Positions 1-64,000 of a stretch of 64,000 bases of DNA are shown here, one piece after another. This stretch comes from a virus. The position numbers and the translations under genes were made by a program. The DNA lies in IMG/VR virus record IMGVR_UViG_3300047157_000111, positions 1 to 64,000 of that record; one strand, given 5' to 3'. Under the pieces are notes generated by a model. It worked only from the letters and a program-made list of their open reading frames with translations. It did no database searches and was not told where the DNA came from. Within the stretch, counting starts at the first letter, position 1; each line of letters opens with the position of its first letter.

Positions 1-1
1 T

Positions 2-2500
2 GGTAATTTATTTATAGACGGTGGTTATCCTGAGAAATTTACCTCTAAAATAAGAATACCTAGAGTTTTATGGAAACCTGTGTTTGGAGGAACAACTGGT
101 AGTAGTGATGATATAGATTTATCAACCGCTTCCGTGCATACTTTATCTGATCTAATGGTTAGAATAAAGAAAGGTAACCAAGTAACTAAGTATTACGATA
201 TATCAACTATACTGTACGAGCCTGACATGAGTGGTTTAGACTACGTGGGTACTAACACTGACGCTGAGAATAAGTTTTGGGAAATAAACATAGAAAAAAC
301 ATTTGATGAGTCTGATGTAAACTGGTTAGGTAGCGTAGGTGAAGGATCTGAAATAATGCCAGATAGTCAAGTTAAAGTAGAAATAGCTCAAAAAGTTAGA
401 AAACTAAAACCAGAGTTTCAAGGTAGATTTTTTGCTAAAATATATAGAGACTCAGTATTAGAACAAAATATATTAAACTTTGAAAACCTAGATGAGTTAA
501 GGATACTAGCTCAGAACAATTTTTGGCAAGTAGGTAACGACAGCGCGATTTCATTGGGTTACAACACTGGTGGAAGTCAAAGTACTAGATATAATTATTG
601 GAGAGGTAAAAACAAAGGTAATGGTACACCAGCTAAATGGCACATACCTAGGTTCGGAAAAATGAGTGGATGGAAAGACCTTGGTGGAGAAGGTGATATT
701 TTGAAAAACAGAAACTTTGGTTCAGCAGCGGACTATGGCGGTTCTCAACATAATACGTTGAAAAGTACACAGGCTTATGGTATAAGACAAGGTGAAAATA
801 TAATAGAAATAGCTTATCATAACTTTGGTGCAGATAGAAGAACACCTTGGGGTTCTTGGGTTAAGTTTGGAAACACAGTGAAACCAGCTCACAAGGATTT
901 TGTAAATGCGTTAGAGACTATAGGTAACTATATAAAACTACCTGGAGATCCAGATGAAACCTTATACAAGATAGAGGGTTGGAGAAGAGGTGGTTCTTAT
1001 ATCTATAAAGGTAAGAGATCTAGTGGTAGCGGAACAAGTGGTTACTGGTCAACCTCTAGGGTTGTAATGTGGACAATAAAATTAGACAAAGAAATAGTTT
1101 GGGCTCCTGAAGATAATGTATCTAATATAACAACAAGCTCTAATAACACAACGCCTATACAAATAGGAACAGCTATTGTTAACGAAGACGACTTTGATGG
1201 TTTTAGTACTGAGAACCCAGGTATATGGGAGACTGAGCCAAAAGAAGTAGCTGAGTTAGATTTATATTACGAGGCTAGCAACGCTTACAATATTTCAACA
1301 CACGGTAATAGCATTGAGTTGGATTACCATAATTGTTATTCTTTTGCTAATGGTGTTGAATCTAACAGAATAAGAGATGATTACAACGCTACTTTTATAA
1401 GTAAAGGTGTAAAAGCTAGTAGTACTTTAGCTGAGCAATACAACGAAGAGGTTAAAACAAATGGATTAATTTTCTCGGGAATATTCAACTCTACGTCCAG
1501 TGTTAACAGGTTGAATCAGTTTATAATGGCTGAAGCTATAACTAAAGACATAAATCCATCATATGGTAGCATACAGAAACTTGACACTAGAGACACTAAC
1601 GTTTCAGTCTTATGTGAAGACAAGGTATTAAAGATATTAACCAATAAGGACGCTTTATTTAACGCTGATGGCAACGCTAATGTTACATCGAACAGAGCTG
1701 TTTTAGGTCAAGCTGTACCTTACGTTGGTGAATTTGGTATAAGTACTAACCCTGAGAGTTTCGCTAAGTACGGTTTTAGAACTTATTTTACTGACAGAGC
1801 TAGAGGCGCTGTATTAAGGTTGTCACAAGATGGTTTAGAAACACTACATACTAAAGGTATGGGTGATTACTTCTCAGACAAGTTAGCTAATACAAGTGTA
1901 GCTATAGGTTCTTTTGACGATAATAAAAGCTCATACAACATATCACTACAAAATAATAAAGCTAGAGGCTTAGATGACACTATATCCTACAAAGAACAGG
2001 TTTCTGGTTGGCCAAGTAGAAAATCTTACATACCTGAAAATGGTATATCCTTAAACAATATTTATTATACTTTTAAAAATGGAGAAATGTATTCTCACGA
2101 CAATGAAGTTAGAAATAACTTCTACGGTGTTCAATATAGTTCTAAGGTTAAATTTATATTTAACGAAACACCTGAGGTAGTAAAAAGCTTTTTAACATTA
2201 AACTATGAAGGATCAAAACCTTATTGGAAACAAGAGTTAAATGACGACCAATATTATAACAACACTACTTCCTATGGCTGGTTTAACACATCTGTTGAAA
2301 CTGATCTGCAATCGGGAATTGCAAATGAATTTAAAGGTAAAGAAGGTAAATGGTTTAACTACATACATGGTAATGCTACTACGTTAAGTAACTTAGATAC
2401 AGATGAATTCTCCGTTCAAGGTATTGGTAGTATGACTAGTATATCTGGAGATGTTACACCTGCTAGCGTAACTATAACAGTAACAGAAAACAACGACTAA
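2..2500 (+). CDS. Tail/connector structural protein, 5' end outside window
   Basis: The reading frame is open from base 2, so the start codon lies upstream of the window; the GTG at 80 is only an internal codon. About 832 residues are visible. The C-terminal half contains a stretch around residues 570-640 (VGEFGISTNPESFAKYGFR, then YFTDRARGAVLRLS) that looks like the beta-propeller or 'nozzle/muzzle' type tail proteins of podovirus-like Bacteroidota phages; this is recalled family similarity, not a search result. The protein is rich in Asn, Ser, Thr and Tyr with no membrane segment, as expected for a virion surface protein. It is followed by another structural gene after one base, so the two are probably co-translated. 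Confidence 0.6.
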   Translation, partial: GNLFIDGGYPEKFTSKIRIPRVLWKPVFGGTTGSSDDIDLSTASVHTLSDLMVRIKKGNQVTKYYDISTILYEPDMSGLDYVGTNTDAENKFWEINIEKTFDESDVNWLGSVGEGSEIMPDSQVKVEIAQKVRKLKPEFQGRFFAKIYRDSVLEQNILNFENLDELRILAQNNFWQVGNDSAISLGYNTGGSQSTRYNYWRGKNKGNGTPAKWHIPRFGKMSGWKDLGGEGDILKNRNFGSAADYGGSQHNTLKSTQAYGIRQGENIIEIAYHNFGADRRTPWGSWVKFGNTVKPAHKDFVNALETIGNYIKLPGDPDETLYKIEGWRRGGSYIYKGKRSSGSGTSGYWSTSRVVMWTIKLDKEIVWAPEDNVSNITTSSNNTTPIQIGTAIVNEDDFDGFSTENPGIWETEPKEVAELDLYYEASNAYNISTHGNSIELDYHNCYSFANGVESNRIRDDYNATFISKGVKASSTLAEQYNEEVKTNGLIFSGIFNSTSSVNRLNQFIMAEAITKDINPSYGSIQKLDTRDTNVSVLCEDKVLKILTNKDALFNADGNANVTSNRAVLGQAVPYVGEFGISTNPESFAKYGFRTYFTDRARGAVLRLSQDGLETLHTKGMGDYFSDKLANTSVAIGSFDDNKSSYNISLQNNKARGLDDTISYKEQVSGWPSRKSYIPENGISLNNIYYTFKNGEMYSHDNEVRNNFYGVQYSSKVKFIFNETPEVVKSFLTLNYEGSKPYWKQELNDDQYYNNTTSYGWFNTSVETDLQSGIANEFKGKEGKWFNYIHGNATTLSNLDTDEFSVQGIGSMTSISGDVTPASVTITVTENND

Positions 2501-2501
2501 A

Positions 2502-4298
2502 ATGGCATTAAACAATTGTACTATAAACTCAGGATCTGCTTCTACGTTGAAAGACGTGGCTATAGGTTCTTTGGCTAACATAATTTTAAATATAAAACCA
2601 AATGATGGTTATGTTCTTAGTGCTTCAGACTTTACTAATAACACCGGGTCGCTTTCAGGTATAGCTAGTATAGTTTTATCTAATAAAACTAATGCTTACG
2701 ACTTAGACAATGAAGTTATAGTGACTGTTGATTTAGATAACACTTTTACACCTTCTAGTGACGTAAACTTAGTTATAGACATAGATGGTGACGCTATACT
2801 ATCTAAACTAGTACCTAAAACAATAAGTGGTACTTATGACACGGTTACAGCTAATTGCACTGTTTCATCACAAACAGGTGTTGCTTACACCGCAACTGGC
2901 ATACCATACAGTGAGCAAGCTTTGTTTACTAAAACATTCACAGCTATTAGTAATAAGTTTTTTGAAACAGCACCTAGTTACGTTATATCAACAGGTAATA
3001 CAGATGACTATTCGGTTACTGTTACAGATGTGTATAGCAGCGATGTATATCTAACAGCTAGAACATTTACTGTAAAGGCTAAAATACCGACAGTGTCAAT
3101 CTCAGGTAATAACATAGATTTCACAGCTCAAGCTAATGGTGACATAGTTACTGCTTCGGCTGGTAAAATAAAAGCTGTAAGAATAAACTCAGCAGTACTC
3201 CCTTATCAAAGAAGCACTAGACAAATAGCTATATACGGTGACGTTGGTGCTCAGTTTACACTTGGTATAGTAAATGAGGATAGTACTCCTTATAATTTTA
3301 TTGACTTAAATTTTATAAATGGTGGTAGCGTAAATGCTACTATTCCGTCAACTGGTAGTGTTAGATTTGACATAAATATACCAGCGGTATTAGATGATGA
3401 TCAGTATGACTTTACATTATCTACGACTTCATTTAGCGGTTCGCAACTTTCTAGTTTACTAGACCCTGACAATAACCAAATACATACTTTCTCAATACAG
3501 CAGCTTGGCGACATAACTTATACAGTTAATACAGACGCTTCTACTGATTCAAGAACATATACATCAAATCCTTCATCCGTACATTTAGGCTCACCTTTTT
3601 TTGAGTTTGAAGGTCAAAGACAAGTAACGTCAACTTTAACCTTAACGGACAATGCTGATATTGTTTTAACTAGACTACCTTTAGTAAGTGATTTCGTATC
3701 CACTAATACTAATTCATCTAACTCTACTGATAGTTCTATAGATATATCAAGTGTTTCAGTTAGCCCAGCGACACTTAACGGATCAGGAGTTCAAAGTGTT
3801 ACTTTCACTGTGGTATCTAATATTGAATACTTTGGGTCAGTAGCTTCTAGCCATACTTTAGACGTAGGCAACTTTATAGCTGATGAATCTATTTCTGGTG
3901 GTGGTGGTTTTAGATTATATACTCCACAAGTGACTGGAGCTGGAGGAGGATTAATACCTGGTCAAGTTAGAGCTAGTTACAACCCGGGTTCTGGCTACTT
4001 AGCTGGTTTAAATGCTAAGTCTGTAGCTATTGGAACACCTAACAATACTAACCTTTATTCTGGTACAGGTACTTTGTATGGCAACTTCTATGGAAACTCC
4101 GTAAGTCAAATAACATTAAGTATATCAGCTGCTGGATCAGCCGCTATAGACAATTTAACAATAACAAGAGGTACACTAACTGGTCAAGCACCTGCTCAAA
4201 ACTTATACTACAGTTGGACAGGTATAACATCAGAAGCTATAGACGCTTCATCTGACATGACATTTACAGTGAGTGTAGCATTAGCTAACGAACCATAA
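2502..4298 (+). CDS. Putative virion fibre or adhesin protein, Ig-like beta repeats
   Basis: 598 residues, very rich in Ser, Thr, Asn, Val and Ile with almost no Cys or Trp, which is typical of all-beta phage fibre or decoration proteins. Several stretches alternate hydrophobic and polar residues, as in Ig-like or fibronectin-like sandwiches. No catalytic motif is visible. It starts one base after the preceding tail gene and is followed 10 bases later by a small gene, so it sits within a late virion operon. The exact role (fibre, tail ornament, receptor binding) is inferred only from composition and position. Confidence 0.5.
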   Translation: MALNNCTINSGSASTLKDVAIGSLANIILNIKPNDGYVLSASDFTNNTGSLSGIASIVLSNKTNAYDLDNEVIVTVDLDNTFTPSSDVNLVIDIDGDAILSKLVPKTISGTYDTVTANCTVSSQTGVAYTATGIPYSEQALFTKTFTAISNKFFETAPSYVISTGNTDDYSVTVTDVYSSDVYLTARTFTVKAKIPTVSISGNNIDFTAQANGDIVTASAGKIKAVRINSAVLPYQRSTRQIAIYGDVGAQFTLGIVNEDSTPYNFIDLNFINGGSVNATIPSTGSVRFDINIPAVLDDDQYDFTLSTTSFSGSQLSSLLDPDNNQIHTFSIQQLGDITYTVNTDASTDSRTYTSNPSSVHLGSPFFEFEGQRQVTSTLTLTDNADIVLTRLPLVSDFVSTNTNSSNSTDSSIDISSVSVSPATLNGSGVQSVTFTVVSNIEYFGSVASSHTLDVGNFIADESISGGGGFRLYTPQVTGAGGGLIPGQVRASYNPGSGYLAGLNAKSVAIGTPNNTNLYSGTGTLYGNFYGNSVSQITLSISAAGSAAIDNLTITRGTLTGQAPAQNLYYSWTGITSEAIDASSDMTFTVSVALANEP

Positions 4299-4308
4299 AA
4301 TATAAAGC

Positions 4309-4653
4309 ATGGCAAGTATAACATTAACTTTTTCTCAACCAATACAAGACTCTGTACAAGTCGGAGATATAGCTTACTTTTCGTCAACAAGTACAGTTGG
4401 TGGTTTTAGCACTGGTGGAGAGATAAAACAAATAGGCGCTATAACAGCTGTTACTGAGTTTAGTATAACTTGTAATATTCCTAATAGTGATCCTAGGCCT
4501 CAAGCAAGTGACTTTATATTATTCAGTAAAGACAACGCTGTTAACATGGCTAGTATAGCCGGTTATTATGCTGAGGTTGAAATGGAGAATAACAGTACTA
4601 CTGCGTCTGAAATATTTCATGTTAGCTCTGAAGTAGTTGAAAGTAGTAAATAA
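4309..4653 (+). CDS. Small hypothetical virion-cluster protein
   Basis: 114 residues. I do not recognise it. The first half (ITLTFSQPIQDSVQVGDIAYF) is predicted beta-rich and reads like a small beta-barrel or SH3-like fold (V-Q-V-G-D-I-A-Y-F). There is no membrane segment. It lies in the middle of the late structural operon, with 10 bp to the upstream gene and 34 bp to the next, so a minor structural role is likely but unproven. Confidence 0.5.
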   Translation: MASITLTFSQPIQDSVQVGDIAYFSSTSTVGGFSTGGEIKQIGAITAVTEFSITCNIPNSDPRPQASDFILFSKDNAVNMASIAGYYAEVEMENNSTTASEIFHVSSEVVESSK

Positions 4654-4687
4654 TGTGTAATTATAATAAATATAAAATAAAGTAAAC

Positions 4688-5365
4688 ATGGGACCAAGCA
4701 TGATTTTAGGAGGTGTAAAAGCCCTAACAAGTATAGCCGGAGGTATAATAGGCTCTGGTAAAAGAAAAAGAGAACAAAGACAAGCTCAAGCAGGTTACGA
4801 TAAAACGCTAGCTAGGTTAGAAAATATGGACACATCAAATCCATATGCTAATCAACAAAACGTATATGAGGATTTAACAGTAAATACTCAACAAGCTGAT
4901 ATGTTGGCAGGACAACAACAACAAGCTTTAGGTAACACTATGCAAAATCTGCAAGGCGCCGCTGGTGGATCTGGCATAGCTGCTTTGGCTCAATCAATGG
5001 CTAATCAACAATCACAAAACCTACAAGCCGCTACAGCTAGCATAGGGCAGCAAGAAGCTGGTAATCAAAGATTGATGATGGGGCAAGAAGCTCAGATGCA
5101 ACAGAACATGGTTGAAGGTGATATGTTATCTAGACAAATGGAAGCTAGTAAAACAACAGGTATGTTAAACAGAGCTGGTCAAAGATTATCAGCAGCTAAT
5201 CAAGCAAGGCAGCAAGCTACCAATAGTATAATGGGTGGTGTTGGTGAAATGGTAGGTATGGGATCAACTTTCTTAAAAGGAGGAGCTAACCACGGATTAA
5301 ACAAAATAGGCGCTGGAGCGGGTGAAAAATCCGGAATAAGAAAAATACTCGGAGGTATTTTCTAG
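4688..5365 (+). CDS. Putative internal virion protein, Gln/Ala-rich helical
   Basis: 225 residues. It has an N-terminal Gly-rich hydrophobic segment (GGVKALTSIAGGIIGSGKRK) followed by a long helical region dominated by Gln, Ala, Met and Asn. This pattern is seen in ejected or internal virion proteins of podovirus-like phages, which lie next to very large internal proteins as here. A short basic stretch (KRKREQRQ) follows the hydrophobic segment. The assignment rests on composition and on its place directly upstream of a coiled-coil protein and the 2450-residue protein. Confidence 0.5.
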   Translation: MGPSMILGGVKALTSIAGGIIGSGKRKREQRQAQAGYDKTLARLENMDTSNPYANQQNVYEDLTVNTQQADMLAGQQQQALGNTMQNLQGAAGGSGIAALAQSMANQQSQNLQAATASIGQQEAGNQRLMMGQEAQMQQNMVEGDMLSRQMEASKTTGMLNRAGQRLSAANQARQQATNSIMGGVGEMVGMGSTFLKGGANHGLNKIGAGAGEKSGIRKILGGIF

Positions 5366-5391
5366 TAAACAAAGAACAAAAGAAATAACAT

Positions 5392-6660
5392 ATGCAATTA
5401 CCAGATTATTCAGGTCAAGGAGTTGAGGGCATCACTAATGCAGATGCTATGAACAACTCTAAACTACAAGACCAACATTTTCAACAGCAAATGAATGTCA
5501 TTATAGCTAGAAAAAGAGAGGAAAAAGCAAAGCAAGCTAAAGCTAACGCTAAGGTTGAAAAATACATTAACGCTATGCCTGATGGTATAGATACTTCTAA
5601 GCTACCTGCTAAGTACAAACCAGGTGTTCAAGAGTGGGCTAAAAACAAACAATTAGAATTTGCTCAACTAGCTCAACAAGCTGCTGATCTTGAATCTAGT
5701 GGTGACTTCACTAGCAGTATAGCTATAAAAAATAGAATGACTGAAATAGAAAATTCATTTAAAAACATTGACAATCAATTAGTTCAGTTCAAATCTTACA
5801 AGGATGGTTTCTTAGAAGACAGTCAAAACGGTATGGTAAGCAACTCTGTAAACACTACTAAAAGAGATCTACTTTCATCTGTATATACTGATGAGTTTAA
5901 TATGACTTTTTCTGATGATGGTAGTATAACCTTTTTAAATGAAGAAGGTGGTTATGTAAATTTTGATGAAATTCCTGATTACACTGTTAAAAATAATAAA
6001 GGTGCTAGTGAAATATTAAACATGAACGAAGCTGTTTACAAGTCTGGTAAAATGAGCCCTAGTACTCAGAAGTTATACAAAATGAAGCTGCAAAACATAA
6101 CTAAATCTAGAGATGAGGTTTTGTCTTTAGCTACTGATGATTTTATAACAGAAGGTGGTTTAGGTATATTAGACGATGACTTATTATATAATGAAGAAAG
6201 AACTGATGAGTTGAGAAGTATAGTTATAGATGCTTATATGAACATGTTTAATGAAACAGCTAAGACATCTATAAAGAAATCATCAAGAAGATCTGGAGGT
6301 AGATCAAGATCTGGTACTCAAAGCGAAAGAAAGTATCAAGCTAAAATGGACAACATATTAAAAGGTCTTGGTTCTATTGGTGTTGACAACGCTAGAGAGT
6401 TAGATGTTTACACTAAGGGTGTTGTAGATATAATAGATGGCAAACCAAGTATATGGTATGGTGAATATCCTGTTGAGTTAGATGATATAGACGCTTATGA
6501 TGTGTATGAAGTATTAAAAAGAGAGGGAGTTCCAGACAATATGATACCTTCAGTAGAATCAATTGATAGCATGATGAATGGTAATGTTGAAGAAGAAAAA
6601 CCTGAAAAAATAGACGCGAAAGCTTTAATAAAAAAGCACTCTCCAAAACCAACTAATTAA
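5392..6660 (+). CDS. Putative internal virion protein, coiled-coil
   Basis: 422 residues, strongly charged and helical in the first 170 residues (KREEKAKQAKANAKVEKYIN). A Ser/Arg-rich linker near residue 300 (KKSSRRSGGRSRSGTQSERK) probably separates two domains. No enzyme motif is visible. It is sandwiched between the Gln/Ala-rich protein and the giant virion protein with 8 bp to the latter, which suggests that the three are made together and may be packaged or ejected together. Function is inferred from context only. Confidence 0.5.
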   Translation: MQLPDYSGQGVEGITNADAMNNSKLQDQHFQQQMNVIIARKREEKAKQAKANAKVEKYINAMPDGIDTSKLPAKYKPGVQEWAKNKQLEFAQLAQQAADLESSGDFTSSIAIKNRMTEIENSFKNIDNQLVQFKSYKDGFLEDSQNGMVSNSVNTTKRDLLSSVYTDEFNMTFSDDGSITFLNEEGGYVNFDEIPDYTVKNNKGASEILNMNEAVYKSGKMSPSTQKLYKMKLQNITKSRDEVLSLATDDFITEGGLGILDDDLLYNEERTDELRSIVIDAYMNMFNETAKTSIKKSSRRSGGRSRSGTQSERKYQAKMDNILKGLGSIGVDNARELDVYTKGVVDIIDGKPSIWYGEYPVELDDIDAYDVYEVLKREGVPDNMIPSVESIDSMMNGNVEEEKPEKIDAKALIKKHSPKPTN

Positions 6661-6667
6661 ATCAAAT

Positions 6668-9600
6668 ATGGAAGAATTAGAATTAATCGTTCAAAGAATG
6701 ATAGACGCTGGTGAACCAGAAGAAAACATAAAAGCAGTTATTGAAGAGTATACTGCGGGAAAGCAAACAGACCCTGTAAATGTAGAGGCGAATGCGGGGT
6801 CAAAAGAAAATACGGCCTCAAACTCGGAAGATGGTTTATCGGATTCACCTTTTTGGAATCCTAATGAAGAAACTACCGTAGAAAAACCTGGTTACTTTGA
6901 AGAAAAGTTTGGTGTAAAGAATGGATTTACTAACTTCGCAGATGATTTATTTAGAGTTTGGGAAGGTGGAGCTGCTCAAGGTGGAGGTGTTGATGAAGCT
7001 TTTGATTTGTATAAGTTAGGAAAAGATATGAATCAAGACCAGCTAGAAGGTTTAATAAAATCAGGTAGAAGACTTGAAGAAGCTGGACAAACAGATGAAA
7101 TGATTTATGCTGGCCAGATGATGGAAAAGTATAAGAAAGAAGGTGATAATGGAGTTACGGCTTTTTTTAAATCCTACTTCAGCTTAGACAACCCAACGGT
7201 TATGGCTCAGTACATGACACAGTCTTTTGTTGGCATGTTAGCCTCACTTAAAGATAGTGAAGAAGTTTTAGGTACAGCATCCGCTGTAGCTGGTGGAGGT
7301 GCTATTGCTGGGGCTGGTGTAGGTTTAGTTGGTGGGCCTTTTGCTCCCGTCACATCAAGCGCTGGTGCTATAGCTGGAACTATAGGTGGTTTTATGGGTG
7401 GCTTGTCCGGCGCTATGGAAACAGGGTTGACAACAGCTCAGCTTTTACAAGAGTCGGCTACTGACGCTGGTTTAAACTGGAGCACTATGAGTGACGAGGC
7501 TAGAATAGCTTATGTTAAGAAAGTCACTAATAATGAAACCATGTTTAACGACATAAAAAGCAAAGCTTTAGCTAGAGGTATAACTATTGGTGCTATAGAC
7601 GGTATCACAGGTGTTGTAACAGGTGGTGCTAGTGGTGCCGTTAGCAAAGGTGTTGCTAAGTCAACGGCTAGCGCTTTGACTAAATCAGCAACCGTATTGA
7701 CGTCAGCAGCTACAGAGACAGCAGGTGGTTTAGCTAGTGAGTATTTTGGTCAAAAAGCAGGTGGACAAGAGTTTAACCTTGAAGAGATAATGATAGAAGG
7801 TTTTGCTGATAAATCTTTTACAGCTATAAATACTGTTAATGCATTGCGTAAAGGTAATCCTAAGTACTCTATAAACGGGGAAAAAATGAACGGTAAGCAG
7901 TTTCACGATGCGTTAAAAATGATGGACGATGAAGCGTATATTACCGCTGATATAAATGTAGAAAATTCACCAGCCGTAGAATCCGTAGTCAATAATAGAA
8001 AACAAAACATAAACTTAGATCAAGAAATAGATAGTAAAGTATCTGGTGTAGAGGATAGAGCTGAATTAATAAAGCTAGAAAAAGAAAGACTTAAGTTATC
8101 TAAGAATAAAACAAGAACAGCAAAACAAAAGCTAGCAAATATAAATGCTAAGATAGACGAAATAAACTCCAAGTATGAGGGAGCTGAAGTAGACGTAACT
8201 ATAGAGGATAGAAAGAAAGCTATAGCCAAAGCTATTGATGATAAATTTGAAGCATCGTTTAATAAAAACTTAGAAGCGGTAAAACCAGAAGCTGAAAAAA
8301 GAGGTCTTGATATTGATGTAAATGAAGACGAGGATACTTATTTCCAGAATATAGCCGATGATCAAGGTGTATCGTTAGAAGAAGCTAAGGAAAAAGCAGC
8401 TGGATCTGATGGGGTTTTTCTTGGTAAAGGTAAGATATTTATAAACAAAGTACAGGCTAAGAAAGTAGGTGCTGTATCCGTAGCTAGTCACGAGTTTTTA
8501 CACCCTGTGTTAAATGCTCTAGTTGGTGATGGTAAGCAGCAAGCTAGTTTTTTAAAGCAATTCAAGTCTAGGGTTTCTAGTAAGAATAACACTTGGGTTA
8601 TGAATGCTATGAAAGCGGGTGGTGTTGATCCTAGTAGTTATAACACTGAGTATATAAACTACTTTTCTGATGGTATACAAAAAAACAAAATAAGCTACGA
8701 TCAAAGTTTATTTGAAAAAATAGGTGAGTCTTTAAAAAGACTGTTTGTTGGTAAAGGTTTTGATAACATATCTTTTGACAATGGTAGAGATGTTTATAAT
8801 TTTCTAAAAGAATATAACACTAGCATAAAAAGTGGTAAAGTAAGTGATGTAGCATCTGAAGCTATAACTAAAGCTGAAAGTAAAAAAGATACTAAAATAA
8901 GTGACGTAGAGGCTTTGGATCAAAATGGTCAATTCTCTAGAACAGAGGACGTTCAAGAAATAAACGATATATATAACTCTAATGAAAGCAAGGAATTAGC
9001 TGGTTTTGAAATAGCTGATAAGTATAGAGGTATGGCGGAGTCTGTGTTTAACGCTTTGAAAGAAGGTAGTAATTATACACAGAACCAAAAAGAGGTTTTT
9101 GAAGGTAAGAAAGAGGACATGCTTGCTATGATGTTGTATGATAAAATACCTAGTCAGAAAGAAGACTCTAAAGCTAGGAACGTGGTTGGTTTGGTGCAAG
9201 ACTTTGAATCTAAAAAACAAAAGTACAACAACGTTGCTGCTTACGTTAATACGTTTTTTAAAGAAAGATCTAAGGAAGTATTTAAGTATTTTTCTAAAGA
9301 CGCTGTTAACGAGGGTTTAACTAAAGAAGATGGTACATTAAAGAAATCAGTTAGTAGTAAGGCAAACGAATCATCTAAAGTAGATCAGGGAAAAGAAGCT
9401 AGAAAGCTAAGTAGTTTTGATAAGTTAATGAAAGGCACAGAGTCTTTTATTGACGCATCAATTAAAAAAAATATTATAGTCAAGCTTACTAAAAACTTAA
9501 AAACAGCTGCTTTTAAAGGTAGGTTTACAGCTGAAAGCATAACCGCTGAAATAAAAAAACTAATAAAACAAGAGATAGAGAAAGCTGTTGTTAAGCGTAT

Positions 9601-12600
9601 GGGTAAGATCAGTAAGACAAAAGCTGGTGTTGTTGTTAGTGAAGAGTATAAAAGCTTTCACAGCGAAAACTTTAACGCTATAGTTAAAGCCTTACCTGTA
9701 TCTGTTATAAAAAAGAAATACTTTTCTTTGTTTGAAAAGAAAAACATAGGTAGAGAGAAAACAGCACAAGGAAACGCTATATTTGAAATAAAACCTACAT
9801 CTAAAGGTAAGTTTGGAGCATACTTTACTATAGGTGGTTATACTACGCTTCTAGCTAGACAAAAGTCTTTAGCTAACGAGATAAGTGCTGAGCTAATAAA
9901 AGATCAAGCTACTATACTAAAACAAGACATAGACTTTATGAGTGAGCTAGCTGAGGTCGCCGATATGAGTGGAGTACAAGTAACGGAGTTAGTACTGCAA
10001 ACAGAGCTAGAATCTTTAGCTAATCAATTTGATAGAAAGAAAACAGAAGCTACTAAGTTTGATAAGATACAGTTTTCTAAAAACTTTAATAACGATCAAG
10101 TAAGTGAGTTAAACAAGAAAAGCAAAAAAATAATAGAACTAAGCAAAGTGTACACCACTGCTTCATCTTTAGCAAATAAGTTGATTAAAGACAAAATAAT
10201 TGACAATAAAGTTTTTACAGTTAAAGAGATAAAAGACTGGAAAAATGAAATACAATCTAGTGTTAACGCTATATTAAGCCCTAAAAACACTTTACAAAGC
10301 AATAAGCTAGGTGAGTATGTAGAGCAAAGGGTTGGGAACAAAAGCGATCTACCTTTAATAAGAATGCTTGATTTAAAGTCTTATGACGTGGTTATTAATG
10401 GTGTAAAAAAGAAATTCTCTAGTTTCGCAGAAGCGTTTAGAGACGCTAAACTTATAGAAAGACAAAGAAAGCTTCATATTGACTACTTTGAATCAAAAAT
10501 AAAAACATTAGATGATTTAGTCTCGGTTTTAAAATGGTTTCCAGGCCACACAATATCAGCTGGGGCAAGGTATTTCATGAAGTCAAGGAACCAGTCGTTT
10601 GCTGGTATGAAAGATTTAGTAGCGGAGCTTAATAAAATACTAGAAGTTAAAGGTTGGGAGATAAAAACAAAGCTAACGATAGATGGTAAAACACAGTTAG
10701 ACAAAGTAATCAGCACAAAAACTGGAGAGGTTTTAATAGATAACAAAGATACAAAAGTTGGAGATAAGACAATAAAATCTCTTAGGAAACGTTTAACATC
10801 GTCATCTCAAGATACTAAAAAAACTGTTTTACAGTACATAAAAGAGCTTCCTCAAAGAATACAAGATGCAAATGAAGCTTGGAATACTATGATAGATTTT
10901 TTAAGTTTTGTTGACAAAAACGGTGATAACTTAGATTTTGGAATGACTATGATGAGTTTAAAATCTAACATGAGTAGTATGTTGAAAGCTGCTGCTCCTT
11001 TAACTTATTATTTTGAAGGGTCATATGTTGGTAAGCTAGTGTATGAGCATTTAATACCTACAGAGTACGTAACTCAATCTTTAACTAAGCATTTTAAAAT
11101 CAAAAAAATAAATTTAAATTCTTTACAAGATCAATACAAGGTCGCTATAGTTCCTAAAACAATGGACGACAATATAAATGGGTCTGCTAGACAGGAAAAT
11201 ATGCCTACTTACTGGCAAATTGGCATGGAAGCTTTATTAAGATATTTTGATGATTTTACTTTTGGTTTTAAAAATATGTATGCTTTAAAAAACCTCCAAA
11301 CAGGTGATGTAGTAGGTAAAAAACATGCTAAAGCTCAATTTTCTAAGACAGATAAAACTAAAGCAGAAAACTTTAATAAGGCTATGATGAACGCTAGAAA
11401 CCCTAACGCGCCTGAAAAAGGTATTAGTGTTTTTGACTTTGATGATACAATAGCTCAATCTAATAGTAAAGTTCTATACGAACTACCAGACGGTAAAAAA
11501 GGTAAAATAAACGCTACTGAGTTTGCTTTACAATCGGCAGATCTAGAAGCAGCAGGAGCTATATTTGATTTTAGTGAGTTTAGTAAAGTTATAGAAGGTA
11601 AAAAAGGACCTTTGTTTGATTTAGCTGTTAAGCGTCAGGGCAAGTTTACAAGTAAAGATATATTTATACTTACAGCTAGACCTCAAAACGCTGCTTACGC
11701 AATACATGCTTTTCTAAAAGGTTTAGGTTTAACTATACCTATAAGTAATATAACCGGTTTAGCTGATGGTAAAGCTTCTGCAAAAGCTGATTGGATAATA
11801 GGTAAAGCTGCAGAAGGTTACAATAACTTTTACTTTGCTGACGATGCTTATAAAAATGTTAAAGCTGTTCAAAAGGTTTTAGATATAATAGATGTTAAAA
11901 GAGATGTTCAGTTAGCTAAGATACAATTTAGCAGAAACATGGACGAAGCTTTTAACGATATACTAGAGCAAACTAAGAAGGTTGATTCTAATAAAAGATT
12001 TTCTAAAGCAGCTGCTAAATCCAGAGGTAGAGATATAGGTAAATGGAAATTTTTCTTACCACCTTCCGCTGAAGATTTTGTAGGTTTATTATATAACTTT
12101 TTAGGTAAAGGTAAAGTTGGTGAACAACAAATGGAGTTTTTTAACAAAGCCTTAGTACAACCGTTTGCTAGAGCAATGGATGAGCTTAATAGAGCTAAGC
12201 AAGCTATAGCTACTGACTTTAGGGCGTTAAAAAAGACTTATCCTGAGGTTAGAAAAATGCTAGCTAAAATAACACCATATAACAACTTTACATATGATAC
12301 AGCTGTAAGAGTTTATATATGGAACAAGAAGGGTATTGCGATACCAGGTTTATCTAAAACTGATATAAAAAGACTGACGGATATTGTTGAGAATAATTCT
12401 GATTTAAAAGACTTTGCTGATACTTTAGAAGTTGGGGTTGCTAACAATAATTACCCTAACGCTGGGGACACTTGGCTAGTAGGTAATATTGCTACTGATT
12501 TAAAAGATATAACAGATAAAATAGGTAGAAAAGAATTTCTACAAGAGTGGAAAGCAAACAAAGATGTTATATTTAGCACGGAAAACTTAAACAAAATAGA

Positions 12601-14020
12601 GGCTATATACGGTAGTAATTTCAGGGAAGCACTGGAAGATATGCTGTATAGAATGGAAAATGGTACAAATAGGAGTTTTGGTAGCAACAGATTAGTTAAT
12701 TCTTTCTCAAATTGGGTGAATAACTCTGTAGGTGCTATTATGTTTTTCAACATGAGATCTGCAATACTTCAGACTATATCATTTGTTAACTTTGTAAACT
12801 GGAGTGATAACAATCCTCTAAAGTTTGCTGGAGCAATATTAAACGTTAAGCAATTCTCTAGCGACTTTGTAACTTTGTTTAACTCAGATATGTTAAAGCA
12901 GAGGCGAGCTGGTATAGGTAGAGACGTTAATGAATCTGAAATAGCTGAAGCTATGAGTGGCGCTAGAAATAAACCGAGAGCTATACTTAATTATTTACTT
13001 AGAGTAGGTTTTACACCTACGCAAATAGCAGATAGTTTTGCAATATCAATGGGTGGTGCTGCTTTTTATAGAAACAGAATAAACACATACTTGAAACAAG
13101 GTATGACAAAAGATCAAGCTTTGGATCAAGCATTTAAAGACTTCCAAGAAACTACTGAAGTTTCACAACAGTCTTCAAGACCTGATATGATTAGTCAACA
13201 ACAAGCCGGTCCATTGGGTAGATTAATATTAGCTTTCCAAAATACACCAATGCAGTATACTAGGTTGATGAAAAAAGCTTTTAAAGATCTGATAAACGGT
13301 AGAGGTGATGCTAAAACTAATTTATCTAAAATAGTTTACTACGGTGTTGTTCAAAATATAATATTTGCATCCATGCAATCAGCATTGTTCGCTATGTTAT
13401 TTGATGATGACGACGATGAAGATAAATATAGCAAGAAAAAAGGTAGAATAGCAAACACAATGACAGACTCTATACTTAGAGGTTCTGGATTAGCCGGTGC
13501 TGGTATATCTACTATTAAAAATGTTATATTAAAATTCTTAGAACAAGAAGAAAAAGGTTGGAACGCGGATCACGCTTATACTGTTATTGAAGCCGCTAAT
13601 TTCTCTCCACCTATTGGTTCTAAACTTAGAAAAATGTATTCAGGTATACAGACTTATAAATTTAATAAAGATGTTATAGCTGATAGAGGTCTTTCTTTGA
13701 ATAATCCAGCGTGGCAATCAGCAGGTAACTTTGTATCCGCGGCAACTAACATACCTATGGATAGAGCTGTAAATAAGTATAATAACTTAAGAGGAGCAGC
13801 AAATAACAACAATGAAGCTTGGCAAAGAATAGCTATGGCTCTAGGTTGGAATTCTTGGGATGTAGACGCTGAAGTAGAGACTGGATATAAAGACTATAAA
13901 GCAAAACTAAAGAAAACACAAAAAAGAAGAAAAATACTAAACAAAAGAAGAGACAAAGCTAGTAATAGGCAGGAGATTATAAATAAAAGAAGAGAAATAT
14001 TAAGAAACCGAAAAAAATAA
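6668..14020 (+). CDS. Giant multidomain virion protein with HExxH and HAD-like motifs
   Basis: 2450 residues, the largest gene in the window. Residues about 200-254 form a Gly/Ala-rich hydrophobic block that could cross or disturb a membrane. HEFLH at 608-612 fits the HExxH zinc-metalloprotease motif. A HAD-phosphatase-like domain follows: DFDDT at 1590-1594, then LTARP near 1668 and FADD near 1723, in the usual order. The C-terminal third has a hydrophobic helical domain (about 2015-2060) that resembles the LPD-type domains of 'large polyvalent proteins'; this is a weak recollection. It ends with a very basic tail. It probably is an internal protein ejected with the DNA, like the giant ejected proteins of N4- or T7-like phages, but that role is inferred. 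Confidence 0.65.
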   Translation: MEELELIVQRMIDAGEPEENIKAVIEEYTAGKQTDPVNVEANAGSKENTASNSEDGLSDSPFWNPNEETTVEKPGYFEEKFGVKNGFTNFADDLFRVWEGGAAQGGGVDEAFDLYKLGKDMNQDQLEGLIKSGRRLEEAGQTDEMIYAGQMMEKYKKEGDNGVTAFFKSYFSLDNPTVMAQYMTQSFVGMLASLKDSEEVLGTASAVAGGGAIAGAGVGLVGGPFAPVTSSAGAIAGTIGGFMGGLSGAMETGLTTAQLLQESATDAGLNWSTMSDEARIAYVKKVTNNETMFNDIKSKALARGITIGAIDGITGVVTGGASGAVSKGVAKSTASALTKSATVLTSAATETAGGLASEYFGQKAGGQEFNLEEIMIEGFADKSFTAINTVNALRKGNPKYSINGEKMNGKQFHDALKMMDDEAYITADINVENSPAVESVVNNRKQNINLDQEIDSKVSGVEDRAELIKLEKERLKLSKNKTRTAKQKLANINAKIDEINSKYEGAEVDVTIEDRKKAIAKAIDDKFEASFNKNLEAVKPEAEKRGLDIDVNEDEDTYFQNIADDQGVSLEEAKEKAAGSDGVFLGKGKIFINKVQAKKVGAVSVASHEFLHPVLNALVGDGKQQASFLKQFKSRVSSKNNTWVMNAMKAGGVDPSSYNTEYINYFSDGIQKNKISYDQSLFEKIGESLKRLFVGKGFDNISFDNGRDVYNFLKEYNTSIKSGKVSDVASEAITKAESKKDTKISDVEALDQNGQFSRTEDVQEINDIYNSNESKELAGFEIADKYRGMAESVFNALKEGSNYTQNQKEVFEGKKEDMLAMMLYDKIPSQKEDSKARNVVGLVQDFESKKQKYNNVAAYVNTFFKERSKEVFKYFSKDAVNEGLTKEDGTLKKSVSSKANESSKVDQGKEARKLSSFDKLMKGTESFIDASIKKNIIVKLTKNLKTAAFKGRFTAESITAEIKKLIKQEIEKAVVKRMGKISKTKAGVVVSEEYKSFHSENFNAIVKALPVSVIKKKYFSLFEKKNIGREKTAQGNAIFEIKPTSKGKFGAYFTIGGYTTLLARQKSLANEISAELIKDQATILKQDIDFMSELAEVADMSGVQVTELVLQTELESLANQFDRKKTEATKFDKIQFSKNFNNDQVSELNKKSKKIIELSKVYTTASSLANKLIKDKIIDNKVFTVKEIKDWKNEIQSSVNAILSPKNTLQSNKLGEYVEQRVGNKSDLPLIRMLDLKSYDVVINGVKKKFSSFAEAFRDAKLIERQRKLHIDYFESKIKTLDDLVSVLKWFPGHTISAGARYFMKSRNQSFAGMKDLVAELNKILEVKGWEIKTKLTIDGKTQLDKVISTKTGEVLIDNKDTKVGDKTIKSLRKRLTSSSQDTKKTVLQYIKELPQRIQDANEAWNTMIDFLSFVDKNGDNLDFGMTMMSLKSNMSSMLKAAAPLTYYFEGSYVGKLVYEHLIPTEYVTQSLTKHFKIKKINLNSLQDQYKVAIVPKTMDDNINGSARQENMPTYWQIGMEALLRYFDDFTFGFKNMYALKNLQTGDVVGKKHAKAQFSKTDKTKAENFNKAMMNARNPNAPEKGISVFDFDDTIAQSNSKVLYELPDGKKGKINATEFALQSADLEAAGAIFDFSEFSKVIEGKKGPLFDLAVKRQGKFTSKDIFILTARPQNAAYAIHAFLKGLGLTIPISNITGLADGKASAKADWIIGKAAEGYNNFYFADDAYKNVKAVQKVLDIIDVKRDVQLAKIQFSRNMDEAFNDILEQTKKVDSNKRFSKAAAKSRGRDIGKWKFFLPPSAEDFVGLLYNFLGKGKVGEQQMEFFNKALVQPFARAMDELNRAKQAIATDFRALKKTYPEVRKMLAKITPYNNFTYDTAVRVYIWNKKGIAIPGLSKTDIKRLTDIVENNSDLKDFADTLEVGVANNNYPNAGDTWLVGNIATDLKDITDKIGRKEFLQEWKANKDVIFSTENLNKIEAIYGSNFREALEDMLYRMENGTNRSFGSNRLVNSFSNWVNNSVGAIMFFNMRSAILQTISFVNFVNWSDNNPLKFAGAILNVKQFSSDFVTLFNSDMLKQRRAGIGRDVNESEIAEAMSGARNKPRAILNYLLRVGFTPTQIADSFAISMGGAAFYRNRINTYLKQGMTKDQALDQAFKDFQETTEVSQQSSRPDMISQQQAGPLGRLILAFQNTPMQYTRLMKKAFKDLINGRGDAKTNLSKIVYYGVVQNIIFASMQSALFAMLFDDDDDEDKYSKKKGRIANTMTDSILRGSGLAGAGISTIKNVILKFLEQEEKGWNADHAYTVIEAANFSPPIGSKLRKMYSGIQTYKFNKDVIADRGLSLNNPAWQSAGNFVSAATNIPMDRAVNKYNNLRGAANNNNEAWQRIAMALGWNSWDVDAEVETGYKDYKAKLKKTQKRRKILNKRRDKASNRQEIINKRREILRNRKK

Positions 14021-14036
14021 AAACAACAAACAAGTA

Positions 14037-14321
14037 ATGGCTAACAAAATATCAGAAAACACTGAATTAACTTTAGATTTAAAAACACTAATAATTATAG
14101 TAAGCTTCGTTGTCACGGTCGTGGGGATGTGGTTCGCTATACAGGCAGATATACAGTTGGCTAAAGAGCTTCCTGAAGCCGAGGTGAGTAGAACTGAATA
14201 TGATTTAAAAGATCAATTGATTAGAGAGACTATAATGAATACTCAAGAGAAGGTAGAACAAAATAGCGACAAGCTTGACAAAATAGATGAAAAGCTTTAC
14301 CAAATCATAAAGAAAAAATAA
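14037..14321 (+). CDS. One-TM membrane protein with C-terminal coiled coil, lysis candidate
   Basis: 94 residues. One clear membrane helix (LIIIVSFVVTVVGMWFAIQA, residues about 17-36) is followed by an amphipathic charged coil to the end. This is the layout of small phage membrane proteins placed next to endolysins, often holin or spanin-like. It begins 16 bp after the giant protein and is 3 bp upstream of a secreted protein, and a candidate lysin follows, so a lysis cassette is plausible. A tail-associated role is the main alternative. Confidence 0.5.
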   Translation: MANKISENTELTLDLKTLIIIVSFVVTVVGMWFAIQADIQLAKELPEAEVSRTEYDLKDQLIRETIMNTQEKVEQNSDKLDKIDEKLYQIIKKK

Positions 14322-14324
14322 ATC

Positions 14325-14642
14325 ATGAAAAAAATACTAACTTTAATAGCAATACTGTTTTGCACAGCGATGTACTCACAAGATTACGTTTTACTAGAAA
14401 TAAATTCAGAATGGAATTGGACAAACAAAGCTAAAATAGATAGGATAAGAAATATACCTCATCAAATAGCTTACCTAGAAGAACAAACACCTAGTTTCAG
14501 GAAAAAAGTAAGATCAGTGCCTTTAGTTATACTATATAAAGATGGTAGACCAATAATGCAGTGGGCGGCGGATATAAGTTTTAAACTTGTTATAACTAAA
14601 GAACAGGTTTTAGAAGCTATAGAGATAGATAAAAACAGATAA
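14325..14642 (+). CDS. Secreted small protein with flavobacterial-type signal peptide
   Basis: 105 residues. The N-terminus (KKILTLIAILFCTAMYSQ) is a textbook signal peptide with the Bacteroidota habit of cleavage just before a Gln after Tyr-Ser. The mature part contains VPLVILYKDGRP, which resembles the beta strand and turn of thioredoxin-like folds, but no CxxC is present. It lies between a one-TM protein and a candidate lysin. The periplasmic location is well supported, the function is not. Confidence 0.5.
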   Translation: MKKILTLIAILFCTAMYSQDYVLLEINSEWNWTNKAKIDRIRNIPHQIAYLEEQTPSFRKKVRSVPLVILYKDGRPIMQWAADISFKLVITKEQVLEAIEIDKNR

Positions 14643-14653
14643 TTTAAGAACAT

Positions 14654-15265
14654 ATGGAAAAGTGCTATACACGCGATCAAATAAAGAAAGCTGTTTTAAA
14701 CCTAGGTTACAAATGGTTTGAATCAGGAGAATACAATGTTAATATTGTTGGTGTAAGAAACTCAAGTACTGGCGTTGATGTAACTAACAAGTTTGACGAC
14801 TGTATAACAGTCTCTTACAAAATAGGTGACGAATGGCAATTCCATTGTTATAAGTGTACTACAGATCCAGGTACTCACTGGGTAGAAAATATAATGAAAA
14901 AAGAAGGTGTTGCTGTTTTAAAACCTGGTCAATATAGAAGCTCTCACAAACTTAGATTACATCTTGGTAAATACTTAGCTTTAGGACAGCAAAATCCCGT
15001 AACTGTTTACAGAGATAACAACAGAGACGATAAATACGATTTAGACGAAGATAACACTCAAACAGGTTTGTTTGGTATCAATATACATAGAGCAACAGGT
15101 AGATCAGGCAAAACATCTTCAAGAATAGATAAATGGTCTGCTGGCTGCCAAGTAATAGCTAGCAACGACGATTGGCATGAGTTTTTAGACATATGCCAAG
15201 TGGCTAGAGAAAAGTGGAGTAACAACTTTACTTATACATTAATAAATTCAAAAGATATAGCATGA
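14654..15265 (+). CDS. Putative peptidoglycan-active enzyme (L,D-transpeptidase-like H...SxGC motif)
   Basis: 203 residues. The C-terminal half carries FGINIHRA followed 16 residues later by SAGC (KWSAGCQVI). A His followed by S/T-x-G-C at this spacing is the catalytic pattern of the YkuD-type L,D-transpeptidase fold, so an enzyme that acts on peptidoglycan peptides is plausible. No signal peptide is visible, so it would need the neighbouring membrane protein or a virion to reach its target. A lysis function fits its place at the end of the late left operon, but the fold assignment is from the motif only. Confidence 0.5.
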   Translation: MEKCYTRDQIKKAVLNLGYKWFESGEYNVNIVGVRNSSTGVDVTNKFDDCITVSYKIGDEWQFHCYKCTTDPGTHWVENIMKKEGVAVLKPGQYRSSHKLRLHLGKYLALGQQNPVTVYRDNNRDDKYDLDEDNTQTGLFGINIHRATGRSGKTSSRIDKWSAGCQVIASNDDWHEFLDICQVAREKWSNNFTYTLINSKDIA

Positions 15266-15438
15266 ATTCAGCATTTAAAAGAAAAGGATGTGGACCGCAA
15301 GCATTAGGTTCAGCAGTAAAGCTAGCAACACCGTTAAAAATAAGTTGCTGGAAAGGCTGTGAGCCAAAACCTGGAACTCCTAAAACTAAAAAATCACCAA
15401 CAAAACCTGGTGAAAGGGTTAATAACTGTGATTGCTAA
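15262..15438 (+). CDS. Tiny Cys/Pro/Lys-rich hypothetical protein
   Basis: 58 residues from an ATG whose first bases overlap the end of the putative lysin (4-bp ATGA overlap), and whose TAA overlaps the ATG of the next gene (TAATG). Both overlaps indicate translational coupling and support that this short frame is real. It has six Cys (GCGPQ, SCWKGCEPKPG, NNCDC) and many Lys and Pro. I do not recognise the family. Confidence 0.5.
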   Translation: MNSAFKRKGCGPQALGSAVKLATPLKISCWKGCEPKPGTPKTKKSPTKPGERVNNCDC

Positions 15439-15698
15439 TGACTTGGTTAGCTAGACAAAGATCAGCGAGTCCGCTGAGAAGAACTAAAGCTTATACAGCA
15501 GGTATGAGTGCAGCTGAAAGAGAAGCTTACAACAATAAAACTGGCGGTAACGTTCAGGCGCCACAGCCAGAGGGTGGATCACGTAAAGATTCTTATTGTG
15601 CTAGATCCGCTGGTATACCAAAGTGTAAAGATCCAGATAAAAATGGTGATTGTCCAAATGACATTGCTAGAAGAAACTGGAACTGTGGACCTAAATAA
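15438..15698 (+). CDS. Small basic Cys-containing hypothetical protein
   Basis: 86 residues. The start is set at the ATG at 15438, which shares the A of the preceding TAA, rather than the upstream TTG at 15432. The protein is basic at the N-terminus (ARQRSASPLRRTKAY) and has Cys in the second half (YCARSAGIPKCKDPDKNGDC), perhaps a small metal-binding or calcium-type loop (DPDKNGDCPND). It is the last gene before the convergent terminator. Confidence 0.5.
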   Translation: MTWLARQRSASPLRRTKAYTAGMSAAEREAYNNKTGGNVQAPQPEGGSRKDSYCARSAGIPKCKDPDKNGDCPNDIARRNWNCGPK

Positions 15699-15702
15699 AA
15701 AA

Positions 15703-15728
15703 AAAGGGAAGTCGTAAGACCTCCCTTT
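15703..15728. terminator. Bidirectional hairpin terminator at gene convergence
   Basis: The arms AAAGGGA and GTC pair with GAC and TCCCTTT around a GTAA loop, with an A/C mismatch between the two stem blocks. An A-run precedes the hairpin, giving a T-run after it for minus-strand transcripts. It lies between the end of the rightward virion operon (15698) and the end of the leftward nrdA (15805), where a two-way terminator is expected. Confidence 0.7.
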
Positions 15729-15735
15729 AATTATA

Positions 15736-15762
15736 TGTATAAATTATTTAATTTTTTATACA
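15736..15762. terminator. Second AT-rich hairpin in the convergent intergenic region
   Basis: TGTATAAA at 15736-15743 can pair perfectly with TTTATACA at 15755-15762. It is GC-poor and thus weak, but a tandem position 8 bp after the stronger hairpin suggests a back-up terminator or an mRNA 3'-end stabiliser for the leftward transcript. Confidence 0.35.
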
Positions 15763-15804
15763 CATTAGTTATTGTATGTATAAAAAAGTCATAACTTTTA
15801 GCCT

Positions 15805-17523
15805 TTAGCCATCACAAGCTAAACAATCTTCGTTCATTGCTTGTTGAGCTATATCTCCACGTAAGACAGATTCTGTCCTAGTATAATACAAGGTTTTAAC
15901 ACCTTTTTTCCAAGCCTCATAATGAACTTTGTTTATCCACTTTGGTGTAGCAACACTAGGAAAAGCTAAGTTTAAACTAACAGACTGATCTACGTATTGC
16001 TGTCTCAGTCCAGCCTGATTAACTAGTTCTAGTTGATTAATCTCCTTAAAAGTTTTAAATACCTCCTTTGCGGGTGTTTCGTGCGCCATAACAACATCAT
16101 CAAGCTCAGCAATATTTTGCACGCTACCACCATCAGCCAAGATCTTGTCCCATGTCTCATGATTATTTATTTTAAGTTTTCTTAATAACTTAGTTAACGT
16201 AGGGTTTTTTCTTATAAAAGTACCCTTAGCTGTTTGCTCTGTAAAAACATTAGCAGCCCAAGGTTCTATTCCGGGCGAAACATTTCCGCTAAGCTTACTA
16301 TTAGAAACAGTGGGAGCAACAGCCCTAAGGTGAGTGTTACGCATACCAGTGCCAGAACACCACAGAGGCTCACCATAAGTTTCAGCAAGGGCCATACTAG
16401 CTCTTTCACTTTCAATTTTAATTTGACTAAAGATTTTTCTAGTTTCAAACTGCGCGAGTAAGCCTTCGAAACTAATTCCTTTTTCTTGTAAGTAAGTGTG
16501 CCATCCCAATACGCCAAGACCGAGAGCCCTGCCTTTAGTAGCAGATCTAACCGCGTTTTCAAAGCCACGAAGGCCTTTTGCTCTTTGAATAAACTCTTCC
16601 ATGACCCCGTCAAGGAACCATATACTATCGTAAATAAGGTTCGTACCTTTCCATTCTTCATATTTTGCTAAATTTAATGATGATAAACAACAGACAAAGC
16701 TGTGATTCTCATCGGTGTGTAATGTGATCTCAGAACATATGTTCGTCATATGTACTTTGAGACCGTTGTCTTTGTATGCTGCTGGGTTATTTTTGTTTGT
16801 ATTTCCCTTAAATAAAATATAAGGTTCTCCAGTTGCTTTACGCTTTTGTAATAATTTTGACCATTTTCTTCTAGCCTCTTTATCTCCTGATTCAACTCTT
16901 CGCATGAACTTGTCGCCGACCACAGCGCACTGGTGTAGGTTGAGGGATTGACGATTAACGTCTCCTTTAGGTTCTCTAATTTCGATCCAGTCTTCGAAAT
17001 CGGCATGCTCAATATTGATGTTAACTGAAGCAGCTCCTCTTCGGACAGATCCTTGATTAGTGGCGAGTATTGTTGAATCGTAAATCTTACAAAACGGCAC
17101 AACTCCATCAGATGTTCCATTTCCTGTTATTTTAGCGCCAGCGGGTCTTATTTGATTTATACCGATACCAACTCCACCGCCGTGCTTAGCGAGTAGCATC
17201 ATCTCTAAGTTTTTACTTCCTATATCCTGTATACTATCAGCCACATCAATACCGAAGCAGCTAATAGGCAAGCCGCGATCAGTACCTGTATTAGATAGTA
17301 CTGGGCTAGCGAGACATAGCCAACCATTCCAAATGTACTCGAAGAAAGTTTCTGCCATTTCTGGTTTATATAATCTACGAGCAACTGTTTTAGCGACTCT
17401 TTGGTATGCCTCTCGAGGTGTTTCTCCGTGATATAAATATCCCCCGGATATAGTCTTCTTGTACACGTCGTTATTACCCCACGTAGGGTAATCTTCTCCT
17501 TTGATCCAGTTTTCATTCCACAT
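15805..17523 (-). CDS. nrdA: Ribonucleoside-diphosphate reductase large (alpha) subunit, class I
   Basis: This enzyme reduces NDPs to dNDPs in the cytoplasm with the NrdB radical subunit. The key residues are all visible: Cys89 (PISCFG), the active-site N-x-C-x-E (Asn261, Cys263, Glu265 in TNICSEI), the radical-transfer Tyr pair (Tyr546-547 in TLYYTRTES), and the C-terminal CxxC (Cys567, Cys570 in CLACDG) that is re-reduced by thioredoxin or glutaredoxin. At 572 residues it is short compared with about 750 for typical NrdA, and it lacks the N-terminal ATP cone, so allosteric activity control by dATP is probably absent, as in many phage enzymes. It is downstream of nrdB with one membrane-protein gene in between, and it ends facing the convergent terminator. 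Confidence 0.95.
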   Translation of the reverse strand: MWNENWIKGEDYPTWGNNDVYKKTISGGYLYHGETPREAYQRVAKTVARRLYKPEMAETFFEYIWNGWLCLASPVLSNTGTDRGLPISCFGIDVADSIQDIGSKNLEMMLLAKHGGGVGIGINQIRPAGAKITGNGTSDGVVPFCKIYDSTILATNQGSVRRGAASVNINIEHADFEDWIEIREPKGDVNRQSLNLHQCAVVGDKFMRRVESGDKEARRKWSKLLQKRKATGEPYILFKGNTNKNNPAAYKDNGLKVHMTNICSEITLHTDENHSFVCCLSSLNLAKYEEWKGTNLIYDSIWFLDGVMEEFIQRAKGLRGFENAVRSATKGRALGLGVLGWHTYLQEKGISFEGLLAQFETRKIFSQIKIESERASMALAETYGEPLWCSGTGMRNTHLRAVAPTVSNSKLSGNVSPGIEPWAANVFTEQTAKGTFIRKNPTLTKLLRKLKINNHETWDKILADGGSVQNIAELDDVVMAHETPAKEVFKTFKEINQLELVNQAGLRQQYVDQSVSLNLAFPSVATPKWINKVHYEAWKKGVKTLYYTRTESVLRGDIAQQAMNEDCLACDG

Positions 17524-17527
17524 ATTA

Positions 17528-17791
17528 TTATTTTAAAAAATGAGTTACCCAAGCTACTAAACCATTAAAGTTTAAAGCTACTAAATTCCATTGTTTTCTT
17601 GACGAAGTCTGTATCATTACACAGATAAAACCTACTATATATAAAATAGGTTCTAACGTCCATTGTGCCGCTATCAAGAAGCCTGCACCCATGTATCCTA
17701 CACGAGATGCAAACTTTTGATAAGATGTAAGCTTGTTAGTATATCTTAAAAACTTTAACAATCTATACCTCCATCTTCTTTTTCTATCCAT
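17528..17791 (-). CDS. Small multi-pass membrane protein between nrdB and nrdA
   Basis: 87 residues from the ATG at 17791, which overlaps the nrdB stop as TAATG; an earlier in-frame ATG at 17797 is possible. It has a basic N-terminus (DRKRRWRYRLLKFLRY) and two likely membrane helices (about residues 31-58 and 68-85). I do not recognise a family. Its position within the RNR operon does not by itself indicate a role in reduction. Confidence 0.55.
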   Translation of the reverse strand: MDRKRRWRYRLLKFLRYTNKLTSYQKFASRVGYMGAGFLIAAQWTLEPILYIVGFICVMIQTSSRKQWNLVALNFNGLVAWVTHFLK

Positions 17792-18759
17792 TACCATATA
17801 TCTTCAAAATCTTCTCCTTCATTCGCTTTACTATAGTCAGTCGGCCTAATAGCGAAAAAATCAGTATGAGTGACGCCCCCGGTAAGATGATAGAACCAAT
17901 CAAGATTGCTCGCCGCTTTGGTGTCATACGCAAAATACGATCCCAAGTCAACATAACCGAGCTCCACAAGTTTTTCATTTGCTCTCTTTTTTATGAATTG
18001 TTTCAAGTCTATAGCTTTTATACCCTCGATGTCACCCATTTCAAACATTTTATCAATATAGCTTTCTTCAAGCTTAACCATTGTTTCAGCAGCTTTAACT
18101 ACATCTTCTCTACATTCAGCTAAAAGATTTTCATCTTCCTGACACATATGTCTAAACAATTGGCAACCCATTTTACTGTGCAATGACTCATCTCTCACAG
18201 ACCATTTCATTTGCTGGCCAATTCCTTTGAGTAAATTACGTAGTTGAAAACTATATAACACAGCGAAAGCGCTATATAGGCTAACACCCTCTGCGAAAGC
18301 GGAAAATATAGCCAAGCTTGTACCGATGCCAGCACTGCTAGTACCGTCATAAGCAACCAAGTTGTCAAAACGTCTAGCTGTTGCAGGTTCGTGTAAAAAT
18401 GCTTCATAGTCTTCTAGTTTTAATGTTTCATTTAAATAGCTGTATGCTACAGCGTGTACTGTTTCCTGTGAGCCAAACATCATGGCCATTTGTCTTATTT
18501 CGTGTTTAGGAAACCACGATACGACCTTCTGGGTCCAATAGTCTGAAACAGCGCATTCGGTTTGCGCGAATCCAAGAAGTATGTTCCCAACAAGGTTTTT
18601 TTCTTTTTCGTTAAGTCTTTCATTCCAATCTTTTATATCGCTCTGCATTGAGATCTCAGTGTGTAACCAAAATGCTTGAGCTTGTTTTAACCACCCTTCA
18701 GTATAATACTCAGGGTAGTCAAAAGGTTTGTACGCTATGCGCTCATCAAATAATCCCAT
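17791..18759 (-). CDS. nrdB: Ribonucleoside-diphosphate reductase small (beta) subunit, class I
   Basis: 322 residues. This di-metal protein generates the radical used by NrdA. The metal ligands are visible: Glu68 (AQTECAVSDYW), Glu99 and His102 (SQETVHAVAY), a third Glu in the FAEGVSLYSAF helix, and Glu and His in RDESLHSKMG. The radical Tyr is Tyr106, in the spacing Glu-x2-His-x3-Tyr seen in E. coli NrdB. The first ligand is Glu where E. coli NrdB has Asp84. Its ATG overlaps the stop of a 48-residue gene (TAATG), and its stop overlaps the start of the next gene, so the operon is tightly coupled. Confidence 0.95.
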   Translation of the reverse strand: MGLFDERIAYKPFDYPEYYTEGWLKQAQAFWLHTEISMQSDIKDWNERLNEKEKNLVGNILLGFAQTECAVSDYWTQKVVSWFPKHEIRQMAMMFGSQETVHAVAYSYLNETLKLEDYEAFLHEPATARRFDNLVAYDGTSSAGIGTSLAIFSAFAEGVSLYSAFAVLYSFQLRNLLKGIGQQMKWSVRDESLHSKMGCQLFRHMCQEDENLLAECREDVVKAAETMVKLEESYIDKMFEMGDIEGIKAIDLKQFIKKRANEKLVELGYVDLGSYFAYDTKAASNLDWFYHLTGGVTHTDFFAIRPTDYSKANEGEDFEDIW

Positions 18760-18905
18760 TACTTTTTAAATATTTCTAAAGCAATGTCTACAAAAGGCAT
18801 GTATAGCACATGAGTAGTCTGTGTTGGTTCATCGTAGGTTCTACATCCTACTAAAACACCTGGATAAAAGCCAAATGACAAACTCCAGTTTTTTGTTTCT
18901 TTCAT
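18759..18905 (-). CDS. 48-residue hypothetical protein coupled to nrdB
   Basis: It begins with ATG at 18905 in an ATGA overlap with the upstream small gene, and its TAA overlaps the nrdB ATG. The sequence (KNWSLSFGFYPGVLVGCRTY, then THVLYMPFVDIALEIF) is hydrophobic and aromatic, with a likely C-terminal amphipathic helix. Similar short proteins occur near phage replication genes in my recollection, but no function is known to me. The double overlap is the main evidence that it is a gene. Confidence 0.55.
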   Translation of the reverse strand: MKETKNWSLSFGFYPGVLVGCRTYDEPTQTTHVLYMPFVDIALEIFKK

Positions 18906-19063
18906 ATATTGTAATTTTTACATTGTTCTATTAAGTCTCTATATCTAATTATGCCAAACTTTTCCCATCTCCATTTAATCCAAGTGTTTAGCTTTCGTTC
19001 ACCGTATTTTTGTCTAGCTATTCTTTTAGCCTCTCTAGGATTAACCTTACTGTTTCGTCGCAT
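18902..19063 (-). CDS. 53-residue basic hypothetical protein
   Basis: It starts with ATG at 19063 inside the 3' end of the endonuclease gene and ends with TGA in an ATGA overlap with the next gene. It is very basic and Trp-rich (RIARQKYGERKLNTWIKWRW), which suggests nucleic-acid binding. The coupled overlaps at both ends support it. No family is recognised. Confidence 0.5.
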   Translation of the reverse strand: MRRNSKVNPREAKRIARQKYGERKLNTWIKWRWEKFGIIRYRDLIEQCKNYNI

Positions 19064-19473
19064 TCCTTATGATTTTGTGGTTTATACAGTGTAAGTGGCC
19101 CTAATCGTCTTTCTGTGATAAGCTTTTTAAATAACTTCCAACGTAATGGAAATGATTCGTTAGCTCTACCTTTAGTTTCAATTATAAAACCCTTACCTAC
19201 AAAGTCTGGCGTATATTTTATGTTAAGTATTTTCTTGTTACCTCTGTTTTTATATTCTCCTTTACCATTACCGCATCTTTCGTATGCTTCAAAAGGAAAA
19301 TCAAAAGCCTCTGATAACTCAAAAGTTTGACCTTCATACAAAGATGTTATCTTTGCTTTTCTTAAGGCCATATACATATAACGCTCTAGCCCAGAGGCGA
19401 AGTTGATCCCATCGTATGAGATCTTCTTCGACTGAACTGGTCCTTTTTTTCTTTTATAAGATTTCTTCTTCAT
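19018..19473 (-). CDS. PD-(D/E)XK endonuclease, T7 endonuclease I-like
   Basis: 151 residues with the core of a PD-(D/E)XK nuclease: Glu30 in FASGLERYMY, then Pro-Asp90 in YTPDF, and Glu99-x-Lys101 in IIETKGR. This order and the small size fit the T7 endonuclease I group that resolves branched DNA, or a related phage Holliday-junction nuclease. A basic N-terminus (KKKSYKRKKG) could bind DNA. It is placed among replication and nucleotide-pool genes and overlaps both neighbours. Confidence 0.75.
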   Translation of the reverse strand: MKKKSYKRKKGPVQSKKISYDGINFASGLERYMYMALRKAKITSLYEGQTFELSEAFDFPFEAYERCGNGKGEYKNRGNKKILNIKYTPDFVGKGFIIETKGRANESFPLRWKLFKKLITERRLGPLTLYKPQNHKECDETVRLILERLKE

Positions 19474-19741
19474 TAACGTCTATATTAGTTACATCTGCAG
19501 TAAACATTTTGTAGGCAATCTCTTCGATCTCTTCCTGCAGGCAGTGTTTAGCTGATTCAAGGTATAATATCGCGTCCATTAATTCTTCTTGTACATCAAC
19601 AATAAATCTACCTAGATCTTTCTTTTGGCCTTCAATCTCTTGCATCATTGTAGCTCCATATTTCTTTTGACCTATTAAGCTACGTTGGTCCATCTTCCTT
19701 AGTACGTTCTGTACTATCTTATCTTTAGTTTTAATCTGCAT
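19454..19741 (-). CDS. MazG-like all-alpha NTP pyrophosphohydrolase-family protein
   Basis: 95 residues. The segment RSLIGQKKYGATM and then VQEELMDAILYLESAK has the E-E-L-x-D-A-x-x-Y layout found in small phage MazG-like proteins that act on nucleotides. Only one E-x-x-D helix is clear, so activity is uncertain. It overlaps the next gene (endonuclease) by 20 bp and the preceding GIY-YIG/MazG fusion gene by 11 bp. Confidence 0.55.
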   Translation of the reverse strand: MQIKTKDKIVQNVLRKMDQRSLIGQKKYGATMMQEIEGQKKDLGRFIVDVQEELMDAILYLESAKHCLQEEIEEIAYKMFTADVTNIDVNEEEIL

Positions 19742-20501
19742 CTTTCACGAATGTTCCGTTAATCATTTTACCTGTTCTTGCTGCTATTACCTTGTAAGCT
19801 TCATCAATACAATACTCTATATCATATCCTTCTAAATGAGCTAAATTAGTTAGCACAACAACTATATCACCTATAGCGTCTATTATTTCTGGTTTATCAT
19901 TTTTAAGTAACGCCTTAGCAAGTTCACCAGCTTCTTCCTGTAACTTAACATACTGTGTATGTGAATTACCTTTATCATATAAACCTCTTGTTGCTGCCCA
20001 TTCCCTTATTAAATCAAACCTTTCGCTTGTAGCACCAACTAAACTTGGCATGTCTTTAGGGTTAAAAAAGGCTTCATAAAAAGCCTTGTTGTAAATGTAA
20101 GATCTATCGCTGTTAAACATAGATACTTTAGCGTTCTGCATTATCCAAGGTATATTCTTGGTTGTTAATTCAAAGTCTCCAAACTCTGGATGCTTCCACT
20201 TTAAGCCAACGTTATCCATAAGCCTACCCTTTAATTTATTCATAGGTAGCGGGAACGTAGTTGTTTGTTCTGTTACGTTTATTTTCATTTTATTAAATAA
20301 GTTTTTATATAGTTTTGTATCGACTTTATAGCCGTAAGACTTTTGAAGTTCTATTTCCTTGTCTGATATAAAATCTATATCATCACTAGTAAATAAAACC
20401 TCGTACTCATTCTCCTTATAGCCTTGCATAAGGGTAACTCTAGTATTAAGATTACGTGTTACGCCAATCTTTTTACCTGGTATGTGGTATAAATAATACA
20501 T
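19731..20501 (-). CDS. GIY-YIG-like N-terminus fused to a MazG pyrophosphohydrolase domain
   Basis: 256 residues. The N-terminus (YYLYHIPGKKIGVTRNLNTR) resembles the two-strand GIY-YIG nuclease core with the following Arg helix. The C-terminus (residues about 180-250) is MazG-like: LQEEAGELAKALLKND, then EIIDAIGDIVVVLTNLA gives the E-E-x-x-E and E-x-x-D metal-binding pairs. MazG enzymes hydrolyse (d)NTPs or alarmones to NMPs. The middle part is unassigned. The gene ends in a coupled overlap with another MazG-like gene. Confidence 0.65.
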   Translation of the reverse strand: MYYLYHIPGKKIGVTRNLNTRVTLMQGYKENEYEVLFTSDDIDFISDKEIELQKSYGYKVDTKLYKNLFNKMKINVTEQTTTFPLPMNKLKGRLMDNVGLKWKHPEFGDFELTTKNIPWIMQNAKVSMFNSDRSYIYNKAFYEAFFNPKDMPSLVGATSERFDLIREWAATRGLYDKGNSHTQYVKLQEEAGELAKALLKNDKPEIIDAIGDIVVVLTNLAHLEGYDIEYCIDEAYKVIAARTGKMINGTFVKDAD

Positions 20502-20504
20502 ATC

Positions 20505-21149
20505 TTATAGTTTATTGTTATACAAATGCATATTGTGTGCGTGATGGTAATACCAACCAGTCTCAATAGACAGCTTATCTGCAATCATCTCCTGTAAGGA
20601 TGCAAATTGATATTGATCATTACAGAAACCGTACCAGATGTCATTAGAACGCATATAGACAGACATACAAAGCTTACCGTCTATGATGGTAAATTGTATA
20701 GCATAAGTACATGGCGTATCTTTAGCATACTTATCAAACTCCTTGCAGTCGTATATACTTATTGCAGCGTGTCTAGTTTTAGGGTTGTCTCTTAATTTAG
20801 CTACTACATAATCAATTTGATTATTACGTTGCCATTGGTAACCGTAATTACTATTAACGTTGCCATTACTATCTGCCATCTTCTCCCATATAGGAGGTAT
20901 CTTACCATACAGCTGTCCTAGCTTTATTATATTAGGATCACCTGACAAATACCAAGCCCATTCAGCTGCTGCATATTTCTGACTCCAGTTACGCTCTTTG
21001 TTCGTGATAAACTTATCACTTGGATTCTCTATATAAAAGCCACAGTTAAATAAAGTTTTAGTATCGTCAAAATCCTGACCATGTTGTATGGCTTGATCTA
21101 GTAAAAACTCGTATGCTTCATTAGCATTTTTAAATGTTGTATTTATCAT
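20505..21149 (-). CDS. Thymidylate synthase-family protein with dCMP-type Asp switch (putative dCMP hydroxymethylase/methylase)
   Basis: 214 residues. It aligns with E. coli ThyA at a constant +1 offset: catalytic Cys147 in PCTYAIQF, Arg167-Ser-Asn-Asp170 (RSND) for phosphate binding, and His208-Leu-Tyr210 (MHLY) for nucleotide binding. At the place of ThyA Asn177, which recognises dUMP, it has Asp178 (YGFCNDQYQF). The Asn-to-Asp change is the known hallmark of T4 dCMP hydroxymethylase and converts TS towards dCMP. The protein stops soon after the HLY motif, about 50 residues before the usual ThyA C-terminus, so its folate chemistry may differ. TS-family membership is sure; dCMP specificity is inferred from one residue. 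Confidence 0.8.
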   Translation of the reverse strand: MINTTFKNANEAYEFLLDQAIQHGQDFDDTKTLFNCGFYIENPSDKFITNKERNWSQKYAAAEWAWYLSGDPNIIKLGQLYGKIPPIWEKMADSNGNVNSNYGYQWQRNNQIDYVVAKLRDNPKTRHAAISIYDCKEFDKYAKDTPCTYAIQFTIIDGKLCMSVYMRSNDIWYGFCNDQYQFASLQEMIADKLSIETGWYYHHAHNMHLYNNKL

Positions 21150-21372
21150 AATAATATTTATAGTATTTAAATATTGTCACCCACAACTCTCTAGGATCGA
21201 ATGTCCCAGGTGATCTATTTATCTTCTTGTTTATCTCTATATCTATATACCATGATGTAAAGTTTTCTTTACAAAACGGTGATATATAGATACCGTTGTT
21301 TACACACCAGTGGTACGCTTTGAATTCATCAGGACTATACTGATAGCCGTTTGATTTCTTCTTTACTCCCAT
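21130..21372 (-). CDS. Small hypothetical protein between primase-helicase and TS-family gene
   Basis: 80 residues, rich in Tyr, Lys and Asn (TIFKYYKYYYDKYNI at the C-terminus). It overlaps the primase-helicase stop by 10 bp and the TS-family start by 20 bp, so it belongs to the replication operon. No motif or family is recognised. Confidence 0.5.
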   Translation of the reverse strand: MGVKKKSNGYQYSPDEFKAYHWCVNNGIYISPFCKENFTSWYIDIEINKKINRSPGTFDPRELWVTIFKYYKYYYDKYNI

Positions 21373-23084
21373 GGCATAGGGTCGTTGTTAGCTATAGGCT
21401 CATGAGGCATAAAGCAGCCTGACTTTGGCTCCCATTTAAAATGAGCTTCAGCACCGTTTTCGCCAAGATTTTGAAACTTAACTTTTAATATTTTAGCCTT
21501 AACAGTTTTAGCCTCATAATCTCTGTGTACCAATATACCATGATAACTTGCATCATACCATTCACCACCGCCTTTAATGTTATACATAGTAGGTTCTTCA
21601 ATCTTACCATCTTTGTCTTTATACATCTTAGTAGGGTGAGCTACTATGAAAACAAGTACATCGAACTTCTTAGCAAAGATTTCTATCTTAGTTAAGTACT
21701 CCATAGTATACCTGTTAACATCTTCAGTCTTACAGTCTACATCTCTAACTTTATTAAATGGATCAATAACTAAACATTTAATACCTTTACGTTTAACTAG
21801 TTCAGCTCCCTTCTTTAGAACAGACTCTAATGTATAACGCTCCATGTCTATGTGGAAATAATTAGTATTACAATGATCAGCTATTTGATTCCATTTGTCA
21901 CCGTGTATATCTGCTGCTGTTGGCATACCTTCCCATGTCTTACGCATTAACTTATGTGCATGTAAGTATGTTGGTTGATTCTCTGGCGACGCAAACGCTG
22001 TCTTCCAGCCATAGTTACGATTGTAACCTACAACCATCTGATCCACGAAATCAGACTTACCACTACTAGGTATACCAGTAACAGTAATAAACTGTCCGGT
22101 ATAAGTTGAAAAAATTTCATCAAAGTTTTCCAAACCAACCTGAAAACCTTTTTTAAAACCATTACGAACAAAGTCGGTAACTTCATCTTCAATGTCTTTA
22201 AATGTTGTGACGTTCTCAAGTGGTACAGGTCTAGCTGATTGTACTCGTTCTTGTAATTTTTCTTTACCATGTTTTACTAGATATTCATTAGCATCTTTAC
22301 AATCATCAAATGACACTAGGTAACAAACTTCAGCTCCAAGTCTACGGACTAATTCTGATTGTAATGCTTGACCTGCTTCATCGGAGTCAACTGCTAATAT
22401 GATTTTTTCTTTGTCTTCAAAATAATCTATACAATTATCTAAGTAATCAAGGTTATTGCTATTTAATGTAGCTCCGTTAGGAACTGATATAGCGTTTGGT
22501 ATACCAGCTTCGTGAAAAGCTAATACATCCATTTCACCTTCTGTTATAACACAGGTGTCATAACCTACTATACTATTTATATTATAGAATACTTTTTCAG
22601 CACCCTTATATAATTTAAAGTTCTTTCTACCATCGCGATACTTAATGTTAATAAGTTGATCGCCCATGAAATAATTGAACTTTATTGTGTTCTCGGTTTT
22701 ACCGGTCTGTGGCATCCACTCAGAGCCCTCACTGACTTCTAAGTCAATAAGAGTCTGAGCTTTTATACCTCTTGTTTTAAACCACTCAATTACTTTGTCA
22801 CTTAGAAATTCAGGGTGTTCAGTAGAGCTAGGTGGACCAACTGGTCTCACGTATACCTTCTCACTAGCTCCCTTACGCTGATAAGTGTGTAATTGAAATG
22901 ATGTGTTACAGTTGTGACAAGTACCAAGACCCCGTTCCCAATCATAAGACGCACACTTTGCCTTTTGATTCTTGGGTTTTCTATCGTGAGAACAAATAGG
23001 GCATATACCCTGCTTTTTTCCCTCTTCAAGCTTATGTTGATTGAATTCATCAATCAAAAATCCATTGATCTCTGTTGTCTGCAT
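21363..23084 (-). CDS. Bifunctional primase-helicase, T7 gp4/TWINKLE type
   Basis: 573 residues. It unwinds DNA at the phage fork and synthesises or positions primers. The N-terminus has a zinc finger (Cys28 and Cys31 in CPIC, Cys44, and Cys56/Cys59 in CHNC). A TOPRIM domain follows with the acidic motifs TEGEMDVLAFHEAG and AVDSDEAGQAL. The C-terminal RecA-like DnaB-type helicase shows Walker A GIPSSGKSD and Walker B CLVIDPFNKV, then VIVAHPTKM. The size and domain order match T7 gp4. It heads a block with SSB, exonuclease and annealing genes just upstream. Confidence 0.93.
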   Translation of the reverse strand: MQTTEINGFLIDEFNQHKLEEGKKQGICPICSHDRKPKNQKAKCASYDWERGLGTCHNCNTSFQLHTYQRKGASEKVYVRPVGPPSSTEHPEFLSDKVIEWFKTRGIKAQTLIDLEVSEGSEWMPQTGKTENTIKFNYFMGDQLINIKYRDGRKNFKLYKGAEKVFYNINSIVGYDTCVITEGEMDVLAFHEAGIPNAISVPNGATLNSNNLDYLDNCIDYFEDKEKIILAVDSDEAGQALQSELVRRLGAEVCYLVSFDDCKDANEYLVKHGKEKLQERVQSARPVPLENVTTFKDIEDEVTDFVRNGFKKGFQVGLENFDEIFSTYTGQFITVTGIPSSGKSDFVDQMVVGYNRNYGWKTAFASPENQPTYLHAHKLMRKTWEGMPTAADIHGDKWNQIADHCNTNYFHIDMERYTLESVLKKGAELVKRKGIKCLVIDPFNKVRDVDCKTEDVNRYTMEYLTKIEIFAKKFDVLVFIVAHPTKMYKDKDGKIEEPTMYNIKGGGEWYDASYHGILVHRDYEAKTVKAKILKVKFQNLGENGAEAHFKWEPKSGCFMPHEPIANNDPMPWE

Positions 23085-23101
23085 TTAATTTAATTTAATT
23101 A

Positions 23102-23194
23102 TTACCACTGTTCTTCGTCCCTGCAATCTGGGCATATATCACAAAAATCATATTCATCTTGTGTCATACCTTGCCCACACATCTCGCATTCCAC
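23102..23194 (-). CDS. 30-residue zinc-finger-like protein
   Basis: The frame starts at a GTG that overlaps the SSB stop (TAGTG) and ends with TAA just before the primase-helicase start. The product has two Cys pairs: CEMCGQ near the start and CDICPDC near the end, the spacing of a small zinc ribbon. An internal Met start (fifth residue) would lose the first Cys. It is small, so it could be chance, but the Cys pattern and coupling argue for a gene. Confidence 0.4.
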   Translation of the reverse strand: MECEMCGQGMTQDEYDFCDICPDCRDEEQW

Positions 23195-23508
23195 TAAAAC
23201 GGTAGATCATCTGCTGGAGCGGCAGCTTGTACCGCTTGAGCTTGTTGTGGTTGATCCTCTCTAGGAGCTACAGCAACATTGTCGCCGTTAGTCCATACCA
23301 CCTTAACGTTTCCAAGGTAGGTTTTAGCTACTTTAGCTTCCCTCTCTTCCTTAGACTGTTCTACAACTACAGGTCCTTGGTTACCAAACTGATCTAGTTC
23401 GTCATTCAAGGTTATTGTAATTGGTAAGTATTTACCTTTTTTACCTACGTAGATCTTATCTTTAGGTATTTCATTAAGGTTAATACTAGCTTTAATTATA
23501 CTTGCCAT
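23194..23508 (-). CDS. ssb: Single-stranded DNA-binding protein
   Basis: 104 residues. The beta-rich N-terminal part (ASIIKASINLNEIPKDKIYV, then YLPITITLND) fits a short OB fold. A Gln/Ala/Pro-rich linker leads to the acidic hydrophobic tip DDLPF, the classic SSB C-terminal peptide that recruits replication proteins. It is smaller than E. coli SSB (178 residues), which is common for phage versions. It sits between the recombination and primase-helicase genes. Confidence 0.8.
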   Translation of the reverse strand: MASIIKASINLNEIPKDKIYVGKKGKYLPITITLNDELDQFGNQGPVVVEQSKEEREAKVAKTYLGNVKVVWTNGDNVAVAPREDQPQQAQAVQAAAPADDLPF

Positions 23509-23509
23509 A

Positions 23510-23686
23510 TTAATATGTATTTACTTGGTTAAACATTCTTGTTATTTGTGCTTTTGTAGCTCCTGAGTTTCTTCTTAGGTTGTCTACAGCTTTAGTGTGA
23601 TTTTGATTTACATAGAAATTATCTACACTAGTAGTTACTCCTGATACTGTACACATTTTTGTTTGGTTTTTTCTGGTTCTTGCCAT
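23510..23686 (-). CDS. 58-residue basic hypothetical protein
   Basis: It starts with ATG at 23686, two bases after the exonuclease stop codon region, and ends two bases before the SSB start region. The N-terminus is basic (ARTRKNQTKM) and the C-terminus is a predicted helix (GATKAQITRMFNQVN). It could be a small DNA-binding protein. Close packing between ssb and the exonuclease gene supports it; no family is recognised. Confidence 0.5.
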   Translation of the reverse strand: MARTRKNQTKMCTVSGVTTSVDNFYVNQNHTKAVDNLRRNSGATKAQITRMFNQVNTY

Positions 23687-23688
23687 AA

Positions 23689-24420
23689 TTAAAGGGTTTT
23701 AGTTAAAAAATATTGTTTAGGGTCAAAGCCCTCAGACTTATAAAACAACTCATAAGCCTGTACTGCTCTTTCTACTTTATCTTTACCTCGTTCGTAGAAC
23801 TGAGGCGAGCAATCAAAGATACCTATTTGATGTGTGTTCTTATCTATTACAATGAATAGCATCTCGTAACCAAATAGTTTACTGTAAATATAAGCTTGAC
23901 TGTCGTAATTGTACTTAGAAGCTGAATACTTAAACTTTGTGATGTCTGCTGTTGTCTTCAAATCAATAATCAGCTTTTCATCATGGTTTACAATATCAGC
24001 TTTACCTTTCCACATATGACCTTCAAGCTCTGTAATTCCAGGTCGTTCGTACTCTACATTACCTAATCTTATCAAGTCTCTACATACTTCGTTGCTTAGC
24101 ATCTTTTCTGTCATTAACTCTATTTGATCAACCTCGTGTTGTAACAAACATATCTCACCGTCTGAAATCTCCTTATATGCTTTGGTGTTTCTAGTTGTAG
24201 CTTCTACGATCTTGAAGTTTTTAAGTTTTTCAGGTTCTAGAATAGCCGTGTGGAAATATCCACCAACTAAAAACGCAGGTCTTGGCGCTAGACCTTTGCC
24301 TAAAGCTAAAGGGTTGGTTAATAGCGTAGATATATCAGAGTTACTTAGATACTTCTTACCAAAGTCTCCATAGTAATTACTGTCGTCTTCTAACGCTTTT
24401 AATACCTCTTTTTTGTTCAT
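23689..24420 (-). CDS. RecE/lambda-exonuclease-like PD-(D/E)XK exonuclease
   Basis: 243 residues. The motif set is that of phage recombination exonucleases: GGYFHTAILEPE early (G-x-x-x-H), then KGKADIV with KLIIDLKTTAD (Asp...Asp-x-Lys), and a Gln-x-x-x-Tyr helix (DSQAYIYSK). Such enzymes chew one strand to give single-stranded tails for the annealing protein. The gene lies directly downstream of an ERF annealing gene with one base between them, the usual exonuclease-annealase pair. Confidence 0.8.
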   Translation of the reverse strand: MNKKEVLKALEDDSNYYGDFGKKYLSNSDISTLLTNPLALGKGLAPRPAFLVGGYFHTAILEPEKLKNFKIVEATTRNTKAYKEISDGEICLLQHEVDQIELMTEKMLSNEVCRDLIRLGNVEYERPGITELEGHMWKGKADIVNHDEKLIIDLKTTADITKFKYSASKYNYDSQAYIYSKLFGYEMLFIVIDKNTHQIGIFDCSPQFYERGKDKVERAVQAYELFYKSEGFDPKQYFLTKTL

Positions 24421-24421
24421 G

Positions 24422-24970
24422 TTACAGTGTTGTTAATTCTTGCTCTACTTCTTTAGATAGAGCATACTTAGCTTTTATTGCTGCTACCTTACCACCCGCT
24501 TTCACATAATCCTTTGCTTTAGCAAATGCTGGATCTTTAGTTGATGTTAATGTAGGTTTTTTTGGCTCAAACTTCTTTTTACCATGATCATTAGTGGCAT
24601 CACTGTCAGCTGTATCATCAATTAAAAACAAATTACCTAACGCGTATTTTTTTGCATAAGAAGATGCACTACCGAACTGCTGAGGTACGTTCATACCTTT
24701 TTGGTTCAAGTCTACACCAACGATAGCAGTTGCGTGTATAGCATTGTCGCCATCACTTACAGATGCGGTAGACTGCATCATAGGTATAGGGTCAACGCTA
24801 ATGATTTGCTCATTGATTGTTACTGTTACTCCTAACTCTAATAGAAAGGGTTTTGTTGCTTCTAGGATGTCTTCGGCTGATCTGAAGTTGTATTTGCCAA
24901 AGGAATTAAATCTACTTTTTTTCGATTTAAATTTTGTCTGGATCGTTGCCAGTTTTTCATTTATAGTCAT
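24422..24970 (-). CDS. ERF-family single-strand annealing protein
   Basis: 182 residues. It contains the ERF signature region GSASSYAKKYALGNLFLIDD followed by acidic residues (TADSDATND), and an early segment SRFNSFGKYNFRSAEDILEA that fits the family N-terminus. ERF proteins pair complementary single strands in phage recombination and genome circularisation. It is upstream of, and nearly contiguous with, the RecE-like exonuclease gene. A 62-bp A/T-rich gap separates it from the sigma-factor gene upstream. Confidence 0.85.
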   Translation of the reverse strand: MTINEKLATIQTKFKSKKSRFNSFGKYNFRSAEDILEATKPFLLELGVTVTINEQIISVDPIPMMQSTASVSDGDNAIHATAIVGVDLNQKGMNVPQQFGSASSYAKKYALGNLFLIDDTADSDATNDHGKKKFEPKKPTLTSTKDPAFAKAKDYVKAGGKVAAIKAKYALSKEVEQELTTL

Positions 24971-25032
24971 TGGTATATGGTTTTGTCTTATTATTATAAT
25001 TACACATATTTATTATTATTTAATCACTTAAA

Positions 25033-25791
25033 CTACAGGTAATCAAGCACTTGCGAGTGGTCTACAGACTCTATTAATTTCTCAACAGCTTGCTTTTTTA
25101 ACTGCGAAACTCTTACGTAAGAGCTACTACCTTTTATGTTTAACATAGAGGCTATATCTTTTGCGGCGTGTTTTTCACAGTCTAAACCGTAGCTCAGTCT
25201 TAGTATATTATATTCCAAATCGTTTAAATGTTTCTTTAATAAACCAGTTAGGTATATGTTTAATATCTGCTGGTTGTATGGTTCTGACTTGTCAGGAATA
25301 TCATATACTGAGTTATCATCATTGTTAGGCTTCTCATCTATACTTAAAAATATAGAATTAAAAAACATAGCAACCATTTTTTCATCTTTACCGAAGTTCT
25401 TACGCATCTCGTTAAGCTTGTGCTCTGGTATACGTATATCACCTCTGTTTATATCTATAGATCTTCTTATTGCTCCTTTAATTCTTTTACTAAAAAATGA
25501 TTTCAATGTCTTCTCGTAGTCTTCAGATTTTTCTAGTGTTGGCCAATCTAATCTATCAACAGCTTTAGTTAGTCCTGCTGCTCCTGATTGTATTAAATCC
25601 ATAATACTCTGTACACCTGAAGCTTGTTGACTGGTTGAAAACTTTCTAGCTAGACTTTCTACTAAAGGCATAAACTTAGTTATAAGCTCTTCTCTAGTAC
25701 AGTCTGCCCAGTCTTTATTCTCTAGTCTTATCAAAGCTTGCTTAAGATCTTCTTTGTATCTTATATAGTTCTGTATGTTATACTTTTTCAT
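25033..25791 (-). CDS. Phage-encoded sigma-70 family RNA polymerase sigma factor
   Basis: 252 residues. Region 2 is clear: DLIQSGAAGLTKAVDRLDW matches the core-binding and -10 recognition helix, and KGAIRRSI with DIRIPEHKLNEMRK matches region 2.4/3.0 of primary-type sigma factors (compare RIP-x-H). Region 4 is LNDLEYNILRLSYGLD followed by a helix-turn-helix (DIASMLNIKGSSSYVRVSQL) that would read a -35 element. It would redirect host RNA polymerase to phage promoters. It overlaps by 14 bp the end of an HTH protein gene and lies upstream of the recombination genes. The 34-bp repeated element of the early arm is a candidate target. Confidence 0.88.
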   Translation of the reverse strand: MKKYNIQNYIRYKEDLKQALIRLENKDWADCTREELITKFMPLVESLARKFSTSQQASGVQSIMDLIQSGAAGLTKAVDRLDWPTLEKSEDYEKTLKSFFSKRIKGAIRRSIDINRGDIRIPEHKLNEMRKNFGKDEKMVAMFFNSIFLSIDEKPNNDDNSVYDIPDKSEPYNQQILNIYLTGLLKKHLNDLEYNILRLSYGLDCEKHAAKDIASMLNIKGSSSYVRVSQLKKQAVEKLIESVDHSQVLDYL

Positions 25792-26401
25792 TTTCCATGT
25801 TTAATATTTCTTTTTCGTCTCTTAACTGTTTTGTTAAGTTACGTTGAACTGTTCTTGTAGAGCAATTAAGTAGACTAGCTACCATATCCCATGTTATTTT
25901 CTTACCATAGTAAGTTAAATCTAACATAGCTTGATATATAGCTTCTTCATCTACTTTACTTGATCTACCTATTAATTTACCAACTATACTCATCTTATCT
26001 CTAGCGGTTAAACCACTATAGTCTTTAAAAATGACTTTTCGCATTTTATTCTTAGGAGGTTCACCACCGTTATTAAAAACATCGTCTATCATTTCTTGTA
26101 GTTTTTTATCACTGATAAAGAAGGTAACGAAACCATTTTCCTTATCAGCTATAAATTCATACACATAAGATGGTAATAAACCATGCTCTTGATTTAAATA
26201 GTATAGAACTAAAAAATGCCATTTTAAAGACTTGTAGGTAGTAATTTTAGCTCTACTGTTAAACAAGTGATAACATTGGTATGTACCTTGCTCGTAGAAC
26301 TGGTATTTACTAGTATCAACGCTAGGTTTATCAGTAGTAGGGTTTTGCCTATACCTTACACGCCTATCGTTAAGCCATTTTATGTTTCTCTCTTGTGACA
26401 T
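25778..26401 (-). CDS. Helix-turn-helix protein preceding the sigma factor
   Basis: 207 residues. The C-terminal part (ITWDMVASLLNCSTRTVQRNL) is a clear helix-turn-helix with a sigma region 4-like or replication-initiator-like shape. The first 130 residues are unassigned. Its last 14 bp overlap the sigma gene start, so the two are co-translated and may act together, for example as a sigma partner, an anti-sigma protein or a transcription switch. The N-terminal domain could alternatively be a replication initiator. Confidence 0.6.
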   Translation of the reverse strand: MSQERNIKWLNDRRVRYRQNPTTDKPSVDTSKYQFYEQGTYQCYHLFNSRAKITTYKSLKWHFLVLYYLNQEHGLLPSYVYEFIADKENGFVTFFISDKKLQEMIDDVFNNGGEPPKNKMRKVIFKDYSGLTARDKMSIVGKLIGRSSKVDEEAIYQAMLDLTYYGKKITWDMVASLLNCSTRTVQRNLTKQLRDEKEILNMENEKV

Positions 26402-26415
26402 TAGCTGCTTACTTA

Positions 26416-26547
26416 TTATACTTTAGGGGCTGTTGTCACAGACCCTTTCTTTTTAGTTATTTTTCTTGGTTTTTGAAAATTTTTAATTTTCTCTTTAATG
26501 CCGAATAAATTGGCATCAAATAAATGTTTTGCTTGTTTTCTACTCAT
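26416..26547 (-). CDS. 43-residue basic hypothetical protein
   Basis: It starts with ATG at 26547 within the last bases of the 3D-domain protein gene (8-bp overlap) and ends 14 bp before the HTH gene start. It is highly basic in the second half (KEKIKNFQKPRKITKKKGS). A nucleic-acid-binding or inhibitor role is possible. Packing between two real genes is the main support. Confidence 0.45.
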   Translation of the reverse strand: MSRKQAKHLFDANLFGIKEKIKNFQKPRKITKKKGSVTTAPKV

Positions 26548-26878
26548 CTATAATTGTTATTTTAACGTTATTCCATTTACCTCCCTTTACGTCTTTGTTC
26601 ACAAGGAAGTCTATTCTTTTTTTCCATCTTTTGTTCATGCGGTCTTCAACGGTCCATTCACCATCTAACTGTCCTGCTCCTTCAACGCAAACTCTAGTAC
26701 CAAATACGAAGCCGTATTGTTCTAGATCTCTGGACACCGCAATCCAGCGATGACCTTGAGGATTAGCTTCGTTAATTGTTTTTAATGAAGCCGTAGTTAA
26801 GTAGTCTGCGTTAGTCTGAGCAGGATCAGCATGGTATATAGTCGCTACCACGGTTATGTATAGCATAAATGATTTCAT
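26540..26878 (-). CDS. 3D-domain (double-psi beta-barrel) protein, possible murein-active enzyme
   Basis: 112 residues. The pattern TIYHADPAQTNADYLTTAS, then RWIAVSRDL, YGFVFGTRVCV, and DGEWTVEDRMNKRWKKRIDF follows the 3D fold of MltA-type transglycosylases and related secreted proteins, with Asp residues in the usual spots (SRD, EDR, IDF). The N-terminus (KSFMLYITVVATIY) is hydrophobic and may be a signal or anchor. It is odd to find this in the early/replication arm. The start overlaps the upstream gene by 53 bp, so a later start is possible. Confidence 0.6.
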   Translation of the reverse strand: MKSFMLYITVVATIYHADPAQTNADYLTTASLKTINEANPQGHRWIAVSRDLEQYGFVFGTRVCVEGAGQLDGEWTVEDRMNKRWKKRIDFLVNKDVKGGKWNNVKITIIDE

Positions 26879-27344
26879 CTGGTCTAAATTTAAATTCTTC
26901 GTTATTATTAGCTACTGTATGTTTATCTTGTTCATAATAATTCCAATAAGCTGTTACGCTACAGTCTGGAACTTTGTGATGGTCTGGCATACATTGAGGA
27001 GGTTCTGTAAAAGTACTGTCCGGTATTGTGGGTGGTAATTGTTTTAAAACTTCTTTGCATTTAATAATTGTTAAGTGGGTTTTTTTATATCTTTTTGTAT
27101 ATTCTTCGCCTAAAGCAATCATGTGATCATAAAGCCACATATATTGACTAGCATTTTGCCTACACCATATGGTAGACGGATGATTGTAATGTGCTTTTTT
27201 ATAAGGTACATTGTCTCCGTTACCATAATGATGATGAGCTGTGCAAAGCATTTGAGCTGATTCCAATATCATTTTTACTTTATGTTTGTCATAGAAGTAG
27301 CTCGCTGCTTTGGCTGGATCTTTATCTAAATAAAATATATTCAT
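26826..27344 (-). CDS. Conserved phage protein resembling pyrimidine-dimer glycosylase family annotations
   Basis: 172 residues. The N-terminus (NIFYLDKDPAKAASYFYDKH, then KVKMILESAQML, then YNHPSTIWCRQNASQYMWLY) is a pattern I recall from many phage proteins annotated as hypothetical or as pyrimidine-dimer DNA glycosylase-like. If so it would act on UV-damaged DNA, which suits a surface-ocean phage. The start ATG overlaps the stop of the preceding 35-residue gene (TAATG). The function is uncertain. Confidence 0.55.
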   Translation of the reverse strand: MNIFYLDKDPAKAASYFYDKHKVKMILESAQMLCTAHHHYGNGDNVPYKKAHYNHPSTIWCRQNASQYMWLYDHMIALGEEYTKRYKKTHLTIIKCKEVLKQLPPTIPDSTFTEPPQCMPDHHKVPDCSVTAYWNYYEQDKHTVANNNEEFKFRPDEIIYAIHNRGSDYIPC

Positions 27345-27451
27345 TAGTATCTTCGTTTACTTGTTCTATTGTAATGAGCATCTAATAATAAGTGTACTAC
27401 TTCTTCGCTTATCATGTTGTCGTTATATAATTGGTATATTAACTTACTCAT
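27344..27451 (-). CDS. 35-residue hypothetical protein
   Basis: It starts with ATG at 27451 inside the end of the ligase gene and its TAA overlaps the ATG of the next gene. It is helical and polar (NDNMISEEVVHLLLDAHYNR). The double overlap is the reason to call it; nothing else is recognisable. Confidence 0.45.
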   Translation of the reverse strand: MSKLIYQLYNDNMISEEVVHLLLDAHYNRTSKRRY

Positions 27452-28292
27452 AATTACGTATTGCTTTGTAAAATGGATGTCTGTAACTACCAGCTGGTGT
27501 ACGTTCGAAATATGTAAACGTAGCTCGCTTACCTATGTAGTCGCTAACGTTATCTAGTATATCAGCTAGCATTTTGTAGTTGTAACCTTTACCTGGAGGA
27601 CAACCAAATTCTACGCCATCGTCATCAATCATTAAGAATTTACCTAATGTGCCTGTGCGTTTACCTTTACCAGGAACATAGCCTACTATAGTGGCTTCTG
27701 TGTCGTGAAAGTCTTTAAACTTTTGCAAGTTGTAAGAACGCTTGCATTCATATGGCTTATCTAGTCTTAGTATAGATCCTTCGTAACCCGCGTTTAAGTT
27801 TATTTGATGCAACACTTTAGCGTGATCATTGTCTTTAACTTGAGTTGTGTGTGTATGTTTAACACAATAAGAATACATATCAGAACAAGCTAGTTGATCC
27901 ATTCTGTAACTATAAGGCATGTTTAACACATTTTCTATGTAGTCATAACAATGAAATTGTACTAATTTAGATGCCTCAGTTCTGTCAGATGGCGTTGGTT
28001 TAGTTTTTCTGACTAATGATATGATCTTGTTGAAATCGTCTCTTAGATCATGATTATATAACTCACCGTCAAGTATAATATCAGGGTTCTGTGTGAAAAA
28101 GAAATGTAATGAATTAGTAATGTGAGCTATGTTAAGCCACGGTTTACCAGTACGTGAAAAAGCTTGTACTTCATTATTGTCGCCGAGTTTAATCACACAT
28201 CTAACACCATCTAGTTTAGGTTGCATATATACTTTCTCGGACCAGTCGACAGGTTTTTTGTCTACTTTGTATGCGAGCATTGGTTTTATCAT
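27444..28292 (-). CDS. ATP-dependent DNA ligase
   Basis: 282 residues. It seals nicks after replication or recombination. The nucleotidyltransferase motif I is KLDGVR with the adenylated Lys26. Motif III (ILDGELYNHD), motif IV (YEGSILRLDKPYE) and motif V (NLQKFKDFHDTEA) follow in order, with an OB-fold C-terminus (GYVPGKGKRTGTLGKFL). The size is that of compact phage ligases, which lack an N-terminal DNA-binding domain. It lies directly downstream of a small gene that has one copy of the 34-bp early element. Confidence 0.9.
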   Translation of the reverse strand: MIKPMLAYKVDKKPVDWSEKVYMQPKLDGVRCVIKLGDNNEVQAFSRTGKPWLNIAHITNSLHFFFTQNPDIILDGELYNHDLRDDFNKIISLVRKTKPTPSDRTEASKLVQFHCYDYIENVLNMPYSYRMDQLACSDMYSYCVKHTHTTQVKDNDHAKVLHQINLNAGYEGSILRLDKPYECKRSYNLQKFKDFHDTEATIVGYVPGKGKRTGTLGKFLMIDDDGVEFGCPPGKGYNYKMLADILDNVSDYIGKRATFTYFERTPAGSYRHPFYKAIRNYE

Positions 28293-28293
28293 A

Positions 28294-28557
28294 TTATTTA
28301 AATTTATTTAGTTTATTTTCTACTTTTATTATATCTATTTTTATTTGTTCACACTTTTTATAATCTTCTTTCTGTAAATTATAATCAAGTGCAGTCATTA
28401 ATTGAGCTAGCTCAGCAAGAAGGGTTTGCTCTTCATCATCGTTGAGTGTAAATACCCACTCTTCGGGAATTGATTCAGAACTATGCCCTTCAGCTAAAGC
28501 CTCTACAACTAACTCAGCAACTCGTCTTGCTAATTTTTCAATATCGTTATCAGACAT
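28294..28557 (-). CDS. Small acidic helical hypothetical protein
   Basis: 87 residues from the ATG at 28557. The upstream ATG at 28566 lies inside the 34-bp repeated element, and this ATG also occurs in other copies where it is not the gene start, so the second Met is preferred. The product is acidic and helical, with a likely coiled coil at the C-terminus (YKKCEQIKIDIIKVENKLNK). It is immediately downstream of an early-element copy and 1 bp upstream of the ligase gene. Confidence 0.55.
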   Translation of the reverse strand: MSDNDIEKLARRVAELVVEALAEGHSSESIPEEWVFTLNDDEEQTLLAELAQLMTALDYNLQKEDYKKCEQIKIDIIKVENKLNKFK

Positions 28558-28590
28558 ATTATCCATTGTTGTTCGTATTAAGTTTGTAAA
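28557..28590 (-). promoter_or_regulatory. 34-bp early element, copy 1
   Basis: Read on the minus strand it has TTTACAAAC, then TAATACGAACAA, then the 3' block TGGATAATA. It starts directly after the stop codon of the 154-residue gene and ends at the next start codon, so it fills the whole intergenic space. The blocks are shared with six other copies in this arm. Promoter or operator function is inferred. Confidence 0.65.
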
Positions 28591-29055
28591 TTATCCTTGA
28601 TTGTTAGGGTTTTTACTCCAATCAGTGTATTCGAATTCACTAGTAGAGTATTTATCTATTAATTTATCTACAGGTAAAACAAACATATTTCTAGACTCAT
28701 AATTATTATAGCAACTAACCCAAACATCAGGTTTACCTGTCCATAATATATAAGTATAATGATGATCTATGTTTTCTACGCTAGGGTAAAGGTATTGACT
28801 ATTGTAATGAAAGTCATGAACTAAATGAGATGAAATTCTTGAAGCATCACCAAAATTAGTAAAACCTTTAATGTCTTGCATATGTTTGACCCATTTCGCT
28901 AGTTGTACACCTTGATACTCAGGGTAACCGTCGTGATGTAAATACATATTTACATAGCTTTTGTCACTGATCTCGTGTGGATGTATAGCAAAACCGTCTA
29001 CATACTTACTAGATATAGATCTGTCGACAACCATTGTTAAACTTCTTGTACTCAT
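28591..29055 (-). CDS. Conserved phage hypothetical protein (MSTR... N-terminus)
   Basis: 154 residues. The start STRSLTMVVD followed by YLHHDGYPEYQGVQLAKWVK is a pattern I recall from phage proteins of unknown function with an 'MSTR...HHDGYP' signature. It is rich in His, Tyr and Asp. It forms an overlapping operon with three upstream small genes (4-bp ATGA overlaps at 29052 and 29492), and its stop abuts early element copy 1. Confidence 0.55.
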   Translation of the reverse strand: MSTRSLTMVVDRSISSKYVDGFAIHPHEISDKSYVNMYLHHDGYPEYQGVQLAKWVKHMQDIKGFTNFGDASRISSHLVHDFHYNSQYLYPSVENIDHHYTYILWTGKPDVWVSCYNNYESRNMFVLPVDKLIDKYSTSEFEYTDWSKNPNNQG

Positions 29056-29495
29056 TGTTTTATTTTTTCGTATTCATAACCTTCTTCTATCAACTCGTTT
29101 TCAACTTGCTTTTTCATCTCGCTTGTGTAAGATTCATAGAGTTGCATAACAGCATCTTGAACGTAATCACTATCAATATCATCTACATATATTAGCTCGT
29201 TATAATCACTAGCAGCCTCAACTAACCTGTCAGCTAAGTCATGATCATAGTAGTGTACGTCTTCATTTATACAGACGCTTCTACCATCACCGCTAGTTGT
29301 AACCCAAACTTCATAGCCATCAGCTGTAGTTTCAGCGTATATACTATAGTCAGGAGTTTTATTCCAAGTGTCTGTTATATCAAACTCATAATGGTTTTTA
29401 ACAACTCTAAGAGCTTCGTCATGGTCAATATCATAGTCAATACCTATAGCTTCTAGTCTTTCGTCGATTAAGTCTTCTGTTAATATTTTTTTCAT
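29052..29495 (-). CDS. Acidic hypothetical protein
   Basis: 147 residues, strongly acidic (DIDHDEALRVVKNHYEFDIT, then IYVDDIDSDYVQDAVMQLYE). Such acidity is common in phage proteins that mimic DNA or block host enzymes, but there is no direct evidence here. It overlaps both neighbours by 4 bp. Confidence 0.5.
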   Translation of the reverse strand: MKKILTEDLIDERLEAIGIDYDIDHDEALRVVKNHYEFDITDTWNKTPDYSIYAETTADGYEVWVTTSGDGRSVCINEDVHYYDHDLADRLVEAASDYNELIYVDDIDSDYVQDAVMQLYESYTSEMKKQVENELIEEGYEYEKIKQ

Positions 29496-29707
29496 ATTTC
29501 TTTATTTATTATTTTATCTATTTTATTTATAAGATAATCCTTATCTGTCATGTTACCGTAGTATTCTTGTAAATGCCAAGCTATATCATTTAACTTGTTT
29601 TCCAAAGCTACAATATATATTTTATCATCTTGTTTAATAGGCATTTGTCTTGGATCTATCTCACCTGACTCAACCATTTCGTAATATTTTGTTACTGAAT
29701 CGCTCAT
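29492..29707 (-). CDS. Small hypothetical protein
   Basis: 71 residues, predicted helical, with no recognised motif (VTKYYEMVESGEIDPRQMP at the N-terminus). It has a 1-bp overlap with the upstream gene and a 4-bp overlap with the downstream one, consistent with a coupled early operon. Confidence 0.5.
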   Translation of the reverse strand: MSDSVTKYYEMVESGEIDPRQMPIKQDDKIYIVALENKLNDIAWHLQEYYGNMTDKDYLINKIDKIINKEI

Positions 29708-29940
29708 TACTTTACGATTTTATTACCATACATGAAACTTAAGTTATCTAGTTTCCAAGAGTCTAGATCACCATATGTCAATAGATCTCTAACTTCATCG
29801 ATGGTTAATTCTGACCACATTAATTTTGACATTAACGTGTACTTTAATCTTTTAGCTGAGCTGTATTTTCTAGCACTAGCTTGTAAACTTGTTTTAACGT
29901 CGGGCAACAAGTTGTCGTAGACGGTTTTTAGTTTTGTCAT
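29707..29940 (-). CDS. Small basic hypothetical protein under an early element
   Basis: 77 residues, helical (TKLKTVYDNLLPDVKTSLQA, then SSAKRLKYTLMSKLMWSEL). It is the first gene of a four-gene coupled cluster (29940 down to 28591), and early element copy 7 ends 28 bp before its ATG. No family is recognised. Confidence 0.5.
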   Translation of the reverse strand: MTKLKTVYDNLLPDVKTSLQASARKYSSAKRLKYTLMSKLMWSELTIDEVRDLLTYGDLDSWKLDNLSFMYGNKIVK

Positions 29941-29967
29941 TTGTAAAATTTAATTATTAATTATTAT

Positions 29968-30001
29968 TATTATCCACACTCATACGTATTATGTATGTAA
30001 A
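29968..30001 (-). promoter_or_regulatory. 34-bp early element, copy 7
   Basis: Minus-strand blocks are TTTACATAC, then TAATACG, then the 3' block TGGATAATA, with a variable spacer in between. It lies between the tRNA-Met gene (7 bp away) and the four-gene cluster that starts at 29940. It shares the TACATACATAATACG form with copies 5 and 6. Confidence 0.65.
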
Positions 30002-30008
30002 TATTAGG

Positions 30009-30081
30009 TGCGCAGGAAGGACTCGAACCTTCGACCTCGAGTTTATGAGACTCGCGAGATAACCAACTTCTCCACCGCGCA
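30009..30081 (-). tRNA. tRNA-Met (anticodon CAU)
   Basis: A complete cloverleaf is visible on the minus strand. The acceptor TGCGCGG pairs with CTGCGCA (7 pairs, one G-U). The D-arm is GAG...CTC with GG in the loop. The anticodon arm CGAGT/ACTCG closes a CTCATAA loop (CAU). The T-arm is GAAGG TTCGAGT CCTTC. The GTGGAG start of the D region and the A at position 72 resemble bacterial initiator tRNA, but position 1 is U (pairs with A72) and the three G-C pairs of the initiator anticodon stem are missing. CCA is not encoded. It could be an elongator Met tRNA or, if modified, an Ile tRNA. Confidence 0.9.
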
Positions 30082-30083
30082 AT

Positions 30084-30139
30084 TTGTAACTAGTAAGGAT
30101 TCGAACCTTATAACCGTCGTTAGCCCATATACACTACAA
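30084..30139 (-). other. tRNA-like element A (T-arm, no anticodon arm)
   Basis: A perfect T-arm (TAAGG, loop TTCGAAT, CCTTA on the minus strand) lies at 30094-30110 with the canonical TTC-R-A loop. Flanking TTGTAGT and GTTACAA could form a 7-bp acceptor-like stem (two G-U), but three bases separate it from the T-stem, so the fit is imperfect. A D-loop-like ATGGGCTAAC is present; no anticodon arm can be found. It sits 2 bp upstream of the tRNA-Met gene. It may be a degraded tRNA or a processing signal. The rest of the 195-bp gap (30140-30276) holds a weak hairpin at 30135-30162 and nothing else I can support. Confidence 0.4.
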
Positions 30140-30276
30140 GCTCGTAAAAACGTTTACTTGTACAATGTTTTGCCTGACCTAGTTGCCGCTAGCTATTCAC
30201 TTATGTATGAGAATCCATCATATAACCTATTTTTCATGATCAACTTCAAACTCATCTAATTAAGCTACTCGTCTAG

Positions 30277-30465
30277 CTACTTGCGTCGCCAAGCTCTGTG
30301 CACAGATGCGCTAACTTCTTGGCTAACAATTTGTATTGTATTACCAGTTTTATGCTCGATAATAGGTACGTAGCTGTAATCTTCTACTGTACTACATGGT
30401 ACACATGTTTTATAGCCATAATTTATTCTGATAGGATGCACTACTGTGCCGCATTTACAATACAT
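30277..30465 (-). CDS. Small zinc-ribbon-like protein
   Basis: 62 residues. The N-terminal YCKCGTVV and the later TCVPCST give two Cys pairs about 18 residues apart, as in a zinc ribbon. A basic C-terminus (VHRAWRRK) follows. It starts 28 bp downstream of early element copy 2. It may bind nucleic acid or a host protein. Confidence 0.55.
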   Translation of the reverse strand: MYCKCGTVVHPIRINYGYKTCVPCSTVEDYSYVPIIEHKTGNTIQIVSQEVSASVHRAWRRK

Positions 30466-30492
30466 ATTTATTTATTTTATTTGTTACATTTA

Positions 30493-30525
30493 TATTATCC
30501 AAACTTGTTCGTATTAAGTTTGTAA
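30493..30525 (-). promoter_or_regulatory. 34-bp early element, copy 2
   Basis: Minus-strand blocks are TTACAAAC, TTAATACGAACAA, and the 3' block TGGATAATA. It starts directly after the stop of the 30526-30714 gene and lies 28 bp before the ATG of the zinc-ribbon gene. Confidence 0.65.
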
Positions 30526-30714
30526 TTATTTTTTATTTGTACTAATATACATGTACTCAATAGCTTTACTCATTACATAACTATGTAGGTCGTTGTATTC
30601 ATCGCCTTCAACAGGTTGATCTGCTATTTGCCAATCAATACTATCATACATTATTTCTTTAGTGACGTCAGCAATACCTTGTGCTATCTCGTCTATTTCT
30701 TTCATTCTACTCAT
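30526..30714 (-). CDS. Small acidic hypothetical protein
   Basis: 62 residues, acidic and helical (MKEIDEIAQGIADVTKEIMY). It follows the 86-residue gene with one base between stop and start. No family is recognised. Confidence 0.45.
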   Translation of the reverse strand: MSRMKEIDEIAQGIADVTKEIMYDSIDWQIADQPVEGDEYNDLHSYVMSKAIEYMYISTNKK

Positions 30715-30715
30715 A

Positions 30716-30976
30716 TTATATCTTATTAAATATTGTTACTTCAACCCAACCTTTTTCACTGTGACCTGCCTCACATTTAATTCCAGCTTTAGTTAACTGA
30801 TCTTCTAGCTTTATCGCCGCATCCCATAAATCTGGTTCAGGCATCTCGTCATGGTCATCATCATACATAACCTCACCTCTACATTGATAGAATATATCAT
30901 CGTAGTCATTTTCTACGTACTCAAAATCCCAACCATTTACTCTTACGTCTTGCTTTTCTTTTAATATCTCTCTCAT
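30716..30976 (-). CDS. Acidic hypothetical protein
   Basis: 86 residues, with an acidic centre (YVENDYDDIFYQCRGEVMYD, then DDHDEMPEPDLWDAAIK). It lies in a tight run of early genes with 1-bp spacing on both sides. No family is recognised; a DNA-mimic or host-takeover role is only a possibility. Confidence 0.45.
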   Translation of the reverse strand: MREILKEKQDVRVNGWDFEYVENDYDDIFYQCRGEVMYDDDHDEMPEPDLWDAAIKLEDQLTKAGIKCEAGHSEKGWVEVTIFNKI

Positions 30977-30977
30977 A

Positions 30978-31379
30978 TTAATACATTGTTAAGTTTCTCA
31001 TGTTATAGTTTCTCTTGCAGAAGTCTATTATATATACAAGTCTAGCAAGCGGATCATTGATTAATTCTCTAGCATAACATATAGCCTTTGTAGTTTCTAG
31101 CTTACCGTCACGCATTATTGTCCATCGCTCTTCGCGTTTATATACTTTATTTAGTTGATATATTCTGTCACTTGAGTTACATCTTCTTACGTAACCTGTT
31201 TTGTAAGACGCTATTTGATCACCGTTTGGCAAAACAAATTGTCTTGTACCATTTTTCTTTTGTCTGTCAGTAGTCATTTCTATGATGTTATACTCAACAA
31301 ACATACGTTTAGCGAACAAGTCTACTAGTTCTGCACGTCTTTGTTTCCAATTCATATGCTCTTGATATAGATCTCTCAT
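30978..31379 (-). CDS. Basic hypothetical protein
   Basis: 133 residues, basic (NWKQRRAELVDLFAKRMFVE, then ATDRQKK-like stretch and VYKREERWTIMRDGK). The beta-strand-rich centre with NGDQIASYKTGYVRR may bind nucleic acid. It overlaps the upstream gene by 4 bp (31376-31379). No family is recognised. Confidence 0.5.
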   Translation of the reverse strand: MRDLYQEHMNWKQRRAELVDLFAKRMFVEYNIIEMTTDRQKKNGTRQFVLPNGDQIASYKTGYVRRCNSSDRIYQLNKVYKREERWTIMRDGKLETTKAICYARELINDPLARLVYIIDFCKRNYNMRNLTMY

Positions 31380-31642
31380 AATGTTTTTCTTATTAATATT
31401 AGTTGTTTAGTGTCGAATTTTTTATGTGTTTCTTGCCACATTTTGTTGTGTGTAAACTTTCTTGATTTAGAGAAACTAGATTTTTGACCTGTTTTAACTC
31501 TATTCCACTCGCTATCAGTTAAACCTGAGTGCATAGTGTGATGTGAATGTTTACGTCTGTGCTCGTTACCTCGTAACTTTCTCTGATTTGCAGAGTATGC
31601 ACACAGCTCTTTCATGGTTGTTGGATTAGATGTTACGCCCAT
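31376..31642 (-). CDS. Basic His/Lys-rich hypothetical protein
   Basis: 88 residues, very basic (RKLRGNEHRRKHSHHTMHSG, then KTGQKSSFSKSRKFTHNKM). It overlaps the upstream gene by 10 bp and the downstream gene by 4 bp, so translation is coupled. It could bind nucleic acids. No family is recognised. Confidence 0.5.
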   Translation of the reverse strand: MGVTSNPTTMKELCAYSANQRKLRGNEHRRKHSHHTMHSGLTDSEWNRVKTGQKSSFSKSRKFTHNKMWQETHKKFDTKQLILIRKTL

Positions 31643-31827
31643 GGATTATCTGATTTTTGTACATAGGTTAAACCTTTGTAGTTGAACCAATCGGTGATTC
31701 CGTCTTGATCTTTGTCTTCATTGTAAATAAAAGCAAACTTTTTAGGTAGACTGCTAACTGAGTAGCCTTTGTAAGTTTTGTTGTTAATTTTAATTGTTGA
31801 CGAATTGATAAATTTTATTGATTTCAT
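31633..31827 (-). CDS. Small hypothetical protein under early element
   Basis: 64 residues, beta-rich (KSIKFINSSTIKINNKTYKG, then NEDKDQDGITDWFNYKGLTY); the DKDQDGITD stretch resembles a calcium-binding dockerin-like loop. It starts 17 bp after early element copy 3 and is the first gene of a coupled cluster down to 30526. Confidence 0.5.
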   Translation of the reverse strand: MKSIKFINSSTIKINNKTYKGYSVSSLPKKFAFIYNEDKDQDGITDWFNYKGLTYVQKSDNPWA

Positions 31828-31843
31828 ATTGTATATTTGATTA

Positions 31844-31877
31844 TATTATCCATTACTGTTCGTATTTGGTTTGTAAA
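31844..31877 (-). promoter_or_regulatory. 34-bp early element, copy 3
   Basis: Minus-strand blocks are TTTTACAAACC, AAATACGAACAG, and the 3' block TGGATAATA. It lies inside the 3' end of the 48-residue gene (31846-31992), whose stop codon is the TAA of the TGGATAATA block. An ATG in the element opens a 9-codon frame that ends in ATGA over the next gene's start. Confidence 0.65.
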
Positions 31878-31992
31878 ATAACATAGAATTTAGCTCACTG
31901 TTATTATACTTTGCCCAATATTGTCTTTCTACGGCTTCTATTTGAGCTCGTGAGATCTTAAAGAGTGGTTTATGTGAGTGTTTTCTTTTCAT
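31846..31992 (-). CDS. 48-residue basic protein ending inside an early element
   Basis: It starts with ATG at 31992 (ATGA overlap with the upstream gene) and ends with the TAA of early element copy 3, so its last residues (FYKPNTNSNG) are encoded by the element. The rest is basic and helical (KRKHSHKPLFKISRAQIEAV). Coupled overlap supports it; no family is recognised. Confidence 0.5.
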   Translation of the reverse strand: MKRKHSHKPLFKISRAQIEAVERQYWAKYNNSELNSMLFYKPNTNSNG

Positions 31993-32198
31993 CTGTAGTC
32001 AACATTAGGTTTAATATTCGCTGCAGTTGCTTGTCTGAACTCCCACTCACGTTGTCTGTAAGCGTGATCAGTACACCATTTTCGCCAAGCTTTACTTACA
32101 GTATTGTTAACACCGTATTTAGCTTCGAACTCTTCGACTTGTCTAAGTTTAGCGTCGATCTGTTCTTGAGGGTAATCTTTATATTTAGTAGAAGTCAT
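31989..32198 (-). CDS. Small charged hypothetical protein
   Basis: 69 residues, charged and helical (YPQEQIDAKLRQVEEFEAKY, then VSKAWRKWCTDHAYRQREWE), rich in Trp and Arg in the second half. It overlaps the downstream gene by ATGA and the upstream 39-residue gene by 14 bp. Confidence 0.5.
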   Translation of the reverse strand: MTSTKYKDYPQEQIDAKLRQVEEFEAKYGVNNTVSKAWRKWCTDHAYRQREWEFRQATAANIKPNVDYR

Positions 32199-32304
32199 AG
32201 TATATATCTAAAACGGTTGATCTTTGTTCTGAAGTGAGTTTACTGTAGCACTTACCGTATTTTCTGTAGCTTATTTTAAGCAGGTATGTATTCATATGTG
32301 ACAT
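32185..32304 (-). CDS. 39-residue hypothetical protein
   Basis: It starts with ATG at 32304 and overlaps the next gene by 14 bp. The product (SHMNTYLLKISYRKYGKCYS) is Tyr-rich with a C-terminal helix. It is 5 bp from the end of the 45-residue gene upstream. Evidence is limited to tight packing. Confidence 0.4.
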   Translation of the reverse strand: MSHMNTYLLKISYRKYGKCYSKLTSEQRSTVLDIYYDFY

Positions 32305-32309
32305 AGTTA

Positions 32310-32447
32310 TTATTTTTTATTAGTTAATTTATAGAACTCTATTCTGTCAAGAACATCTTGTCTAGTTATTTTATTTTCCATTTGTAATAGTATATCGTTT
32401 GACATATCTATTTTTTTACCGTTAGAGCAAGTTAGTATATATTGCAT
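32310..32447 (-). CDS. 45-residue hypothetical protein under early element
   Basis: It starts with ATG at 32447, which is 23 bp downstream of early element copy 4, and ends 5 bp before the next small gene. The product (QYILTCSNGKKIDMSNDILL, then QDVLDRIEFYKLTN) is plausible as a short helical protein. No family is recognised. Confidence 0.45.
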   Translation of the reverse strand: MQYILTCSNGKKIDMSNDILLQMENKITRQDVLDRIEFYKLTNKK

Positions 32448-32469
32448 ATTATTATTTATTAGTTATTAT

Positions 32470-32503
32470 TATTATCCATTAGTGATCGTATTTAGTTTGT
32501 AAA
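32470..32503 (-). promoter_or_regulatory. 34-bp early element, copy 4
   Basis: Minus-strand blocks are TTTACAAAC, AAATACGA, and the 3' block TGGATAATA. It begins 2 bp after the stop codon of the 49-residue membrane protein gene and lies 23 bp before the start of the 45-residue gene. Confidence 0.65.
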
Positions 32504-32505
32504 TA

Positions 32506-32655
32506 CTATCCATATATTCCAAAACTATTTGGCGCTCCATTTTGTATCATATCTACTACTAAAGCGATTGATCCACATATTACTAATGTTAATTGAGCGT
32601 AAGCGATAATACCAATTACTATATTTAATACTTTGTGATGATGAAATTTTCTCAT
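32506..32655 (-). CDS. 49-residue single-TM membrane protein
   Basis: It starts with ATG at 32655. The basic N-terminus (RKFHHHKV) is followed by one or two hydrophobic segments (NIVIGIIAYAQLTLVICGS). It could be a small membrane-located host-takeover or lysis-inhibition factor. It ends just before early element copy 4. Confidence 0.5.
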   Translation of the reverse strand: MRKFHHHKVLNIVIGIIAYAQLTLVICGSIALVVDMIQNGAPNSFGIYG

Positions 32656-32689
32656 AATTTATTTATTTATTTATTTATTTGTTATTAGT

Positions 32690-32729
32690 TGACATGGTGA
32701 GAATCGAACTCACATTAACCATTATGTCA
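32690..32729 (-). other. tRNA-like minihelix B (acceptor plus T-arm)
   Basis: On the minus strand TGACATA pairs with CATGTCA (6 pairs, one mismatch), and directly next to it a perfect T-arm (GTGAG, loop TTCGATT, CTCAC) stacks without a gap. A 9-base linker ATGGTTAAT holds the D-loop-like GG. There is no anticodon arm. A 7-bp hairpin (ACTTGTT/AACAAGT, 32732-32765) lies on its 5' side. This is the shape of a tRNA acceptor-T minihelix, the minimal RNase P substrate. It lies in a 133-bp non-coding gap between two early genes. Confidence 0.5.
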
Positions 32730-32788
32730 TTACTTGTTCACATTTTTATACTTATAGAAACAAGTGGAACTCAAAGTTGATTGATAGT

Positions 32789-33019
32789 TTACTGTACTTC
32801 GACTATCTCTCTCGCGATCACTGGAACACTAGTTGAAGAAGTGTAAGATTTGTACTTAAGAAAACAGTTCATGTTACTTAGTTTATCTTTCATTACTTCA
32901 TACACTTTATCGTGATTGTAAGTGACTGACTTTCCATTTTTGAAGTTGACAGTGATTGTTTGATTTTTTCCGATTAGTGATTGTCTGATGACAAATCTTT
33001 TTGAAATTAAGTTACTCAT
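32789..33019 (-). CDS. Small basic hypothetical protein under early element
   Basis: 76 residues, basic and beta-rich (RFVIRQSLIGKNQTITVNFK, then KSVTYNHDKVYEVMKDKLSN). It lies 49 bp downstream of early element copy 5. The tRNA-like minihelix B follows its stop after 60 bp. No family is recognised. Confidence 0.5.
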   Translation of the reverse strand: MSNLISKRFVIRQSLIGKNQTITVNFKNGKSVTYNHDKVYEVMKDKLSNMNCFLKYKSYTSSTSVPVIAREIVEVQ

Positions 33020-33067
33020 AGTTGTAAGAATTATTTAGTTATTATTATTATTTGTTTGTTACATAGA

Positions 33068-33100
33068 TATTATCCATATCCATTCGTATTATGTATGTAT
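33068..33100 (-). promoter_or_regulatory. 34-bp early element, copy 5
   Basis: Minus-strand blocks are ATACATAC, ATAATACGAATGG, and the 3' block TGGATAATA. It lies 8 bp after the stop of the 40-residue gene and 49 bp before the next start, the longest spacing of the set. Confidence 0.65.
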
Positions 33101-33108
33101 TATTATTA

Positions 33109-33231
33109 TTATAGATTTATTATTATTTCTTCATATAAATAATCTTGAATCATTTCATTATATTTTTCTCGACAGTCGGTCAATGGATTGAATGGAAATT
33201 CTGATTTGATTTGATTGATTAATTCTTTCAT
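33109..33231 (-). CDS. 40-residue hypothetical protein, first gene of the leftward arm
   Basis: It starts with ATG at 33231, which is 26 bp downstream of early element copy 6. The product (KELINQIKSEFPFNPLTDCR, then EMIQDYLYEEIIINL) is an acidic helical peptide. It is the first gene leftward of the divergent control region, where the earliest transcripts are expected. No family is recognised. Confidence 0.45.
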   Translation of the reverse strand: MKELINQIKSEFPFNPLTDCREKYNEMIQDYLYEEIIINL

Positions 33232-33256
33232 ATTTATTATTTGATGGTTACGATTA

Positions 33257-33290
33257 TATTATCCATATTCATTCGTATTATGTATGTAAA
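33257..33290 (-). promoter_or_regulatory. 34-bp early element, copy 6
   Basis: Minus-strand blocks are TTTACATAC, ATAATACGAATG, and the 3' block TGGATAATA. It is the copy closest to the divergent control region and precedes the first leftward gene by 26 bp. Confidence 0.65.
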
Positions 33291-33319
33291 AGGTATATGA
33301 ATTGTTTAGTTGTAGAATA

Positions 33320-33415
33320 TGTCATGATGTCATACCACACTATGTCACAATGTCACATTCATAATAGTTTAAGTACTATGACAAGATGTCATGATCTACT
33401 AGTGTCAATGTGTCA
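33320..33415. repeat. TGTCA iterons in the divergent control region
   Basis: The pentamer TGTCA occurs at 33320, 33328, 33343, 33351, 33387, 33403 and 33411, with one inverted copy (TGACA) at 33379, all within 96 bp and mostly inside the longer form ATGTCAT or ATGTCAC. Two more copies occur at 33619 (inverted) and 33657. Such a cluster in a long non-coding divergent region fits iterons bound by a replication initiator or a master regulator. Function is inferred. Confidence 0.55.
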
Positions 33416-33480
33416 TGAAAACGAGTAAAAGGTGAAATATCTGTAGTAAAATGCGAGCATAACTTCGTGGTGAGGTGAGT

Positions 33481-33577
33481 GGAGGGGGTATATAGGTGGG
33501 GGCATGGAATTACAGGGCGGGGCTGGTCAAAAACATTTGACTTTGGTTTTAGTGTTGAAGGGTGGGGGGGAGGGGGG
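33481..33577 (+). other. G-rich tract with G-quadruplex motif in the control region
   Basis: The plus strand has GGAGGGGG (33481), GGTGGGGG (33495), GGGCGGGG (33515) and a perfect four-run motif of GGG-T-G7-A-G6 at 33560-33577. This is striking in a genome of about one-third GC. The tract lies between the TGTCA iterons and the first rightward gene and would give a G-quadruplex on the plus strand when unpaired. The 410-bp region 33291-33699 contains no convincing gene. Confidence 0.55.
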
Positions 33578-33699
33578 AACGCTATACCCCTATATATCTG
33601 ATACTTTTCAAAAAACCATGACAATAGCCTATAAGAGTATATAAGTAGGAGGCTAATGTCACACTTTAAAATAATTTAAAACTATGTGATTATAGTGAT

Positions 33700-33936
33700 A
33701 TGGCAAGAAAACGAAGAGGAAACTCACAAGGATTATCACCCACTGCTTTAAAAGCAAAGAGAGAAAGAGATAAGGAAATGGCTATGACGCCAAGACGTAC
33801 AGCTATGAGATCCCAAAACCAATCGATAGGCCAAACCTCAACTAGAGATATACATCATGTAGATGGAGTCGCTGGTAAAACAATATACCAGTCAATATCT
33901 CAGAACAGAGACTCAAGTAACGAAAGAAACGCTTAG
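33700..33936 (+). CDS. Small very basic hypothetical protein
   Basis: 78 residues, very basic (ARKRRGNSQGLSPTALKAKR, then MTPRRTAMRSQNQS). It is the first rightward gene after the control region. Proteins of this look are frequent in phage packaging or internal-protein sets, so DNA binding is plausible. No family is recognised. The upstream AGGAGG at 33647 is more than 40 bp from the ATG, too far for a ribosome-binding site. Confidence 0.55.
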   Translation: MARKRRGNSQGLSPTALKAKRERDKEMAMTPRRTAMRSQNQSIGQTSTRDIHHVDGVAGKTIYQSISQNRDSSNERNA

Positions 33937-33981
33937 AGACAGCGTACCCGGCAATTTTGCCACAACCTAAATACCTTAATA

Positions 33982-34272
33982 ATGACGTATTTTTATTACA
34001 AGACTAATACGTGGAATAGTCAACCACAAGTATCCGAAGACCAGATAAAACTTTGGAAACACCTCGCAGCTAAAAAGAACTGGAGGATTGTACAACTACC
34101 AAATGGTTTCTACCAAACAGAATATCAAAGCATCGACAGTGATGAGTGGATAGATGTTACACGTAGAGAAACTCTAGAAGGTGCCGAACAAGCTATTGAT
34201 GGAAGCATCGATCACTACGGTAAGAAGATAGAGTTTTTAAAAGGACCGAAAGTAGTTAAAACATTTAAATAA
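33982..34272 (+). CDS. Small hypothetical protein upstream of GroEL
   Basis: 96 residues (YFYYKTNTWNSQPQVSEDQI, then KKNWRIVQLPNGFYQTEYQS), a mixed alpha/beta protein. It precedes the phage groEL gene by 21 bp and may share its transcript. No family is recognised. Confidence 0.5.
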   Translation: MTYFYYKTNTWNSQPQVSEDQIKLWKHLAAKKNWRIVQLPNGFYQTEYQSIDSDEWIDVTRRETLEGAEQAIDGSIDHYGKKIEFLKGPKVVKTFK

Positions 34273-34293
34273 TACTTAATACAATTTAATCTA

Positions 34294-35859
34294 ATGGAAT
34301 TTAATAACCCTAGCGAGCTTGTCAAGGATTTATCCTTCGGTGAGGAAGCTAAAAGTAAAGTAATTAATGGTGTAGATAAACTAGCTAAAGCAGTAAAGTC
34401 TACATTAGGAGCTTCAGGTAAGTGTGTCATTTATGAAGATGCTCGTGGAAGACCGGTGATAACAAAAGACGGTGTAACCGTTGCGGAAAGCGTAGTCTTA
34501 ATGGATCCGGTCGAAAACATAGGAGCAACACTTATCAAAGAAGCTGCTAAAAACACAGTGAAAGAAGCAGGTGACGGTACTACAACAGCTACCGTCCTTG
34601 CTGAATCACTACTAAAAGAAGCATCGTCAGCAGAAGGCTCAGTAAGAGACATAAAGCTAGGCATTGCATCTTGTGCTAAAAAAGTAAACAAGTACTTAGA
34701 CGATATAACTATAGAGGTCAAAGGCGAAATGCTAAGAGACGTTGCAGCTATATCATGTAACAACGATAACGAACTAGGTGCCATCATATCTGATGCTTAT
34801 GAAAAAGTAGGTAAATCAGGTGTGGTTTTGATGGAAGAGTCAGAAACAGAACAAACGTACGTTGAGATCGTAGATGGAGTACAGTTGGAATCTGGCTTAA
34901 AATCGCCACACCTTATTACAGATAGAGATAAACAACGTACAGTTCTTGAAAAACCGCTAGTATTAATAGTTGCATCGACAATACCTAACATACGTAAGAT
35001 ACAACCAATACTAGAACATGTTATAAAGACTAAGAGATCGTTACTTATAGTAGCTGAAGTTGAGACTCAAGTGTCATCTACGCTACTAATGAACAAAGTT
35101 AAGGGTAATATAAAGGTAAATTATATAGATCCACCAGGATTTGGTCCTACAAAGCAAAGTACGCTTGAAGATTTAGCATTTTTAACAGGTGCTACTATAA
35201 TGGATGAGAATCTAGGTGATGATTTAGACCTTATAAAGCCTGATTGCTTAGGTGAAGTACAAAAAGCGGTCACAGATGATAAAACTACAGTGCTAACCAC
35301 TATGGATTTAGGCTTAGATTTAGAAGAAAGGATCAAAGATGTGCAAAAAAGCATAAAAAAAGAAAAAAACCAGTACATAAAACGAAGACTAGAGCAAAGA
35401 TTAGCCATGTTAAGTGGTTCAGTTGGCTTAGTGAGAGTTGGTGCTGACTCAAAGGTTGAGTTGAAAGAGAAAAAAGACAGAATAGAAGATGCTATTTACG
35501 CCGTTAAGGCCGCCTTGAAAGAAGGAATAGTCCCGGGTGGTGGTGTAGCGTTGTTTGATGCGGCAAAATTTGTTGAACCTAGCGGTTTAGGAGAAGAAAT
35601 ACTTCTAAAATCCATAGTTTCACCGTTTAACACGATATTAGACAATGCAGGCATCATAAATTCTGTTAAAAAAGACGAAGTATACGGTTATGGTATAGAT
35701 GTAACCACTGGTGAGTATATCAATATGATAGAAAAAGGTATAATTGATCCAGTTTTAGTTACTAAGTCAGCTCTTAAAAATGCAATATCAGTAGTTTCTA
35801 CTATAATATCTGCAGATTGTGTAATCTCTAATGTAAGAATAGAAAATGCAAGCAGTTAA
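34294..35859 (+). CDS. groEL: Phage-encoded group I chaperonin (GroEL/Cpn60)
   Basis: 521 residues. It is an ATP-driven folding chamber for newly made proteins. The ATP-binding loop is intact: GDGTTTATV at residues 93-101 with Asp94, and the earlier [12 protein letters not shown] and [11 protein letters not shown]. The second equatorial part has [13 protein letters not shown], then [20 protein letters not shown] with the catalytic-type Asp conserved. The C-terminal Gly-Gly-Met tail of bacterial GroEL is missing. The size is near the bacterial length (548). A GroES gene follows and overlaps by 14 bp, in the reverse of the usual bacterial groES-groEL order. This suggests a phage capsid-folding chaperonin. 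Confidence 0.95.
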
Positions 35860-36103
35860 TTATTATATAGTAGTAGAAAACATAAAAGTCGAGCAAAAAA
35901 AAGTAGCTGGACTTATATTGACAGATAAAACAGATACAGACAATAGATATTTAAAGGCTAGGATAATTTCTACTGGTAACTTGGTTAAAGGTGTGCAGGA
36001 AGGAGATATAGTCTACTATGATAGACACGCTGGACACAGTATACAAGTAAAAGAAGGTTTATATAAAGTCATACAAGTAGGTGACGTTGTTTTAGTTGAA
36101 TGA
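35846..36103 (+). CDS. groES: Phage-encoded GroES-like co-chaperonin
   Basis: 85 residues. It should cap the GroEL ring. The mobile loop with its hydrophobic tripeptide is recognisable (VEQKKVAGLILTDKTDTD, compare GGIVL in GroES), followed by the beta-barrel segments ARIISTGN, GDIVYYDRHAG and VIQVGDVVLVE. It is slightly shorter than bacterial GroES (97). It overlaps the groEL end by 14 bp and the next gene by 4 bp, so expression is coupled. Confidence 0.88.
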   Translation: MQAVNYYIVVENIKVEQKKVAGLILTDKTDTDNRYLKARIISTGNLVKGVQEGDIVYYDRHAGHSIQVKEGLYKVIQVGDVVLVE

Positions 36104-36540
36104 GACTAGCGGCATCAGACTTAAGAGAATTAAATTTATTAAAGTATTACAGGCTCGTTAGAAAATGGGCCTGTAAAACTTATAACCTAAAAGATGCAGA
36201 TTTAGAACTTTTAATCTATTTAGATTGCAAATCGCGATTTACACGTAATGATTTTATAGAGGGTGTATATACTTATTCTTGGGATAAAAACAGATGGGAG
36301 AGGCTTAGAAGAGAGGGTTGGATTGATGTTTGGAGAGAAAGAAATAGAACGTCTCAAAAATATGCAGTATATAAAACATCGTTTAAATGCAGTCAATTAA
36401 TAACTAGAATATACAGAATACTTCTTGCTGAAGAGGACTTACCTACGTCAGAGAGAAGTAAGTTTTATAAAAACAAGTCATATACAGATAAGGTTTACAA
36501 TAAATCTATAGATGATATGATAAAGGATAAAAATAGATAA
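36100..36540 (+). CDS. Winged-helix-like DNA-binding protein candidate
   Basis: 146 residues. The order helix-helix-wing (LELLIYLDCKSRFTRNDFIE, then WERLRREGWIDVWRERN, then YAVYKTSFK) resembles MarR-type winged-helix domains, and the protein is basic. It overlaps the groES stop by 4 bp. It could regulate late genes or be a structural protein; I am not certain. Confidence 0.5.
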   Translation: MRLAASDLRELNLLKYYRLVRKWACKTYNLKDADLELLIYLDCKSRFTRNDFIEGVYTYSWDKNRWERLRREGWIDVWRERNRTSQKYAVYKTSFKCSQLITRIYRILLAEEDLPTSERSKFYKNKSYTDKVYNKSIDDMIKDKNR

Positions 36541-36541
36541 T

Positions 36542-36748
36542 ATGAAAGGAATTGGACCAAACAACTTAGGTATGTCAAAATCTTCAGCTAGTAGCTGTTG
36601 TGGAATACCAGGCTGTGATCATAACGATAGCCCAGCACGGTTTAACGACAAATTAAAAAGCGCTGTATTAACTGGTAAAATAAAAGGAAATTTTGCAAAA
36701 GCTATATCTGCAGCACCATTAAAGAAAAAAGGCTGTAAAGGATACTAA
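36542..36748 (+). CDS. Small Cys-containing hypothetical protein
   Basis: 68 residues, with Cys-Cys-Gly-Ile-Pro-Gly-Cys-Asp-His in the centre (SSCCGIPGCDHND), a possible metal site, and a basic C-terminus (KKKGCKGY). It starts 1 bp after the upstream stop. No family is recognised. Confidence 0.5.
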   Translation: MKGIGPNNLGMSKSSASSCCGIPGCDHNDSPARFNDKLKSAVLTGKIKGNFAKAISAAPLKKKGCKGY

Positions 36749-36749
36749 G

Positions 36750-37118
36750 ATGGCATTTAAACAACCTAACACTATAAATAGCTTACTAGGATTAGATCCT
36801 GTGACTACAACATACTCTAACCCTGTATTTCTAAAAGATCTAGAGGGAGAGGTAAAAGCTGAAGCTAATACTGATGGAACTACATTTGTAGATAAATCAT
36901 TATCAGCTAAAGATAGGATAGAGTGTAAAAAGCATGAAGACGTGCATCACGACCAAATGAAGTCTAATAGGTTGTCTTATGATAATAAAAATGTTTATTG
37001 GAAAAAAGACACTAAGTCACCAATGAAAATATATCCTAGAGAAAAAATGGCTGAAGGAGCTCACAACTTAGAGTGGGAGGAAGAAGCACATGAAGTACAT
37101 AAACCTGTAAAAAAATAA
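36750..37118 (+). CDS. Hypothetical protein with HExxH motif
   Basis: 122 residues. KHEDVHHDQM at residues 61-70 gives an HExxH (His62-Glu63-x-x-His66), a zinc-peptidase type motif, with more acidic residues near the C-terminus (LEWEEEAHE) that could supply a third ligand. The protein is small for a protease. It lies in the basic small-protein cluster before the tail genes. Confidence 0.5.
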   Translation: MAFKQPNTINSLLGLDPVTTTYSNPVFLKDLEGEVKAEANTDGTTFVDKSLSAKDRIECKKHEDVHHDQMKSNRLSYDNKNVYWKKDTKSPMKIYPREKMAEGAHNLEWEEEAHEVHKPVKK

Positions 37119-37120
37119 TT

Positions 37121-37411
37121 ATGAGTAAACAAGATTACACACCTTACAATATATATCAAAAAAGAAAGATGGCTGAAAAAAAAGAAGATGCTACTCCGTT
37201 AAAGAGTATATACGCTAAGAATCATAACATGTTTATGAATGCTGTACCGTTTGCTAGAGATGGTATGGATAGAGGTATTGTTACTGGTAGAGGTGAAGGA
37301 AAAAGAGTCAGACCTATTATAAATAAAAATAAAGATGATAAACAGAACGAGTCAAAGCAGACAAACCTAACTGTTGATCTTGATGGGGATAATAATCAAG
37401 ATAAGGATTAA
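37121..37411 (+). CDS. Small basic hypothetical protein
   Basis: 96 residues, Lys/Arg-rich (YQKRKMAEKKEDATPLKSIY), with a C-terminal acidic tail (LTVDLDGDNNQDKD). It starts 2 bp after its upstream neighbour. No family is recognised. Confidence 0.45.
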   Translation: MSKQDYTPYNIYQKRKMAEKKEDATPLKSIYAKNHNMFMNAVPFARDGMDRGIVTGRGEGKRVRPIINKNKDDKQNESKQTNLTVDLDGDNNQDKD

Positions 37412-37440
37412 ACTAACTAAGAACAACAAACATATAAATT

Positions 37441-38004
37441 ATGATTAGAAAATCAACAGGTACGCCTTTTAAATTAAAAGGTGCTCCATTCAAGGAAGAC
37501 GGAAAACCAGATGGTTCTACCACAAAAAGTGAAAATCTAGGTGAGTACGCGACTGACGAGAACCATTTAGTTAATGTAACTAGAAATACAACAACTACAC
37601 CTAACTATGATGGTGGACCTGCTCCTGAGGCTAAACGAGGTGGTAGAAGGTATAAAGGAAAAGACTTTATTGGCGACGTGCTAATGAAGAGTGATAGATT
37701 TAAAGGACTAAGTGGACAAGCTATGGCTGATGCTGGTCATATAAGTAAAAGTAAAATAGGAGATTGGGACGAAAGAACTGGGTATAAGCCTTCTGAAGGC
37801 AAAAAAGAAGTTAAGTACGAAACAAAAGAGATCCCAAATCCTGGAAAGCCAGGTGGTACAATGGATTCTTTTACATCTGCTGAAGGTAGAGATTTATCTA
37901 GACTAGCCCGTAACACAGCTAATGCGGCTGTGAGAGATTCTAGAAAATTAAAGAAAGCTGAAGATGGTACTTTTTTAGGTAGACTTTTTAATAAGAAAAG
38001 CTAG
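37441..38004 (+). CDS. Basic hypothetical protein, apparently truncated by a frameshift
   Basis: 187 residues from ATG to TAG. It is basic, with a Thr/Pro/Lys-rich N-terminus (RKSTGTPFKLKGAPFKEDGK), a motif type that recurs at the start of the gene at 38424 (MAFKLKKTSD). The C-terminal helix stops abruptly at NKKS, and the frame +1 relative to it goes on without stop as KAREKAKEAKERHQQR, so the original protein was probably longer. See the pseudogene entry for the rest. Confidence 0.55.
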   Translation: MIRKSTGTPFKLKGAPFKEDGKPDGSTTKSENLGEYATDENHLVNVTRNTTTTPNYDGGPAPEAKRGGRRYKGKDFIGDVLMKSDRFKGLSGQAMADAGHISKSKIGDWDERTGYKPSEGKKEVKYETKEIPNPGKPGGTMDSFTSAEGRDLSRLARNTANAAVRDSRKLKKAEDGTFLGRLFNKKS

Positions 38005-38354
38005 AGAAAAAGCTAAAGAAGCAAAAGAAAGACATCAACAAAGAACAATAGCAATTCGTAAAGCAGAAGCTGAGGCTGGGAGGTTGCAAGCTGCTAACGC
38101 TGGAATACAGCAATCAACTGGTACAAACACTTGGACAACTACTGATAAAATGCAAAACGGTGAAGGAACTCCTGGCACTAGTTTTACTATAGCTCCGGAT
38201 AACACTAGAAGATTTAGTGATCTTGTAAACGGAAATAACTCAAATAACTCAAATAACTGGTAATTCTTTTGCTGAATTAGGTAGTAGACTTGAAGATATG
38301 AAAAAATTTAAGCTTGAAACACCAACTGTTAGTTTGTCTAAAAAAGCATCTTAG
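38003..38354 (+). pseudogene. Downstream frames of the broken 37441 gene
   Basis: From 38003 the +1 frame (AREKAKEAKERHQQRTIAIR, then a Lys/Glu helix) is open to a TAA at 38261-38263, and from there the next +1 frame (ITGNSFAELGSRLEDMKKFK) is open to a TAG at 38352-38354. Both segments are protein-like but have no start codon. One extra base in the AAAAG run at about 37996-38000 and one in the AAATAACTC 9-bp tandem repeat at 38233-38257 would explain both. This may be a decaying gene, a programmed frameshift, or a sequencing/assembly error. No gene is seen in 38355-38423. Confidence 0.45.
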
Positions 38355-38423
38355 CAAGATCCGTTGCAAGATACGGTAGAAATAAAACAGCAACACCTTT
38401 TAAACTAAAAAATATAAGAAATA

Positions 38424-39368
38424 ATGGCATTTAAACTAAAGAAAACATCAGACAACTTGTTCCACAAAGTATCTGAATCAAAACTAGACGGTGGAAAAGT
38501 AACACAACAACCACAAGTTAACATGGAAGCACCGTCTTCAGTTGCTAAACTAACAGGTCCTGTAGGAACTGGTATTTTAGGAGCTGCAGCTGGTTATCTT
38601 GCTAAAAAAGTATTTGGTGGTAGTAAAAAGCCAATGGGTGAAAATGGTCCAGCTAAACCACCTCAGAAAAAAGATCTATCCATGACACCTTATTCTTCAA
38701 AAGACGGTAAAGGTACTATTCATGGTCCTAAAGTTAGTTATGATATGGCTTACAATAAAGCTAAAAAAACTAAGCAATATGCTAATATGTCTAAAGACGA
38801 GTATATTACTGAAGCTAAAAGACAAACAGCTAATTTTAAGAAAACAGGTAAATGGGACGCAGGTGGAGCATCTAAGCCTAGAAAAAAAGTAGAAGCTGTT
38901 TCTGCTATTAAACCAGCAAGTATACAAGCTAATACTGCTAAACCTACAGCTACTATAGAAATTAAAAAGCCAACTGTTGAAAAGAAAGAGACATCAAAAA
39001 AAGCTAGTAAATTAAGAGAAAAAGGAAACAAAGTATTATCAGACAATAGTCTTTCAACTGAAGAAAAGCAAAGAAAAGCTTTAAGTATAAGAAAAAAGTA
39101 TGATAAACAAAACTCTAAGGTTGAAAAGAAAGCTAAAGTTAAAACTGCTAAGGTTGGAAAAATAGAGGCTAGAGCTAATGTTGCAGAAGCTAAAGGTAAT
39201 AATAAAAGAGCAGAAAGACTTAGAGCAAAAGCTGAAAGAAAAGAAACTGGAGTGTCTAGAAAAGATCAAGGACGAAACATTTTTGGTGGAAAAACTAGAA
39301 AGCAAAAGAAGAAAGAGGCTCAAGCCAAAAAAGCTGGTTCCGCTCCAGATTTTAGCGGAATGTCATAA
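38424..39368 (+). CDS. Lys-rich basic protein, probably structural
   Basis: 314 residues, extremely basic and Lys/Ala-rich, with an N-terminal Gly-Ala hydrophobic piece (GPVGTGILGAAAGYLAKKVF) and long charged helices (KKASKLREKGNKVLSDNSLS, then RERLRAKAERKE-like stretches). This composition fits a DNA-binding or internal head protein. It starts 69 bp after the broken gene and overlaps the holin-like gene by 1 bp. Confidence 0.5.
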   Translation: MAFKLKKTSDNLFHKVSESKLDGGKVTQQPQVNMEAPSSVAKLTGPVGTGILGAAAGYLAKKVFGGSKKPMGENGPAKPPQKKDLSMTPYSSKDGKGTIHGPKVSYDMAYNKAKKTKQYANMSKDEYITEAKRQTANFKKTGKWDAGGASKPRKKVEAVSAIKPASIQANTAKPTATIEIKKPTVEKKETSKKASKLREKGNKVLSDNSLSTEEKQRKALSIRKKYDKQNSKVEKKAKVKTAKVGKIEARANVAEAKGNNKRAERLRAKAERKETGVSRKDQGRNIFGGKTRKQKKKEAQAKKAGSAPDFSGMS

Positions 39369-39829
39369 TGAGTAAGCCTAAAAAAAAGTTTTCGGAAAGT
39401 ACTGTAGGTAAGCTTTTATTTGGTGCTGCGTCTATGATAAACCCCACCCTTGGTAATTTACTAAAGGGTGTAACATCACCTGCTGAAGCTATTGCTGAAA
39501 TAGGTAAGTCAGATGTTAGTAACGAAGATAAAATAAAACTACAACAATTAATTTACGATCAACAGAATAAAGAGATAGAGTCTATAACGTCAAGATGGCA
39601 AGCGGACTCTATTTCAGATTCTTGGTTGTCTAAAAACGTACGCCCGCTAGTGTTAGTGTGGTGTATTGTTATATTCTCTCTAGCAGGTATATTAGACAGC
39701 GTTGATTCAATACCTTTTAACATTGGTAGCACTTGGAACGATACTTTTGAAAAAGTAATGATGGCAGTTGTCCTAGCTTACTTTGGTGGTCGTACGACTG
39801 AGAAAGCTGCGAATATATTTAAAAAATAA
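39368..39829 (+). CDS. Holin-like protein, three-TM/GTA-holin type
   Basis: 153 residues. An amphipathic N-terminal half ends in SRWQADSISDSWLSKNVRPL, then come two strong membrane helices (LVLVWCIVIFSLAGILDS and VMMAVVLAYFGGRTTEKA). This layout, with a conserved W-x-x-K-x-x-R-P just before the first helix, matches the 3TM holin family of phages and gene transfer agents. Holins make pores in the inner membrane to release the lysin. Its stop is 6 bp before a fibre gene. Confidence 0.65.
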   Translation: MSKPKKKFSESTVGKLLFGAASMINPTLGNLLKGVTSPAEAIAEIGKSDVSNEDKIKLQQLIYDQQNKEIESITSRWQADSISDSWLSKNVRPLVLVWCIVIFSLAGILDSVDSIPFNIGSTWNDTFEKVMMAVVLAYFGGRTTEKAANIFKK

Positions 39830-39835
39830 AAGCAG

Positions 39836-40540
39836 ATGGCTAGAATAAGTACCTATCAACAGGATACAAATATTTCGACGGGTGACAAACTGTTAGGTAC
39901 TGATTCAGGTGGAGGTACTAAGAATTTTGTGTTAAGTAATCTAACATCTTTTTTATCAGAGTCTAACACCTCAGGTACTAGTAGTAGTTTTACTTTTAAA
40001 TATAAGCAATTAAATAGAGGACAAGGTGACATGAACTTTGTATTCTCTAGCGGTAGTACTTTTGCCAACTTAACATCTATTAATGTTAGTAAGTATAACT
40101 ATAACTCTCAAAACGCGATAAACAACGCGTTATCTTTATTAGGTGGTAAAAACATTATTATTTACGATGTAAACAACAAAAACAACTTTGGAGTATACAA
40201 AGTAGAGAGTTTACAAGCAGATAATAATCCCAACTTTTACAACATATCATTGAAACACGTTACTAGTAATAGTTCTGCAGTAGACCAAAACGTCTACGGT
40301 ATAGATATTTTTGCTGAAAGCGGTGGAGATTTAACATTTGCACATCATCAAAATTCAGCATCCGCATCTTGGGTGATAAATCATAACCTGGGTAAGTTTC
40401 CTAGTGTTAGTATAAAATTTTCAAGTTCTGATAGTGTTTATACTAATGTAGGTGCTTTCGCTGGGGTAGTATATACTGATGAAAACAACTTAACAATAAA
40501 CTTAGCAGCTGCTGAAAGTGGCTACGCATACTTAAACTAA
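39836..40540 (+). CDS. Tail-fibre-type structural protein
   Basis: 234 residues. The N-terminus (STYQQDTNISTGDKLLGTDS) is the type seen at the start of fibre-associated proteins in marine phages, and the C-terminus (WVINHNLGKFPSVSIKFSSS) resembles fibre repeats with a His-Asn-Leu-Gly motif. It is the first gene of the fibre array. Confidence 0.55.
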   Translation: MARISTYQQDTNISTGDKLLGTDSGGGTKNFVLSNLTSFLSESNTSGTSSSFTFKYKQLNRGQGDMNFVFSSGSTFANLTSINVSKYNYNSQNAINNALSLLGGKNIIIYDVNNKNNFGVYKVESLQADNNPNFYNISLKHVTSNSSAVDQNVYGIDIFAESGGDLTFAHHQNSASASWVINHNLGKFPSVSIKFSSSDSVYTNVGAFAGVVYTDENNLTINLAAAESGYAYLN

Positions 40541-40544
40541 AACT

Positions 40545-41741
40545 ATGGCAATACCTATTTTAAATCACTTAGACTTAAGAAGTGTATCGGAGCTGCAAAA
40601 CGCAATACTCCACAAAACAACAGAAAGCTCTGCATCTAACGTAGAGGGTAAAATAATATACGATACAGGAACAGATTCGGCTAAAGTTTACAACGGGTCT
40701 GCTTGGATTGATCTAGGTGGTGATATTTCTAGAATTAACATTACTGCTGGGAACGGTTTAACTGGTACCGTAGATACAACAATTGGAGAACACACACAGA
40801 CATTAACAGTTGTTGGTGGTGATGGTATAACTGCTAACGCAGATGAAATTGAAGTAACAGTTGATGATTCAACTATTGAACTAAGCGCTACAAATGGCGC
40901 TGGAGCTGTTAGAATAAAAGACAATGGTGTTACTTTAGCTAAATTAGCGCATCAAACAGCTAACACTGTATTTAAGGTAAGCGGAGCCGGTGCGCCTACA
41001 GCTGGTACAATAGATACAGCTAACATTACAGCTGATGCGGTAACTGGAGCTAAAATAGCTGATGATGCTATTGACTCAGAGCATATAACTGACGGATCTG
41101 TAGATAACGTTCACTTAGCGAATGATGGCATAACAATAGGTGGAACAGATGTATCTTTAGGAGGAACTATAACTGCTTTAACTGCTCTTACTGATTTAGA
41201 TTTAACATCAGGTAATAAAACAATATTTGATACAGTTGGTGCTCACACTCTTACGATGGGTGCTTCTGGAACTACAATTACAATACCTGGTAATTTAGTT
41301 GTAACAGGTACTACAATAACAAAAAATGAAACTGTAAAAATTGTAGAAAACAATACTATAGAGTTTGAAGGTACTACAGATGATGGTCATGAAATAAAGC
41401 TTACAGGTGGTGATCCAACCGCCGCTAGAACGGTGGCTTTACCAGATAACTCAGGTACTATTGCTTTAACAACAGATATAACAGCTAGACAATTTACTAC
41501 AACTATAGGTAATGCTTCAGTAACAACAATAAATTTATTAAACTCAGGTGCATCTGCGCCTCATAAAAACCACGGGTTAGGCGCTGATAGTACTCAGTTT
41601 ATGATTCAGTTAATTGAAGTTTCAACAGGACTTACAGTTATGGCTGATGTAGCTAGAGGAGCTAGTGGAGCCGTGGCAATTACGTTTGCATCAGCACCAG
41701 CTGCTAATGCGATAAGAGTTCTTATCACTAAGATAGGATAA
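40545..41741 (+). CDS. Tail-fibre protein, beta-repeat type
   Basis: 398 residues. The N-terminal part contains EGKIIYDTGTDSAKVYNGSA, a phage fibre motif, followed by repetitive Thr/Ile/Asp-rich beta strands (TAGNGLTG, then DGSVDNVHLANDGITIG). The C-terminus ends in a beta domain. It is the second fibre gene, 4 bp after the first. Confidence 0.6.
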   Translation: MAIPILNHLDLRSVSELQNAILHKTTESSASNVEGKIIYDTGTDSAKVYNGSAWIDLGGDISRINITAGNGLTGTVDTTIGEHTQTLTVVGGDGITANADEIEVTVDDSTIELSATNGAGAVRIKDNGVTLAKLAHQTANTVFKVSGAGAPTAGTIDTANITADAVTGAKIADDAIDSEHITDGSVDNVHLANDGITIGGTDVSLGGTITALTALTDLDLTSGNKTIFDTVGAHTLTMGASGTTITIPGNLVVTGTTITKNETVKIVENNTIEFEGTTDDGHEIKLTGGDPTAARTVALPDNSGTIALTTDITARQFTTTIGNASVTTINLLNSGASAPHKNHGLGADSTQFMIQLIEVSTGLTVMADVARGASGAVAITFASAPAANAIRVLITKIG

Positions 41742-41758
41742 TATAATAAAATTCTAAC

Positions 41759-44623
41759 ATGGCGCAAAAGTTTTTAAATGGAATAGTATCCACAGGTAAC
41801 ATTTTACCAAGTTCTGACTCTACTTATGATTTAGGGCATGGAAACTACAGGTGGGCTAACTTAAATGTAGATGCTATTTCTACAACATCTACGTTTGTAG
41901 CGGGCGGAACTATAGCTTTAAATTCAAGTATATCAACATTAAATAAAGCGCAAACATCTTACATAAGTTTTGCTACCAGAAACACATCTGGAAGTGAAAC
42001 TTTAATGGATTTAAGCAACATTGGAACAGCAACTTTTGAAGGTAATATAACAGGTGTAACAGAAACTTTAACAGGTGCAACTTCATTAATGTTAACTCTA
42101 AATCCAACCGCAAATAACTACGGTGGTATTTGGTTTAAATATGGTGGAACATCAAAAGGAATGTCTGTATACAACTCTGGTAGTATGGTATATGGAGGGG
42201 AATCTGGAGTTGGTACTATATTACAAACTAATGGGTCACACGCTTTAAATATTGATACATCTCAAAATGCAACTTTTGCAGGTGGTGTAACAGTTGATGG
42301 AACAGCAGTCTTCAAACATGGCGGTACTACTTTCAAAACAACTTTTGCGCACGGTAACGAAATAAACACAGAAACAGCAGCTGGCGCAGACGCCACTATG
42401 TATTTAAATTATAGAAGTGGAACTGTTAATATAGCTAATAGCGCTTTAAAAGTAAATAACGCTGGTGACTCAACTATCAAAGGACATTTAATACCTCACG
42501 CAGATGCTACCTATGATTTAGGTACTACGGATTCTAAAGATTTTAGAACTTTATATGTCAGAAATATTGATGTATATAATCAAAGGCTTTTTATTGAGAC
42601 TAGTGGAACTTTACCAAGGTTTTTTGATCACCCTACAGTGGGAGATGGGATTCAGTTTAATCATTTAGGGACAGAAATATTACGACTTGGAAATGGTAGT
42701 AGTACGACAGCAACTTTTGCAGGAACAATAACTACCGGTGATAATAGTAATGATAATTACATATCAGCAACATTTAGTGATTCAACATACACTAGGATGC
42801 ACGGGTATGGTTTGTATATGTCAAGAGACAATTCATATATAAGACCAACTACTGATACAGGTAAAACCTTATACATAGGTTCATCAGATAAAAGATGGGA
42901 CAATGTAAATGTTCACGCTACAAACGCAACTTTTGCAGGTAATGTAACTATAGCCCATGCAACAAATCCATATATTTATATAAACGACACAAACGCAGGT
43001 GCAGGTATATTTCAACAAGAGGGTAATGATACTAGGATAGGTTCGGATACAAATACTACGGTTAAGATAGTACAAAACAACCAAGATGCAATTACTATAA
43101 ATACATCTAAAAACGCAACTTTTGCAGGTAACTTAGGAACCGGTGGTTTAACCGCAACTGATGTAACCGGTTTAAGCATTAAATCACAATCAATAAGCTC
43201 TCAACAATCAGCAATAGACATTATACAAAATGGGAGTGGTACTAATCCTATCATACGTATGGGTGAAAAATCTACTAATGGTGCTAGATTACATATGTTT
43301 GATTCAAATGTTGAAAAAATTGCTTTTTATACTGACGGTACAGATAATCATATTACCGCGGGAAAACTTGGTTTAGGAACTTCGTCTCCTCAAGACAAAT
43401 TACACGTGTATGGTACTGTTAGAGGTGATTTAAAATTAGAAGGAAATTATACAGGTGGAACAACAGATGTAGGTAAATTTTCATACGCATACGCGCCTAG
43501 AGGCGGGGATAGTAATAACAAAAACATTGCCTACATAAGTGGGTATAATACAACTACTGATTCAACGTCTGGAGGTTACATACAAATAGCAACTAGACCA
43601 ACAAACGGGACAATGCAGGCTCGTATACGTATTGATCAAGATGGTGAAGTTGGTATCAACACAACAAACCCGACTGAAAGACTTGAAGTTGTTGGTAACA
43701 TACTAGCTAAAGATTCTGGAGTTTTAGCGGGTGTTGGTGGTGCTAAAGATGGTTTTATATTCCACGATTTATATACTGGCTCTGGTGACTACTACGGTTA
43801 CAAAGCTTATACAAATAACAGTAACACAAGATTAAGTGTAGTTACTAATGGTGACGAAAGATTAACAGTCTTGGCTGATGGTAAAGTTGGTGTAGGTATT
43901 GAAACATTGCATCAAAAATTCTCAGTAAACGGTAATATTAACATAACTGGTGGTGATGGTAGTTTTTTAACGTTTAACAATGGTGACGCTAATATATCAA
44001 TACATAATAACAATGCTGATAGCGTTGTTGGTAGAGACTTATCATTTAAAACGTATAAAGCAGGTGTTGGTAATACCGAGAAAATGCGTATCAATAGAGA
44101 CGGGAATGTCGGTATTGGATTATCAAACCCTTCATCTAAATTACACGTTAGGACAAGCACTAACTTTAATTATGAATTTGAAGAAGTATCTAGTAAATTA
44201 AGATTTTCTGCTTTAAATGATGCTAGAGACGCTAATGTTCCACTTGAATTCGCCGCGTCGTCTTTTGGTTTTCTTACAGGAAATACAACTTTTGCAGGTA
44301 GTGTAAAAGTAAAAAACGCTTTAATAGATAACGCTTCTGTAACTTCTGCTACCACAACTACAACTGTTGCTAGTGTAAGTGGAACTACCTACGCAGCTGT
44401 TTTCTTTGATTATGTTATTTATAAAAGCAGTAATATTAGAGCGGGTACCGTAGTGGCTTGTAGCGATGGAACGACTGTATCTTTTACTGAGACATCTACA
44501 ACAGACTTAGGAGACACATCAGATGTAACATTAGCTGTAGATTTATCATCTTCTAATTTTAGATTAAGAGCAACGACAGCTTCAAGTACATGGAATATTA
44601 AAGCATTAACAAGAGCAATATAA
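41759..44623 (+). CDS. Large tail-fibre or spike protein with repeated ATFAG units
   Basis: 954 residues. It starts with NGIVSTGNILPSSDSTYDLG, and the SSDSTYDLG theme returns in the middle (HADATYDLGTTDSK). A repeated unit ...(N/T)ATFAG(N/G)... occurs at least five times and marks successive beta modules. No S74 chaperone is visible at the C-terminus. The last base is shared with the next gene's ATG. Probably receptor-binding. Confidence 0.65.
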   Translation: MAQKFLNGIVSTGNILPSSDSTYDLGHGNYRWANLNVDAISTTSTFVAGGTIALNSSISTLNKAQTSYISFATRNTSGSETLMDLSNIGTATFEGNITGVTETLTGATSLMLTLNPTANNYGGIWFKYGGTSKGMSVYNSGSMVYGGESGVGTILQTNGSHALNIDTSQNATFAGGVTVDGTAVFKHGGTTFKTTFAHGNEINTETAAGADATMYLNYRSGTVNIANSALKVNNAGDSTIKGHLIPHADATYDLGTTDSKDFRTLYVRNIDVYNQRLFIETSGTLPRFFDHPTVGDGIQFNHLGTEILRLGNGSSTTATFAGTITTGDNSNDNYISATFSDSTYTRMHGYGLYMSRDNSYIRPTTDTGKTLYIGSSDKRWDNVNVHATNATFAGNVTIAHATNPYIYINDTNAGAGIFQQEGNDTRIGSDTNTTVKIVQNNQDAITINTSKNATFAGNLGTGGLTATDVTGLSIKSQSISSQQSAIDIIQNGSGTNPIIRMGEKSTNGARLHMFDSNVEKIAFYTDGTDNHITAGKLGLGTSSPQDKLHVYGTVRGDLKLEGNYTGGTTDVGKFSYAYAPRGGDSNNKNIAYISGYNTTTDSTSGGYIQIATRPTNGTMQARIRIDQDGEVGINTTNPTERLEVVGNILAKDSGVLAGVGGAKDGFIFHDLYTGSGDYYGYKAYTNNSNTRLSVVTNGDERLTVLADGKVGVGIETLHQKFSVNGNINITGGDGSFLTFNNGDANISIHNNNADSVVGRDLSFKTYKAGVGNTEKMRINRDGNVGIGLSNPSSKLHVRTSTNFNYEFEEVSSKLRFSALNDARDANVPLEFAASSFGFLTGNTTFAGSVKVKNALIDNASVTSATTTTTVASVSGTTYAAVFFDYVIYKSSNIRAGTVVACSDGTTVSFTETSTTDLGDTSDVTLAVDLSSSNFRLRATTASSTWNIKALTRAI

Positions 44624-45816
44624 TGGGAATATATAGAGGGCCAAACAACGTTACAAAAGATTTAGAATTTGGGTTTGATACTGGTCACGGTGTTTCAAAC
44701 AACACTACTGCAACTAGATTCAATAAGGGTGAACCAACAACAAATTTGCAATCATCAAACCAAACAAGTGGGCAGGTATCAGGTATGTCAGGTATTACGA
44801 TAACATATGTTGGTGAAGAAGATGGTTATTCAAAATATTCAATGAATGGTACTTTTACTGGTGGTACATATCCTTATATTATGTATTTAGCCAGTACATC
44901 TTTTACTAGCGGTACATCATATTCTACACAGTGCAAGCTAAAAACAAATGTTCCTGATAAGTTTAATTATATAGGAGGAGGGATTAATTATGTAAACGTA
45001 GCTATGAATAATGCTGGTGCAAATAGCAGTGTACTTCAAGATGATGGTTACTATTTAATTAAAAGAGAAGGTTTTGACTACCAATCAAATACTACTCAAC
45101 CAGGTTATATTCATAGTAACCCTATTAATAATACAACATTTAGTTCATCAACAGATTTTGTTTATATAAAAGATTTTCAAATAGAGCAAAATAATCACTG
45201 TACACCATACACGCCAACTTCTAGATCAAACACTGCTAGTTTAATAGATTTAAAAAGATCAACAGATATAGACGTAGGTGGTATATCGTTTAGTGCTACT
45301 GCTCAAGCAGAGTTTGATGGAACTGATGATAAAATTACTTTAAGCCATGCTAATTCACCTGTAACTAACGTATCGTATGAAATGGTTGTTAAATTTGACA
45401 CACTACCCGCAACTAATTCATATAAATCAATTTGGCAAAAACAAACAAACTGGAACAATGCTGGTGGTGTAATGATGCAATTTATATATAACGCTTTTAG
45501 ATGGTCATATGGTAACAGCTGGGGTGGTGCGGTGAGTTATCCTCAATCAAACTTTACCACTGGAAAATATTACCATATAGTTGGTACTGTAGATAATATA
45601 AATGGAGCTAACGCTAAACTTTACGTGAACGGTGTACAAGTTGGCTCGACAGGTACAGGTTCAAAACTTAACACAACAGCTGTTTTAAACATAGGGGAAG
45701 GGAACGGTGGTAGACTTGATGGATCACTAGGTGTATTTAAAATGTACAGTAATACCCTTACTGCAGAAGATGTAAAACAAAATTTTAATACGTACAAAAA
45801 TAGATTTAATATATAA
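44623..45816 (+). CDS. LamG/concanavalin-like adhesin, paralog 1
   Basis: 397 residues. The N-terminus (KDLEFGFDTGHGVSNNTTAT, then RFNKGEPTTNL) is shared with two neighbours. A LamG-type jelly roll occupies the C-terminal half (EFDGTDDKITLSH, then YHIVGTVDNINGANAKLYVN, then GSLGVFKMYSNTLTAEDVKQ). LamG domains bind glycans or other ligands, so a receptor-binding role is likely. Confidence 0.65.
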   Translation: MGIYRGPNNVTKDLEFGFDTGHGVSNNTTATRFNKGEPTTNLQSSNQTSGQVSGMSGITITYVGEEDGYSKYSMNGTFTGGTYPYIMYLASTSFTSGTSYSTQCKLKTNVPDKFNYIGGGINYVNVAMNNAGANSSVLQDDGYYLIKREGFDYQSNTTQPGYIHSNPINNTTFSSSTDFVYIKDFQIEQNNHCTPYTPTSRSNTASLIDLKRSTDIDVGGISFSATAQAEFDGTDDKITLSHANSPVTNVSYEMVVKFDTLPATNSYKSIWQKQTNWNNAGGVMMQFIYNAFRWSYGNSWGGAVSYPQSNFTTGKYYHIVGTVDNINGANAKLYVNGVQVGSTGTGSKLNTTAVLNIGEGNGGRLDGSLGVFKMYSNTLTAEDVKQNFNTYKNRFNI

Positions 45817-45819
45817 ATT

Positions 45820-46152
45820 ATGAGTAGATTTGAAAACAGAAGGTGGTTAGTATTGCCAATAGAAAAAATAGACGACATAAACTTTAGTCAGGTTCATCAA
45901 TCTAATAAAGAATCATTAAGAAAGTCAATTGACGGTAAAAAAACATTTGTAAAATATGAAGTTTTAGATGTTAAAGAAGATTTTGAAACTAAATATATAG
46001 ATGCAGATACTAATGAAGAAAAGTCTTATACGACTAAAAAAGGCGTGTATGGCAGACCTGATGTGTATAGCACAGATTATACGGAGTACAATCACGCTGA
46101 TATTTTAGCTTTATTAGCTACAGATGAGTGGACTATAAAAATAGAAGAATAA
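45820..46152 (+). CDS. Small hypothetical protein inside the fibre array
   Basis: 110 residues (SRFENRRWLVLPIEKIDDIN, then GVYGRPDVYSTDYTEYNHAD). It lies between the first and second LamG paralogs with 3 bp and 1 bp gaps. It may be a fibre assembly factor. No family is recognised. Confidence 0.5.
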   Translation: MSRFENRRWLVLPIEKIDDINFSQVHQSNKESLRKSIDGKKTFVKYEVLDVKEDFETKYIDADTNEEKSYTTKKGVYGRPDVYSTDYTEYNHADILALLATDEWTIKIEE

Positions 46153-46153
46153 A

Positions 46154-47377
46154 ATGGGAGTAAATGTAGCAACAAGTATTGCTAATAGCGATTTATTTTT
46201 TGGCTATGATACTGGTCATGATGTGGCAAACCCTAGCAATATAACTAGGTTTTACCCAGGTGAGCCAACGGTTAATTTAATGACTTCTCATTTTGAAAGC
46301 TTAGGTCTTGATGGTTCAGGACAAAGTAGTGTAGGCACGAGAACCACTATAGCCACTAACCACGTTAGAATAGTAGACAGCACTTCTAACACTAGACAAC
46401 ACGTGTATGTATCTGGCTTAACAGCTGGTACAACTTACACATTATCAAATCAGTTTAGAAAAATATCCGGAACTCCTACATGGAGGTATCAAATACAAGC
46501 TTATAACAACGGTTCATACGTTGCTACTATAAAATTTACAAACACTGCTGAAGTTGGTTTATTAGATATAGATGGATGGCAAACTGCTAAATGGACTTTT
46601 ACTTTGCCCGCTAATTCAAACAAAGTTCTTATATTTTTTCAAGATGGGGCTGATTATGCTACATACGATCATTCTTTTGAAGTAAAAAACCCTCAGTTAG
46701 AAGCTAAAGGTCATGCTAGTAATTATGTTGATGGAACTAGATCGGATACGGCTGGCTTAATAGATTTAAAAAGAACAAAAACATTAGACTTAGGTGATGT
46801 TGGTTTTACTTCAGGTCAAGAATTAGATTTTGACGGTAGTGACGATAAAATAGAACTAGGTAATCATTTAAATACTATAGGTAGTGAAGCTACTTTTGAT
46901 ATGGTTTTTAAAAGTTACTCTACAAACGATTCTTTTAAAGTTATGATTGGTTGGGGTCATGGCACAAGTAATTATTCTCACATTTCAATAGGTAACTTAA
47001 CAAGTGGTTATAACGATGAATCGCTACATGTTGTTCTAAACGCTAGTTTTGAGATGTATGTTAGAGAAGGTCACACAACGTATAAAGACAACGAATATCA
47101 TCATGTATCAGTCACGCTTGGTGCTAACAAATATTCAATATGGATAGATGGTGTTGAAAAAACATTTACCTTTGCACAAGGATCACAAACATCACATTTT
47201 CCTGAAATTGTTGGTTATAACAGTAACATAACAGCACAAGTAGGCCAAAGACCTTACGGTGGTGGATCAGGTAATTTTGAAGGAGAAATACCGGTTATGA
47301 AGGTTTATAAAAGAATACTAACTGACGAAGAGATAAAACAAAATTACAAAGCATATAAAAACAGATTTGGAATATGA
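46154..47377 (+). CDS. LamG/concanavalin-like adhesin, paralog 2
   Basis: 407 residues. The N-terminus (SDLFFGYDTGHDVANPSNIT, then RFYPGEPTVNL) and the C-terminus (EEIKQNYKAYKNRFGI) match paralogs 1 and 3. The middle has a carbohydrate-binding-like stretch (HVYVSGLTAGTTYTLSNQFR) and the LamG domain (ELDFDGSDDKIELGN, then GANKYSIWIDGVEKTF). It overlaps paralog 3 by 4 bp. Confidence 0.65.
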   Translation: MGVNVATSIANSDLFFGYDTGHDVANPSNITRFYPGEPTVNLMTSHFESLGLDGSGQSSVGTRTTIATNHVRIVDSTSNTRQHVYVSGLTAGTTYTLSNQFRKISGTPTWRYQIQAYNNGSYVATIKFTNTAEVGLLDIDGWQTAKWTFTLPANSNKVLIFFQDGADYATYDHSFEVKNPQLEAKGHASNYVDGTRSDTAGLIDLKRTKTLDLGDVGFTSGQELDFDGSDDKIELGNHLNTIGSEATFDMVFKSYSTNDSFKVMIGWGHGTSNYSHISIGNLTSGYNDESLHVVLNASFEMYVREGHTTYKDNEYHHVSVTLGANKYSIWIDGVEKTFTFAQGSQTSHFPEIVGYNSNITAQVGQRPYGGGSGNFEGEIPVMKVYKRILTDEEIKQNYKAYKNRFGI

Positions 47378-48552
47378 AGATAGGACCTAATTTAGTGCAA
47401 GGAAATTTACTGTTCGGTTACGACACTGGTTATGGTGTGGGTAACATAGGCGCACCTACAAGACATTTTAAAGGCAAACCAACAACTAATTTAACAACAA
47501 GTACGTTAACATCTGTTTTTAGCAGTTGGGCTGGTTTAGTAGGAACGTCAACCGCTTACACTGGTGGTTATTTAGGTAACTCAGGTGTTCATGTAAAAAT
47601 CTCATCTGGTGGTGGTGTTAATTGGTGGAGTTCTCCGTCTTTAGCTGGTTTATCAGGTAATACGCAATACACAGTAAGTGCCACTATGAAATTTACTGGT
47701 AGGGCTTTTAACGGTGACGATGCAAACATGTTATACATTAGAGAGTATAATAGCAGTAATACTCAACTAAGAGAATATGGTTATTTCAGCCCAAATCGAA
47801 TGATTGATTTAGGTGACGGGTGGTATAGAGTTTGGGGGACAGTAACTACTCAAGCTACAACTAACCGAATATTACTTCATGGTTATTCTTATACTACAAA
47901 CACAGATATAAAACTTCAGGATCTACAGTTTGAACTAGGTGACACTCCTAGTCCATTCGCAGGATATAACAACTCTAGATCTGACACAGGTCAGTTAATA
48001 GATTTAGCTGGTCAAAGTGACATAAGTTTAAGTAACATGTCTTTTGATAATACAAACACGAATACATACATAGGTAACCCTACTTTTGATGGCTCAGGTG
48101 ATTTTATTGATATAACTACAAATTTTGGAACACTAGCTCAATATTCTTTTGAATATGTTGAAAACCCTTCACAAACACATAAGATGCCAATATCAAGTAG
48201 GTTAAATACTAATTTTTATAAATATGGTGCTTATAGCTGGAGGTATAAACATGGTGGAACATTAGGTGAGTATTACCATACAGCTGGAGCTACATCTGGT
48301 TGGCATCATTGGGTTATATCATACAACGGCGCTACATTAAAAATATATCAAGATAATGTACTTATAGGAAACACGGTACCTCATTTAGGTTCTGCGGATT
48401 GGAGCGGAGGATTAAAAATAGGCTGGTGGTCATCTGGAGCTGATTATGATTTTAATGGTGATATACCAGTTATGAAGTTTTACGATAGAGGTTTAACAGC
48501 TAGTGAAGTAGCTAGTAATTTTAACGCGTACAAACAAAGATTTAATATATAA
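47374..48552 (+). CDS. LamG/concanavalin-like adhesin, paralog 3
   Basis: 392 residues. The N-terminus (GNLLFGYDTGYGVGNIGAPT, then RHFKGKPTTNL) and the C-terminus (SEVASNFNAYKQRFNI) match the other two. It contains a carbohydrate-binding-like front (WWSSPSLAGLSGNTQYTVSA) and a LamG end (SYNGATLKIYQDNVLIGN). The three paralogs probably arose by duplication and may form alternative or stacked receptor binders. Confidence 0.65.
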   Translation: MKIGPNLVQGNLLFGYDTGYGVGNIGAPTRHFKGKPTTNLTTSTLTSVFSSWAGLVGTSTAYTGGYLGNSGVHVKISSGGGVNWWSSPSLAGLSGNTQYTVSATMKFTGRAFNGDDANMLYIREYNSSNTQLREYGYFSPNRMIDLGDGWYRVWGTVTTQATTNRILLHGYSYTTNTDIKLQDLQFELGDTPSPFAGYNNSRSDTGQLIDLAGQSDISLSNMSFDNTNTNTYIGNPTFDGSGDFIDITTNFGTLAQYSFEYVENPSQTHKMPISSRLNTNFYKYGAYSWRYKHGGTLGEYYHTAGATSGWHHWVISYNGATLKIYQDNVLIGNTVPHLGSADWSGGLKIGWWSSGADYDFNGDIPVMKFYDRGLTASEVASNFNAYKQRFNI

Positions 48553-48573
48553 CCCGGAAAATGAAAGGTAAAT

Positions 48574-51500
48574 ATGGCAAATGAATTTAAAGTAAAAAAA
48601 GGTCTAATAGTAGACGGCTCAAATACGGTTCTTGATATACAAGGAACGCAAGGGCAATTATTCTCTGTAACGGATAGTTTGACAGGAGACTTATTCTCTG
48701 TATCTGACGTGTCAGGTATACCTATATTAAATGTTAACTCTAGTGGAGATGTAGATATTGATGGAGCTTTAGGTATAGGTGCTACGGCATCTCAATTTCA
48801 CGCTGACGCTGATGATCTTGTAGTTGGCGCAGGTAGTGGTAATACTGGTATAACAATACATAGTGGAACTAGTGGTTATGGTTCAATATTTTTTGCAGAT
48901 GGTACAGCAAATGATGCCACAGAAAAAAGAGGTCAAATAAGATATTTACAAGGTACTGAAAGAATGGACTTTCATACTGATAATGTTGCAACCGCAGCAT
49001 TATCGTTAGCAGCTAATGGTAACGCAACTTTCGCAGGTAATGTTACAATTACTGGTGATAGTGCTAGTCCACATACTGATAGAGCTCTTACTGTAAATAG
49101 AGGTCAAGATGGTAGTATAGCTTTACAAGTTCTAAACTCAGGTGAGGTTGTAACAAATGCAAATTACTTTTATGCAACTGGACCCGGAGTATCCATGTAT
49201 GTACAGAACACTGCTGTTTTTAGAGGTTCTATTGTGAATGATGTTTCTAATGCACCAGTTACAATTGGTGATGATTTATCAGTTGCAGGAAATATTACCG
49301 CGCCTGGTTTGGTTTATAATGCCACTAATAAATACTTATCTATATCGCATTGGTCATCACCTCCTACACCCGCGGCAATACTACATTTGTCAGATAACTC
49401 TAACGATTTAGATGTTCCGCAGATAAGAATAGAAGGTAGGGAAAACCCTGGTGACACAGTCTTAGATATAGCGGTTAAAGATGCAGATGTTAGATTTAAT
49501 TTAGTTGAAGGTAGCACTGATGCTGCTTCTGGTTATGGTAGAATGCATTTTAAAACAAACGCTAGTGCTAATTCATCTCATCCAACAAGAGGTGGTTTTC
49601 TTTTTCAATCAGGTCCTAGTTCAAGTCTTATTAATGTTTTAGATATAACAAACGAAGGTAATGCAACTTTTGCAGGTAATGTTGCAGTGCAACAAGCTGG
49701 AGATGTATATTTAACATTAGAATCTACTGATGCAAGTACCGCGGAGGAAGTAGCTATTAAATACAGTAATCAATCAACAGGTAGTAACTATTGGTGGGCA
49801 GGTTTAAATCAATCTGCTAATTACTCATTAGCCTATGGAACGTCTTATTCTGGAGCTAATGTTAAAATGGAAATTTCAACCGCGGGTGACGCAACTTTTG
49901 CAGGAGAAGTTAACACTGGTGGTAACATTGTAATGACAAAGTCTTCAGGTAATAACCAGCTATATATAAACAGTTCGGGAGGTGGAGCGCCTGTTATGTA
50001 CCTACAAGATCCAAACCGTAAATGGGGTCAATTTGTTTCGAACGGTCATTTATATTTTAAAGATGAAACTGCAAACGTAACTTCACTTAAAATAGATGGT
50101 GTTACTTCAAATGCAACTTTTGCAGGTAATATAACTTTAAATACAGGTACAGCTAAAAAACTTTCCATATTAGCATCTACGCACGATACAAATACAGCTC
50201 AAACAGCTACATTAGAACTAGGTTACACTCACTCTGGTGGAGCTGCTGCTGGTAATATAGTTTTAACCGAAGCAGCTAACAACGCTTTTGATGCTGATAT
50301 GACTTTTGGATTACCTTATAACAATGGAAGTGGTGGTAGTACAACAAGAACAGCGTTAACTTTAGACGGTGGTACTTTAGCAGCAACTTTTCTAGGTAAT
50401 GTAACCGCAGTTAATGTAATACCTACTACAGCCTTAAGAGTTGGTGCTGCTGATAAATGGAAAATAAGAGGTAATAACTCTAACAATAATTTAGCTTTTG
50501 AATATGCTGCTTCTGAATCTCTAGCTGATACTAATATAAAATTAGAATTAACTTCAACAGCCGCAACTGTTAAAAACAGCTTATCAATACAATCAGATGA
50601 TGATAATAGATTTTTAGTTAGATCAAATGATTATACTATATCTAGAATTATTTCAAGAGGACTTACTGGCACAAACTTAGACAAAGGTTTGTTCTCATTA
50701 ATGACTTCAGACGGTACTACTAACAATGTTGAAGCAGTTCGTATAGATTCCGCTGGTAACTCTTGGTTTAACGGTGGGCAAGTTGGTATTGGAGTCGGTA
50801 CTCCAACTGAATTGCTGCATATTAAAAACCCAAGTAATTCCTGGAATCAATACGCTAGAATTAGAATAGGCACAGAAACTAGTGATAACTATGCTTCTGA
50901 AATAGGTTTTCATAGAGGAACGAGCGACGACACGGATAGAGGATTTTTTATTGATGGTGGTGGTAGTGGTACTCAGCATTTAAAAGTTTTATATACCGGA
51001 AATGTCGGAATAGGGACTGTTTCTCCTGGGGCTAAGTTAGAGGTAGCAGGTGGAGCGGATTCTATTGCTAGGGTATTAGGAACAACTACAGCTGCAAGAT
51101 TAGATTTACAGACTAATTCATTTCATAAATTTATACAAACAATAGAGTCTGATGGTCGTTTTAGACTATATAACCAAACAACTTCAAAAGAACAACTAAC
51201 AGTTACAAATGTTGGTAGCGTCGGAGTTGGAGATGCAGCCCCAACACTTATATCAGCAAACACATATAGTCTATCTGTTAATTCAGCAAGAAATGATTTA
51301 TCGGGTGGGTTAATAACTAAAGCCAATGGATCTGTAAAACACCAGCAATATTGGGATTCAAGTGGATACAGTTTCAACCTTTCAGCTAACGCAGGAGATT
51401 TTAAATGGAATGTTAACGGTAACAGTAGAATGGTTGTTGATAAAGATGGTGGTCTTGATATACAAGGAACAGCTGGTCAACTATTTTCAGTCACAAATAG

Positions 51501-52461
51501 TTTATCTGGTGATTTATTCTCAGTATCAGATGTATCAGGTATACCAATATTTAATATAAACTCTAGCGGTTTATCAAACTTTGATGGTAACGTTCTTGTA
51601 GGTAAAACAGCAGTAAATAACGCACTAGTAGGTGTTCAGCTAATGACTGATGGAAGTATAAATCCAACTGTTAGCGGTGACACTGTAGCTAGGTTTAATA
51701 GACTAAGTAGTGACGGTGAAGTTATAAGAATACAAAAAGATACAGCTACTGTTGGAGCCATAGGGTGTTACAACGGTGTACCTTGGATAGGTTACCAAGG
51801 TGGAGCTGGTGGTGGAATTATGTTCAACGGGGCTAGCATTGAACCAACGTTGTTAGGATCATCAAGATCTAGTAACACTAATGATATAGGTTCGGTAAAT
51901 TACAAGTGGAGGTATGGTTATTTTGGCACTGGTTTGAATACGCATGATCTTGTCGCTACAAACTCAACGGTATTAAGTGGTCCAGGTAGTGGAACATCAA
52001 ATGTTTTAGCAGTAAACCATGGAGCAGGATCTCATACAGGGATAGGGATAAAAATAACTTCAGCAAATAGCGGTCATGCTCTTGATTTAACTGGAACTGT
52101 GGGTAGTGGTTACGCGAGAATAACAACAGCTTATAATAATCTTCCTGATTTTACAATATCAGGTACAATCACTGCTGGTGAAGATGTAATAGCTTACTCA
52201 GATATAAAGCTAAAAGAAAATATAAAAACATTAGATGGTTCTAAAGTTTACGACATGCGTGGTGTTAGTTTTACAAGAAAAGACACTGAAAAAGAAGGTA
52301 GCGGTGTAATAGCTCAAGAGATGCAGAAAGTAGCACCTGAATTAGTTAATGAAGTAGATGGCACATTAGGTGTGTCTTATGGTAACATAACAGGTTATCT
52401 AATTGAGGCTATAAAAGATTTAAAAGCAGAAGTAGAACAACTTAAAAAACAAATTAAATAA
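48574..52461 (+). CDS. Long tail fibre with C-terminal S74 intramolecular chaperone
   Basis: 1295 residues. The C-terminus (SDIKLKENIKTLDGSKVYDM, then GVIAQEMQKVAPELV, and a final coiled coil LKAEVEQLKKQIK) is a clear S74 chaperone domain that trims itself off after trimer folding, with the Ser-Asp-x-x-x-Lys start. The body has many ATFAG units and two copies of a module (DIQGTQGQLFSVTDSLTGDL and its return near residue 960). It is the main long fibre and likely binds the host surface. It overlaps the next gene by 1 bp. Confidence 0.85.
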   Translation: MANEFKVKKGLIVDGSNTVLDIQGTQGQLFSVTDSLTGDLFSVSDVSGIPILNVNSSGDVDIDGALGIGATASQFHADADDLVVGAGSGNTGITIHSGTSGYGSIFFADGTANDATEKRGQIRYLQGTERMDFHTDNVATAALSLAANGNATFAGNVTITGDSASPHTDRALTVNRGQDGSIALQVLNSGEVVTNANYFYATGPGVSMYVQNTAVFRGSIVNDVSNAPVTIGDDLSVAGNITAPGLVYNATNKYLSISHWSSPPTPAAILHLSDNSNDLDVPQIRIEGRENPGDTVLDIAVKDADVRFNLVEGSTDAASGYGRMHFKTNASANSSHPTRGGFLFQSGPSSSLINVLDITNEGNATFAGNVAVQQAGDVYLTLESTDASTAEEVAIKYSNQSTGSNYWWAGLNQSANYSLAYGTSYSGANVKMEISTAGDATFAGEVNTGGNIVMTKSSGNNQLYINSSGGGAPVMYLQDPNRKWGQFVSNGHLYFKDETANVTSLKIDGVTSNATFAGNITLNTGTAKKLSILASTHDTNTAQTATLELGYTHSGGAAAGNIVLTEAANNAFDADMTFGLPYNNGSGGSTTRTALTLDGGTLAATFLGNVTAVNVIPTTALRVGAADKWKIRGNNSNNNLAFEYAASESLADTNIKLELTSTAATVKNSLSIQSDDDNRFLVRSNDYTISRIISRGLTGTNLDKGLFSLMTSDGTTNNVEAVRIDSAGNSWFNGGQVGIGVGTPTELLHIKNPSNSWNQYARIRIGTETSDNYASEIGFHRGTSDDTDRGFFIDGGGSGTQHLKVLYTGNVGIGTVSPGAKLEVAGGADSIARVLGTTTAARLDLQTNSFHKFIQTIESDGRFRLYNQTTSKEQLTVTNVGSVGVGDAAPTLISANTYSLSVNSARNDLSGGLITKANGSVKHQQYWDSSGYSFNLSANAGDFKWNVNGNSRMVVDKDGGLDIQGTAGQLFSVTNSLSGDLFSVSDVSGIPIFNINSSGLSNFDGNVLVGKTAVNNALVGVQLMTDGSINPTVSGDTVARFNRLSSDGEVIRIQKDTATVGAIGCYNGVPWIGYQGGAGGGIMFNGASIEPTLLGSSRSSNTNDIGSVNYKWRYGYFGTGLNTHDLVATNSTVLSGPGSGTSNVLAVNHGAGSHTGIGIKITSANSGHALDLTGTVGSGYARITTAYNNLPDFTISGTITAGEDVIAYSDIKLKENIKTLDGSKVYDMRGVSFTRKDTEKEGSGVIAQEMQKVAPELVNEVDGTLGVSYGNITGYLIEAIKDLKAEVEQLKKQIK

Positions 52462-52775
52462 TGGCAATAACTTATAGTACTAACATACTACACTTAAAAG
52501 GTGCTCCAAGCTTTCAAGACTTAACCAATGTAATAAAAGAAGTTGAGTTTGAGGTTGTAGCTGTAGACGGTGATTATACACACAATAGTATGGGTCACAT
52601 TAGTGTAGAATTAAACGAAGATAGTTTTACGGTTTTTGAAGATGTAACTGAAGAGCAAGTTATAGGTTGGGTGGAATCTCACCCTGTTCATCAAGGACAC
52701 AAAAACCACTTAGAAAAATTTATAGATAACATGAAAGTACCTATGGATGTAGGTATGGAAAAACCTTGGTTATAA
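52461..52775 (+). CDS. Small hypothetical protein after the long fibre
   Basis: 104 residues (YSTNILHLKGAPSFQDLTNV, then VTEEQVIGWVESHPVHQGHK, ending MDVGMEKPWL). I recall similar small proteins next to fibre genes in marine phages. It overlaps the fibre stop by 1 bp, and a role in fibre assembly is possible. Confidence 0.5.
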   Translation: MAITYSTNILHLKGAPSFQDLTNVIKEVEFEVVAVDGDYTHNSMGHISVELNEDSFTVFEDVTEEQVIGWVESHPVHQGHKNHLEKFIDNMKVPMDVGMEKPWL

Positions 52776-52776
52776 C

Positions 52777-54486
52777 ATGGCAGTTCCTGGAAGCGGAAGT
52801 TTAAGTTTAGCAGCTATAGCAGCTGAAAAGCTAGAAGATGACTACACAGATGTAGACACTAGTTATGGTCCTTACAGTTTGAAAGAGATAACTCTAGGTG
52901 GAGGTGTAGAAAACTATGATGTAACAAACGCTATAAGTCCTTCTCACCCTGACAATGACGCTAGCTACAGCATGGGAGAGTTTTATTCTTACGATCACGA
53001 TTTTGCAGCGCCAGCTTGTAATTTAGCTTATAAATCAGGACAAAACGGTGAGTTTAATTACCCTGTAAATCTAGGAACAGCGACTGGTATTATTAGAATA
53101 GATTACGAAGCTTATGGTGTTCCTGATAGGTTTGAATTTACTTGGAATGGTAACACTTATATAAGTGGAAGTTCTTCTGGTAATTATGATGGGTACGTTG
53201 GAGATGTGACAACGAGCCGTACAAACGATTTAAGAGCTGCTCTTGGAAACAACACTGTAGAAATATATGAAAATAATCAAGGAGGTATTTACACAGGAGG
53301 AAGAGGCTATATAGAGTTTAATAAAAACACATCAGTTTCAACAGCTAACATGAACGTTAAAGCGCCATTAGGTGGAACACAATGGTGGTATTCAGTGAGT
53401 TGTCCTGGTATGCAAGTCATCTCAACTAACCCAGGGATAGCACCAAGTGTGACGGCTAACACTGTAACCGTTAATGTATCTAGTGTCACAATGGGTGGAA
53501 ACGTAACTAACAAGGGTTTAACTAGTAACTTTACCACAGAAGGCACTATATCTGCAAAGGGATTTGCGGTAATGCTGGGCGCAACAAATACCTCACAGTT
53601 TATTATAGGTGACACTGGTGTAACTAATGTTCCTGAAGATGATAGCACTATAAATGTAACAGGCGCGTTTAATGAGGCTGCGGTTGGCGTAGTTGCCTTA
53701 AACGGTACTGTTGTAACAAACGATGCTTCTAGTGTAACGGAAACTAGTTTTACTGGTAGTTTAACTAAGAGCTCACTTGGAACAACACCTAATTCATTTA
53801 GAGCATACGCAACAAACGCAGCAGGTACTACATATAGTAATATAGTAAACGTAAATACTACTGGAGTAAGTGACGAGTCAGGTATAGTGTACTGTAACCA
53901 AAGTTATAACGTCACACCATCAGTAAATAATAACTCAGGATCTATAGCTGCAAGTACAGGTAATCAATGGAATCAACTACAAAGCACATCTACTTCAACC
54001 GGAACGGTTTCATCTACAATAAGCGAAAATCAAGTATCCTTAATAGCTAGCAATACTTATAGATATAGAGCTGTAATGAGACAAAGTTCTACTTTACATT
54101 ACGGTGTTGTTAAGGGTTTTACCGTAGCTGCAGCTTACGACTTTGGTGCAACTATAACTGTTAGATCTGATCAAATTTATAGTACTATGGCTTATGGCTA
54201 TGGATCTAGCACATTGTTTTGGCCAACTATGGGTTCAATGACTAGTTATATATTTAACGGTAAAACTATAACGGGTATATATTTCCAAGATCAAAGTAGT
54301 ACGGATTATTTGTATTTAAAATTCTCAACAACAAAACCATCATTTAGTAATCTAGTTATAAATGGAACTAGCTACGGTGCGTCTAGCACGTGGACTAGTA
54401 ATGATAGTTTGACCTGGAGGAAAGCAGCTACTGGTAATCCAATGGGTACTACTTACGGTTTCGCATTCTTAAACATGAGCATTTAA
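52777..54486 (+). CDS. Structural protein, tail or adhesion, beta-rich
   Basis: 569 residues. The N-terminus (AVPGSGSLSLAAIAAEKLED, then GPYSLKEITLGGGVENYDVT) is an SLSL-type head typical of phage adhesins, followed by beta-sandwich stretches rich in Ser, Thr and Asn (VTANTVTVNVSSVTMGGNVT). Fibronectin-like or BACON-like repeats are possible. It starts 1 bp after the preceding gene. Confidence 0.55.
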   Translation: MAVPGSGSLSLAAIAAEKLEDDYTDVDTSYGPYSLKEITLGGGVENYDVTNAISPSHPDNDASYSMGEFYSYDHDFAAPACNLAYKSGQNGEFNYPVNLGTATGIIRIDYEAYGVPDRFEFTWNGNTYISGSSSGNYDGYVGDVTTSRTNDLRAALGNNTVEIYENNQGGIYTGGRGYIEFNKNTSVSTANMNVKAPLGGTQWWYSVSCPGMQVISTNPGIAPSVTANTVTVNVSSVTMGGNVTNKGLTSNFTTEGTISAKGFAVMLGATNTSQFIIGDTGVTNVPEDDSTINVTGAFNEAAVGVVALNGTVVTNDASSVTETSFTGSLTKSSLGTTPNSFRAYATNAAGTTYSNIVNVNTTGVSDESGIVYCNQSYNVTPSVNNNSGSIAASTGNQWNQLQSTSTSTGTVSSTISENQVSLIASNTYRYRAVMRQSSTLHYGVVKGFTVAAAYDFGATITVRSDQIYSTMAYGYGSSTLFWPTMGSMTSYIFNGKTITGIYFQDQSSTDYLYLKFSTTKPSFSNLVINGTSYGASSTWTSNDSLTWRKAATGNPMGTTYGFAFLNMSI

Positions 54487-54541
54487 ATAACGTGAAAATA
54501 GCGTGATAATATAAACATAGAACAATAAATAAAACAAAACA

Positions 54542-54913
54542 ATGGGATTACAAGGAAATTACAATTTTAAAGGCATAGAGTTGAGTGATGCTTATTTACA
54601 AGTAGGCAGCTTAAGCTGTAGCTTTAACTCTATTTCATCGCAAAGTTTAAAAACCGCTGCTGTGTATAATTCAGATGGTAGTTTAAAAGCTGAAGCGGTG
54701 TATGAAACAATTTGGGAAAAGTCACCCAGCACAAGCGTTGGCGTGAAAGTGTTTAAGGATAAAGCAAATAGAGACGCTGACCCAAGCTCTCAACTAACTG
54801 AATTTCGTTTCAGTTTTACTGAATCTTTAGCTGACTCAGCAAAGAATCACGTAAAACAAGCTTATGTAGCTTTAAAAGCAGACGATAAGTACAAAGATTA
54901 TACAGACGTATAA
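54542..54913 (+). CDS. Small phage structural-type hypothetical protein
   Basis: 123 residues (QGNYNFKGIELSDAYLQVGS, then SSTVGVKVFKDKANRDADPS-like stretch, ending TESLADSAKNHVKQAYVALK). It follows a 55-bp gap and opens the packaging module. A small adaptor or neck role is possible. No family is recognised. Confidence 0.5.
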   Translation: MGLQGNYNFKGIELSDAYLQVGSLSCSFNSISSQSLKTAAVYNSDGSLKAEAVYETIWEKSPSTSVGVKVFKDKANRDADPSSQLTEFRFSFTESLADSAKNHVKQAYVALKADDKYKDYTDV

Positions 54914-54941
54914 TAAATTAACAATTAAATTAAATTAAATT

Positions 54942-55223
54942 ATGTCAGAAAAAACAATTGATTTGAGCCCTAAGGCGGATAAAATCACAGACGAACAATT
55001 ACAAGAGTTACAATCTTTATTAAACGAGATAAACAAAAATCAATTATCAATAGGTCAACTTGAAACACAAAAAGCTGGTATCATTGAAGGCGTAGGTCAA
55101 CTACAACTTAAGCTTAGGGAAATTCAAGCTTCTTTAGAGGAAGAGTATGGTAAAGTATCTGTAAACATTCAAGATGGATCAATATCTGAATTACCACAAG
55201 ATGAAGCTGATAAGAAAGATTAG
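54942..55223 (+). CDS. Small coiled-coil protein
   Basis: 93 residues, mostly helical heptads (LQELQSLLNEINKNQLSIGQ, then LKLREIQASLEEEYGKV). Its leader TTAACAATTAAATTAAA is nearly the same as the one before the major capsid gene, which hints at high expression. No enzyme motif is present. Confidence 0.5.
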   Translation: MSEKTIDLSPKADKITDEQLQELQSLLNEINKNQLSIGQLETQKAGIIEGVGQLQLKLREIQASLEEEYGKVSVNIQDGSISELPQDEADKKD

Positions 55224-55419
55224 TATCGGTAAAGATTATAAAAATGAAGCTATGCATTATGCCGTGGGCCAAGAGGTCTACGGCGGGCATACTATTTGTC
55301 ATATAACAGAAGAAGATGACAAGTTTAGTATATTTATTAAAAAAGCTGACGAGGTTTTACCTTGGAAAGACTTTAATAAAAATATGGCTGTAGCTATAGA
55401 GTATAATCTAGAGTATTAA
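55201..55419 (+). CDS. Small hypothetical protein
   Basis: 72 residues. The ATG at 55201 is preferred over a 55174 start because it keeps the overlap with the upstream gene to 23 bp. The product (AMHYAVGQEVYGGHTICHIT, then KADEVLPWKDFNKNMAVAIE) is a mixed fold with an N-terminal basic piece. It ends one base into the next gene's ATG. Confidence 0.5.
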   Translation: MKLIRKISIGKDYKNEAMHYAVGQEVYGGHTICHITEEDDKFSIFIKKADEVLPWKDFNKNMAVAIEYNLEY

Positions 55420-56012
55420 TGAAGAGCATATTTGATTTTGTTGTTGAGCCAGTAGGCGACAGATACAACAACACTAAAAATATAGATGGCGTTGATTTAA
55501 TACTAAACACGCAAATATTCACACATCAAAACGTAAATAGGCTAGCAATAGTTAAAAGCTTACCTATAACAGGTGACACTAATATTAGAATAGGTGATCA
55601 AGTCATTGTTCATCACAATGTTTTTAGAAGGTATCATGACGTTAGAGGAGTGGAAAAGAATGGCAAGAGTTATATAGATGATGATAATTATCTATGTTCT
55701 TTTGACCAGATATTTTTATATAAAAACAAAAACGAGTGGAAAGCACCTAAGGGTTATTCATTTGTTAAACCTATTGAATCTAATAATATTTTTAATCTAA
55801 ACAAAGAATTGCCTAGTATAGGTGTTGTAAAGTATCTCGATGAAGACTTTGATTCACAAATACAACAAGGTGATTTAGTTGGTTTTACTCCTGGTAGTGA
55901 ATACGAGTTTATAGTAGATGACGAAAGATTATATAGAGTTAGATCTCAGTCATTAACTATTAGATATGAATATCAAGGAGACGAAAAAGAATATAATCCA
56001 AGCTGGGCATAA
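55419..56012 (+). CDS. Putative tandem GroES-like protein beside the terminase
   Basis: 197 residues. Two similar halves can be seen. The first (FDFVVEPVGDRYNNTKN, then IRIGDQVIVHHNVFRRYHDV, then FDQIFLY) and the second (YSFVKPIESNNIFN, then GVVKYLDE, IQQGDLVGFTPGSEYEF, then RVRSQSLTIRYEY) each read like a GroES beta-barrel with its GD turn. T4 gp31 is a known GroES-like capsid co-chaperonin, and this gene lies next to the terminase, portal and capsid genes. The repeat is my reading by eye, so it is unproven. Confidence 0.45.
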   Translation: MKSIFDFVVEPVGDRYNNTKNIDGVDLILNTQIFTHQNVNRLAIVKSLPITGDTNIRIGDQVIVHHNVFRRYHDVRGVEKNGKSYIDDDNYLCSFDQIFLYKNKNEWKAPKGYSFVKPIESNNIFNLNKELPSIGVVKYLDEDFDSQIQQGDLVGFTPGSEYEFIVDDERLYRVRSQSLTIRYEYQGDEKEYNPSWA

Positions 56013-56241
56013 AGCAGTTGAAGAGTTAATAAAGGTTGCTAAAGAAGCTATAGTTGATTCAGATGATGACATATCAGCTGACAGGTTAAAGAATGCTGCT
56101 GCAACAAAAAAGCTAGCTATATTCGATGCTTTTGAAATACTAAATAGAATACAAGAAGAAGAGGATATGTTAAACAATAAACCTAAGGAAGAGACTAAAG
56201 AATCTTCATTTGGTGGTTTTGCAGAAAGAAGATCTAAGTAA
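55966..56241 (+). CDS. Putative small terminase subunit
   Basis: 91 residues, charged and helical (KETKKNIIQAGHKAVEELIK, then DRLKNAAATKKLAIFDAFEI, then QEEEDMLNNKPKEE). It lies directly upstream of the large terminase with a 1-bp overlap, the usual place of TerS. It is small for TerS and the DNA-binding fold is not clear. The start overlaps the previous gene by 47 bp, so a later start is possible. Confidence 0.5.
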   Translation: MNIKETKKNIIQAGHKAVEELIKVAKEAIVDSDDDISADRLKNAAATKKLAIFDAFEILNRIQEEEDMLNNKPKEETKESSFGGFAERRSK

Positions 56242-58463
56242 TGTATCAGCAACAGTTATTCAAGGTTATAGAACCTATAAAAATAAATACCATTAAGAGA
56301 CTTAATAAGTCTAAAAAATGGAAGTATGGTTACAGCAAAGAACATGATGTTGTTGTCATAAGTAAGACTGGGCAAATAGGTGAAGTATATGAAATACAGA
56401 ATTTAAAAATAGCTTTACCTAAGATTATAAACCCAGTAAAATTCAGTAAAGATAGATGGGAGGTTACTGAATATCCAAAAGAACTTAAAAGAATTAAGAC
56501 TGTATTTGATTGGAGAGATTACCCTGATGAATTTAAAGATAAATGGTATGAGTATATTGACACAGAGTTTAAGTATCGTGAAGAAGGTTTCAGCTTTATT
56601 AACAAAGGTGAGCCTACTTATATTACTGGTACTCATTACATGTACTTGCAGTGGTCCAAGATTGATGTTGGGCAGCCAGACTTTCGAGAAGCAAATAGAT
56701 TATTCTATATATTCTGGGAAGCTTGTAAAGCTGATGCCAGGTCGTATGGAATGTGCTATCTCAAGAATCGACGCTCAGGTTTTTCATTCATGGCGTCCGG
56801 GGAGTGCGTTAACATGGCGACAATATCAACCGACTCACGGTTTGGGATACTGTCCAAATCTGGCCCCGATGCTAAAAAGATGTTCACAGATAAGGTGGTA
56901 CCCATTTCTGTTAACTACCCATTTTTCTTTTCCCCAATCCAAGACGGTATGGACAGGCCCAAGACGGAACTTGCCTATCGTGTACCCGCCTCCAAGCTTA
57001 CCAGAAGATCCATCGTTAGAACAACCAAGCAGACCGAAACCGAGACGCTATCAGGGCTCGATACGACGATCGACTGGAAGAACACCGGTGACAACTCCTA
57101 CGATGGGGAGAAACTCAAACTCCTCGTCCACGACGAATCAGGTAAATGGGAGAGGCCGAACAACATCCTCAACAACTGGCGTGTTACGAAAACCACCCTT
57201 AGATTAGGTAGTAGAGTAATAGGTAAGTGTATGATGGGATCAACATCAAACGCTTTAGACAAAGGAGGGGATAATTTTAAGAAACTATATAAAGCTTCAG
57301 ATGTTACAAAACGAAACCGCAATGGACAGACAAGCTCGGGACTATATTCTCTATTCATACCTATGGAATGGAACTACGAGGGTTTCATTGATTCTAATGG
57401 AATACCTGTATTCGACACACCTGAAACAGAAAAGGTTGGACCTTTTGGCGAGACTATAGATATAGGTATACTAGAACATTGGCAGAATGAAGTTGATGGC
57501 TTAAAAGATGATGGTGATGCTTTAAATGAATTTTATAGACAGTTCCCACGTACAGAAGAGCATGCTTTCAGAGATGAAACAAAAAACAGTATATTTAATT
57601 TAGCTAAAATATACGAGCAAATAGATTACAACGAGGAAACAAACTACATAAACACTATAACTACTGGTAACTTTCAATGGGCTAACGGTGTTAAAGATAG
57701 CAAAGTTATATTTTACCCTGATAAAAACGGTAGATTTAAATTAAGCTGGACACCACCATCCCACTTACAGAATAACGTTATATTGAAAAACGGTTATAAG
57801 AAACCAGGTAACGAACACATAGGCGTTTTTGGTTGTGATAGTTACGATATATCTGGTACAGTTGACGGTAAAGGTTCTAAAGGAGCTTTACATGGGTTAA
57901 CTAAGTTTAGTATGGAAGATGCACCAGTAAACCATTTTTTCTGTGAATACATAGCTAGACCACAAACCGCTGAGATATTCTTTGAAGATGTACTTATGGC
58001 TTTGGTTTTTTATGGAATGCCTATACTAGCAGAGAATAACAAACCACGTTTATTGTACTATTTAAGAAGAAGAGGATACAGAGGCTTCTCAATGAACAGA
58101 CCTGATAAAGTATGGAACAAACTATCTGTTGCTGAAAAAGAAGTAGGTGGAATACCTAACTCTAGTGAGGATATAAAACAATCACATGCAGCTGCAATAG
58201 AAATGTACATACAGGATCACGTTGGTATAAAGCCAGACGGGTCACACGGAACAGTTTATTTCAATGACCTTCTCAACGATTGGTCTAAGTTTGATATAAA
58301 CAATAGAGGTAAATTTGATGCATCTATAAGTTCTGGTTTAGCTATAATGGGTTGTAATAGACATTTATATGCTCCAAACGCTAAAGTAGAAAAACAAAAA
58401 CTAAATATAAGTTTCGCAAGGTATAAACAAGGTGGAACACATTCAAAATTAATAGAAAATTAA
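56241..58463 (+). CDS. terL: Terminase large subunit (ATPase-nuclease)
   Basis: 740 residues. It drives DNA packaging. The ATPase has a deviant P-loop (LKNRRSGFSFMAS near residue 174), with Lys at the start of the loop as in the lambda terminase, and Walker B (KLLVHDESG) with Asp298-Glu299. The C-terminal nuclease starts at VFGCDSYDIS (Asp533), and more acidic residues follow. The portal gene follows 1 bp later. The region about 56775-57200, encoding residues about 180-320 including Walker B, has over 50% GC in its core, unlike the rest of the gene (about 33%), which suggests recombination. Confidence 0.9.
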   Translation: MYQQQLFKVIEPIKINTIKRLNKSKKWKYGYSKEHDVVVISKTGQIGEVYEIQNLKIALPKIINPVKFSKDRWEVTEYPKELKRIKTVFDWRDYPDEFKDKWYEYIDTEFKYREEGFSFINKGEPTYITGTHYMYLQWSKIDVGQPDFREANRLFYIFWEACKADARSYGMCYLKNRRSGFSFMASGECVNMATISTDSRFGILSKSGPDAKKMFTDKVVPISVNYPFFFSPIQDGMDRPKTELAYRVPASKLTRRSIVRTTKQTETETLSGLDTTIDWKNTGDNSYDGEKLKLLVHDESGKWERPNNILNNWRVTKTTLRLGSRVIGKCMMGSTSNALDKGGDNFKKLYKASDVTKRNRNGQTSSGLYSLFIPMEWNYEGFIDSNGIPVFDTPETEKVGPFGETIDIGILEHWQNEVDGLKDDGDALNEFYRQFPRTEEHAFRDETKNSIFNLAKIYEQIDYNEETNYINTITTGNFQWANGVKDSKVIFYPDKNGRFKLSWTPPSHLQNNVILKNGYKKPGNEHIGVFGCDSYDISGTVDGKGSKGALHGLTKFSMEDAPVNHFFCEYIARPQTAEIFFEDVLMALVFYGMPILAENNKPRLLYYLRRRGYRGFSMNRPDKVWNKLSVAEKEVGGIPNSSEDIKQSHAAAIEMYIQDHVGIKPDGSHGTVYFNDLLNDWSKFDINNRGKFDASISSGLAIMGCNRHLYAPNAKVEKQKLNISFARYKQGGTHSKLIEN

Positions 58464-58464
58464 T

Positions 58465-60894
58465 ATGGCTGAGTCAGTTGTTAAAAGTTCTTTTCCAAGT
58501 CAAGTCGCTAGCGATTTAGAGAAAGTGAGTAAAGACTACGGTTTGAAAGTTGCTAAAGCAATTGAAAGCGAGTGGTTCAAAAGAGATTCTGGTACTAACA
58601 GATTCTTTGGTAACCAAACAGAGTTTCACAAACTAAGGTTGTATGCTAGAGGAGAACAATCAATACAAAAATATAAAGATGAATTATCTATAAACGGTGA
58701 TTTGTCTTACCTAAATTTAGACTGGAAACCAGTACCTATTATACCTAAGTTTGTAGATATAGTAGTAAACGGTATATCTGAAAGAGTATTTGATATAAAA
58801 GCATTTTCACAAGATCCAGCAGGTGTAAGCAAGAGAACAGCTTATATGGAGTCAATGCTTAGAGATATGAGAACTAAAGATCTAAACGCGTATGCTAAAG
58901 AAGCGTTTGGCGTTGATCTTAATGAAAACGATCCAGAGATACTACCTGACTCACAACAAGAGTTAGACTTGCATATGCAGCTTAGTTACAAGCAAGCTAT
59001 AGAAATAGCTGAAGAGCAAGCTATCAACGTTGTTCTTGAAGGTAATAAGTATGATTTAACTAGAAGAAGAGTTAACTACGATTTAACAGTACTTGGTATG
59101 GGTGCTGTTAAAACTGTTTATAATAAATCAGAAGGTATTAAAGTTGAGTACGTTGATCCTGCTAATATGGTTTATTCGTATACCGAGTCACCTTACTTTG
59201 ATGATATATACTACGTTGGTGAGGTAAAAACAATACCAGTAAACGAGCTTAAAAAACAATTCCCTAATTTATCTAAAGAAGAGTTAGTTAAAATAACTGG
59301 GCAAGGGTTTCAAAACAGTGGCTTCTACAATAGAAGTTTAACTGAGTCTAACCAAAACGATAAAAACCAAATACAAGTACTGTACTTTAATTACAAAACA
59401 TATGCTAATGAAGTGTATAAAGTTAAAGAAACAGCAACAGGTGCTAGTAAGGTTATAGTAAAAGATGATTCTTTTAACCCTATGGTAGATCAAATGCTTG
59501 AAGCTAAGTATGGTAAAATGTCTAGATCACTAGAGGTTTTATACGAAGGAGCTTTAGTGTTAGGTACTGAAATACTACTTGATTGGAATTTAAGTAAAAA
59601 CATGATGAGACCTAAGAGTGATCACACTAAGGTTAAAATGAATTACAGTATAACAGCGCCTAGAATGTACAAGGGACGTATAGAATCACTTGTAGGACGT
59701 ATAACTGGTTTTGCTGATATGATACAACTAACTCATCTAAAACTGCAACAGGTGATGTCTAGAATGACTCCTGATGGTATATACCTAGATGCTGATGGTT
59801 TAGCTGAGATTGATTTAGGTAATGGAACTAATTATAATCCACAAGAAGCATTAAACATGTTCTTTCAAACTGGTTCTATCATAGGTAGGTCTATGACATC
59901 TGAAGGTGATATGAACCCAGGTAAAGTACCTATACAAGAAATATCTAGTGGAAACGGTGGTGCTAAAATGCAGAGTTTAATAGGTACGTATAACTACTAC
60001 TTACAAATGATAAGAGATGTAACTGGTTTAAATGAATCATCAGACGCGTCTACTCCATCAAAAGATGCTTTAGTTGGTGTTCAAAAAATAGCAGCAGCTA
60101 ACAGTAACACAGCTACAAGACATATACTACAATCAGGATTATACATAACATCAGAAGTCGCTGAAGCTATATCACTTAGAGTATCGGATATACTAGAGTA
60201 TTCTCCTACAAGAGATGCTTTTATACAAAAGATAGGAATACACAATGTATCTACATTAAGTGAATTAGGTAACTTACATTTATCAGACTTTGGTATACAT
60301 ATAGAATTATCGCCTGATGAAGAGCAAAAAGCTTTACTAGAGCAAAACATACAAATGGCTTTGTCTGGTGGAGGTATTGATTTAGAAGACGCTATAGATC
60401 TTAGAGAGATTAAGAATATAAAGTTAGCTAATCAATTACTTAAGATACGTAGAAAAAAGAAACAAGAGAGAGATCAGTTAATGCAACAGCAAAACATACA
60501 AGCTCAAGCACAAGCTAATGCTCAAGCTCAACAAGTAGCTGCTCAAGCTGAAGTACAAAAAAATCAAGCTATAACTCAACAGAAGATGGAGTTAGAGCAA
60601 ATGAAAGCTAAGATAGAAGAGGAGAAAATAGCTAGAGAAGTTTTATACAAGAAAGAACTTATGAACCACGAGTTTCAAATAAACATGAGACTTAAAGGTA
60701 TGGAAGTTGAAGGTATGAAAAACAAAGAAGCTTATAAAGAAGATCGTAAAGACGAAAGAACTAAGATACAAGCATCTCAACAAAGTGAGTTGATTGATCA
60801 AAGAAATAGTGGTAAACCACCTAAAAACTTTGAATCTTCAGGTAATGATATACTTGGAGGCGGTTTTGATCTAGGGGCATCAGATCCTAGATAA
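58465..60894 (+). CDS. Portal protein
   Basis: 809 residues. It forms the dodecameric ring through which DNA enters the head. The N-terminal and central parts (SIQKYKDELS, then NLDWKPVPIIPKFVDIVVNG, then DLTVLGMGAVKTVYNKSEGI and EYVDPANMVYSYTE) match portals of podovirus-like Bacteroidota phages. The central YYLQMIRDVTGLNESSDAST corresponds to a typical portal tunnel helix region. The C-terminus is a long Gln/Lys coiled coil that could reach into the head. It follows terL directly. Confidence 0.85.
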   Translation: MAESVVKSSFPSQVASDLEKVSKDYGLKVAKAIESEWFKRDSGTNRFFGNQTEFHKLRLYARGEQSIQKYKDELSINGDLSYLNLDWKPVPIIPKFVDIVVNGISERVFDIKAFSQDPAGVSKRTAYMESMLRDMRTKDLNAYAKEAFGVDLNENDPEILPDSQQELDLHMQLSYKQAIEIAEEQAINVVLEGNKYDLTRRRVNYDLTVLGMGAVKTVYNKSEGIKVEYVDPANMVYSYTESPYFDDIYYVGEVKTIPVNELKKQFPNLSKEELVKITGQGFQNSGFYNRSLTESNQNDKNQIQVLYFNYKTYANEVYKVKETATGASKVIVKDDSFNPMVDQMLEAKYGKMSRSLEVLYEGALVLGTEILLDWNLSKNMMRPKSDHTKVKMNYSITAPRMYKGRIESLVGRITGFADMIQLTHLKLQQVMSRMTPDGIYLDADGLAEIDLGNGTNYNPQEALNMFFQTGSIIGRSMTSEGDMNPGKVPIQEISSGNGGAKMQSLIGTYNYYLQMIRDVTGLNESSDASTPSKDALVGVQKIAAANSNTATRHILQSGLYITSEVAEAISLRVSDILEYSPTRDAFIQKIGIHNVSTLSELGNLHLSDFGIHIELSPDEEQKALLEQNIQMALSGGGIDLEDAIDLREIKNIKLANQLLKIRRKKKQERDQLMQQQNIQAQAQANAQAQQVAAQAEVQKNQAITQQKMELEQMKAKIEEEKIAREVLYKKELMNHEFQINMRLKGMEVEGMKNKEAYKEDRKDERTKIQASQQSELIDQRNSGKPPKNFESSGNDILGGGFDLGASDPR

Positions 60895-60922
60895 TTATTT
60901 ATTAATTTTATAATATTATATT

Positions 60923-62086
60923 ATGTCAGAAGAAAAACAAGAAGAACTTCAAGAGGAAGCTGTAGAGCAAACTCAAGAAGTTAAAGTTGATGCTGTTCCA
61001 GAGGAACCAGCTGATGACGGACCAAAAGCTGAAATTTTAGAAGATGGTACGTTTAAATTAGATTTATCACAAGGTTCAAAAGAGCCAGAAGTAGAACAAG
61101 AGCCGGAGCCAGAAGTACAACCGGAACCAGAAGTTGAAGAGCAATTTGTTGGTTTAGAGGAAGTTACAGAAGAACAACCGGTAGAAGAAGTAAAAGAGCA
61201 AGTAGAAGAACTTGAAGAACAAGTTGAACAAGCTTTAGTTGAAGCTGATGCTGGTGTTGAATTACCAGAGAACATTCAAAAAGTTGTTGAGTTTATAAAC
61301 GAAACAGGTGGTTCGCTAGAAGACTATGTTAAACTAAATCAAGATTTTACTAGCTACGATGATAAGTCTTTACTTAGAGAGTATTACAAACAAACAAAAC
61401 CTCATCTAGATAACGATGAAATAAGTTTTTTAATGGACGATCAGTTTTCGTTCGATGAAGACGTTGATGAGGAAATAGATATTAAAAGAAAAAAATTAGC
61501 GCTAAAAGAGCAGGTTGCAAGTGCTAAAGGCCACCTAGACGGGCTAAAGTCTAAATATTACGAAGAAGTCAAGGCTGGTTCTAAGCTCGCGCCAGAACAA
61601 CAGAAGGCTGTAGATTTTTTCAATAGATATAACGAAGAGTTAGAGGAAACTAACAAGACTCAAGGTTTACAACAAAAAGTATTTCAAGAAAAAACTTCTC
61701 AAGTTTTTAACGATCAGTTCAAAGGTTTTGAATATAAGGTTGGAGAAAAGAAATACAGATTTAACGTAAAAGATGCTGCAAAGGTTAAGGATACACAAAG
61801 CGACATTAACAATTTTGTCAAGAAGTTCTTGAATGAAAAAAATGAAATGTCAGATGCTTCAGGTTATCACAAATCTTTATTTACAGCAATGAACCCTGAT
61901 TTAGTAGCTCAACACTTTTATGAACAAGGTAAAGCTGATGCTGTTAAGAACAGTATGGCTAAATCTAAAAACATCGATATGGATCCAAGGTCTACTCACG
62001 AGAAGGCACCAAATCCAAATGGGTTTACAGTAAAAGCGGTTGACAGTGGTTCTAATGACTTTAAGTTTAAAATTAAAACAAGATAA
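60923..62086 (+). CDS. Putative capsid scaffolding protein
   Basis: 387 residues. The first 110 residues are very acidic and repetitive (Glu/Gln/Pro/Val). The rest is helical and charged (KRKKLALKEQVASAKGHLDG, then NKTQGLQQKVFQEKTSQVFN), and it ends in a basic tail. This is the typical layout of scaffold proteins between portal and major capsid genes. It could alternatively be a fused head-assembly protein. Confidence 0.65.
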   Translation: MSEEKQEELQEEAVEQTQEVKVDAVPEEPADDGPKAEILEDGTFKLDLSQGSKEPEVEQEPEPEVQPEPEVEEQFVGLEEVTEEQPVEEVKEQVEELEEQVEQALVEADAGVELPENIQKVVEFINETGGSLEDYVKLNQDFTSYDDKSLLREYYKQTKPHLDNDEISFLMDDQFSFDEDVDEEIDIKRKKLALKEQVASAKGHLDGLKSKYYEEVKAGSKLAPEQQKAVDFFNRYNEELEETNKTQGLQQKVFQEKTSQVFNDQFKGFEYKVGEKKYRFNVKDAAKVKDTQSDINNFVKKFLNEKNEMSDASGYHKSLFTAMNPDLVAQHFYEQGKADAVKNSMAKSKNIDMDPRSTHEKAPNPNGFTVKAVDSGSNDFKFKIKTR

Positions 62087-62110
62087 CTTAACAATTAAAA
62101 TTAAAAAATT

Positions 62111-63583
62111 ATGGCTAGTGGATCATTCACTGGGAGCTCATCAGCTCTCTCACATTTAACACCAAGACCTGTAAAAGATTTATACGGGTCAAATTACCTG
62201 TCTATAACAGGAAACGATTACAACTTTACTAAACAATTCCTACCAGAAGTTTACGAAAAAGAAGTTGAAAGATACGGTAACAGAACTGTTGCTGGATTTT
62301 TAAAAATGGTAGGAGCGGAAATGCCTATGGCATCTGACCAAGTTGTTTGGTCTGAGCAAGGTCGTATTCACGTTGCTTTTAACGACTGTTCTACAGACGG
62401 TGACGGTGGAGCAACAAATGAACTTACTTTTTCATCAGCAGCTAACGCTGGTATGATTGATGTTCATGATACTATTGTTGTAAGCAAAGGTGGTGTAACA
62501 GTAAAATGTTACGTTTCAGCTAGAGCAGCTGGCGCTTCTGTTGCTACTGTTATTCCTTACACTGCTGCTACTTTAGCTGCTGCTGGTATCACGAATAGCA
62601 TGAGTGGAATAAGCGTATTTGTTTACGGTTCTGAGTACAAAAAAGGATCTGCTAACGCTGGAAACTCTAAAGATGCTGACTTTACTACTTTTAGTAATAA
62701 GCCAATCATCTTAAGAGACAAGTATAGTGTAAACGGATCAGATACTGCTAGTATCGGTTGGGTAGAAGTAACTACTGAAGCTGGAACTGGAGGATACTTA
62801 TGGTACTTAAAGTCTGAGCACGAAGCAAGATTAAGATTTGAAGATCAATTAGAGATGTCTATGATTGAAGCTGAGCCAGTTTCTGGTTCTCAATTAGACG
62901 GAGCTGGAGTATTTGGAGTTGCTGGACAACACGGTACACAAGGTTTATTTTCTGCTATTGAAGAAAGAGGATTAATCTACAACAACCCTGATTTCGGTTC
63001 TTCTGGAACTGGTGCAGGTGAAGGTTTAGCTGAATTTGACGTTGTATTACAAGAATTAGACAAGCAAGGTGCTATCGAGGAAAACATGATGTTCTTAAAT
63101 AGAGGAACTTCATTAGCAATTGATAACATGTTAGCTGCTCAAAATTCTTACGGAACTGGAGGTACATCTTATGGTGTATTTGACAACTCTGAAGATATGG
63201 CGATTAATTTAGGATTCTCAGGATTTAGAAGAGGTTCTTATGATTTTTACAAGTCTGACTGGAAATACCTAAACGATGGTACTACAAGAGGATTAATTGG
63301 AGATGTACAAGGTGTATTAGTTCCTGCTGGAACAAGTACTGTTTACGATCAACAATTAGGTAAAAACATCAAAAGACCATTCTTACACGTACGTTACAGA
63401 GCTTCTGAAGCGGATGATAGAAGAATGAAATCTTGGATCACAGGTTCAGTTGGTGGTAACTACACTAGCGACGAAGACGCAATGAACGTTCATTTCTTAT
63501 CAGAAAGATGTTTATGTGTTCAAGCTGCTAACAACTTTATCTTATTCAAAGATACTGATGGTGTAACTGGAGACAGTGATTAA
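62111..63583 (+). CDS. Major capsid protein
   Basis: 490 residues. The place after portal and scaffold, the length, and an N-terminal arm followed by mixed alpha/beta (RFGNRTVAG-like, MVGAEMPMASDQVVWSEQGR, then HARLRFEDQLEMSMIEAEPV region and NFILFKDTDGV at the end) support HK97-fold capsid protein. It has a strong A/T leader (TTAACAATTAAAATTAAA) and is followed by a hairpin terminator, fitting high expression. Fold recognition is by context, not by a search. Confidence 0.85.
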   Translation: MASGSFTGSSSALSHLTPRPVKDLYGSNYLSITGNDYNFTKQFLPEVYEKEVERYGNRTVAGFLKMVGAEMPMASDQVVWSEQGRIHVAFNDCSTDGDGGATNELTFSSAANAGMIDVHDTIVVSKGGVTVKCYVSARAAGASVATVIPYTAATLAAAGITNSMSGISVFVYGSEYKKGSANAGNSKDADFTTFSNKPIILRDKYSVNGSDTASIGWVEVTTEAGTGGYLWYLKSEHEARLRFEDQLEMSMIEAEPVSGSQLDGAGVFGVAGQHGTQGLFSAIEERGLIYNNPDFGSSGTGAGEGLAEFDVVLQELDKQGAIEENMMFLNRGTSLAIDNMLAAQNSYGTGGTSYGVFDNSEDMAINLGFSGFRRGSYDFYKSDWKYLNDGTTRGLIGDVQGVLVPAGTSTVYDQQLGKNIKRPFLHVRYRASEADDRRMKSWITGSVGGNYTSDEDAMNVHFLSERCLCVQAANNFILFKDTDGVTGDSD

Positions 63584-63602
63584 TCAATAACAAATGTAAT
63601 TC

Positions 63603-63629
63603 TTACCCTCGTTGAACTGACGGGGGTAA
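63603..63629 (+). terminator. Hairpin terminator after the major capsid gene
   Basis: TTACCCTCGT pairs with ACGGGGGTAA over 10 bp (one T-G pair) around the loop TGAACTG. It lies 20 bp after the capsid stop codon. The following bases are AT-rich but not a pure T-run, so termination may be partial, which would lower downstream expression. Confidence 0.65.
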
Positions 63630-63658
63630 TTATTACCCTTATTAAATTATATTATATC

Positions 63659-64000
63659 ATGAAAAAAACAAATACAACTCCCTCGACTTGGGAAATTAAA
63701 GATAGAGTTTATTTATTAAAAGGTAGCAAGACACCTTTATTATTTACAGTACCCGCGAAACACAGTAGAGCTAAGTCTTTATTATGGTTTGATGAAGATC
63801 AAGGTCTTCAAAGGGAATTAAGATATGCAACTAACCAAAACTCACCTTTTGTAGATGAGCAAAAAGGTACAGTAACACTAGGTCATATATTTTTTAGAGA
63901 TGGAAAACTTATGGTGCCAAAGCAAAAGCAGAATTTACAAAAGCTTTTATCACTTTATCACCCACTAAACGGTAAGTCTTACTTTGAAAAAGATGATGTT
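63659..64000 (+). CDS. Structural-type protein, 3' end outside window
   Basis: 114 residues are visible from the ATG at 63659 and the frame is still open at the window edge. The start (KKTNTTPSTWEIKDRVYLLK) and the later GHIFFRDGKLMVPKQKQNLQ have no motif I can name. It follows the capsid gene and its terminator, so a head-associated or head-tail joining role is likely. Confidence 0.6.
   Translation, partial: MKKTNTTPSTWEIKDRVYLLKGSKTPLLFTVPAKHSRAKSLLWFDEDQGLQRELRYATNQNSPFVDEQKGTVTLGHIFFRDGKLMVPKQKQNLQKLLSLYHPLNGKSYFEKDDV

Follow-up and report, generated by a model that had tools for sequence, protein, structure and literature searches.

A conserved three-block element in uncultured phages of Bacteroidota-type bacteria is probably a promoter for a phage sigma factor and a partner protein

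At the middle promoters of phage T4 (MotA/AsiA) and at the cII promoters of phage lambda, a phage protein occupies a box near -30 to -35 and sigma the -10 element. A small sigma factor and a partner protein act jointly in T4 gp55/gp33 and Bacillus SigO/RsoA. FliA (sigma-28) promoters have the -10 sequence GCCGATAA. The lytic phages phiEco32 and 7-11 encode sigma factors of their own, and the many promoters these serve share a private consensus, TAATGTATA in phiEco32 (PMC4331800). The flavobacterial sigmaA, in turn, reads TAnnTTTG (PMC9723704). For phages that infect Bacteroidota of the sea and of fresh water, hosts with unusual promoters, transcription is almost unmapped. The DNA studied here comes from an uncultured phage of Bacteroidota-type bacteria; the window is the whole stretch analysed, 64,000 nt from IMG/VR record IMGVR_UViG_3300047157_000111 (positions 1 to 64,000).

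A 34-bp element occurs seven times in the window, each time on the minus strand and at the place given by an earlier reading made from the letters alone (the sequence-only reading). Five copies match at 25 of 25 specified positions and the remaining two at 24 and 23, and the next-best site on both strands of the window reaches 19. A pattern scan with up to three mismatches returned these 7 matches and 0 in 100 dinucleotide shuffles, and the entire record of 68,206 bases contains the same copies and no further ones. In their order along the minus strand, the predicted promoters lie at 33257-33290 (TTTACATACATAATACGAATGAATATGGATAATA; predicted +1 at 33251), 33068-33101 (AATACATACATAATACGAATGGATATGGATAATA; predicted +1 at 33062; upstream of the gene at 32789-33019), 32470-32503 (TTTACAAACTAAATACGATCACTAATGGATAATA; predicted +1 at 32464), 31844-31877 (TTTACAAACCAAATACGAACAGTAATGGATAATA; predicted +1 at 31838; upstream of the gene at 31633-31827), 30493-30526 (ATTACAAACTTAATACGAACAAGTTTGGATAATA; predicted +1 at 30487; upstream of the gene at 30277-30465) and 29968-30001 (TTTACATACATAATACGTATGAGTGTGGATAATA; directly behind tRNA-Met; predicted +1 at 29962; upstream of the gene at 29707-29940). 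The seventh, at 28557-28590 (TTTACAAACTTAATACGAACAACAATGGATAATA; predicted +1 at 28551), heads the stretch from ligase to p207 and sigma and overlaps the predicted start of its gene (28294-28566), the ATG of which lies 6 nt upstream of the predicted +1. Start codons follow 0-48 bp past the element (0-49 bp had been claimed), and its 5' end often sits directly at the stop codon of the preceding gene. The copies are strung along co-directional small genes that lead into ligase, p207, sigma, recombination and nucleotide-metabolism genes. Iteron-like repeats occur near the first copy.

In related IMG/VR phages, the element family comprises 716 copies (549 non-redundant after thinning), which sit on the strand carrying the DNA-metabolism genes. 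The extended consensus is wTTACAAACtaAATACGA-N8-TGGATAATA-tAAAtRtAA, with conservation running beyond the 34 bp to about position 43-47. The exact pattern AATAC-N11-GATAATA was present in 42 of the 48 records searched, nearly always on a single strand per genome, and the reversed pattern used as control gave about 1 match across all records. When position 27 was set to T, the pattern as written had 0 viral matches. A search of the whole genome and its relatives had been advised as a check, and the conservation in relatives seen here addresses half of the refutation test that the sequence-only reading set itself. TACAAAC and TACGAAC resemble an 11-bp direct repeat, the two halves of which show no clear covariation. 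No description of the motif was found in the open-access papers searched.

Within the element, GATAAT occupies positions 28-33 (-12 to -7), of which positions 29 and 33 are conserved at 99-100%. Of 538 copies, 99.1% have a purine (A or G) at position 40, 6 nt past GATAAT. ORF-opening ATG codons lie at this position in 62 of the 538 and at positions 34-39 together in 15, and an earlier separate count gave the same spike. The purine and the start-codon spike together suggest that position 40 marks the start of transcription, often of a leaderless mRNA. At sequence level this is the arrangement expected for the sigma-70 family, in which A-11 and T-7 of the -10 hexamer are conserved and a purine +1 follows after 6-7 nt. 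However, GATAAT lies 21 bp from TTTACA and about 10 bp from AATACG, whereas an ordinary -35 hexamer stands 16-19 bp before the -10 element. The spacing therefore does not suit an ordinary -35/-10 promoter, as the sequence-only reading had noted for TTTACA. AATACGA at -28 to -22 is conserved, yet unlike a standard -35 box. Of the layout proposed before, the promoter reading is supported; what had to be corrected is the -10 element, now placed at GATAAT, and the start 6 nt on.

An operator and an mRNA leader element had been named as alternatives. A role in the mRNA leader or in translation, or as an operator that is not a promoter, would match the position of the element 0-48 bp before start codons, the A-rich sequence that comes next and the iteron-like repeats. 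Start codons are, however, nearly absent before position 40 and spike there, on a purine, which puts the element upstream of the likely start. Moreover, no pairing covariation, including long-range pairing, was found in the 549 copies, and an operator alone leaves the -10 and +1 signature and the link to sigma (see below) unexplained. Both alternatives are thus disfavoured, and we consider them very improbable. A further explanation is that the element is the promoter of a T7-like or N4-like RNA polymerase which the phage encodes or carries in its virion. The fixed spacing would agree with such a promoter, as would TAATACGA, which is identical over eight bases to the T7 promoter in its upstream part. 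Yet the absence of pairing covariation argues against an N4-type hairpin, and a -10 element, not a T7 +1 at GATAATA, accounts for the spike of start codons and for the place of strongest conservation. No single-subunit RNA polymerase was detected in 8 records, in a search that had no positive control, as PF00940 was silent in control genomes too, and the 2450-aa virion ORF has no Pfam RNA polymerase match. We consider this explanation very improbable.

The host machinery might also read the site, with sigmaA on the host RNA polymerase, p207 as activator and the phage sigma kept for other genes. Early-arm genes of phages are usually first served by host polymerase, and a few Flavobacteriaceae chromosomes carry one or two near-perfect element copies; no such sigma was detected in them (no homologue at E 1e-3, in a search without positive control). 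But the element reads GATAATAt at -12 to -5, where TAnnTTTG of Bacteroidota sigmaA would be expected, as the sequence-only reading had correctly observed. In addition, the host motifs of Flavobacterium psychrophilum do not fit (PMC9723704), matches at one mismatch or better occur in only 5 of 299 family genomes, and p207 has been lost in phages that retain sigma. We therefore regard this explanation as improbable. TTG-N17-23-TAnnTTTG was found only 8 times in the window, with no good match ahead of the early genes, and host-type promoters showed no clear enrichment in the upstream gaps of six genomes.

The 252-aa product of the minus-strand gene at 25033-25791, modelled at pLDDT 75, is a sigma-70 family protein with regions 2 to 4, including the region 2 fold and the region 4 helix-turn-helix. 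Over 98 residues, region 2 superposes on sigma structures at about 2.2 Å (Z about 12), and the best solved relative is sigma-28 FliA (E 3e-9), whose RIKGAI in region 2.4 is also present here. The protein reaches the cut-off of the sigma70-ECF superfamily (51.8 vs 42.9 bits) and misses that of the FliA_WhiG family (44.2 vs 189.6 bits); Pfam r2 and r4 matches are just below cut-off. The superfamily score and the region 2 fold uphold the claim that the phage encodes its own sigma factor. Its putative target, the phage element, has GATAA in common with the FliA -10. The sigma gene was present at 75 of 75 loci reaching its position, 74 of them close and one at 26% identity, and the 5 loci without it lie on contigs that end within 0.9 kb of ligase. 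Three relatives without sigma, phi38:1, elemoE and MW202828, also lack the element; single copies in some host chromosomes are the exception to this co-occurrence. We strongly infer that the phage sigma reads the element. Co-occurrence with sigma, together with the +1 purine, the start-codon spike, the lack of TAnnTTTG and the conservation, favours the phage-specific promoter that had been hypothesized.

The sigma gene overlaps by 14 bp with the gene of p207 (25778-26401, minus strand), a 207-aa protein with a C-terminal helix-turn-helix (HTH). One clade has lost p207, and in its promoters TCGAA replaces TACAAAC while AATAC and GATAATA are kept. Among these TCGAA-type phages, sigma was found in 7 of 7 whose contig reaches it and p207 in 0 of 30 contigs; both genes were present in 8 of 8 TACAAAC-type controls. 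The nearest p207-bearing relative (L302) retains TACAAAC, and the change to TCGAA was seen only in the p207-less clade. In the 20 kb examined there, no dedicated shared gene was found as a replacement. A fold search with p207 gave general HTH matches only (residues 145-204), with no whole-protein relative standing out among the chains compared. For element position 27, the strongest covariation is with residue 117 of p207, and the top four columns of a tree-aware ranking all belong to p207, with residues 188 and 190 at or just past the HTH helix; the p-values of 0.002-0.009 over 696 columns are lost after correction. These findings suggest, with moderate confidence since the TCGAA clade represents in essence a single evolutionary event, that p207 is a second recogniser helping at the upstream box. 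The far-upstream TTTACA block would then probably be a box that follows p207 and not an ordinary -35 hexamer. Alternatively, sigma alone may read the whole element: region 2 would contact GATAAT, region 4 would contact the boxes upstream of it, and p207 would be an unrelated neighbour. Sigma is indeed the strict partner of the element, the promoters survive in the p207-less clade, and the residue that covaries best with position 17 is sigma 230, which lies in region 4.2. This link does not lead the tree-aware ranking, however; the box changed only where p207 is missing, and upstream blocks of about 17 bp in total, 9-21 bp from the -10 element, would be a nonstandard sigma footprint. We regard this alternative as possible, but rather unlikely.

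We favour the reading that the element is probably a promoter of the phage sigma in which one box serves a partner protein. With the phage sigma bound, the host core RNA polymerase would read GATAAT as -10 element and initiate at position 40, mostly on a purine, giving a leaderless mRNA where ATG lies at this position and an A-rich leader of about 10-45 nt elsewhere. A second protein, most likely p207, would recognise the TTACAAAC box (-38 to -31), by itself or as a helper, and possibly also the base at -13; AATACGA may form a third contact. As the seven promoters lie along a run leading into p207 and sigma, sigma would boost expression of the region that encodes it once another source has given a first pulse. 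On the late (plus) strand, a second conserved element at 54492-54514 (GTGAAAATAGCGTGATAATATAA), a candidate late promoter, has the same -10 core with a different upstream box. Several further points count against the promoter model: the predicted ATG upstream of the predicted start at copy 7; the copies in host chromosomes in which no such sigma was detected; the conserved AATACGA, which resembles neither a standard -35 box nor a demonstrated p207 site; and the lack, ahead of the early genes in the window, of a good host-type promoter that could supply the first sigma. More tentatively, and with slightly less than even confidence, we propose a two-protein mode of promoter reading, in which a small sigma acts on GATAAT and a co-encoded HTH protein on a modular box, loss of the helper goes along with a box swap at every promoter of the genome, and the late promoter combines the same -10 with another box, so that the choice of box could set timing.

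If true, this would be a two-protein promoter-reading system in an abundant family of uncultured phages. For well over a hundred contigs of uncultured phages, a single motif would predict transcription starts with single-base precision, name the sigma factor and point to its partner. The natural variants, TACAAAC with p207 and TCGAA without, form a direct test set for the evolution of promoter specificity, and orthogonal promoters for Bacteroidota genetics may be gained. Like Bacteroidota sigmaA promoters (TTG ... TAnnTTTG), the phage promoters likely employ the host core RNA polymerase and have A-rich leaders without Shine-Dalgarno sequence, but TAnnTTTG is missing at -12 to -5. RIKGAI and the GATAA of the -10 recall FliA, whereas TAAA at FliA spacing has no counterpart in the upstream boxes. 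A small sigma with a putative partner, here from overlapping genes, is reminiscent of gp55/gp33 and SigO/RsoA, with no homology seen to either. Similarly, the proposed role of p207 resembles that of MotA and cII, with no sequence relation seen; T4 MotA/AsiA and lambda cII use the bacterial sigma-70, whereas a phage sigma with p207 is proposed here. With phiEco32 and 7-11 the phage shares a sigma factor of its own, many promoters of a private consensus and two divergent gene arms. Those phages use one short block for middle and late promoters alike (PMC4331800); the phage described here, in contrast, has three blocks, a GATAAT -10 and a linked gene for a putative helper, and its many copies are confined to one arm.

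The seven copies of the 34-bp element that the sequence-only reading placed on the minus strand between 28557 and 33290 were confirmed at exactly those positions. When TTTACAWACNWAATACG-N8-TGGATAATA was used as the scoring pattern, five copies matched all 25 specified positions, one matched 24 and one 23, compared to a score of 19 for the runner-up place on either strand of the window. With up to three mismatches allowed, exactly these seven copies were recovered from the window versus none in 100 dinucleotide shuffles, and no exact copies beyond them were found in the whole 68,206-base record. All seven lie on the minus strand, many abut the stop codon of the gene before, and the next start codon follows 0-48 bp downstream, in line with the claim that start codons stand shortly after the element. 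Judged by its large terminase, portal, GroEL and GroES, the phage sits near Cellulophaga phi38:1, the Flavobacterium elemo phages and their relatives, from which we infer a flavobacterial host. As had also been stated, the flavobacterial promoter consensus TAnnTTTG (PMC9723704) does not occur in the element.

In IMG/VR, the core AATACG-N8-TGGATAATA matched at least 118 stretches. Family loci were collected via ligase homology and via the pattern, and the fetched loci held 716 copies (549 once thinned). The resulting consensus reads wTTACAAACtaAATACGA, eight variable bases, TGGATAATA, tAAAtRtAA and then an A-rich tract, with GATAATA conserved to 99-100%. A pattern without the upstream box detected the element in 42 of 48 full records, nearly always on one strand per genome, against roughly one hit when the reversed pattern was run as a control. 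The element is conserved in related phages.

If GATAAT (element positions 28-33) is taken to span -12 to -7, +1 falls on position 40. Position 40 is a purine in 99.1% of 538 copies and in 7/7 window copies, compared to 21% at position 39 and 44% at position 41. Counts of ATGs followed by an open frame of 45 codons or more gave 62 at position 40 versus 15 in total at positions 34-39; beyond position 40 such ATGs are widely scattered, with another rise near 59-64. This pattern fits a +1 at position 40, because genes that depend on this promoter alone have to start at or beyond that position, and leaderless genes start on it. ATGTAA, a start codon with a stop directly after, occupies positions 38-43 in 149 of the 549 copies; with +1 at position 40, it would therefore represent a G start and not a mini-ORF. 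No hairpin-type covariation was found for any column pair of the 549 copies, and the covariation excess lies between neighbouring columns and around +1, where the copies are a mixture of two sequence classes. The purine at position 40, the ATG spike there and the co-occurrence with a phage sigma factor favour the earlier promoter hypothesis, and the element is probably a promoter with its transcription start at position 40.

The sigma protein encoded at 25033-25791 (-) scores above the general sigma-70 superfamily cut-off. Its closest solved relative is FliA (E 3e-9), with which it has RIKGAI in region 2.4 in common, and its modelled region 2 superimposes on sigma region 2 at ~2.2 Å over 98 residues. 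The FliA -10 consensus is GCCGATAA, which shares GATAA with the phage element. The curated cut-off does not place the phage sigma in the FliA family. A sigma gene lies behind the ligase in 75 of 80 homologous loci, in one of them (L074) with only 26% identity; in the remaining five the sequence ends at most 0.9 kb behind the ligase, and the seven loci without the element begin at or near the ligase. Neither element nor sigma was found in phi38:1, elemoE and MW202828. Together, these results make the phage sigma the likely reader of the promoter.

The gene for p207, a protein with a C-terminal helix-turn-helix and invariant R183, T184 and R187, spans 25778-26401 (-) and overlaps the sigma gene by 14 bp. 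Two p207-less phages (L050, L253) carry TCGAA-like boxes where TACAAAC normally stands. A scan for such TCGAA-type promoters returned 32 stretches. p207 was detected in 0/30 TCGAA-type contigs searched and sigma in 7/7 of those reaching its gene (E below 1e-117), compared to both proteins in 8/8 TACAAAC-type controls. In TCGAA-type genomes, AATAC, GATAATA and the start region are unchanged, and the differences are confined to the upstream box and the base that precedes GATAATA. The p207-less phages group in a single clade together with L302, which still encodes p207 and keeps TACAAAC; the box swap with p207 loss therefore counts as one event, or few, and as moderate evidence. With that moderate strength, it suggests that p207 is a partner in reading the promoter's upstream box. 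The base at position 27 covaries more strongly with p207 residue 117 than with all columns of four other proteins (sigma, ligase, Erf and exonuclease), and the best four columns of a tree-based test all belong to p207, including residues 188 and 190 beside the recognition helix. The p-values of the tree-based test (0.002-0.009) fail correction for 696 columns, and the covariation adds a little to the partner reading.

On the other arm, a second element at 54492-54514 (+) stands ahead of a late gene and reads GTGAAAATAGCGT then (A/G)ATAATATAA. Its sequence, GTGAAAATAGCGTGATAATATAA(ACATAG), is very strongly conserved and recurs a single time on each contig across 90 IMG/VR stretches; it is a candidate late promoter. 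The -10 (GATAATATAA core) is common to both elements but the upstream box is not, a pattern consistent with a single sigma that may work with separate upstream helpers at the early and late promoter classes. Several contigs with the late element show no sigma, perhaps because these contigs are incomplete.

The minus arm holds small genes, ligase, p207, sigma, Erf annealing protein, exonuclease, primase-helicase, thymidylate synthase and ribonucleotide reductase, and the plus arm chaperonins, lysis and virion genes. The first sigma and p207 would come from some initial source, such as a host promoter that is weak or atypical, or protein packaged with the virion; a search of the window for host-type promoters (TTG-N17-23-TAnnTTTG) gave 8, none of them ahead of the early genes. 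Sigma-loaded host polymerase would then fire at the seven promoters, and with these in series on one arm and sigma downstream of all, the circuit would feed itself.

In the gap between the two arms, which diverge from here, and directly upstream of promoter copy 1, iteron-like TATGTCATGATGTCAT / TGACAT repeats at 33312-33400 form a candidate replication origin or operator. The same intergenic region contains a long C-rich tract at 33540-33580 (minus-strand reading gttcccccctcccccccaccc), odd for a 35% G+C genome. In the virion arm, 6668-14020 (+) encodes a 2450-aa protein with HEFLH (peptidase-like) and DFDDT (HAD-like) motifs by eye, for which neither a Pfam match nor an RNA polymerase signature was found.

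One or two near-perfect early-element copies also occur on a handful of Flavobacteriaceae chromosomal contigs (Polaribacter and others; L217-L223 and L225), upstream of unrelated genes; several of these copies have further bases in common (CGAGA, GATAATAGAT). No sigma of the phage kind was detected at E 1e-3 in the genomes carrying them. These copies may derive from phages, respond to phages or point to a host factor. A 20-kb contig from a Sphingobacteriales bin (L212; G009:C315) has roughly ten copies, whose boxes read TTTGATAATA and TTACAAAAC, together with a homologue of the gene at 32789-33019; no sigma was seen on this 20-kb fragment, which is a further variant lineage.

Phage-encoded sigmas with private promoters are already known, for example from phiEco32 and 7-11 (PMC4331800). 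New here are the element, its layout in three blocks, the linkage of p207 and the change of box that accompanies the loss of p207.
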